From Bacteroidales bacterium (GTDB lineage Bacteria > Bacteroidota > Bacteroidia > Bacteroidales > UBA932), in contig JALFFZ010000051.1 of the NCBI GenBank assembly GCA_022777585.1, forward strand, positions 1-34,080: DNA of 34,080 nucleotides. The letters are read 5' to 3'. Positions 1 to 34,080 of the stretch are shown piece after piece; within the stretch, counting starts at the first letter, position 1; each line of letters begins with the position of its first letter. Below the pieces are notes generated by a model, which saw only the letters and a list, made by a program, of their open reading frames with translations, did no database searches and was not told the origin of the DNA. A program made the position numbers and the translations under genes.

Positions 1-545
1 AGCCAGGATATGGCACTCGCGGAATCGCATACCGCGGACTGGACGGTGAAGACCCCGCCTATGCTGCTGCGTATCAGGTTGGGGTTGTAGAGGTCGGTGA
101 GCGGATCACAGATAATCACCGCATCGGCACCCGCCGCATCGGCGCTCCTGAACACGGCGCCCAGGTTCCCCGGTTTCTCCACGCTTTCCAGCACCACAAT
201 CAGGGGATTGTCCTTCAACGTCAGGTCCTCAAGGGTGTGGGGGCGAGCTTTGACCCTGGCCACAAGACCCTCCGTGCCTCCCCTGTAGGCGATTTTGCCG
301 TATAGTTCAGCCGTCAGTTCCGACACGGGCACATCCCCTATGAGCTCCTGAGGCAGTTCCGGAAGTATCTCCGGGCACCAGAACACGCTGTCCAGTTCAT
401 ACCCTGCCTCCAGGCAGTGCTCCAGTTCGCGCCTGCCCTCTACCACGAAGAGTCCCAGGGCACGCCTTGTCCGGGATTTCTCCTGCAATTCCAGAACCTG
501 CCTGATGCGCTCGTTCCGGGCCGATGTTATCTTCTCTGTTTTCAC
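1..545 (-). CDS. SpoU/TrmH-family RNA 2'-O-methyltransferase (3' part outside window)
   Basis: This reading frame is not in the ORF track because it has no stop in the window. Translating the minus strand from GTG at 545 gives VKTEKITSARNERIRQ, then an N-terminal substrate-binding region containing LFVVEGRRELEHCL. The SpoU methylase motifs follow: VVLESVEKPGNLGAVFRSAD (motif 1) and NPNLIRSSIGGVFTV (motif 2). Members methylate the 2'-OH of a ribose in tRNA or rRNA with SAM, using a trefoil-knot fold; which RNA is modified cannot be told here. No in-frame ATG was found upstream, so GTG is the best start. It lies 31 bases after the stop of the BACON/FN3 lipoprotein gene on the same strand, with no terminator visible between them. 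Its GC content is clearly higher than that of the upstream gene. The C-terminal third (motif 3) is missing because of the window edge. Confidence 0.88.
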   Translation of the reverse strand, partial: MKTEKITSARNERIRQVLELQEKSRTRRALGLFVVEGRRELEHCLEAGYELDSVFWCPEILPELPQELIGDVPVSELTAELYGKIAYRGGTEGLVARVKARPHTLEDLTLKDNPLIVVLESVEKPGNLGAVFRSADAAGADAVIICDPLTDLYNPNLIRSSIGGVFTVQSAVCDSASAISW

Positions 546-560
546 AGATGCGAAGATAAG

Positions 561-580
561 TTTTTTACGGGTATATCTAC
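561..580 (+). repeat. Left copy of a possible imperfect direct repeat flanking the AT-rich block
   Basis: Six Ts, six unmatched bases, then ATATCTAC. The same pattern with the same spacing occurs at 14642-14661, at the other edge of the AT-rich block. Fourteen of 20 positions match. The bases are low-complexity, so chance similarity is quite possible. This copy includes the stop codon of the BACON/FN3 gene. Confidence 0.25.
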
Positions 581-3500
581 TTTGCCAACCTGAAATTGTC
601 GAAGAAAACCCTATTCTTTGATGCAGCTCCGGTACCTATGACAAGATATGTATCGCTTGAAGCGGACAGAATGGTAGCAGTGCAATCCTGCCATGCATCC
701 GACCTTTCAAGAGTTATACTCAGGACATTTGAGCCATCCGCAAAAGTACCCGAGCCCACTATTTCCACGTTAATGATGCGACTTGTATCCATTACACCTG
801 AAAAATACTGATAGAATCCGCAGGCGTCAAAACTGATTTTTACATCTGTCGGAGCTTCCAGCATAGAGAATGCAGGAGTGACCGCTGCGCCTAAGGCTGA
901 TGAAGAGTTCATCTGAATATATCCAGGTCGAACATATATACTCTTTTTAGTGGAGGACGGATAACCCCAGCCATTCATATCCACCGTGCCTTCAGAAATC
1001 ATATAGTCAAAACGAATGCTCTTGTCAACGGTGCAATATGTATTCAGCCAATCAGTATAAGGATATTGCGAATTGATATTTGTGGTCCAACTGAAATCAT
1101 CGCTGAAAAGCAGTGTTTCACCCGAATCAGTTAGATCGCATTTTAGAGCGGAAGACCATAGAGAAGAAGAGAAAGTCTGCGGAACCTCAGTCTTACTGCT
1201 ATCATAATTCATATGATTTGCACATATCCTGACATTATAATATGCATGACCAGGTACCGTCTTTCCTTCAAGCCCACCTATATGAACACGGTTTTCCCAG
1301 GTTTTTCCTTCGGCAACCACAATACCGTCAGGACGTACTACACGATAATCATAATCCGTCGCATTCTCCACTGCACTCCAATTCAAGTCAAAGCCATAAG
1401 CGGTATTATCGGAGACCGTTATCCCAGACGGAACCGCCAACGCAGGAATCTGAGCGGTTGGATCATAGTCATCAGCCAGTTTGACTACGGAAAAATAGTC
1501 AATCATTACTCTTCCCTTGGCAGCTGTGACAGTAGAAATCGAGAATCTTGTTTCCGCTGTAATCCCCTTCACGAAGAAAGTGCTCCGGCCCCAATCATTC
1601 CAACAGCCCAAATTGAACTCCACGCTACTGCTTCCATCCTCAAAACATCCCTCACCGACAATGGAGATGCGGACCAGGTCCGAATCATAATAATCATTTG
1701 TGCCAAGAAAAGCTGTTGCCCCCAAAGTGACAAGTGCATTGACAGCGGCGTCACTGTCAATCGTCCGGACATATGGAGTAAGAACTGAGCCTACGGCTGA
1801 TGCTGTTCCAAGTTTGATGCAACCCTCATAAAGATATGCCTTGGATACCATTTCCCAACCGGCAGATCGTATAGCTTCCGCACATTCAGCCGAGACTGAG
1901 GCAAAGCCGATTCCCGAAGGGTTGGATGGATAAGTTGAAACGAAACTGTCCTGTGTACAGAGCGCCTTTGTCACCCAGCTCAAATCATCCTCAACAAAAA
2001 CAAAACCGACTTCATGGGAATCTATGACTGTTTCAACAACAGGCTTAGTCTCTCCCTTGACCTCATCACTCCAATCCGAAGGAAGATACAATTTGTCTCC
2101 ATCTTCAGGGATAGCCCTCACTTTCAGCTTACATGCCGTACCCTCGTCAATAGAATCAAATACCACGGACACTTCACTCGTGACACCGCTTCTGGTATCT
2201 ACTTCCTGCCCACAATACAGGCAGGTATAGACATATTCATAAGCAGATGCATTCTCCACCGGCTCCCAGTTGAATTTGATTGAGTTTGGAGAAGATTCGT
2301 CTTCGTCAAAAGAAAGAGCCGGTGTTGCCAGTTTCGTCTTTACCGGTTCAAGAACAGCATCATTCCCACACTTGCTGATTGTAACATTATCAAAGAACCA
2401 GCGGTTCGCCGTTGTCTTTTCAACCGATTCAAAAACTATACGGGTGTTCTCACTTGCTCCGCGAACCAGGAACTCCTTTCGCTCCCACGGATTCTTATCC
2501 GGGAGGCCTGACTTCCATATAGCCTCAGTTTCGGCAGAGGTACTCATCGAAAACTCCATGAATTTTTCGCCGGTATCATTTATTGTACCATCACCCACAA
2601 CCCTGACCATCATCACATTCCGACTGTCAAAAGTTCCACCGGTACCATACCAGTCACAGCAGTCGAATGCCACATCCAATGTTGCAGTACATCTCTTTCT
2701 GATACCAAGCAACGGAGTCATGAGGCCACCGCCACTACCGGCAGAGTTGGAAGACCGGCCCATCTTTACATACCCAAGCCTCAGATATACCCTCTGCTTA
2801 TACTGGTCGTCACTAAGCGTCCACCCACTTGCTACCAAGGTGTTGTATGCTTCACCATGTGTCGCCTCAGTTATATTATTCCAGAAGACCTCCGTTGTAT
2901 TTGCAGGCCAACCGGCCACGTAGTCACTACCTCCATACACATCGGTTACCCAAGAGAAATCATCTGCAAAATATACGAAACCCAAAGGTTTGCCGTCGTC
3001 GCCATCCGCAGAAAACCACACTTCTTCTCCTTCGCCCTCATTCCCTTCATACAAAACAACGTCGTCAAGAACACATGGAGACAGCGCAACTATTTTAACA
3101 TGTAAATCAGATGGCTCAGTCAGGTGAAAACGGGACTCAAGTTTCGCCCATCCCGATGCACTGGCATCCTTCACAGCCAATTCCAGAGGATATTCAGAAC
3201 TCCCATCCCCCAAAACGGCGGCAATCCCATTGTAACTGCCTGTGCCACTTTGATCCTTCACATAAAAACTCAGGACAAAATTCAGGTCATCCGTTTCTAT
3301 CGGGGAGATTTCCAGATATGAAGCCTCCGATTCAGATGGATTGAAGAAAACGGCGTTGGCTCCGGATGCACCCTCATAGTCCGGAATTTCCTCAAGTTGT
3401 GAAACCAACGCTCCCGAACCGGACAGTTTTGCAAATGAAACCGCCGTTCCACTCATCCCTGATTCTCCAAACTCTGAAAGCGGAACATCACTCCGGTCTG

Positions 3501-3885
3501 TTCCGAAGTCGTCCTTCATATAGACAATCAATTCAGAAGCAGATGCTTGACGAATGGTAATCTGCGCCGTGACACCATCGTATGAATCAAAATCCAATAC
3601 TGCCTCACGCGCATCACCATGGTTTTCTGCTACATTTACCGTCACCGTCTTCGTGCCATGGCCGGCTTTCGGGTTGAGCGTTATCCACTCCGGTTCTCCG
3701 GAGATAACCCAATATACATTGGACTTCACTTCGAAAGTGACAGCCCCTCCTTCATATGTTACGCCACGCTTATTTGCATCGATGATTGTTTTGTCCAGTT
3801 CTATTACAGCCTGCTCAAGTGGTTCAACTGAGCAAGAACAAACCAGAATCGCAATTATTAGTGGAATAGCAGCAATCCTTTTCAT
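577..3885 (-). CDS. Large surface lipoprotein: BACON + FN3 + three repeated beta-rich modules
   Basis: The 1102-aa product starts with a lipoprotein signal (lipobox ending at Cys18, LVCSC) and a BACON domain at about 25-115 (WITLNPKAGHGTKTVTV). A possible degenerate jelly-roll-like region covers 120-285. A module of about 175-200 residues is then present three times (about 303-506, 629-803, 926-1101). Each copy begins with DD(F/L)SW(V/T)T, carries GW about 40 residues later, then a GYVKMG/GCIKLG/GYIQMN strand followed by a TP motif, and ends in (F/I)D(N/Y)(F/V). FN3-like domains sit between the copies at about 520-612 and 815-917 (IKFNWEPVENASAYEY; LNWSAVENATDYDY). No catalytic motif is recognised. 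It is the last gene of the SusCD operon, 12 bases after the phosphoesterase gene. A surface binding or scaffold role is inferred; a distant carbohydrate-binding function is possible but unproven. Confidence 0.85.
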   Translation of the reverse strand: MKRIAAIPLIIAILVCSCSVEPLEQAVIELDKTIIDANKRGVTYEGGAVTFEVKSNVYWVISGEPEWITLNPKAGHGTKTVTVNVAENHGDAREAVLDFDSYDGVTAQITIRQASASELIVYMKDDFGTDRSDVPLSEFGESGMSGTAVSFAKLSGSGALVSQLEEIPDYEGASGANAVFFNPSESEASYLEISPIETDDLNFVLSFYVKDQSGTGSYNGIAAVLGDGSSEYPLELAVKDASASGWAKLESRFHLTEPSDLHVKIVALSPCVLDDVVLYEGNEGEGEEVWFSADGDDGKPLGFVYFADDFSWVTDVYGGSDYVAGWPANTTEVFWNNITEATHGEAYNTLVASGWTLSDDQYKQRVYLRLGYVKMGRSSNSAGSGGGLMTPLLGIRKRCTATLDVAFDCCDWYGTGGTFDSRNVMMVRVVGDGTINDTGEKFMEFSMSTSAETEAIWKSGLPDKNPWERKEFLVRGASENTRIVFESVEKTTANRWFFDNVTISKCGNDAVLEPVKTKLATPALSFDEDESSPNSIKFNWEPVENASAYEYVYTCLYCGQEVDTRSGVTSEVSVVFDSIDEGTACKLKVRAIPEDGDKLYLPSDWSDEVKGETKPVVETVIDSHEVGFVFVEDDLSWVTKALCTQDSFVSTYPSNPSGIGFASVSAECAEAIRSAGWEMVSKAYLYEGCIKLGTASAVGSVLTPYVRTIDSDAAVNALVTLGATAFLGTNDYYDSDLVRISIVGEGCFEDGSSSVEFNLGCWNDWGRSTFFVKGITAETRFSISTVTAAKGRVMIDYFSVVKLADDYDPTAQIPALAVPSGITVSDNTAYGFDLNWSAVENATDYDYRVVRPDGIVVAEGKTWENRVHIGGLEGKTVPGHAYYNVRICANHMNYDSSKTEVPQTFSSSLWSSALKCDLTDSGETLLFSDDFSWTTNINSQYPYTDWLNTYCTVDKSIRFDYMISEGTVDMNGWGYPSSTKKSIYVRPGYIQMNSSSALGAAVTPAFSMLEAPTDVKISFDACGFYQYFSGVMDTSRIINVEIVGSGTFADGSNVLSITLERSDAWQDCTATILSASSDTYLVIGTGAASKNRVFFDNFRLAK

Positions 3886-3897
3886 ATCGATTGACTA

Positions 3898-5859
3898 TTA
3901 GTTCATTGTTATATCAAATACCTTCGGCCTGTCCATCATTTCTTCAAAAGAATTGCCGAAACGGTCAGTTACAGTAATTTTCAAATCGGAATCAGGGGAA
4001 GATGCCTGAACCATAAAAATATGTGACGATTGGACCGATGCCCAGTCATAAGTGGCGTCATATCCTTGTTCAACACGCGGAATATCGAATGACAGTGTAT
4101 GAAGCGGGTCCCTTTGATAAATACGGGTAACAGGGAGTTCAGATGTTCCTTCCTTTACAGAAATATTCCATGCGCTATCCCAATTCCATACATTTATAAA
4201 TACCACATTCTCGCCGACATCCCCATAGTCATCGCCGCCATTGTTCCTACTCGAATATTTGGCCAGAATGTCCTTTACATAGGACGTTTCAAACTGTTCC
4301 TTGACCTTGTTCATATCATAGGTGCGGAATTGCTTTTCGGCATTCTCTCCAACCCCTTTGTAATGCCAAGTCACAGAAGACCCGGAAACATCAAAAATGC
4401 CATAGCCCGAAGGGGTTCCGTCAACACATACAGCACGGCCGGAAAGGGCACTGCTCCACCACCATGTTTCACACAGAGCAGCATGATTGTGCTCATACAC
4501 ATTGGAATTGATTTCAATATTCGCATTAAAATGTGTATGACCGCTAAGGAGATGGACATTGGTAAACCCATCCAAGGCTTTCAGCAAATCAGCAGCTCCT
4601 CCGGAGGAAGCCGAGAGCCTCTCCTTCGGGCTGAAAGTACTGTTATAGTTCTCATAAACTTGTATATGGAGAGCGATAAACAGAGGAGCTGTCTTGTCCT
4701 CCACAGCTGAAAGGTCTTCTTTGAGCCACTTCAATTGTTCCTGAGTTATCTTTCCCGTGAAATTACGGCTTCCGACAACTCCATCCGCGCCGCCATCATT
4801 AGTCCAGATTATATCATCCAGAACGACAAAATGAGCCTTGCCCAGATTGAACGAATACCAACTCGGGCCCAGTTCCTTTTTATATGCGGCCTCACCATAG
4901 AAATCCCCAACCTGATATGGATCATTGTCGTGGTTACCCATAATGCAGAAATAAGGAATCTCATATCCATACTCTACCATCAACTCGCGGAAATGGGGAA
5001 AACGGAAATCGTTGTCATACCAATATCGGTCCCAGGTGACATCCCCAAGAAAAATGCAGAAAACAGGTTTTTCGGACTGTCTTGCAAACGCCGATGTTTC
5101 CGCCAGAAAACCGGCCCTGAACCGGTCCTTATCATTCAATTTATTGGCCAGATGGATGTCAGCGGCCGTAATGAGACTGAAATTATCATTACTGCATTCC
5201 TTCAACGAGAAATTATGAAGCTCACAATTGTATCGGTCCGCCTCCAAACTACACCAAAAACCCTGACGCGCGGCATCCATTTCTTCAGGCATATACCCTG
5301 AAGGAATGCTGATAAACACATACCCGTTCGACTTTTCCGATTCAAGCCAGTAAAAGCCGTTCTCATCTGTCACCGTGGTCTTCATGCCATCGGAAACTCT
5401 CACTCCGGGAACACCTCTCTCCTGACAATATACCATGCCTTTGATTGTAGCCCCAGCCTTGTCCGGGACATCTGTCCTGATAGTAAGGCTAAATCTGCTT
5501 TGAGCCAGGAACTGTTCCCGCTCACCACGTATGAGATATATATTGTAATAGCCATATTCCATTTCCAACGGAATAAGGACAGTACACGATTTCGGCAAAA
5601 CGTTTTCCACTGCGATGTCATACCTGACGGAAGCGTCGGCAGCATCGCGGAAGGATATAACATCCCCCTCAATGAAACCCGATCCGTCAATACAATAGGG
5701 CTCCCCTCTATAGACCGTTATCATTGAATGGAAATAACAGTCACTCACCATCCGCGTCTGCTGCTCAAATACGGGGTCGGGCTGTTTATTGCAAGCAGAA
5801 GCAAGGATTAAGAAAATAGCTGAGAAAGCAGCATTGATATATCTATTCATATTTTTCAT
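3898..5859 (-). CDS. Calcineurin-like metallophosphoesterase lipoprotein
   Basis: The 653-aa product has a lipoprotein signal (LILASAC, Cys23). An N-terminal beta-sandwich region (about 30-220) includes a carboxypeptidase-regulatory-like segment, GVPGVRVSDGMKTTVTDENG. The dimetal phosphoesterase core is complete: DIH (Asp234, His236), GD (272-273), GNHD (308-311), His398 in ALHIQ, and GHTH (440-443). The C-terminal 130 residues form a further beta-rich domain, as in Bacteroidetes phosphoesterases with MetallophosN/MetallophosC domains. Enzymes of this fold hydrolyse phosphomono- or phosphodiesters; the substrate cannot be read from sequence. It is the only recognisable enzyme of the SusCD operon, 4 bases from the DUF5689 gene upstream and 12 from the BACON/FN3 gene downstream. 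Met4 is an alternative start. Confidence 0.93.
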   Translation of the reverse strand: MKNMNRYINAAFSAIFLILASACNKQPDPVFEQQTRMVSDCYFHSMITVYRGEPYCIDGSGFIEGDVISFRDAADASVRYDIAVENVLPKSCTVLIPLEMEYGYYNIYLIRGEREQFLAQSRFSLTIRTDVPDKAGATIKGMVYCQERGVPGVRVSDGMKTTVTDENGFYWLESEKSNGYVFISIPSGYMPEEMDAARQGFWCSLEADRYNCELHNFSLKECSNDNFSLITAADIHLANKLNDKDRFRAGFLAETSAFARQSEKPVFCIFLGDVTWDRYWYDNDFRFPHFRELMVEYGYEIPYFCIMGNHDNDPYQVGDFYGEAAYKKELGPSWYSFNLGKAHFVVLDDIIWTNDGGADGVVGSRNFTGKITQEQLKWLKEDLSAVEDKTAPLFIALHIQVYENYNSTFSPKERLSASSGGAADLLKALDGFTNVHLLSGHTHFNANIEINSNVYEHNHAALCETWWWSSALSGRAVCVDGTPSGYGIFDVSGSSVTWHYKGVGENAEKQFRTYDMNKVKEQFETSYVKDILAKYSSRNNGGDDYGDVGENVVFINVWNWDSAWNISVKEGTSELPVTRIYQRDPLHTLSFDIPRVEQGYDATYDWASVQSSHIFMVQASSPDSDLKITVTDRFGNSFEEMMDRPKVFDITMN

Positions 5860-5863
5860 ATCA

Positions 5864-7939
5864 TTAGTTCAGACAAGAAATCCGCACTATGCCCAAACGG
5901 CTTGTTCCGTTAGCAACGTCCTGATTATCACTTGCATTACGTTGTATGGTCGCCCTCATCCTTAGAGCAAATCCTTCACGGTCAGCAAGTTCGGACGGCA
6001 ACTCGATAACGTATTCAGGGGCATGGACATCACAATGCCAGTTTGCACACACATACGGGCTTCCTATAGTGTGCCAGTTGATATCTTCTGCGTTGTCCGC
6101 CCATTCAAGTTGGAATTCTATAGGGCCATAGGTATTGCTTGAAGCAGTGAATTCCAAATACAGCTTTCCCTTCGCCCCAATAGTGGACAAGTTGGAAAAA
6201 ATCCAGCAGCAGCCGTCTGTCTGAGAATATTGGGATGCGGTATTCTGCCACCAGTTCTGAGCCATAAGTGCCAGATATTGAACGGAAATACTATTACCAT
6301 AACTTGGAAACCACTTGCCAGTCTGAGAATCGAAAGTGGCAGCTCCGTTTCTTGCATGGGCCCAGGCCCAATACATCTGATCCGTAGTGCCGGATGTTGA
6401 TCCAAGAACGGATCTGCTTACGGAATGATACAGCGTTCCACTGCCCACACTCGCCTTTACCTCGGACAAAACCAACTTGTTATCAGTCCATGGTCCGAAC
6501 TGCACGATGGTCTTTGACATGCGTGTAGAAGGGTCATTGCCGAAAGCAGTGATGTCCGACTCCCTGCGAACCCTGATACACCATGTATCTTCCTTCTGCC
6601 GATTCGTAGAATAACCCTTATACCGATCTGCCTTATACCTTTTGTTGACAATTCCCGTTATATCACCCTTGGCTTCCGGTATGAGGTGAAGTGCACGTTC
6701 AGTAAAAGACCATGTAGTATAAAGTTTTGACATTGACCCATCAGCAGCCCTGAGATAATGACCATATTCCAGAGTCAGGTCGTTATAGTCAGCACTTCCC
6801 ATATATAACGACTTCTGCTCAACACCGAGATACCCCGCTTCGTTGATGTTTACCAAAGTACCATACGGAAGGACAAACTCGACGTCCTTTATGGTGACCA
6901 GCCGGTTTTCATACTTTGAAATATCGGCGAACGATTCTAGAACAACTGGAGTGAGTTCACTGCCTGGAAGGACTGTCTTTACACATGAAGATGCCAGTTC
7001 ATCAAGTTTGATTGAATTACAGTATGAATCAATGGAGAGTTTCTGCCCGTAAAGATGTATAGACAGCTTATCTCCTTCTTCATATACATTGTCCTCAGCA
7101 TTCTCAAATTCAATCCACATCCCAGCCTCGCCGTCATCTATAAACATCGTGTTATCACTTTGAGATGCTGCATATTCTATCGGATAGTTCTTCGTGTGGC
7201 GATTGCTAATGACCACACCCTCAACATAGGTATTCCCGCTTATCGGGCCCGGACCGGCCGCCAGGATTTCCGCAATGGATTTCTTCTCGGCAAGTTCAAA
7301 TGCGGAGGACTTATCGCTCTGTGTTACAGTAAAACGCCTGCACAACTGGGTTCCAAACGCCCGTATCGAAACTTCTGCCATGCGTGGGCTGTCTGTCGCA
7401 TTCTCACTGCACTCAAAAATTTGACTGTCAGATGTAAACTCGCCCAAAGAAAGCCAATCTCCTCCCTGCTCTATCTCTGCCACCCAGCCAATATTGGAAG
7501 TAACGTTTACCTTAAATTTTTCTCCTTTATAAGAAACACTCCTGCCACTTTCATTTACACTTATTTCGAGGACCGGATCATTTCCCCCTTGGTTAAAGGT
7601 CAATGTCGCCACACTTGTCCCGGCCGTCACTATATTCAGTACAGCCGTACGCGAAGCCGCCATTGTATTCTTGGCCAGCTTTACACTGAAACGGGCATCC
7701 CCATCCCCCTCTTTCGGCCATACGGTAATCCAGGAATCATCCTCAGAATAAGTGGATATTATTTCCCAATGCCCGAAATCGGAATACATAACAAAATCCT
7801 TTGTTCCTCCATTGCTGTCAAAAGAGATGACAGTTTCTCCGTCATTGATGTCAACAAAAGAACCATGCAACTCTTCTGCGCAAGCCGATATCAACAACAC
7901 GGATAACAACAAAACTGCATATATGCCTTTATTTCTCAT
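5864..7939 (-). CDS. Two-BACON, DUF5689-domain surface lipoprotein
   Basis: The 691-aa product has a lipoprotein signal ending in LLISAC (Cys20), followed by AEEL. Acidic residues just after the lipidated Cys resemble the Bacteroidetes lipoprotein surface-export signal. Two BACON-like domains follow (about 30-117, ending in LTFNQGG; about 122-207, ending in FTVTQSD). A DUF5689-like region covers about 215-465: SIAEILAAGPGPISGNTYVEG, then VVLESFADISKYENRLVTI and a TGIV strand. The C-terminal 210 residues look like a beta-sandwich (KLYLEFTASSNTYGPIEFQLEW). No catalytic residues are evident. BACON domains are known in Bacteroidetes surface proteins and DUF5689 proteins commonly accompany SusCD pairs. 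Here the gene sits 12 bases after susD and 4 before the phosphoesterase gene. A role in substrate binding at the cell surface is inferred. Confidence 0.87.
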   Translation of the reverse strand: MRNKGIYAVLLLSVLLISACAEELHGSFVDINDGETVISFDSNGGTKDFVMYSDFGHWEIISTYSEDDSWITVWPKEGDGDARFSVKLAKNTMAASRTAVLNIVTAGTSVATLTFNQGGNDPVLEISVNESGRSVSYKGEKFKVNVTSNIGWVAEIEQGGDWLSLGEFTSDSQIFECSENATDSPRMAEVSIRAFGTQLCRRFTVTQSDKSSAFELAEKKSIAEILAAGPGPISGNTYVEGVVISNRHTKNYPIEYAASQSDNTMFIDDGEAGMWIEFENAEDNVYEEGDKLSIHLYGQKLSIDSYCNSIKLDELASSCVKTVLPGSELTPVVLESFADISKYENRLVTIKDVEFVLPYGTLVNINEAGYLGVEQKSLYMGSADYNDLTLEYGHYLRAADGSMSKLYTTWSFTERALHLIPEAKGDITGIVNKRYKADRYKGYSTNRQKEDTWCIRVRRESDITAFGNDPSTRMSKTIVQFGPWTDNKLVLSEVKASVGSGTLYHSVSRSVLGSTSGTTDQMYWAWAHARNGAATFDSQTGKWFPSYGNSISVQYLALMAQNWWQNTASQYSQTDGCCWIFSNLSTIGAKGKLYLEFTASSNTYGPIEFQLEWADNAEDINWHTIGSPYVCANWHCDVHAPEYVIELPSELADREGFALRMRATIQRNASDNQDVANGTSRLGIVRISCLN

Positions 7940-7951
7940 AATAACTGTGTA

Positions 7952-9472
7952 TTATCTGATTCCGGATGAAAGTGCCTGCTTGCTCCACCATATAGGTGTT
8001 TTCATATCATCAGCACCTTTGTAGTATGTTGACAGGCGCTCTGCCGCCTCACGATAGCTTTCAGAATTTGTCTTTGCAACATCCTGCGGATAAGCCAGTC
8101 GAGTCGGTAATATATGGTCATTCTGCGTACCCGAACCGATTACCAGTTCCGGGTATCCCGTACGTCTATATTCACACCAGGCTTCAAAGCCAACCCAGAA
8201 TAATGCGACATATTTTTGATCCAATATCTGCTTAAGGCTACCGTCATACGGGATTTTCTCAAGAAAACGGTCAATGGTGCTCTCCGGGACAACGACGCCG
8301 CTGAGATTGGTATCAGCCCAAAAACGGACGGACGCACGAACTGCATCATCATAGTATTTTTCTGCGAGTTCATCACCACCTGGAACCCATCCACGCTTGA
8401 TTGCCTCTGCAAAAATAAAAAGGACCTCATCGTACTTCATATTGGAATATGGAGAGTCATAATCTCCCAGATTCCTTTTATTTAACAAGCTTACGCCACT
8501 ATTGTCGGACTCCTGAGCTTCCTTTCCACTTTCAGCTCCTTTCCAGCCGTCGGCACTGGAGGCCTGACGAAACCAGATTGAAAGACGAGGGTCTCCCGGA
8601 GCAACCATCATATTGATAAGTTGCTCTGCCGGACGTCGGCCAGTGGTGGTAAAAGCTGTTTCCAAAGTAGAGCCGAAATAATTGACAAACGGATTAACTT
8701 GGTCATAATACAAGGTCGCATTGTCATCGTTAGAGGAAAATACCGGCCATTCGGAAGGTTTGGTGAACACCTCACATATTTTGTCAGGAACATCGAAAAC
8801 AGACGCCCGGTTACTCATCCTCATCAAAACCCTCAAGTATAATGAGTTATTGAATTTACGCCACTTAGCGATATTACCTCCATACATCAAGTCTCTTGAA
8901 CCATCTGCAAGGTCGGCAGCCGAAGCATATAAACCGTTGGCATATTCCAAGTCCTCTATAAGCCGAGCATAAATCTCCTCCTGACTGTCAAAAGATGGCT
9001 TCGTAAGGTTTTCCGTTGCACCTTTGAATGCTTCGCTGCATGGAACATCACCGAAACAGTCCGTTACATTCTGGAGAAACAGGCATTTCATCGTTATGGC
9101 TATTGCCTCACAGGCCCTGTCTTCCTTTTGAATTGCAAGTTGACGCATGTGCTCCGCATCAGCCGCCCATTTGTATAAATTTGACCATACAGAAGTCATT
9201 ACGGCATTCGTGATGACATATCTATGGTAGGAATTGTTTCCGGTACCAGAAACTGTATATTGGATAAGTTCCCCATTCAAAAGCCATGTTCTGTAAAGAA
9301 GAACCTCCGTTCCAGAGTAAACCAATTCTTGGAGTAAACCCGAAGGGCTGATATCCCCAAGTGCCATTTCATTTGGATTTCTGTTTATCTCCTCAAATCC
9401 GGATGTACAGGAAATAATGGAAGCGAATAACGGAAACAGGAAAATCTTTTTCAATATCTTTTTCATACCCAT
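7952..9472 (-). CDS. SusD/RagB-family nutrient-binding outer-membrane lipoprotein
   Basis: The 506-aa product has a lipoprotein signal ending ASIISC (Cys22). After it comes the SusD-like opening GFEEINRNPNE followed by a leucine-rich helix, typical of the SusD-like_2 branch. Downstream helical segments are consistent with TPR-like repeats (VWSNLYKWAADAEHMRQLA; IAITMKCLFLQNVTDCFGD), and the C-terminus carries LDQKYVALFWVGFEAWCEYRRTGYP, a hallmark of the family. SusD proteins cap the SusC barrel on the cell surface and deliver substrate. The gene follows susC after 5 bases, so co-translation is likely. The protein begins MGMKK; Met3 is an equally good start. The substrate is not predictable from sequence. 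Confidence 0.95.
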   Translation of the reverse strand: MGMKKILKKIFLFPLFASIISCTSGFEEINRNPNEMALGDISPSGLLQELVYSGTEVLLYRTWLLNGELIQYTVSGTGNNSYHRYVITNAVMTSVWSNLYKWAADAEHMRQLAIQKEDRACEAIAITMKCLFLQNVTDCFGDVPCSEAFKGATENLTKPSFDSQEEIYARLIEDLEYANGLYASAADLADGSRDLMYGGNIAKWRKFNNSLYLRVLMRMSNRASVFDVPDKICEVFTKPSEWPVFSSNDDNATLYYDQVNPFVNYFGSTLETAFTTTGRRPAEQLINMMVAPGDPRLSIWFRQASSADGWKGAESGKEAQESDNSGVSLLNKRNLGDYDSPYSNMKYDEVLFIFAEAIKRGWVPGGDELAEKYYDDAVRASVRFWADTNLSGVVVPESTIDRFLEKIPYDGSLKQILDQKYVALFWVGFEAWCEYRRTGYPELVIGSGTQNDHILPTRLAYPQDVAKTNSESYREAAERLSTYYKGADDMKTPIWWSKQALSSGIR

Positions 9473-9477
9473 ATCAT

Positions 9478-12400
9478 TTAGAATCCTAGTTTGAGATTGA
9501 ATCCAAAGGACCTTGTCATTGGATAGCTTCCGGTTTCCACGCCCCTATAGAGTGAAGACCCTGACATGGAAGATACTTCCGGATCAAACTGAGGCCACTT
9601 TGTTATGCAAAAGAGATTATTGGCAAAAAGACCGAGAGAAATACTCCGGAAGACCTTTGTCTTTTCACAGATATGCTCCGGAAGAGAGTAATCGACCCTG
9701 AGTTCCTTCATTTTCAGATACGATGTGTCGAAAGTATTTGACTCAACATTATTCCTATTTAGGACGTAAAGATTGTAATACTCTACAATGTCCGTCGTAA
9801 TCGTAGTGTTTTTTGTATATGTACCGTCCGGATTCAGATTTACTCCCTCGTGGACAAGGCCATCATAACGTCCCGGGAGCGAGGCCGTGGTCTTGCCCAT
9901 ATAACCAAGAATCGCATTGGTAAGAGAATATGCTCGTCCACCCATAGAGGCGGCAAATGATGCACTGATGGACAAAGTCTTATATTTCAAACATGTCTGA
10001 AGGCCTCCGGTCCAGTCTGGATAAATGGAGCCAAGATCTTTCAGTTCCGTTCCAAGAACAGGGTTGCCGGTCGTCGCATTGACAATTACCTGGCCGGAAC
10101 AATCAATCTTGCTCCCGTCTTCAGCATAATAAAACGCCCCCTCCGGAGCTCGTTCATATCCTACGCCGTATATTCTTCCAAGCTCCTGCCCCGGATATGC
10201 GTATATATAAACCCTGCTGCCACAAGTATTGTTGGCATTCAATTGCCATACACTTACCCCCTCAGCCAATTCGACAAGCCGGTTCCAGTTCTTGGACCAA
10301 TTGATATCAATGCTCCACTTCCAATTACGACTGGCCAGAGGCATGAATGAGATAGCCAGTTCTATGCCTTTATTATCAACGCGGCCGGCATTTATAAGTG
10401 TAGATGCCGCACCGGTAGACCAATCGGACGGAATGTTTATAATCTGGTCAGTAGTGCTGGACGAATACCATGCTGCATCGACAGAAATGCGCCTTTTAAA
10501 GAATGACAGTTCTATTCCGGCTTCCCAGCTCTCGACATTCTCCGGTTTGATATAGTAATTAAGTGTTTCTGATGGGATATAATATGAACCGGTGAAGTTT
10601 GAAGAATTCTTGTAGCTGGCTATCAGGTTATATGGGTCGGTATCATTTCCGACATTGGCCCATGAAGCCCGGATTTTTATCATGTCAACCCAAGCGGCCT
10701 TTTTCTTTATACTGAACAGTTCATCAAGAAGTATGCTGCCACTGACAGACGGATAAAAATACGAGTTGTTGCCAGGAGCCAAAGTCGATGACCAGTCGTT
10801 TCTTCCTGTTATGTCCAAGAAAATCATATCCTTCCAGCTCGCAGATATAAAGCCATACAAGGAGTTGATTGCCTTACGGTAACGGCGGCTCGTTACCTCA
10901 ATCTGACCATTTACATTCTGGAGTATGAATACATTCGGTTCAACAAGCTGACTAGCCAGAAGAGAGACATTGCTGGAGTTCTGCATCATAGCGTTTCCTC
11001 CGAAAGATGCACTCAGATAGAAGTCCTTGATGGTCTTGTGAAAAGACAATAGAAAATCAGTATTGAACTCCAGATTTCGCACCGTCTGCTCCCTGTACAT
11101 ACCAGACAGATACGCGTGTGAGTATTGAGGTTTCTGTTGTGTGCGGAAATCATTCTGAAAATCCACACCAGCCCTCAAGGCAAGGGAAAGACAATCCGGG
11201 ATAATGTGCCCAGTTACGGACAAATTACCATAAACCCTGTCCCTATCCATTGTATTTAGATGCTCATAGGCAACAAAATATGGATTGTCCAGGCTTGAAT
11301 CACATAGTTTGATATCCGTTGCCTGTCCTGAATTCCATGCTACGATATCCCCGTTTTTCCACTCATTGTATAAATCTTCCACTGAGGCGGAAACCGGTTG
11401 CCAAAGCAAAGACTTGAGAGGAGTCGAATTACTGTATCCGCTAATCGGAAGATTATCAGAGTCCTTTCTATAGTAGGTTAGTTTAAGGGCGGCCTCAACA
11501 TAGCGGTTTCTCTTACTGCTTGCAGATACATTGAAAGACTGGGTGTTGTGCCCGGTATTCGGCACTATCCAGTCAGACCGGGTATCCTTGACAGAAACTC
11601 TCAACTGTGATCCTTTACCGTCACTGGCATCAACGGCTATACTATTGGAGAATGTAAGACCTGGCTCAAAAAATCCTATATACCAGTCACAAACCTCATA
11701 AGGGAGCAAGGTATATTCTCCGCTTTCGCGATCATAGGACTTGTACATATACCTAAGCTGCCCCTCAACCTTTTCGCCAAACTGATACCGGGAATGAAAA
11801 GCAGAAATTTTAGTTCCACTATAACTCTTGTCAGCCGCAACGGTATAGAATGAGTATTCATCAGGACTTATGCCATTGGACATATGGGAGGCCAAGGTGC
11901 TGCGGCGATAATCACCAGCGCCATACTCATATTGGAAATCCGGCCAATATCCCGGAATCTCAGTAGTTACTCCCGTACTGAAAGTGATTCCGAGTCCCTT
12001 TTGCTTTTTCCCTGATTTTGTCGTTATAACAATGGCACCATTTGCCGCACGTGAACCATACAGTGCCGTCGCTGCTGGTCCCTTGAGGACAGATACACTG
12101 GCGATGTCATCCGGGTTTATGTCGCCGGCGCCATTGCCATAATCAATTGGGGCATCAACGCTATCATATGAACCGCTTGACGAGTTTGCCGTCATACTGC
12201 TATTGATCGGGACTCCATCCACAACAAAAAGTGCTGTATTGTTATCATGCGAGAGGGAACTCTCTCCCCTGAGAGTGACGCGGACAGATCCACCAGGTCC
12301 AGCGGAGGACTGATCCATATTCAGACCTGCCACCTTGCCGGCCATTCCCGCAAGCCAATTGCCTCCATCCGTATTTCCGAGATCCTCACTGGACACCTTT

Positions 12401-13056
12401 GACACAGCATATCCAAGGCTCTTCTCTTTACGAGTAATTCCTAATGCAGTTACCACGACGGCATCAATCTGCTGAGTGGCAGGGGTGAGATCTATAGTCT
12501 GAAATGCCATATTGGGAGCGACCTCTATCATTTGCAGATTATAGCCGAGGTATTCTATTTTCAGCCGCGCTCCCACCGGCACATCATGGATTACAAATTG
12601 TCCATTAGCATCTGTGATTTCTCCTATAAGAGTTCCTTCCTGAATGACAGAAGCACCTATCACTGCCTGACCGTTCTCATCACGGACAACCCCGGAAACA
12701 TCAACACGGGATTTTGTCTCAATCTTCACATTGGAACTTTCCTGGGACTTGCGACGCAGCACAATATGCTTCCCTTCCAAAGCATATTCTATGTCATGTT
12801 CCTGAAAAATCCGAGTAAGGACCGATGAAAGATTTTCGTTCTCGGCTTTAATCGAGACGGTAAAATCCAACTGACTTTCATTAAAAACAAAGAGATAATC
12901 TGTCTGCCGTTCGATGTCATTCAGGATTATCCTTGCAGGAGTATTTTCCCTGTCGAGGGAAACCTTTCCCTTTTGAGCCAATGCCGGCAATGCCCACATA
13001 AGGAACAAAAACGGCAAAACTCTTCGCACAATTCTGCCTAAGCTTAATTTCATCAT
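9478..13056 (-). CDS. SusC/RagA-type TonB-dependent transporter with STN signalling domain
   Basis: The 1192-aa product has a cleavable signal peptide (cleavage after ALPALA, near residue 27). It continues with an STN (secretin/TonB N-terminal) domain at about 35-103, a carboxypeptidase-regulatory-like domain at about 118-206 (SGVVRDENGQAVIGASV), a plug at about 213-355 and a barrel to the C-terminus. The plug has the canonical TALFVVDGVPIN and VLKGPAATALYGSRAANGA motifs, and the protein ends in an aromatic residue (NLKLGF). SusC proteins import SusD-captured ligands using TonB energy. The STN domain marks the transducer subclass that signals to a FecR anti-sigma, and such a gene lies 25 bases upstream on the same strand. 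Family length is normal and no frameshift is seen. Confidence 0.97.
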   Translation of the reverse strand: MMKLSLGRIVRRVLPFLFLMWALPALAQKGKVSLDRENTPARIILNDIERQTDYLFVFNESQLDFTVSIKAENENLSSVLTRIFQEHDIEYALEGKHIVLRRKSQESSNVKIETKSRVDVSGVVRDENGQAVIGASVIQEGTLIGEITDANGQFVIHDVPVGARLKIEYLGYNLQMIEVAPNMAFQTIDLTPATQQIDAVVVTALGITRKEKSLGYAVSKVSSEDLGNTDGGNWLAGMAGKVAGLNMDQSSAGPGGSVRVTLRGESSLSHDNNTALFVVDGVPINSSMTANSSSGSYDSVDAPIDYGNGAGDINPDDIASVSVLKGPAATALYGSRAANGAIVITTKSGKKQKGLGITFSTGVTTEIPGYWPDFQYEYGAGDYRRSTLASHMSNGISPDEYSFYTVAADKSYSGTKISAFHSRYQFGEKVEGQLRYMYKSYDRESGEYTLLPYEVCDWYIGFFEPGLTFSNSIAVDASDGKGSQLRVSVKDTRSDWIVPNTGHNTQSFNVSASSKRNRYVEAALKLTYYRKDSDNLPISGYSNSTPLKSLLWQPVSASVEDLYNEWKNGDIVAWNSGQATDIKLCDSSLDNPYFVAYEHLNTMDRDRVYGNLSVTGHIIPDCLSLALRAGVDFQNDFRTQQKPQYSHAYLSGMYREQTVRNLEFNTDFLLSFHKTIKDFYLSASFGGNAMMQNSSNVSLLASQLVEPNVFILQNVNGQIEVTSRRYRKAINSLYGFISASWKDMIFLDITGRNDWSSTLAPGNNSYFYPSVSGSILLDELFSIKKKAAWVDMIKIRASWANVGNDTDPYNLIASYKNSSNFTGSYYIPSETLNYYIKPENVESWEAGIELSFFKRRISVDAAWYSSSTTDQIINIPSDWSTGAASTLINAGRVDNKGIELAISFMPLASRNWKWSIDINWSKNWNRLVELAEGVSVWQLNANNTCGSRVYIYAYPGQELGRIYGVGYERAPEGAFYYAEDGSKIDCSGQVIVNATTGNPVLGTELKDLGSIYPDWTGGLQTCLKYKTLSISASFAASMGGRAYSLTNAILGYMGKTTASLPGRYDGLVHEGVNLNPDGTYTKNTTITTDIVEYYNLYVLNRNNVESNTFDTSYLKMKELRVDYSLPEHICEKTKVFRSISLGLFANNLFCITKWPQFDPEVSSMSGSSLYRGVETGSYPMTRSFGFNLKLGF

Positions 13057-13081
13057 TGTATATGACTTGGTTATCAGTATA

Positions 13082-14002
13082 TTATCTAATTATGATTCTT
13101 CGACCGACACTGTCAAATTCATAGTCGAAATGGACAAGACCGGTCAACACTTTAAGAGAGTATTCAACCCCGTCTTCCTTACGAAACTTTCCTGTACAAC
13201 GAACATCCGACAGAGATGGCCTTTCTATAACGATGTTTACCCCGTAATAATTGCTGAACTCGTCCATCATCTCTGCAAAAGTTACATTATTGAGTGTCAG
13301 GATTCCATCAATCCAGGAGAATCTGTCCCTATTCGGAATATCGGAGACTGCCAGATTACCATCTGCTCCGGAGGTGGCACACTGATCCGGTTTCAGAATT
13401 ACGGATTGCATTCCATCTTTAGAACTTACCTTAACAGAGCCCTTCAGCAACGTGGTTTCAAAAGGAGCGCTTGGGTACGAACTAACATTAAAGACTGTTC
13501 CCAGGACCCGAACGTCATAATCCGATGTGGAAACCAAAAACTCTCTCTTGTCGTCTCTACTTACTTCAAAATAGCCCTCTCCCACAAGAGAAACCACTCT
13601 GCTTTTGCGACCGAAATCATTTGGATAAACCAAGGTGCTCCCTGAATTGAGCCATACTTTTGTACCATCAGCCAGTTGCAATTCCACTCGTTGACCTGCC
13701 GGCACTTTTACAATTTGTTCCAATCTCTGCGGTTTACCGAAAACATAGCCTATTAGACCTATAATAAAAACTGCCGCTGCACACGCGACAGCACGCCATA
13801 TCCCCGATATCTTCTGTCTGACCGAAGTTTCATGATTCAGATTGCCGCCTCCTGCATTCAAAAGCAGGGCAGTCCATACAAGGCGCTCTTTTTCCAAAAT
13901 CTTGCGATTTTCTTCCGATTCCATCGCCCACTCCATTATCATACGATCTTCATCAGGAGTAGTACGGGCATCAAAATAACGGATAATAGTCTCTCTATCC
14001 AT
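13082..14002 (-). CDS. FecR-family anti-sigma factor
   Basis: I chose the start at ATG 14002 (MDRETIIRYFDAR), giving 306 aa. The ORF track extends this to 14311, but that extension runs antisense through the sigma gene and is an artefact. The protein has an N-terminal cytoplasmic anti-sigma region (about 1-65) and one membrane helix (about 70-90, AACAAAVFIIGLIGYVFG-like). A FecR domain follows (about 100-200, VPAGQRVELQLADGTKVWLNSGSTL and GEGYFEVS). A C-terminal DUF4974/STN-like domain (about 235-306) begins at LTLNNVTFAEMMDEFSNYYG. FecR proteins hold an ECF sigma factor inactive until a TonB-dependent transducer signals through the periplasm. The partners are the divergent sigma gene (95 bp away) and the STN-containing SusC downstream. 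The gene order is unusual because sigma and anti-sigma are divergent. Confidence 0.94.
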   Translation of the reverse strand: MDRETIIRYFDARTTPDEDRMIMEWAMESEENRKILEKERLVWTALLLNAGGGNLNHETSVRQKISGIWRAVACAAAVFIIGLIGYVFGKPQRLEQIVKVPAGQRVELQLADGTKVWLNSGSTLVYPNDFGRKSRVVSLVGEGYFEVSRDDKREFLVSTSDYDVRVLGTVFNVSSYPSAPFETTLLKGSVKVSSKDGMQSVILKPDQCATSGADGNLAVSDIPNRDRFSWIDGILTLNNVTFAEMMDEFSNYYGVNIVIERPSLSDVRCTGKFRKEDGVEYSLKVLTGLVHFDYEFDSVGRRIIIR

Positions 14003-14069
14003 ATGTATAATATGTGGCTTTCCTATTTGAATAACACCTTTCTTGTCCGTTACCCTAAACAAAAAACAG

Positions 14070-14077
14070 TATATTTG
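14070..14077 (+). promoter_or_regulatory. Bacteroidetes -7 promoter box for the ECF sigma gene
   Basis: TATATTTG matches the TAnnTTTG -7 consensus and lies 19 bases before the sigma ATG at 14097. A TTG is present further upstream (14043-14045), but its spacing (24 bases) is longer than the usual 19-21, so the -33 element is weak. No comparable box was found on the minus strand for the divergent anti-sigma gene. Confidence 0.55.
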
Positions 14078-14096
14078 CCAAAAAGGAAACTTCAGC

Positions 14097-14666
14097 ATGA
14101 GTGTCTTGTCCGCCGAAAAATTTACGGAGCTGTTTGAACAATACCGGGAGCCATACATCCGATTCGCAAATTCTTTCGTACGGGATGTCCAGGTTGCTGA
14201 AAATCTATATGCAGACACATTTGCAGACTTCTGGATGCGTAAAGATATATTGCCGCCCGATTGCAGTATTCCGGCATATCTCCTCACTTCCCTGCGCAAC
14301 CGAGCTCTCAACTGTTTACGGGAAGAACGACGTCACAGAACTGTGTCAGAAAACAAAATAGGAATTGATTTGCGGGAACTTGATTTCCGTATCAGCTCAC
14401 TTGAAGACTTTGCCATACAGCCGTTATTTACGGAAGAAATAAACAATATCGTTTCCAGAACAATAGCCTCCATGCCTGCGCGGACTAAGGAAATATTCCT
14501 TATGAGCCGTAAAGGACGACTGAAAAACACTGAGATTTCCAAGGAACTTGGAATTACCGTCAAAGCCGTTGAATATCATATAACCAAGGCCTTGAAAATG
14601 TTAAGAACTGCACTTGTCGATTATTTCCCGCTTATTGCAATTTTTTTGACCAAATATCTACGATGA
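14097..14666 (+). CDS. ECF-type RNA polymerase sigma-70 factor
   Basis: The 189-aa product starts MSVLSAEKFTELFEQYREPY. The track's longer version (from 14043) would begin upstream of the -7 box TATATTTG, so ATG 14097 is preferred. A sigma-70 region 2 covers about 10-78 (IRFANSFVRDVQVAENLYADTF, ending YLLTSLRNRALNCLREE). Region 4 covers about 113-172: MPARTKEIFLMSRKGRLKNTEIS, then a helix-turn-helix ending in VEYHITKALKMLR. This is the usual Bacteroidetes ECF form paired with FecR. Its TGA overlaps the ATG of the S46 peptidase gene (ATGA at 14663-14666), so the sigma message probably continues into the peptidase. It is AT-rich like the SusCD block and unlike the peptidase gene. It is expected to activate the divergent FecR-SusC-SusD operon. 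Confidence 0.93.
   Translation: MSVLSAEKFTELFEQYREPYIRFANSFVRDVQVAENLYADTFADFWMRKDILPPDCSIPAYLLTSLRNRALNCLREERRHRTVSENKIGIDLRELDFRISSLEDFAIQPLFTEEINNIVSRTIASMPARTKEIFLMSRKGRLKNTEISKELGITVKAVEYHITKALKMLRTALVDYFPLIAIFLTKYLR
14642..14661 (+). repeat. Right copy of a possible imperfect direct repeat flanking the AT-rich block
   Basis: Part of a run of seven Ts, then six unmatched bases, then ATATCTAC. It has the same arrangement as 561-580. It lies at the exact transition from the AT-rich sigma gene to the GC-rich peptidase gene. The match is short and AT-rich, so it is a candidate attachment scar at best. Confidence 0.25.
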
Positions 14667-16618
14667 AAAAACACTTCCTTTCGATTATCGCGGCCCTGGT
14701 GCCGCTCTGTGCGGTGGCGGATGACGGAATGTGGCTGCCGAATCTCATTTCCGCGAGGATTGCCGATATGCAGGCCAAGGGCTTCCGTCTGAGTGCCGAG
14801 GACATATACAGCGTCAACCAGGCCTCGCTCAAGGACGCAGTGGTCCTCTTCGGAAGGGGCTGCACGGGTGAGCTGATTTCGTCCGAGGGACTGCTCATCA
14901 CCAACCACCACTGCGGTTACGGCCAGATCCAGAGCCATTCCAGCGTGGAACACGATTACCTCAGGGACGGCTTCTGGGCAATGACACGGGCCGAGGAACT
15001 GCCATGTCCGGGACTGAGCGTCAGCTTTCTGGAAAGGATGGACGACGTCAGTTCACAGGTGCTAAGGGGCTATGAGGCCGGAATGGGCGAACGCCAGCGC
15101 GACTCCGTTGTCAGGAGCAATTCCGCCAGACTCATCGAGGAAGCCACTGCGGACGAAAAGGGGCTGCGCGCAAGCGTGGAGGCGATGTACTACGGCAATA
15201 TATACTATATATTCATATACAGGGAATATACGGACATACGTCTTGTCGGCGCGCCGCCTTCGTCGATAGGCAAGTTCGGAGGCGACACCGACAACTGGAT
15301 GTGGCCACGCCATACGGGAGACTTCTCGATGTTCAGGGTCTATGCCGGAGAGGACAATATGCCGGCCGACTACTCCCCGGAAAACAGGCCCTACAGCCCG
15401 AAGAGATTCTTCAGCATATCCACAAAAGGGGTGCAGGAGGGGGACTTCACCTTCATCTACGGCTTTCCGGGCAGCACCAGGGAATATATACACTCCTCCG
15501 AGGTTGAATACATAAGCGAAGTCTCGGACCCGGCACGCATAGACATACGCACCCGCCGCCTGGAAATACAGAAAAGGCACATGGCCGCCAGCCAGAAGGT
15601 GCGCATACAGTACAGTGCCAAGTGCGCCTCCGTCGCCAATGCCTGGAAGAAATGGCAGGGCGAGGTCAAGGGCGTGAGGAAAATGAACACCGTGCAGAAG
15701 AAGCGCGAATACGAAAGGGCTTTCGAACTCTGGGCGGCCGGGAGCCGCTACGAAGGGGTGACGGAACGCATTGCGGCCCTTGAAAGGGAACTGCGCCCCT
15801 ACGCCTTCGCAAGGGACATATACAGCGAGACCGCATACGCCGTGGAACTGCCGAAGAAGAATCTCGTGCTGAAAGACTATGACATTGACATAGACAGGGA
15901 GAGCTTCGTTGTGGAGATGGAGGCCTTCCTCAGGTATGTCCCGGAGGAAATGCAGCCGCAGTGGTTCAGGGAGCGTCTGGCGGACTTCGGCAGCATAGAG
16001 GCCTGGTCAGAAGCTATGTTCAGAAGCGTGGACGAAAGGGAAATGGCCCTGGAATTCGCCGAGCGGATGCAGGAATGGTATCTTTCGGAGATACGGCCGC
16101 AGATTGCAAGACTCAGCTCGGAAATGGCACTGGAATACAGGACCTATATGCGCGGCCAGATGGAATTCGAAAAGGACAGGGATTTCTTCCCGGATGCGAA
16201 CCTCACCCTCAGGGTGGCATACGGCAGGGTATGCGGCTACTCACCTGCCGACGGGACCTGGTACAAACCCGTTTCCACCCTCATGGGCGTGATAGAAAAG
16301 GACAATCCGGACATCTTCGACTACAACATACCCCAGACACTGCGCGACATCTATGCCCGAGGCGGATATGAAGACACCCCGGTGTGCTTCCTGGCGAACA
16401 ACCACACCACGGGAGGCAACTCCGGCAGTCCGGTCATCAATGCGGACGGCGAACTGATAGGTTTGAACTTCGACAGGGTCTGGGAGGGAACAATGAGCGA
16501 CATTGTCTTCGACCCGGAGGTCTGCCGCAACATATCCCTGGACATACGCTATGCCCTGTTCGTCATTCGTGAGATAGGCCACGCCGGCCACCTGATCGAA
16601 GAGATGGACCTAAGGTAA
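14663..16618 (+). CDS. dpp11: S46-family dipeptidyl-peptidase, DPP11-like (Asp/Glu-specific)
   Basis: The 651-aa product has a signal peptide (MKKHFLSIIAALVPLCAVA) and the S46 hallmark motifs. The catalytic His lies in TNHHCGY (His83), the Asp within GGDTDNWMWPRHTGDF (208-220), and the Ser in GGNSGSPV (Ser587). S46 enzymes release dipeptides from peptide N-termini in the periplasm. In Porphyromonas gingivalis the residue 18 positions after the catalytic Ser decides specificity: Arg in DPP11 (acidic P1), Gly in DPP7 (hydrophobic P1). Here it is Arg605 (LNFDRVWEG), so DPP11-type specificity is inferred. The protein is some 60-70 residues shorter than typical S46 members, with the loss in the helical region between Asp and Ser. 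Its ATG overlaps the sigma stop codon. Its 3' end overlaps the convergent MFS gene by 56 bp. Confidence 0.92.
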   Translation: MKKHFLSIIAALVPLCAVADDGMWLPNLISARIADMQAKGFRLSAEDIYSVNQASLKDAVVLFGRGCTGELISSEGLLITNHHCGYGQIQSHSSVEHDYLRDGFWAMTRAEELPCPGLSVSFLERMDDVSSQVLRGYEAGMGERQRDSVVRSNSARLIEEATADEKGLRASVEAMYYGNIYYIFIYREYTDIRLVGAPPSSIGKFGGDTDNWMWPRHTGDFSMFRVYAGEDNMPADYSPENRPYSPKRFFSISTKGVQEGDFTFIYGFPGSTREYIHSSEVEYISEVSDPARIDIRTRRLEIQKRHMAASQKVRIQYSAKCASVANAWKKWQGEVKGVRKMNTVQKKREYERAFELWAAGSRYEGVTERIAALERELRPYAFARDIYSETAYAVELPKKNLVLKDYDIDIDRESFVVEMEAFLRYVPEEMQPQWFRERLADFGSIEAWSEAMFRSVDEREMALEFAERMQEWYLSEIRPQIARLSSEMALEYRTYMRGQMEFEKDRDFFPDANLTLRVAYGRVCGYSPADGTWYKPVSTLMGVIEKDNPDIFDYNIPQTLRDIYARGGYEDTPVCFLANNHTTGGNSGSPVINADGELIGLNFDRVWEGTMSDIVFDPEVCRNISLDIRYALFVIREIGHAGHLIEEMDLR

Positions 16619-17897
16619 AGCCGCAGGCCAGCAGTATGGCGGCCGAAGCCAGGGCTATGAAAAGCCATTCTACACGGGCGACGGCAGCCAGGACGGAAGT
16701 ATGGGACGGATCCGCAAAGATCCGTCCTACTATTTTAGGGACGAAGAAAAGGCCGAGGTTCTGAATCCAGTAGATCAGCGAATAGGCTGTGCCCAGATTC
16801 TTCTCCGGAATGATTTTCGGGACCGAAGGCCACATTGCGGAAGGGACCAGGGAGTAGCCCGTGCCGAGGAGGGCTATGCCCATATATCCATAGAAAGGCA
16901 CCCCCTGAGGCGCGAAGGCGATGACAAGGTGGCCGAGAAGTACGCAGGCGGATCCGGCAATCATCCAGTGGCCGGCCTTGCCGAACCTGTCCACGAGGGC
17001 TCCGAAAAGCGGGGTGAAGACTATGGTGAAGAAAGGAATCATTGCCACCATAGTGCCGGCCGTGCCCGCTTCTATGCCGAAACGCGGAATGACGACGGCC
17101 GTGCCGAATTTCTTGAAGGAACTCACGCAGCAGTAGAAAGTGACGCAGAGCAGGCCTATGGTCAGGAAGCGGGGATTCCCCAGGACCTTGAATATGTCTT
17201 TGAAACGGAACTTGTCCTCATCCTGCACCTCTCCCCTGCCGGAGACTATGCCGCGGCGCCTGTCGAAGCCGGCGTCGAGCCAGACGAACAGGGCCCATAC
17301 CGCAACGCCGCTCAGGAGCAGCATCATTCCCACGAGAGCGGGACGGGCCGTGTCGGCAAGACTGTACCAGTCCTTCGGGACACCAACTATGAACGGGGCC
17401 GCTATCAGGGCTATGCCCGTGCCGAGACGGGCTATGGCAAGCTGCAGGCCCATAGCCAGGGAAACATTTCCGTCCTTGAACCATTTGGCGATGGAACGGG
17501 TAACGGCCACCCCGGCGATTTCGCTGCCCAGCCCGAAACTCATCCTGCCTATCCTGCCGAGGGTTATGGCCGTCCCCGAAGGAAGGCCGGAGGAGAGGGC
17601 GTACCAGGCGAGGCCGGCGCCGCCGACCATCATGGCGATGAACACCGATCCCATCACGCGCACTCCGAATATGTCCAGAAGCACGCCGCCTATGATCAGG
17701 CCTCCGCAGATGCAGAGCAGGCTGTAGTCTCCGAAAAAGTCACCCAGCATAGCCGAGTCCCACCCGAGCTCCAGCGTCTCGGGATGCCGGAACAGATGGG
17801 AAACGGTGCTGAACATATCGTCGAAGAAATACGACGCGAACATCGGGACCACCAGGCAGGCCAGGGCCGCCCAGCGGAGGACTGATTCTTTTTTCAT
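16563..17897 (-). CDS. MFS transporter, copy 2 of a tandem pair
   Basis: The 444-aa product has about 12 predicted membrane helices. Two copies of the MFS motif-A-like loop are visible: GGVLLDIFGVR after TM2 and FGALVDRFGKAG in the second half. It shares strong local identity with the neighbouring transporter: AKWFK...SLAMGL..AIARLG, and AMWPSVPKIIPEKNLGTAY followed by WIQNLGLFFVPKI. From memory, the last stretch resembles the eukaryotic dipeptide carrier MFSD1 (WP..A..VPE..LGTAYG...Q..GLA). That resemblance and the adjacent DPP11-like gene suggest dipeptide or amino-acid transport across the inner membrane; this is inference. It follows the upstream copy after 6 bases. Its final 18 codons overlap the 3' end of the convergent peptidase gene. 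Confidence 0.88.
   Translation of the reverse strand: MKKESVLRWAALACLVVPMFASYFFDDMFSTVSHLFRHPETLELGWDSAMLGDFFGDYSLLCICGGLIIGGVLLDIFGVRVMGSVFIAMMVGGAGLAWYALSSGLPSGTAITLGRIGRMSFGLGSEIAGVAVTRSIAKWFKDGNVSLAMGLQLAIARLGTGIALIAAPFIVGVPKDWYSLADTARPALVGMMLLLSGVAVWALFVWLDAGFDRRRGIVSGRGEVQDEDKFRFKDIFKVLGNPRFLTIGLLCVTFYCCVSSFKKFGTAVVIPRFGIEAGTAGTMVAMIPFFTIVFTPLFGALVDRFGKAGHWMIAGSACVLLGHLVIAFAPQGVPFYGYMGIALLGTGYSLVPSAMWPSVPKIIPEKNLGTAYSLIYWIQNLGLFFVPKIVGRIFADPSHTSVLAAVARVEWLFIALASAAILLACGFTLGPSLRSGGRRGLSHE
16702..16736 (+). terminator. Candidate intrinsic terminator of the DPP11-like gene, inside the MFS coding sequence
   Basis: A perfect 9-bp stem, GGACGGATC / GATCCGTCC, with loop CGCAAA, can be extended by a G-T and a T-A pair. 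It lies 84 bases after the peptidase stop codon and is followed on the plus strand by an interrupted T-rich tail (TACTATTTT). On the minus strand the same bases encode GRIFADPS of the MFS protein, so the hairpin may be coincidental. The weak T-tract lowers confidence. Confidence 0.4.
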
Positions 17898-17903
17898 TTC
17901 GTA

Positions 17904-19271
17904 CTATTTCTTGATATTCGGTTCCTCGAGGCCATAGCCCTTGCGCCTGTCCTCGGCCTTGAGCACGAGGCTGAGCAGGAAGGCCAGCACCCCGAAGGAA
18001 GAAAAGACTATCATAGGCACGAGATAGCCGCCGGTGGACTGGCGGAGGGCGCCTATGATCTTAGGCACGAAGCAGAGACCTATGTTCTGAACCCAGAAGA
18101 TCAGACAGTAGGCGCTGCCGAGTATCTTCTCGTCTATGATTTTCGGAACCGAAGGCCAGAGAGCCGCAGGCACGAGAGAGAAGCTGACGCCAAGAGTAAC
18201 GATCAGCAGCAGGGCAAACCATTTGTACGGGAAGACAGGAAGCAGGAAGGCGAAGCTCAGGTGGCAGGCTATCATTATGACCGCACCGACCATCAGCATA
18301 GACGCACCCTTGCCGACCCTGTCGAGGAATATGCCCAGGAAAGGAGTAAGAACCATTGCCAGGATAGGGAAACAGCTGAAGAGACGTGCGGCCTCGGCAG
18401 CTTCTATCTGCAGGGTGACTTCCAGGAAATTGGTGGCATAACGCTGGAACGGGAAGATGGCGCTGTAGTAAAGCACGCAGAGCAGGGCCACGATCCAGAA
18501 CATCTTGCTCTTGAATATGGCTCCGAGGTCACTCAGGTGGAACTCCTCGTCGGAGCCATCCTCACCGCCGGAAATGCCGGCCTCGGCAAGCTGACGGTCG
18601 AACTTCCTGTCCATTATTCCGAATATGACGAAGTTGAGCAGACCTACGCAGAGCAGGGCGCCGCAGAATCCGAGCGGAGCGAGTACGGAGCCGCCGAAGG
18701 ACTTGCTGATGATGGGAGCGATCCACATCACCGCGAAGACGCCCAGACGGGCTATGGCCATCTCAAGTCCCATCGCAAGAGCCATTTCCTTGCCCTTGAA
18801 CCACTTGGCAAGCACCTTGGACACATTGGTGCCCTCCATCTCACAGCCGCAGCCGAAAATCATAAAGCCCAGCGAGGCCATCTTGGCGCTTGCAGGCATC
18901 TCCACCCACCAGCTGTCGAGCCAGCCGGCAAAGGCCGTTGCCTGGAACCACTCGCTGATGCCCACGAACTTGATGGCGGCGCCCAGCACCATCAGACCGG
19001 CTGAAAGCACGCCGGAGAAACGGACTCCGAGCTTGTCGAGTATGACGCCCGCAATGATCAGGAAACCGCAGACATTGAGTATGTACTCGGAAGCGGCATA
19101 AGTGCCGAAGACACTGCTGTTCCAGTGGAGATTGCCCTCCACCAGGGACATGAGCGGGGACATAACATCGACGAACATGTAGGCGAAGAACATTGTCAAA
19201 GCCACGAGCAGGAGCACGCTGAACCTTGCAAAGGCGCTGTCGTTCATCAGTTTTTGAACTTTCTCTTTCAT
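17904..19271 (-). CDS. MFS transporter, copy 1 of a tandem pair
   Basis: The 455-aa product has about 12 predicted membrane helices and a cytoplasmic N-terminus (MKEKVQKLMNDSAFARFS). Motif-A-like loops are AGVILDKLGVR and LGIFLDRVGKGA. Signature stretches shared with the 444-aa neighbour are AKWFKGKEMALAMGLEMAIARLG, and ALWPSVPKIIDEKILGSAY followed by QNIGLCFVPKI. The two genes are therefore an old tandem duplication rather than a recent one. Two half-size or paired MFS proteins could act as separate carriers or as a heterodimer; the sequence does not decide. It is the first gene of the two-gene operon, read divergently from dxs across an 81-bp gap containing promoter-like boxes for both directions. 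Confidence 0.88.
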   Translation of the reverse strand: MKEKVQKLMNDSAFARFSVLLLVALTMFFAYMFVDVMSPLMSLVEGNLHWNSSVFGTYAASEYILNVCGFLIIAGVILDKLGVRFSGVLSAGLMVLGAAIKFVGISEWFQATAFAGWLDSWWVEMPASAKMASLGFMIFGCGCEMEGTNVSKVLAKWFKGKEMALAMGLEMAIARLGVFAVMWIAPIISKSFGGSVLAPLGFCGALLCVGLLNFVIFGIMDRKFDRQLAEAGISGGEDGSDEEFHLSDLGAIFKSKMFWIVALLCVLYYSAIFPFQRYATNFLEVTLQIEAAEAARLFSCFPILAMVLTPFLGIFLDRVGKGASMLMVGAVIMIACHLSFAFLLPVFPYKWFALLLIVTLGVSFSLVPAALWPSVPKIIDEKILGSAYCLIFWVQNIGLCFVPKIIGALRQSTGGYLVPMIVFSSFGVLAFLLSLVLKAEDRRKGYGLEEPNIKK

Positions 19272-19308
19272 TTTATATTCTTTTATGGTTATCCGGGTCA
19301 GGAAGTTG

Positions 19309-19316
19309 CAAAATTA
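19309..19316 (-). promoter_or_regulatory. Probable -7 box for the MFS transporter operon
   Basis: On the minus strand the bases read TAATTTTG, matching TAnnTTTG, 37 bases before the ATG at 19271. No clear TTTG -33 element is seen at the expected distance. It shares the short intergenic region with the dxs promoter box. Confidence 0.45.
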
Positions 19317-19337
19317 GTGTTTTTCCTAAAAACTGCC

Positions 19338-19345
19338 TACCTTTG
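19338..19345 (+). promoter_or_regulatory. Probable -7 box for dxs, directly before the start codon
   Basis: TACCTTTG matches TAnnTTTG, and only 7 bases separate it from the dxs ATG at 19353. Transcripts normally begin several bases after this box, so the message would have almost no 5' leader. The -33 element is not evident. Confidence 0.5.
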
Positions 19346-19352
19346 ACGGGTT

Positions 19353-21215
19353 ATGTCGAAATATCTGGACAAAATAGACTCTCCCGAAGACCTCCGCCGG
19401 CTCGACGAAGGCCAGCTGCAGGAACTCTGCGGCGAAATCAGGGAATATATGATCGGTTGCTGCGCCACCAACCCGGGCCACATAGGTTCGAGTCTCGGCG
19501 CGGTGGAGCTGATTGTAGGCATACACAAGGTGTTCAACACCCCTGACGACAAGGTCGTATTCGATGTCAGCCACCAGTCCTATGCCCACAAGATACTGAC
19601 CGGCAGGCGCGAAGCCTTCCGCAACAAAAGGCGCCTGGGAGGCATCAGCGGCTTCACCCGCATAGACGAAAGCCCCTACGACGCCTTCGGGGCCGGCCAC
19701 TCCTCGACCTCCATATCCGCCGCTCTCGGACTGGCCAGGGCCGCAAAGATGCAGGGCCGCGACGAAAAGGTGATCGCCCTCATAGGAGACGGCGCCCTCA
19801 CCGGAGGCCTGGCATACGAGGGACTGAACAATGCCGGCGGCAGCGACACCGACCTGCTGGTCATACTCAACGACAACAACATATCCATAGACAGGAATAC
19901 GGGGTCGATGCACGACTACCTGCTCCGCATCACCACCCATCCCAAATACAACAAACTCAAGGACAGGGTGTGGAACCGCATGGGAGACAGCCGCATCAGA
20001 CGCAGCATCCAGCGTATGGTGGTGCGTATGAAATCCAACATCGTCAGCTCCTCCGGCGGCGACCTCTTCGAGGCGATGGGCTTCCGTTATTTCGGACCAA
20101 TAGACGGCAACGACATCGCCCAGGTGACCGAAACCCTGGAGAGACTCAAAGGCATACGCGGCCCGAAGATACTCCACGCCATCACCACAAAGGGGAAGGG
20201 CTTCGCACCCGCCGAAGAGGATCAGACCACATGGCACGCCCCGGGAATGTTCGACCCGCACAGCGGCGAACGCATCAAGGGCGGGAATGCCGGCATCAGC
20301 CGCTACCAGGACGTGTTCGGGGAAGTGCTGCTGACACTCTCCCGCAAGGATCCGAGGGTGGTCGGAGTGACGCCTGCAATGGCATCCGGCTGCGGAATGA
20401 ACCTGCTGGCCCGCGAAATGCCGGAGCGGTTCTTCGACGTGGGCATAGCCGAGAGCCACGCCGTGACCTTCTCGGCCGGCCTCGCCGCCGGTGGCATGAG
20501 GCCATTCTGCAACATCTACTCCTCTTTCTCGCAGCGCGCCTACGACCAGATCATACATGACGTGGCCCTGCAGAAGCTGCCAGTTGTGCTCTGTTTCGAC
20601 AGGGCCGGCCTGGTAGGGGAAGACGGCGCAACCCACCACGGCTGCTTCGACATGGCCGCCTACCGCAGCATACCGGGCGTAGTGATTGCCGCCCCTTCGA
20701 ACGAACTGGAACTGAAGAATATGATGTACTCCGCACTGCAGGAGGAATGCGGCCCTTATATAATAAGGTATCCGCGCGGATACGGCAAAGGCGTGCAGTG
20801 GCGCGAGACGGAGTTCTCGCATCTGGAGCCCGGCAAGGGCAAACGCCTGCTCGAAGGACGCCGTGCGGCCATACTCGTCGCAGGTCCCTTCCTCGACGAG
20901 GCGGCTGCGGCTGCAGATATGCTTGGCGGAGACATAGCCGTATATAACCTTCGCTTCATAAAGCCACTCGACAGGGAACTGGTGATGGAGGCCGCCGCCA
21001 CCGGGCATATAGTGACGGTAGAGGACGGCTGCGTCAAGGGTGGCGTACACGGCGCGGTGTGCGAACTGCTCGCGGAAGAAGGGATATGCTGCAGGATGGC
21101 GCAGGTAGGCATACCCGACAGATGGATTGAACACGGCAGCCAGGCCGAGCTGCGGCAGCTCTGCGGACTGGACGCAAAAGGCATAGCCTCGGCCCTGGAA
21201 AGCATTTTGATTTGA
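19353..21215 (+). CDS. dxs: 1-deoxy-D-xylulose-5-phosphate synthase
   Basis: The 620-aa product catalyses the thiamine-diphosphate-dependent condensation of pyruvate and glyceraldehyde 3-phosphate, the first step of the MEP isoprenoid pathway, in the cytoplasm. Visible signatures: GHIGSSLGAVEL (about 42-53), DVSHQSYAHKILTGR (71-85), the ThDP motif from GDGALTGG (145) to NDNN (173), FGPIDGND (about 247), and DVGIAESHAVTFSAG in the pyrimidine domain with the catalytic Glu367. The residue after that Glu is Ser rather than the common Gln, a mild variation. The C-terminal transketolase domain is complete (IVTVEDGCVKGG). Length is near the usual 620-640. The gene stands alone, divergent from the MFS operon and upstream of the tRNA-tuf cluster. 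Confidence 0.96.
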   Translation: MSKYLDKIDSPEDLRRLDEGQLQELCGEIREYMIGCCATNPGHIGSSLGAVELIVGIHKVFNTPDDKVVFDVSHQSYAHKILTGRREAFRNKRRLGGISGFTRIDESPYDAFGAGHSSTSISAALGLARAAKMQGRDEKVIALIGDGALTGGLAYEGLNNAGGSDTDLLVILNDNNISIDRNTGSMHDYLLRITTHPKYNKLKDRVWNRMGDSRIRRSIQRMVVRMKSNIVSSSGGDLFEAMGFRYFGPIDGNDIAQVTETLERLKGIRGPKILHAITTKGKGFAPAEEDQTTWHAPGMFDPHSGERIKGGNAGISRYQDVFGEVLLTLSRKDPRVVGVTPAMASGCGMNLLAREMPERFFDVGIAESHAVTFSAGLAAGGMRPFCNIYSSFSQRAYDQIIHDVALQKLPVVLCFDRAGLVGEDGATHHGCFDMAAYRSIPGVVIAAPSNELELKNMMYSALQEECGPYIIRYPRGYGKGVQWRETEFSHLEPGKGKRLLEGRRAAILVAGPFLDEAAAAADMLGGDIAVYNLRFIKPLDRELVMEAAATGHIVTVEDGCVKGGVHGAVCELLAEEGICCRMAQVGIPDRWIEHGSQAELRQLCGLDAKGIASALESILI

Positions 21216-21230
21216 AAAAAAATGAAAATA

Positions 21231-21261
21231 TTTGGAGAATCAGAATTTATATCTATCTTTG
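21231..21261 (+). promoter_or_regulatory. Consensus Bacteroidetes promoter of the tRNA-tuf operon
   Basis: TTTG at 21231-21234, a 19-base spacer, then TATCTTTG at 21254-21261. This matches the Bacteroidetes housekeeping promoter (TTTG, N19, TAnnTTTG) exactly. The start of transcription is expected near 21268, about 40 bases before the first tRNA. It is the best promoter in the window, as expected for a highly expressed translation operon. Confidence 0.85.
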
Positions 21262-21306
21262 CAATCCCAAACCGAGAGGCGACTGCCACGGAGGGACGGG
21301 AGAACT

Positions 21307-21380
21307 GCCGATATAGCTCAGTTGGCCAGAGCACGTGATTTGTAATCTCGGGGTCGTGGGTTCGACTCCCTCTATCGGCT
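21307..21380 (+). tRNA. tRNA-Thr (anticodon TGT)
   Basis: The 74-nt cloverleaf has acceptor GCCGATA / TATCGGC, D stem GCTC / GAGC, and anticodon loop TTTGTAA with TGT, which reads threonine ACA. The T loop is TTCGACT. There are two T-T mismatches, one in the anticodon stem (CGTGA / TCTCG) and one in the T stem (GTGGG / CCCTC). CCA is not encoded. It is the first gene of the tRNA-tuf operon. Confidence 0.93.
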
Positions 21381-21417
21381 CGAAAGAAAGATTATTGAAA
21401 TTTTGATTTATATAAAT

Positions 21418-21500
21418 GGGCAGATACCAGAGTGGCCAAATGGGGCAGACTGTAAATCTGCTGGCTTACGCCTACGGTGGTTCGAATCCATCTCTGCCCA
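21418..21500 (+). tRNA. tRNA-Tyr (anticodon GTA)
   Basis: The 83-nt sequence has acceptor GGGCAGA / TCTGCCC, anticodon stem GCAGA / TCTGC, and loop CTGTAAA with anticodon GTA. A long variable arm (class II) is present, as expected for bacterial tRNA-Tyr. The T loop is TTCGAAT and the discriminator base is A. CCA is not encoded. Confidence 0.95.
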
Positions 21501-21508
21501 CACAAATT

Positions 21509-21584
21509 GCGGAAGTAGCTCAGTTGGTAGAGCATCAGCCTTCCAAGCTGAGGGTCGCGGGTTCGAACCTCGTCTTCCGCTCCA
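21509..21584 (+). tRNA. tRNA-Gly (anticodon TCC)
   Basis: Acceptor GCGGAAG / CTTCCGC, anticodon stem TCAGC / GCTGA, loop CTTCCAA with anticodon TCC, T loop TTCGAAC. The three bases after the discriminator T are CCA, so the 3' end appears to be encoded, unlike the neighbouring tRNAs; the mature core is 21509-21581. Confidence 0.94.
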
Positions 21585-21591
21585 GTTAAAG

Positions 21592-21663
21592 GCCAGTGTA
21601 GCTCAGGGGTAGAGCGCTTCCTTGGTAAGGAAGAGGTCGTGAGTTCAATTCTCACCACCGGCT
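21592..21663 (+). tRNA. tRNA-Thr (anticodon GGT)
   Basis: The 72-nt sequence has a fully paired anticodon stem CTTCC / GGAAG, loop TTGGTAA with anticodon GGT, T stem GTGAG / CTCAC and T loop TTCAATT. The acceptor stem GCCAGTG / CACCGGC has one A-C mismatch at the fourth pair. It sits 37 bases before tuf, the arrangement known from many bacteria. Confidence 0.92.
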
Positions 21664-21700
21664 CAACTTTTTTGTATATACAACATAAACAAATAAGATT

Positions 21701-22888
21701 ATGGCTAAAGAAACCTTTAAAAGAGACAAGCCGCACGTTAACATCGGTACTATCGGCCACGTTGACCACGGCAAAACCACCCTTACCGCTGCCATTACTA
21801 CCGTTCTGGCAAAGAGAGGTCTGTCAGAGGTTAAGTCCTTCGACCAGATCGACAACGCACCTGAGGAGAAGGAGCGCGGTATAACCATCAACACCGCTCA
21901 CGTTGAGTATCAGACCGAGAAGCGTCACTACGCTCACGTTGACTGCCCGGGCCACGCCGACTATGTGAAGAACATGGTTACCGGTGCCGCTCAGATGGAT
22001 GGTGCCATCCTCGTAGTTGCTGCAACTGACGGTCCTATGCCTCAGACCCGCGAGCACATCCTCCTCGCCCGCCAGGTGAACGTTCCTAGAATCGTTGTGT
22101 TCCTGAACAAGGTGGACATCGTTGACGACCCTGAGATGATCGACCTCGTAGAGATGGAGGTTCGCGACCTTCTTTCCTTCTACAACTTCGACGGTGACAA
22201 CGCTCCTGTTATCCGTGGTTCCGCACTCGGCGCCCTCAACGGCGACCCTCAGTACGAGGAGAAGGTTATGGAACTCATGAACGCAGTTGACGAGTACATT
22301 CCGCTTCCTCCACGTGACAACGAGAAGCCATTCCTTATGCCTATCGAGGACATCTTCTCCATCACCGGTCGTGGTACTGTTGCTACCGGCCGTATCGAGA
22401 CTGGTGTCGTTCGCGTCGGTGACGCAGTCGAGATCGTAGGTCTCGGTGAGGAGCCTAAGAACTCCGTAGTTACCGGTGTCGAGATGTTCCGCAAGATCCT
22501 CGACGAGGGTGAGGCAGGTGACAACGTAGGTATCCTCCTCCGCGGTATCGACAAGAAGGAGATCAAGCGTGGTCAGGTTCTCGCTCACCCGGGCGTTATT
22601 CACCCACACGAGAAATTCCAGGCTGAGATCTACGTTCTTAAGAAAGACGAGGGTGGCCGTCACACTCCTTTCAAGAACCACTATCGTCCTCAGTTCTTCA
22701 TCCGTACTCTCGACATCACCGGAGAGATCACTCTTCCAGAGGGAGTAGAGATGGTAATGCCTGGCGATAACGTAACCATCACCGTAGAGCTCATCTACCC
22801 TGTAGCTCTCAACGAGGGTCTCCGTTTCGCAATCCGCGAGGGTGGCCGCACCGTAGGTGCCGGACAGGTAACCAAGGTACTTGACTAA
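21701..22888 (+). CDS. tuf: Elongation factor Tu
   Basis: The 395-aa GTPase delivers aminoacyl-tRNA to the ribosome. G-domain motifs are GHVDHGKTT (P loop), the switch I region [23 protein letters not shown] (G3) and NKVDIVDD (G4). Beta-barrel domains 2 and 3 follow, with [19 protein letters not shown] and a normal C-terminus ([14 protein letters not shown]). Length matches the family. It is preceded by four tRNA genes under a strong consensus promoter and followed after 18 bases by an intrinsic terminator. Codon use is strongly biased toward a small codon set, as expected for a very highly expressed gene. Confidence 0.99.
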
Positions 22889-22906
22889 TCAAGCATCCGC
22901 ATAACG

Positions 22907-22934
22907 GAGGGTGCCCGAGTGGCACCCTCTTTTT
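22907..22934 (+). terminator. Intrinsic terminator after tuf
   Basis: A perfect 9-bp stem GAGGGTGCC / GGCACCCTC with loop CGAGT is followed by five Ts. It ends exactly where tRNA-Trp begins (22935). It should reduce readthrough from tuf into tRNA-Trp, secE and nusG, yet no strong promoter is visible between it and the tRNA. Confidence 0.88.
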
Positions 22935-23005
22935 AGGGGAATAGAACAAGGGTAGTTCAGCGGTCTCCAAAACCGTCGATGTGGGTTCGAATCCTGCTTC
23001 CCCTG
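22935..23005 (+). tRNA. tRNA-Trp (anticodon CCA)
   Basis: The 71-nt sequence has acceptor AGGGGAA / TTCCCCT, anticodon stem GCGGT / ACCGT, loop CTCCAAA with anticodon CCA, T loop TTCGAAT and discriminator G. CCA is not encoded. A tRNA-Trp between tuf and secE is the conserved bacterial order. The 5' end directly abuts the T-tract of the tuf terminator. Confidence 0.94.
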
Positions 23006-23088
23006 CAAAATATCAAAGGTTACGATTTGATAATGTTGAACAGATGCCGCCAACCGCTTCCACCCGGCGACATCCATTGACAGTAAAG

Positions 23089-23283
23089 ATGGGAAAATTC
23101 ATTAACTACCTCAAAGGGTCTTACACCGAACTGACCAAGAAGGTCACCTGGCCTGCTTGGAGCAAGCTTCAGAGTTCCGCCATCCTCGTGATGGTGACCT
23201 CGCTGATACTTGCCGTCGTCATCTTCGGCATCGACTTCGCATTCCAGAAATTGATGGAAGGAATTTACTCTCTTCATTTTTAA
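23089..23283 (+). CDS. secE: Preprotein translocase subunit SecE
   Basis: The 64-aa product MGKFINYLKGSYTELTKKVTWP has the SecE signature (E-L-x-K-V-x-W-P) followed by a single membrane helix (ILVMVTSLILAVVIFGIDFAF). It is the short one-helix form usual outside the gammaproteobacteria. SecE clamps SecY in the inner-membrane translocon. The ORF track starts this frame at 22981, inside tRNA-Trp; ATG 23089 is the correct start because homology begins there. It lies 15 bases before nusG in the conserved secE-nusG-rplK order. Confidence 0.96.
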   Translation: MGKFINYLKGSYTELTKKVTWPAWSKLQSSAILVMVTSLILAVVIFGIDFAFQKLMEGIYSLHF

Positions 23284-23298
23284 CAGCTATACCGTACT

Positions 23299-23853
23299 AT
23301 GAGCGAAAGCAACAAGAAATGGTATGTACTTCGGGCTGCTGGTGGAAAGGAGAAAAAAGCCAAAGAGTATCTTGAGAAGGAAATAGAGCGCTACAAGCTC
23401 CAGGACTTCGTCGATCAGGTACTCGTCCCAACCGAGAAAGTTTTCAGGATACAGAACGGCAAGAGGGTCTGCTCAGAGCGTCTCTTCTACCCGGGCTATG
23501 TCCTCATCCAGGCTGAGATGACAGGCGAACTCCAGTACATCATACGCAACGAAGTGCCTCACATGTCAGGATTCCTGACTGAAGGCAAGAGCAGCCGTGC
23601 ACCGCTCGCGATGCGCGATGAAGAAGTCAAGAGATTCCTCGGTGAACAGGACGAAAAGACTGAGGCTGACGGCACCACCCTCATCGACTACCAGGTCGGC
23701 GAGGCCGTGAAGATCACCGACGGTCCTTTCAACGGGTTCAGCGGCACAGTGGAGGAGGTCATCGAAGACAGGAGCAAGCTCAAGGTGGTCGTTATGATCT
23801 TCGGTCGCAAGACGATCCTCGAACTCAACTTTACACAAGTAACAAAAGAATAG
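23299..23853 (+). CDS. nusG: Transcription termination/antitermination factor NusG
   Basis: The 184-aa product has an NGN domain (WYVLRAAGGKEKKAKEYLE to about residue 110, with LFYPGYVLIQAEM) and a C-terminal KOW domain (VGEAVKITDGPFNGFSGTVEEV). NusG binds RNA polymerase and couples it to ribosomes or Rho. Length is normal. It is part of the secE-nusG-rplKAJL cluster, with only 3 bases before rplK. There is no RfaH- or UpxY-like divergence, so this is the housekeeping copy. Confidence 0.98.
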   Translation: MSESNKKWYVLRAAGGKEKKAKEYLEKEIERYKLQDFVDQVLVPTEKVFRIQNGKRVCSERLFYPGYVLIQAEMTGELQYIIRNEVPHMSGFLTEGKSSRAPLAMRDEEVKRFLGEQDEKTEADGTTLIDYQVGEAVKITDGPFNGFSGTVEEVIEDRSKLKVVVMIFGRKTILELNFTQVTKE

Positions 23854-23856
23854 AAA

Positions 23857-24300
23857 ATGGCAAAAGAAGTAACTGGATTCATTAAACTCCAGATCAAAGG
23901 TGGCGCAGCCAATCCGGCACCTCCAGTAGGTCCAGCCCTCGGTTCGAAGGGTCTGAACATAATGGACTTCTGCAAGCAGTTCAATGCCCGCACTCAGGAG
24001 AGCGCCGGCAAAGTGCTTCCGGTAGTAATCACCGTATTCAACGACAAGTCCTTTACCTTCGAGGTGAAGCAGCCGCCTGTAGCGGTTCAGCTCAAAGAGG
24101 CAGCAAAGATCAGCTCCGGATCTGCAGAGCCTAACAGAAAGAAGGTGGCCACCATCACCTGGGACCAGGTGAAGACCATCGCACAGACCAAGATGCCGGA
24201 CCTCAACTGCTTCACCCTGAAGTCAGCTATGAGCATGGTAGCCGGCACCGCAAGAAGTATGGGTATCAAAGTCGAAGGCCCTATGCCTGAAGACATCTAA
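23857..24300 (+). CDS. rplK: 50S ribosomal protein L11
   Basis: The 147-aa product begins [20 protein letters not shown], with the conserved [20 protein letters not shown] segment in the N-terminal domain (factor and thiostrepton region). The C-terminal RNA-binding domain is also present ([30 protein letters not shown]). L11 forms part of the GTPase-associated centre of the large subunit. Length is typical. Confidence 0.99.
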
Positions 24301-24315
24301 AATTCACAGGAACCA

Positions 24316-25011
24316 ATGAGCAAACTTACAAAGAATCAGAAAGCTGCCATAGCCAAGATAGAGGCCGGCAAGCTCTACACACTCGCTGAGGCTTGTGAAC
24401 TCGTGAAGGAAGTGACCTTCACCAAATTTGATGCCTCCGTTGAGGTTCACATCAACCTCGGCGTCGATCCACGCAAGGCAAACCAGATGGTACGTGGCGT
24501 CGTAACCCTTCCTAACGGAACCGGAAAGACCGTACGCGTGCTCGTTCTCTGCACTCCTGACAAGGAGACCGAGGCAAAGGAAGCCGGTGCAGACTATGTT
24601 GGTCTGGACGAGTACATCGACAAGATCAAGGGTGGATGGACTGACGTTGACGTCATCATCTGTACCCCTTCAGTAATGGCCAAGGTCGGCGCAATAGGCC
24701 GTATCCTCGGTCCTCGCGGACTCATGCCGAACCCTAAGACCGGCACCGTGACTATGGAAATCGCAAAGGCCGTAAAGGACGTAAAGGCTGGTAAGATCGA
24801 CTTCAAGGTTGACAAGACCGGTATCGTTCACGCTGCCGTAGGCAAGGCATCCTTCACTCCTGAGCAGATCAGGGAGAACGCCCAGGCACTCATATCCGAG
24901 GTTATCAAGCTCAAACCGCAGAACCTCAAGGGTACCTACCTCCAGGGTGCATCCATCTGCACTACCATGAGCCCGGGAATCACTCTCGACGTTAAGTCCA
25001 TCGCTGAATAA
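24316..25011 (+). CDS. rplA: 50S ribosomal protein L1
   Basis: The 231-aa product contains the L1 hallmarks: [33 protein letters not shown], and [19 protein letters not shown] in domain II. L1 forms the mobile stalk near the E site and in many bacteria represses its own operon by binding the mRNA; no obvious L1-binding mimic was identified here. It lies 15 bases after rplK and 14 before rplJ. Confidence 0.99.
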
Positions 25012-25025
25012 AAAAGTTCAATGCT

Positions 25026-25532
25026 ATGAGAAAAGAAGAAAAAGCCCAGATAATTGAATCGATTTCAGCGCAGCTTCAGGAGACTCCTAATTTCTATGTC
25101 ACCGACATCTCCGGACTTAACGCTGAACAGACCTCAAAGCTCCGTCGCGCATGCTTTGAGAGCGGCATAATCCTCAATGTAGTCAAGAACACCCTTTTCG
25201 CAAAGGTTGTCGAGGCTGCAGGCAACGAAGAGCTCAGCAAGATTCTTCCTGCCCTTGAGGGCCCTACCGCCATCATGTACACCACTGTAGCCAACGCTCC
25301 TGCCAAACTTATCAAGAAGTTCAACGCAGACGGACTGGAGAAGCCGGTCCTCAAGGCTGCATACCTCGTCGAGAGCGGCGCATACGTAGGTGCCGACCAG
25401 CTCGATACTCTCGCAAACATCAAGTCTCGCGAGGAGATGATCGCCGACATCGTTCTCATGCTCCAGCAGGCTGCAGGTCAGAAGATCGCAGGCCTCCTGA
25501 AGACCATGGAAGAGAAGAAGGCAGAAGAATAA
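25026..25532 (+). CDS. rplJ: 50S ribosomal protein L10
   Basis: The 168-aa product begins MRKEEKAQIIESISAQLQ, with the L10 segments FYVTDISGLNAEQTSKLRR, VVKNTLFAKV and LEGPTAIMYT. The alanine- and lysine-rich C-terminal helix binds L7/L12 dimers. L10 anchors the L7/L12 stalk. The gene is followed after 39 bases by rplL, the expected partner. Confidence 0.98.
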   Translation: MRKEEKAQIIESISAQLQETPNFYVTDISGLNAEQTSKLRRACFESGIILNVVKNTLFAKVVEAAGNEELSKILPALEGPTAIMYTTVANAPAKLIKKFNADGLEKPVLKAAYLVESGAYVGADQLDTLANIKSREEMIADIVLMLQQAAGQKIAGLLKTMEEKKAEE

Positions 25533-25571
25533 CATTTAGCGCAAAAACAATCTTTAAAAACAATAACAATT

Positions 25572-25943
25572 ATGGCAGACATCAAAGTTCTTGCAGAAGA
25601 GTTGGTTAACCTTACTGTAAAGGAAGTTCAGGAACTCGCACAGGTACTCAAGGAAGAGTACGGCATCGAGCCTGCAGTCGCACAGGTAGCCGTTGCAGGT
25701 CCTGCAGCTGCTGCAGCTGAGGCTGAGCAGACCGAATTCAACGTAATCCTCAAGTCAGCCGGCCAGGCTAAGCTCCAGGTTGTAAAGGCTGTCAAGGAAG
25801 CTACCGGTCTCGGACTGAAAGAGGCTAAGGAGATGGTTGACAAGGCTCCTGACGCCGTTCTCAAGGAGAAGGTTTCCAAGGCTGAGGCAGAGGCACTCAA
25901 GGCTGCTCTCGAAGAAGCTGGTGCTGAGGTCGAGATTAAATAA
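25572..25943 (+). CDS. rplL: 50S ribosomal protein L7/L12
   Basis: The 123-aa product has an N-terminal dimerisation helix pair ([20 protein letters not shown]), an alanine-rich hinge ([11 protein letters not shown]) and the C-terminal factor-binding domain ([32 protein letters not shown]). It is the multicopy stalk protein that recruits translation factors. A strong hairpin terminator lies shortly after its stop codon, before rpoB. Confidence 0.99.
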
Positions 25944-25972
25944 CTTGACCGTCCCCTCAGGGAGATTTTACC

Positions 25973-26007
25973 AGGTTTAGGGCCGAAACAGGCTCTAAAC
26001 CTTTTTT
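25973..26007 (+). terminator. Intrinsic terminator/attenuator between rplL and rpoB
   Basis: A 12-bp stem AGGTTTAGGGCC / GGCTCTAAACCT (one G-T pair) with loop GAAACA is followed by six Ts. It sits in the 97-bp rplL-rpoB gap. In E. coli this gap also carries a partial terminator that keeps rpoBC expression below that of the ribosomal proteins; the same role is inferred here. No consensus TAnnTTTG box was found after it. Confidence 0.88.
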
Positions 26008-26040
26008 CCGTAATTATTTTTCACTATATAAAGGCAGAAA

Positions 26041-29000
26041 ATGTCAAAGACGACAAAAGCCAAGCGAATTTCGTTCGCAACCTCAAAGATTCTCCTGGAG
26101 TATCCGGACCTGCTTGAGGTCCAGCTGAAGTCCTTCCGCGACTTCTTCCAGATGGACACTCCACCGGAGAACAGGCGCAACGAGGGCCTGTACAATGTCT
26201 TCCAGGAGATTTTCCCCATCGAGGATACGAGGAACAGTTACAAGCTCGAATTCATTGATTATTTCCTCGATCCCCCAAGATTTTCCATCGAGGAATGTCT
26301 TGAGAGAGGCGACACCTACAAAGTGCCTCTCAAGGCAAAACTCCGCCTTTCCTGCAGCGACACCGAGCACGAGGACTTCGAGACCAAGGTTCAGGACGTA
26401 TATCTGGGCGACATCCCTTACATGACGCCTGCCGGAACCTTCATCATCAACGGTTCCGAGCGCATCATAGTGTCCCAGCTCCACAGATCTCCCGGCGTAT
26501 TCTTCGGTCAGAGCCTCCACGCCAACGGAACCAAGCTCTACTCGGCACGTATAATCCCGTTCAAGGGTTCCTGGATAGAGTTCTCCACGGACATCAACAA
26601 CGTGATGTTCGCCTACATCGACCGTAAGAAGAAGCTCCCTGTGACCACCCTCCTGCGTGCCATAGGATTCAGCAGCGACAAAGATATCATCGACATCTAC
26701 GGACTCGCCGACGAGGTTTCCATGGATGAGGAGACCCTCAGGCAGTATCAGGGCCGCAAGCTTGCCGCCAAGGTCATCAAGACCTGGGTAGAGGACTTCG
26801 TGGACGAGGATACCGGTGAGGTGATTCCTGTCGAGAGAACCGAGGCCATCGTGGAAAGAGGCCAGATTCTCGACGAGCAGACCATAGCCCAGCTTCTCGA
26901 GACCGACGTCAAGAAGATTCTCATCCAGAAGGAGGAATCCGAAGCCAAGGAATATGAGATCATATTCAACACCCTTCAGAAGGATACCACCAACACCGAG
27001 ATGGAGGCAGTCAACTACATCTACAAGCAGCTCCGCAACTCGGAGCCGCCTGATGAGGCTACTGCCAGGGACGTCATCGAAAAGCTTTTCTTCTCTGAGA
27101 AGAGATACGACCTCGGCGAGGTCGGCAGGTACCGTCTGAACAAGAAGCTCTCCCTTACCATCGACGACAATGTGAGGGTGCTTACCAAGACGGATATCAT
27201 AGAAATCATACGCTACCTCGTTTGCCTTATCAACGAAAAGGCCGAGGTGGACGATATCGACCACCTGAGCAACAGGCGTATCAGGACCGTAGGCGAGCAG
27301 CTCGCAAACCAGTTCAGCGTAGGCCTCACCCGTATGGCAAGGACCATACGCGAGAAGATGAACGTACGCGACAGCGAGCAGTTTGTTCCATCCGACCTGA
27401 TAACGGCCAAGACCCTCTCGTCGGTCATCAACTCCTTCTTCGGAACTTCCCAGCTCTCCCAGTTCATGGACCAGACCAACCCGCTTTCGGAGATCACCCA
27501 CAAGAGGCGTCTCTCCGCCCTGGGTCCTGGCGGTCTGTCAAGAGACAGGGCAGGTTTCGAGGTACGAGACGTACACTACACCCACTACGGCCGTCTCTGC
27601 CCTATCGAGACTCCGGAAGGCCCGAACATCGGTCTGATCTCCTCACTCTGCGTTTACGCGAGGATCAACAGCCTGGGCTTCATCGAGACTCCTTACCGCA
27701 AAGTGGAGAACGGCAAGGTCGATCTCACCCCGGGCGGCTGGAAATATATGAGCGCCGAGGACGAGGAATACCAGACCATATCTCTTGCAAACGTGAAGCT
27801 CGACGATGAGGGCAATATGCTCGACGACCGCATCCAGTGCCGTCTCGAAGCCGATTTCCCTGTCGTATCGAAGGAGGAAGTCAACTATATGGACGTCGCT
27901 CCTAACCAGATCGCTTCCGTGGCGGCCTCACTGATTCCGTTCCTCGAGCACGATGATGCCCACCGTGCCCTGATGGGTGCGAACATGATGAGGCAGGCGG
28001 TTCCGCTCCTTAATCCGGAGGCCCCTATCGTGGGTACCGGCCTCGAGGAGAGGGTCTGCCTCGATTCCAGGACCCAGATCATTGCAGAGCGCAAGGGTGA
28101 AGTGGTTTATGTGGATGCAAACGAAATCCACGTAAGGTACGACCGCAGCGAGGACGAGAAATTCGTAAGCTTCAGCCCGGACGTGACCGTTTACAAGCTT
28201 CCTATATTCAGGAGGACCAACCAGAGCACGACCATCCTGCTCAAGCCTATAGTACGCAAGGGCGACAAAGTGGAAAAGGGTCAGGTGATGACCGAGGGAT
28301 ATGCGACCCAGAACGGCGAACTCGCCCTCGGACGCAACCTCAAGGTTGCCTTCATGCCTTGGAAGGGATACAACTACGAGGACGCCATCGTGCTTTCCGA
28401 AAAGATGGTACGCTGGGACATCCTCACTTCCGTACACGTGGACGAGTACATTACCGAGGTTCGTGACACCAAGCGCGGTGCCGAGGAACTCACTTCGGAC
28501 ATACCTAACGTCAGCGAGGATGCCACCAAGGACCTCGGCGAGGACGGTATAATCCGCGTGGGTGCCCACATCGAGCCGGGTGACATAATGATAGGCAAGA
28601 TCACCCCTAAGGGCGAGAGCGATCCTTCTCCTGAGGAAAAACTCCTCCGTGCCATCTTCGGCGACAAGGCCGGAGAGGTAAAGGACGCTTCACTCAAGGC
28701 TACCCCATCCCTCAGCGGTACCGTAATCAAGACCGCCCTCTATTCCAAAGCCCTCAAGGAGAGCAACCGCAAGGGTGCACGCAACGAGCAGAAACTCCGC
28801 GAGCAGGCAGAGGAGGAGAGAAGGGATGCCGAGATAGCCAAGCTCTTCAACCAGTTCATCGAGAAGCTCGCCACCCTCACCGAGGGCAAGAAGAGCGCGG
28901 GCATCAGCGAACTTGTCGGCACCGAAATCATTGCCAAGGGCAAAGCCATCACCGTGGACCAGCTCAGGAACATTGATTACGCAAGCATCAATTCCAGCAA

Positions 29001-29862
29001 GTGGACCACTGACAAGGCTGCCAACGCCATGATCAAGGATCTCATCAACAACTACTGCATAGCCAGGAAGGAGATCGAGGCCCGCTACAGGAGAATCATC
29101 GACAAGATCAAGATCGGTGACGAACTGGGCAACGGCGTGATGAAACTCGCCAAGGTCTATGTAGCCAAGAAGAGGAAGATCAGAGTCGGTGACAAGATGG
29201 CCGGCCGTCACGGAAACAAGGGTATCGTAGCGAAGATAGTAAGGGACGAAGATATGCCTTTCCTCGCTGACGGAACTCCTGTGGACATAGTGCTCAACCC
29301 TCTGGGTGTGCCTTCCCGTATGAATATAGGTCAGATATACGAGACCGTGCTCGGCTGGGCCGGCCAGGAACTCGGAGTCAAGTTCAGCACCCCTATCTTC
29401 GACGGTGCAAGCCTTGAGGAGATCTGCCGCTATACCGACAAGGCGGGTGTTCCGCGCTACGGAAAGACCTTCCTCAGGGACGGCGGTACCGGTGACTGGT
29501 TCGACCAGCCGGCAACCGTGGGCGTCATCTATATGATTAAGCTCGGCCACATGGTCGATGACAAGATGCACGCAAGGTCCATAGGTCCTTACTCGCTCAT
29601 CACCCAGCAGCCTCTCGGAGGTAAAGCCCAGTTCGGTGGTCAGAGGTTCGGTGAGATGGAGGTTTGGGCGCTCGAGGCATTCGGCGCAGCAAACATTCTC
29701 CAGGAGATCCTGACTGTGAAGTCCGACGACGTCACCGGACGTTCGAAGACCTACGAAGCCATCGTGAAGGGAGACCTTATGCCTACCCCAGGAATTCCGG
29801 AGTCACTCAACGTGCTGCTCCACGAACTCCGCGGACTCGGTCTCAAGGTGACCCTCGAATAA
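26041..29862 (+). CDS. rpoB: DNA-directed RNA polymerase subunit beta
   Basis: The 1273-aa product is full length for Bacteroidetes. The rifampicin-binding region (about residues 467-500) reads [20 protein letters not shown], followed by [20 protein letters not shown]. Residues associated with resistance in E. coli (Asp516, His526 and Ser531 equivalents) are unchanged; the Thr after Gln replaces the E. coli Asn and, from memory, is usual in this phylum. Other landmarks are [25 protein letters not shown] and the C-terminal clamp segment [19 protein letters not shown]. It is transcribed after the rplL terminator and precedes rpoC by 37 bases. Confidence 0.99.
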
Positions 29863-29899
29863 GTTTCAACTGACTACTGATAATTGAAGAATTAGAAAT

Positions 29900-32800
29900 A
29901 TGCCTACTTATAACAAAGACAATAAGGCTAAAAGCAACTTCGAGAAGATCAGCATTTCACTCGCTTCTCCGGAAGACATCAAAGGAAGGTCATCCGGAGA
30001 GGTGCTGAAACCTGAGACCGTCAACTACAGGACCTACAAGCCTGAAAGGGACGGACTCTTCTGCGAGAAGATCTTCGGTCCTACCAAGGACTACGAGTGC
30101 CACTGCGGTAAGTACAAGAGAATACGCTACCGCGGCATCGTCTGCGACCGCTGCGGTGTCGAGGTTACGGAGAAGAAGGTCCGCAGGGAAAGGATGGGTC
30201 ACATAGAGCTCACCGTTCCTGTAGCCCACATCTGGTACTTCAAGTCAGCTCCAAACAAGATCGCCGCTCTGCTCGGAATTCCTTCCAAGAAACTCGAACA
30301 GGTCATCTACTACGAGAAGTATATAGTCCTCAACCAGGGCGCATCGAACTATCCTAAGCTCGAGCTCCTCAGCGAAGAGGAATATCTCGACGTTCTCGCA
30401 GACCTTCCGAACAACGGCAACCTCCCTGACGAGGATGAGAACAAGTTCAGGGCAAAGATGGGCGCAGAGGCCATATACGACCTGCTCAAGGAAGTGGACA
30501 TCGACGAACTCGCCAAGAGTCTTCGCGCAAGCATGGTTACCGACAGGTCACAGCAGCGCAGGACCGAGGCCCTCAAGAGACTGAGCGTTGTGAAGTGGTT
30601 CCAGGAGTCCAAGGGAATCAACCGTCCTGAATGGATGATTCTCAAGGTCATCCCTGTCACCCCTCCTGAGCTCCGTCCTCTCGTTCCGCTGGACGGCGGC
30701 CGCTTCGCCACTTCAGACCTGAACGACCTCTACAGAAGGGTGATCATCAGGAACAACCGTCTGAAGAGACTCATCGAGATCAAGGCGCCGGAAGTCATAC
30801 TGCGCAACGAGAAGCGAATGCTTCAGGAAGCCGTGGACTCCCTGTTCGACAACTCCAAGAAGTCCAACGCCGTCAAGAGCGAGGCCAACAGGGCTCTCAA
30901 GTCCCTGTCCGACTCTCTCAAAGGCAAGCAGGGCCGTTTCCGTCAGAACCTCCTCGGAAAGCGTGTCGATTACTCCGCACGTTCCGTCATCGTCGTAGGT
31001 CCTGAGCTGAATATGCACGAGTGCGGTCTGCCTAAGTATATGGCTGCCGAGCTCTACAAGCCGTTCATCATCCGCAAACTCATAGAGCGCGGAATCGTGA
31101 AGACGGTCAAGTCCGCAAAGAAGATCGTGGACCGTCAGGATCCGGTCATCTGGGACATACTCGAGAACGTGATGAAAGGTCATCCGGTTCTGCTGAACCG
31201 TGCACCTACCCTTCACCGTCTCGGTATCCAGGCTTTCCAGCCGAGGATGATCGAGGGCAAGGCCATTCAGCTGCACCCGCTCGCATGTACGGCATTCAAC
31301 GCCGACTTCGACGGTGACCAGATGGCTGTGCACCTCCCTCTCGGCAACGCCGCCATACTCGAGGCTCAGCTGCTGATGCTCGGTTCGCACAACATCCTCA
31401 ACCCTGCCAACGGTACCCCTATCACCGTGCCTTCACAGGATATGGTGCTCGGTCTTTACTACATCACCAAGATCAGACCGGGTGCAAAGGGTGAGGGAAT
31501 GAGGTTCTACGGACCTAAGGAAGTCATTATCGCACTCAACGAGAAGGCCATAGAGATTCACGCCAAGATATCCGTGAGGATGCCTGTGGACAAGATGAAT
31601 CCTGAGGCCGGCACCCACATGGTAGAGACCAGCCCGGGACGTATCATCGTCAACGAGCTTGTTCCTGACAAGGTGCCGTACATCAACGAGGTACTCTCCA
31701 AGAAATCCCTCCGCAAGATCATATCCGTGGTAATCAAGAACACCGGTATCTCACGTACCGCCCAGTTCCTCGACGACATCAAGAACCTCGGATACACCAT
31801 GGCCTTCAAGGGAGGTCTGTCCTTCAACCTCGGTGACGTTATCATCCCTGGCGAGAAAGACGGAATGATCGAGGACGGCTACAAGAAGGTCGCCGAGATC
31901 AAGAGCAACTTCGAGATGGGCTTCATCACCAACAACGAGCGCTACAACAAGGTCATCGACCTCTGGACCTCCATCGACAACAAGCTTCAGAGGATAGTGG
32001 AGGAGCAGATTTCCGCTGACCAGCAGGGCTTCAACCCTGTGTATATGATGCTCGACTCCGGAGCCCGCGGTTCCATAGGCCAGATCAAGCAGCTCTGCGG
32101 TATGCGAGGCCTTATGGCCAAGCCTCAGAAGTCCGGCGGACAGGGCCACGACACCATCGAGAACCCGGTTATCAGCAACCTTAAGGAGGGTATGTCCGTG
32201 CTCGAGTACTTCATCGGTACCCACGGTGCCCGCAAGGGTCTTGCCGATACCGCCCTCAAGACTGCGGATGCAGGTTACCTGACCCGTCGTCTGGTGGACG
32301 TATCCCACGACGTGATTATCAACGAAGAGGACTGCGGCACCCTCAGGGGCCTCATCGCAACCGCCATCAAGAGCAAGGATGAGGTTGTGGAATCCCTCGG
32401 AGACCGTATCCTCGGCCGTGTACCTGTACACAACATATACAACCCGCTTGACGGACAGCTCATCGTGGCTTCCGGCGAGGAGATCACCGAAGAGAAGGCC
32501 GCTCTCATCGAGTCGCTGCCTATCGAACAGGTGGAGATACGTTCCGTGCTCACCTGCGAGTCCCGCAAGGGAGTCTGCGCAAAGTGCTACGGACGCAACC
32601 TCGCAACCAGCCGCATGGTTGAGAAAGGTGAGGTTGTCGGCGTGATCGCCGCACAGTCCATCGGTGAGCCGGGTACCCAGCTGACACTGCGTACCTTCCA
32701 CGCCGGCGGTGTGGCCGGTGGTGAAGTTGCAGACAACAGCATCGAGTCCAAGTACGACGGCAAGCTGGAGTTCAGCGAGCTCAGGACCATAGAAAGGGAA

Positions 32801-34080
32801 AGCGAGAACGGAGTGGAGACCGTTGTGGTCAGCCGTACCACGGAACTCAAGATCGTGGACGAGAACACCGGCATCACCTTCTCCCAGTACGATATCCCTT
32901 ACGGTTCCGTTCTCTTCAAGCAGGACGGTGCCAAGGTCAGCAAGAAGGATCTTATCTGCGAATGGGACGCCTACAACGCAATCACCATTGCCGAGTCAGC
33001 CGGTATCGCCAGGTACGAGAACATGGTTGACGGCATCACCTTCCGTGAGGAGATTGCCGACGAGTATTCCCTCAACCGCGACAAGGTCATCATCGCCTCC
33101 CAGGACAAGACCAAGAACCCTGCCCTCACCATACTCTCCGAGACCGGTGAGATCATCAAGACCTTCAACCTCCCTGTCAATGCCCACGTAATGGTGGCAG
33201 ACGGCGCTCAGGTCAAGGTCGGTGACATCATCATCAAGATTCCTCGCGCAGTCGGCAAGTCCGGTGACATCACCGGCGGTCTGCCACGAGTTACAGAGCT
33301 CTTCGAAGCCCGCAACCCATCCAACCCGGCCATCGTCACCGAAATCAACGGTGAGGTCAGCCTGGGCAAGATCAAGCGAGGCAACCAGGAGATTATCGTG
33401 CGCAACCGCTCAGGTGTCGAGAAATCCTATCTCGTGCCTATGTCCAAGCAGATACTCGTTCAGGAGAACGACTACGTAAGGGCCGGAACCCGTCTTTCCG
33501 ACGGCGCCGTATCCCCTACCGACATTCTCAACATACTCGGTCCTATCAAGGTTCAGGAGTACATCGTGAATGAGGTTCAGGAGGTTTACCGTCTGCAGGG
33601 CGTGAAGATCAATGACAAGCACTTCGAGATCATCGTACGCCAGATGATGAGAAAGGTGAAGATCAATGATCCGGGCGACACCGATTTCCTCCAGGAGGAG
33701 CTCGTGGACAAGTGGGTATTCATGGATACCAACGACAACATCTACGGCAAGTACTTCGTCGAGGACAATGGCGACTCCGAGAAGTTCAACATCGGTGACA
33801 TCATCAGCGCAAGGGATCTCCGCAGCGAGAACTCCTCACTTGACCGCCAGGGTCTGCGCATGATGGCCGTACGCGAGGCCAAGCCGGCCACCGCAAGCCA
33901 GGTGCTCCAGGGTATCACAAGGGCTGCACTGAAGACCAACAGCTTCATCTCCGCAGCTTCCTTCCAGGAGACCACCAAGGTGCTCAGCGAGGCAGCGATA
34001 CGCGGTCGCGTCGATACTCTCGAAGGCCTCAAGGAGAACGTCATCTGCGGACACGCAATTCCGGCCGGTACCGGTCAGAA
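29900..34080 (+). CDS. rpoC: DNA-directed RNA polymerase subunit beta' (3' end outside window)
   Basis: The frame opens at ATG 29900 ([20 protein letters not shown]) and stays open to the edge, so the ORF track omits it; about 1393 codons are present. Landmarks are the N-terminal zinc ribbon ([20 protein letters not shown]), the lid/rudder segment ending [14 protein letters not shown], and the catalytic Mg-binding motif NADFDGDQM with Asp469, 471 and 473. The bridge helix/trigger loop region follows ([33 protein letters not shown]), and the second zinc site is formed around CGTLRG and [13 protein letters not shown]. The protein lacks only its last few dozen residues because of the window end. 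It is co-transcribed with rpoB. Confidence 0.99.

Follow-up and report, generated by a model that had tools for sequence, protein, structure and literature searches.

The 34,080-nucleotide stretch of DNA from a gut Bacteroidales bacterium analyzed here (the window) carries a SusCD operon whose sole enzyme is a phosphoesterase. We propose that this operon probably encodes a substrate-induced system for the surface capture and import of glycerol-phosphate esters. Its targets would most likely be glycerophosphodiesters, either phospholipid headgroups or polyglycerol phosphate (teichoic-acid-like), rather than sugars. A phosphoester-containing target had already been put forward in a preliminary description of the same DNA, and it is supported by the SusC clade, whose members are associated with phosphoesterases as well as with genes for glycerol-phosphate use. 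Among the candidates listed at that time, phospholipid headgroups and teichoic-acid-like polyglycerol phosphate are now favored, nucleic acid and phosphoglycan less so.

Organization of the operon

The genes lie on the minus strand in the order FecR, SusC, SusD, DUF5689/BACON lipoprotein, metallophosphoesterase (MPE), BACON/fn3 lipoprotein (Table 1), separated by intergenic gaps of 25, 5, 12, 4, and 12 bp. The preliminary description had named the SusC, SusD, BACON/DUF5689, MPE, and modular lipoprotein genes, and Pfam and TIGR04056 agree with it, but the span that it gave, 577-9472, omits both SusC and FecR. It was also right that the operon contains no glycosidase, lyase, esterase, or peptidase: an S46 peptidase is encoded only next door, overlapping the sigma gene. 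The SusC/SusD pair and the sole enzyme were identified with Pfam and NCBIfam; Pfam found no CAZyme in the operon, where a canonical PUL has at least one. The divergent ECF sigma factor is the probable activator of the operon, and SusC would be a sigma/anti-sigma coupled TonB-dependent transporter, as its STN domain leads one to expect. Within the window, the operon is flanked on one side by an RNA methyltransferase gene and on the other by genes for MFS transporters, dxs, EF-Tu, nusG, ribosomal proteins, and rpoB.

Table 1. Genes of the operon and of the divergent sigma factor locus
Feature	Position	Strand	Basis and remarks
FecR-type anti-sigma factor	13082-14002	minus	NCBIfam; start codon taken from sequence; first gene of the operon
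SusC homologue with N-terminal STN domain	9478-13056	minus	Pfam; NCBIfam TIGR04056, 582 bits
SusD homologue, SusD-like_2 (PF12771) subfamily	7952-9472	minus	Pfam, E 1e-92
DUF5689 and two BACON lipoprotein, 691 aa	5864-7939	minus	Pfam; lipobox C-AEEL; orthologues
MPE lipoprotein, 653 aa: MetallophosN, calcineurin-like Metallophos core, MetallophosC	3898-5859	minus	Pfam
BACON/fn3 modular lipoprotein, 1102 aa	577-3885	minus	Pfam; repeat alignment; lipobox C-SVEP
ECF sigma factor, divergent from the operon	14097-14666	plus	Pfam Sigma70_r2/r4_2
S46 dipeptidyl-peptidase, intact	14663-16618	plus	start overlaps sigma gene stop by ATGA

Conservation of the five-gene module

A search of Bacteroidales genomes for the five-gene arrangement, which the preliminary description had suggested, recovered the complete order SusC-SusD-DUF5689-MPE-repeat lipoprotein in 12 other genomes (L055, L057, L058, L059, L060, L235, L236, L238, L240, L242, L243, L244), with no CAZyme between the genes. 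Several more loci are partial: copies at contig ends (L043, L056, L237, L239, L241, L246), and two (L247, L248) in which the last gene is not beside the rest of the module. We excluded L070, L074, and a group of very large MPE fusions (L075-L087), regarding them as paralogues. The DUF5689 gene is carried by 16 of 151 Alistipes-group genomes (E <= 1e-30); this was the informative search, the order-wide one having mostly matched BACON domains. Given the complete order in 12 further genomes and the 16 Alistipes-group carriers, the module is therefore an inherited unit and not a chance arrangement.

The phosphoesterase and the lipoproteins

The MPE possesses both flanking domains of the MetallophosN/MetallophosC subfamily together with every metal ligand. 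A motif check found D234, H236, D273, N309, H310, H398, H441, and H443, all intact as previously described, and in an alignment of 34 homologues with 27-53% identity these ligands are invariant or at least 90% conserved. The AF2 model of the MPE is good (pLDDT 83, pTM 0.79) and has as its nearest solved catalytic folds the acid-sphingomyelinase-like phosphodiesterases SMPDL3B and SMPDL3A, the similarity to solved phosphodiesterases being modest (TM 0.28/0.42). A profile search led to purple acid phosphatases and again to SMPDL3A, and phmmer against the PDB gave no useful match. The predicted fold thus fits a phosphodiesterase or a phosphatase, and does not by itself name a substrate.

Acidic residues following the lipoprotein cysteine typify surface-exported Bacteroidota lipoproteins. 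We observed such residues in the DUF5689 proteins, which suggests surface export of the DUF5689/BACON lipoprotein, and also in several MPE orthologues; this signal is weak in the window MPE (C-NKQPD) compared to the Alistipes MPE (C-SEEEP). We infer that the MPE is located at the surface and acts as a diesterase. The last lipoprotein of the operon is composed of BACON, fn3-like, and three DDFSW-type beta-sandwich repeats, with no enzyme domain found by Pfam, and is a putative ligand-capture protein. Its match to NF052644, a T9SS endonuclease family, covers the beta-sandwich repeats and scores 66.6 bits, far below the cut-off of 260; an endonuclease identity was dropped on these grounds. The AF2 model of the DUF5689 protein was poor (pLDDT 59), and its generic Ig-like fold matches were set aside.

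SusC relatives are linked to glycerol-phosphate genes

In the SusC tree, the window protein and its Alistipes and same-genus orthologues form a set of six rows (support 100/99), nested in a GlpT/GlpD-linked clade of 16 rows (support 100/100). Five of its members have the order GlpD-GlpT-MPE-SusC-SusD (L035, L036, L037, L039, L040); others show DeoR-GlpD-GlpT-SusC-SusD (L047), GlpT-MPE-SusC (L038), and GlpT-x-MPE-SusC-SusD (L073). The remaining two are L034, which has an MPE without a glp gene, and L041, which stops at a contig edge. The loci from the window's own family (L035, L036, L037) read DeoR / GlpD-GlpT-MPE-SusC-SusD-MPE2-BACON lipoprotein, with variants in L039 and L040 and, at contig ends, in L038 and L045. 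In these GlpD-GlpT loci the second MPE carries a plain signal peptide, which would place its activity in the periplasm, so these loci look like a complete surface-to-cytoplasm pathway. GlpD, GlpT, and DeoR were named by NCBIfam and Pfam, with scores below the NCBIfam equivalog cut-offs.

The sister SusC clade was chosen by SusC similarity alone, and a phosphoesterase (PHP, ENPP-like, PhoA-like, or MPE/MPE2) adjoins SusC in 5/6 of its loci. It is the SusC tree that carries the clade argument, because a tree of the MPE genes connects the window clade with the GlpT-linked one through weak branches.

Glycerol-phosphate genes near window-type operons and in the same genome

Glycerol-phosphate genes are also found directly beside window-type operons. 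In Alistipes G587 (L249), Lipo-MPE-DUF5689-SusD-SusC-HADIIA-GDPD occupy one strand, so that the full operon directly follows the GDPD and HAD-IIA phosphatase genes, and G1PDH-GlpT-DeoR are divergent. The same cassette precedes SusC-SusD-DUF5689 in Alistipes G588 (L237). In G589 the cassette stops at one contig edge and the operon starts at another (L234, L057), and in G717 a DeoR 97% identical to that of G588 adjoins SusC. Most other window-type loci are without a glp cassette, and Pfam found no glp gene linked to the operon within the 34 kb window. The window's genome does encode such genes elsewhere, unlinked to the operon: DeoR-G1PDH-GlpT on contig C54 (G1PDH 58% identical), a GDPD lipoprotein and a GlpT-family gene on C5, GlpT on C32, and, above their cut-offs, GlpA, GlpB, and GlpC on C121. 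The GlpT, GDPD, and G1PDH homologues score below the NCBIfam equivalog cut-offs, so their exact substrates are uncertain.

Across 200 genomes of the family, 62 MPE hits come from genomes with at least one GlpT-family hit as well. Of these, 20 are less than 10 kb from a GlpT-family gene and 12 are within 500 bp, compared to 1.1 and 0.06 expected under random placement in an assumed genome of 2.4 Mb, counts that ignore shared ancestry. In the Alistipes group (151 genomes), 14/16 genomes with the DUF5689 operon also encode G1PDH, versus 56/135 without the operon (one-sided Fisher p 4.5e-4, shared ancestry ignored).

A candidate pathway and its alternatives

In the pathway that we propose, the SusD, DUF5689/BACON, and BACON/fn3 lipoproteins would bind the ligand at the cell surface, the surface-anchored calcineurin-like MPE would cut the phosphodiester bonds of a glycerol-phosphate diester, and SusC would import the cleavage products. 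GDPDs, or a phosphatase, may then finish the cleavage; GlpT-family antiporters would carry glycerol phosphate inwards, and GlpABC and/or the G1P-dehydrogenase homologue would feed it to DHAP or lipid synthesis, which presumes that the unlinked downstream genes join the operon in one pathway. The substrate signal would run from the STN domain of SusC through FecR to the ECF sigma factor. We counted in favor of this model the SusC clade, the G587/G588 cassette, the genes elsewhere in the same genome, the MPE-GlpT linkage, the co-occurrence with G1PDH, the wider SusC neighbors, and the MPE fold. We counted against it the lack of a linked glp gene at the window operon and of the cassette at most other window-type loci, the scores of the GlpT, GDPD, and G1PDH homologues below the equivalog cut-offs, the shared ancestry behind the linkage counts, the weak export signal of the window MPE, and the modest fold similarity, as well as two observations on DUF5689: it stands in place of glpT/glpD in the window-type operon, a swap that may reflect a different substrate, and a Riemerella protein required for natural transformation contains the same domain (PMC8459023).

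An unlikely further reading is that the operon supplies the outer-membrane stage of a locus dedicated to the polyglycerol phosphate of Gram-positive neighbors (LTA, WTA, or phosphatidylglycerol headgroups). A SusCD pair is not an obvious requirement for small glycerophosphodiesters, but polyglycerol phosphate would call for one. WTA has Gro3P chemistry and LTA has Gro1P chemistry (PMC7086022). The presence of both sn-glycerol-3-P enzymes (GDPD, GlpD/GlpABC) and an sn-glycerol-1-P enzyme (the G1PDH homologue) would be in keeping with WTA (Gro3P) and with LTA or phosphatidylglycerol (Gro1P), which is suggestive although it falls short of evidence for teichoic-acid use. In the literature that we searched, with incomplete coverage, we found no description of SusCD being used to take up glycerophosphodiesters or teichoic acid.

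The operon could instead serve general organophosphate scavenging of the PUS kind, induced by phosphate limitation, with a broad phosphodiester range and no special tie to glycerol phosphate. In PUS, SusCD is coupled with phosphodi- and phosphomonoesterases (PMC8115612), and the wider SusC relatives of the operon adjoin PhoA, ENPP, and PHP enzymes, not glp genes. Nevertheless, we regard this explanation as unlikely: close relatives repeatedly come with GlpT, GlpD, GDPD, G1PDH, and a DeoR regulator, pointing to one carbon-phosphorus product, and the ECF sigma/FecR pair and STN domain make the regulation look substrate-driven rather than dependent on PhoBR. Less probable still is the scavenging of nucleic acids or nucleotides, in which the DUF5689 and repeat lipoproteins would bind nucleic acid and the phosphoesterase would trim it. 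DUF5689 is found in RA0C_RS04920, without which Riemerella does not take up DNA (PMC8459023), the last lipoprotein of the operon weakly matches the endonuclease family NF052644, and a more distant SusCD (L184) is accompanied by a phosphatase and an adenosine deaminase. However, the operon has no nuclease or nucleobase gene, the NF052644 match is far below its cut-off and lies on beta-sandwich repeats, and glycerol-phosphate genes accompany both the SusC relatives and two window-type loci.

We give very little credence to the import of peptides or phosphopeptides through SusCD, an idea raised by the translational coupling of the sigma gene to the S46 dipeptidyl-peptidase, in which the TNHHC and GNSGSP motifs are intact. 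The ATGA overlap is striking, yet the S46 gene is not beside the operon in any relative examined, and we rejected it as a member of the system; the conserved module has no peptidase, and the MPE is its constant enzyme. It is equally hard to credit that the operon is an ordinary glycan PUL whose phosphoesterase dephosphorylates a phosphorylated glycan, with the glycosidases encoded elsewhere. PULs typically contain BACON and SusD proteins, and a MetallophosC gene on contig C113 of the same genome also adjoins SusC and SusD genes; but Pfam found no CAZyme in the operon, none interrupts the five-gene module in the 12 other genomes, and the closest relatives are paired with glp genes.

If the glycerol-phosphate link is true, many unannotated SusCD loci would gain a testable substrate, and the link would hint at how Bacteroidales may recover phospholipid headgroups, or teichoic acids from Gram-positive neighbors. 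If the target is indeed polyglycerol phosphate, gut Bacteroidales could eat Firmicutes envelope polymers. Glycans are the presumed food of most SusCD systems, and a conserved SusCD family tied to glycerol phosphate would carry the PUS concept beyond soil Flavobacterium into the gut.

Comparison with known systems

The operon shares SusC, SusD, putative surface lipoproteins, and probable ECF sigma/FecR control with canonical Sus-like PULs, and differs from them in having a phosphoesterase as its sole enzyme and no CAZyme. With the GlpQ-GlpT-GlpD systems of enteric and other bacteria, the common ground is the GDPD, GlpT, and GlpD/GlpABC/G1PDH homologues found in relatives of the operon; the outer-membrane step of those systems consists of a porin and GlpQ, whereas here an active SusCD, aided by surface lipoproteins and a calcineurin-like enzyme, would take their place. 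In the Riemerella pair RA0C_RS04915/RS04920 (PMC8459023), a surface protein with DUF5689 is the neighbor of an outer-membrane protein that has a carboxypeptidase-regulatory domain. Pfam detects both DUF5689 and CarboxypepD_reg (the PF13620-type domain of Flavobacteriia DNA uptake) in our operon, CarboxypepD_reg being common to SusC proteins. The Riemerella pair functions in DNA uptake; what the window encodes, in contrast, is a true SusCD together with a phosphoesterase.

The preliminary description knew of no characterized system with exactly this gene set; taken to mean that nothing comparable has been characterized, this was too strong a statement. The PUS of Flavobacterium are described as SusCD operons under phosphate control, with phosphomono/diesterases as their only enzymes and no CAZymes; PUSI of F. 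johnsoniae has a PF00149 calcineurin-like enzyme, a likeness to the window MPE (PMC8115612). PUSI and PUSII, which share SusCD, phosphodi-/monoesterases, and the lack of a CAZyme with our operon, are induced by phosphate depletion, as opposed to the probable sigma/FecR control in the window, and the passages considered on them mention no glp cassette and show neither DUF5689 nor the repeat lipoprotein. PusD is described there as polyphyletic; PusD1/PusD2 belong to PF07980/PF14322, whereas the window SusD is a SusD-like_2 protein, outside those families. The combination of SusCD with a phosphoesterase is thus already known from PUS, and the operon differs in its SusD family, its probable sigma/FecR control, its DUF5689 and repeat lipoproteins, and its glycerol-phosphate kinship.

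Genomic context of the phosphoesterase clusters

The two further MetallophosC genes of the window's own genome, on contigs C113 and C19, adjoin SusC genes, so that all three of its MetallophosC genes lie in SusC-type clusters (Table). In rumen Bacteroidales (loci L075-L087), the same metallophosphoesterase (MPE) is fused to long extra regions, giving proteins of 1000-1700 aa.

Table. Coordinates of the clusters and flanking genes
Locus	Position	Content
Window	14097-16618	ECF sigma, S46 dipeptidyl-peptidase
Window	16563-19271	MFSa, MFSb (tandem MFS transporters)
L052 (own genome)	C113:9339-19515	MPE-SusC-SusD-lipoprotein
L098 (own genome)	C19:9491-17155	SusC-SusD-x-x-MPE
L110	3325-19122	SusCD, GDPD, GlpT, G1PDH, HAD-IIA, MPEs
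L111	2730-16178	SusCD, GDPD, GlpT, MPEs
L176	464-6200	SusCD, then two metallophosphatases, HAD hydrolase
L184	2329-11475	SusCD, PhoA-type phosphatase with GDPD_2 motif, adenosine deaminase

Divergent from the FecR-SusC operon, the sigma gene and the intact S46 gene overlap by ATGA, a pairing absent beside the operon in the relatives examined. The MFS genes are likewise tandem in L045, a contig-end locus of the window's own family, close to GlpD-GlpT-MPE.

The SusC proteins of L110 and L111 belong to a different branch; in these two clusters glycerol-phosphate genes apparently joined SusCD independently. The HAD hydrolase of L176 looks, by eye, like a putative phosphonatase. Because its phosphatase and adenosine deaminase stand beside SusCD, L184 suggests nucleotide scavenging, and this phosphatase resembles PhoA1 of the Flavobacterium phosphate utilisation system PUSII.
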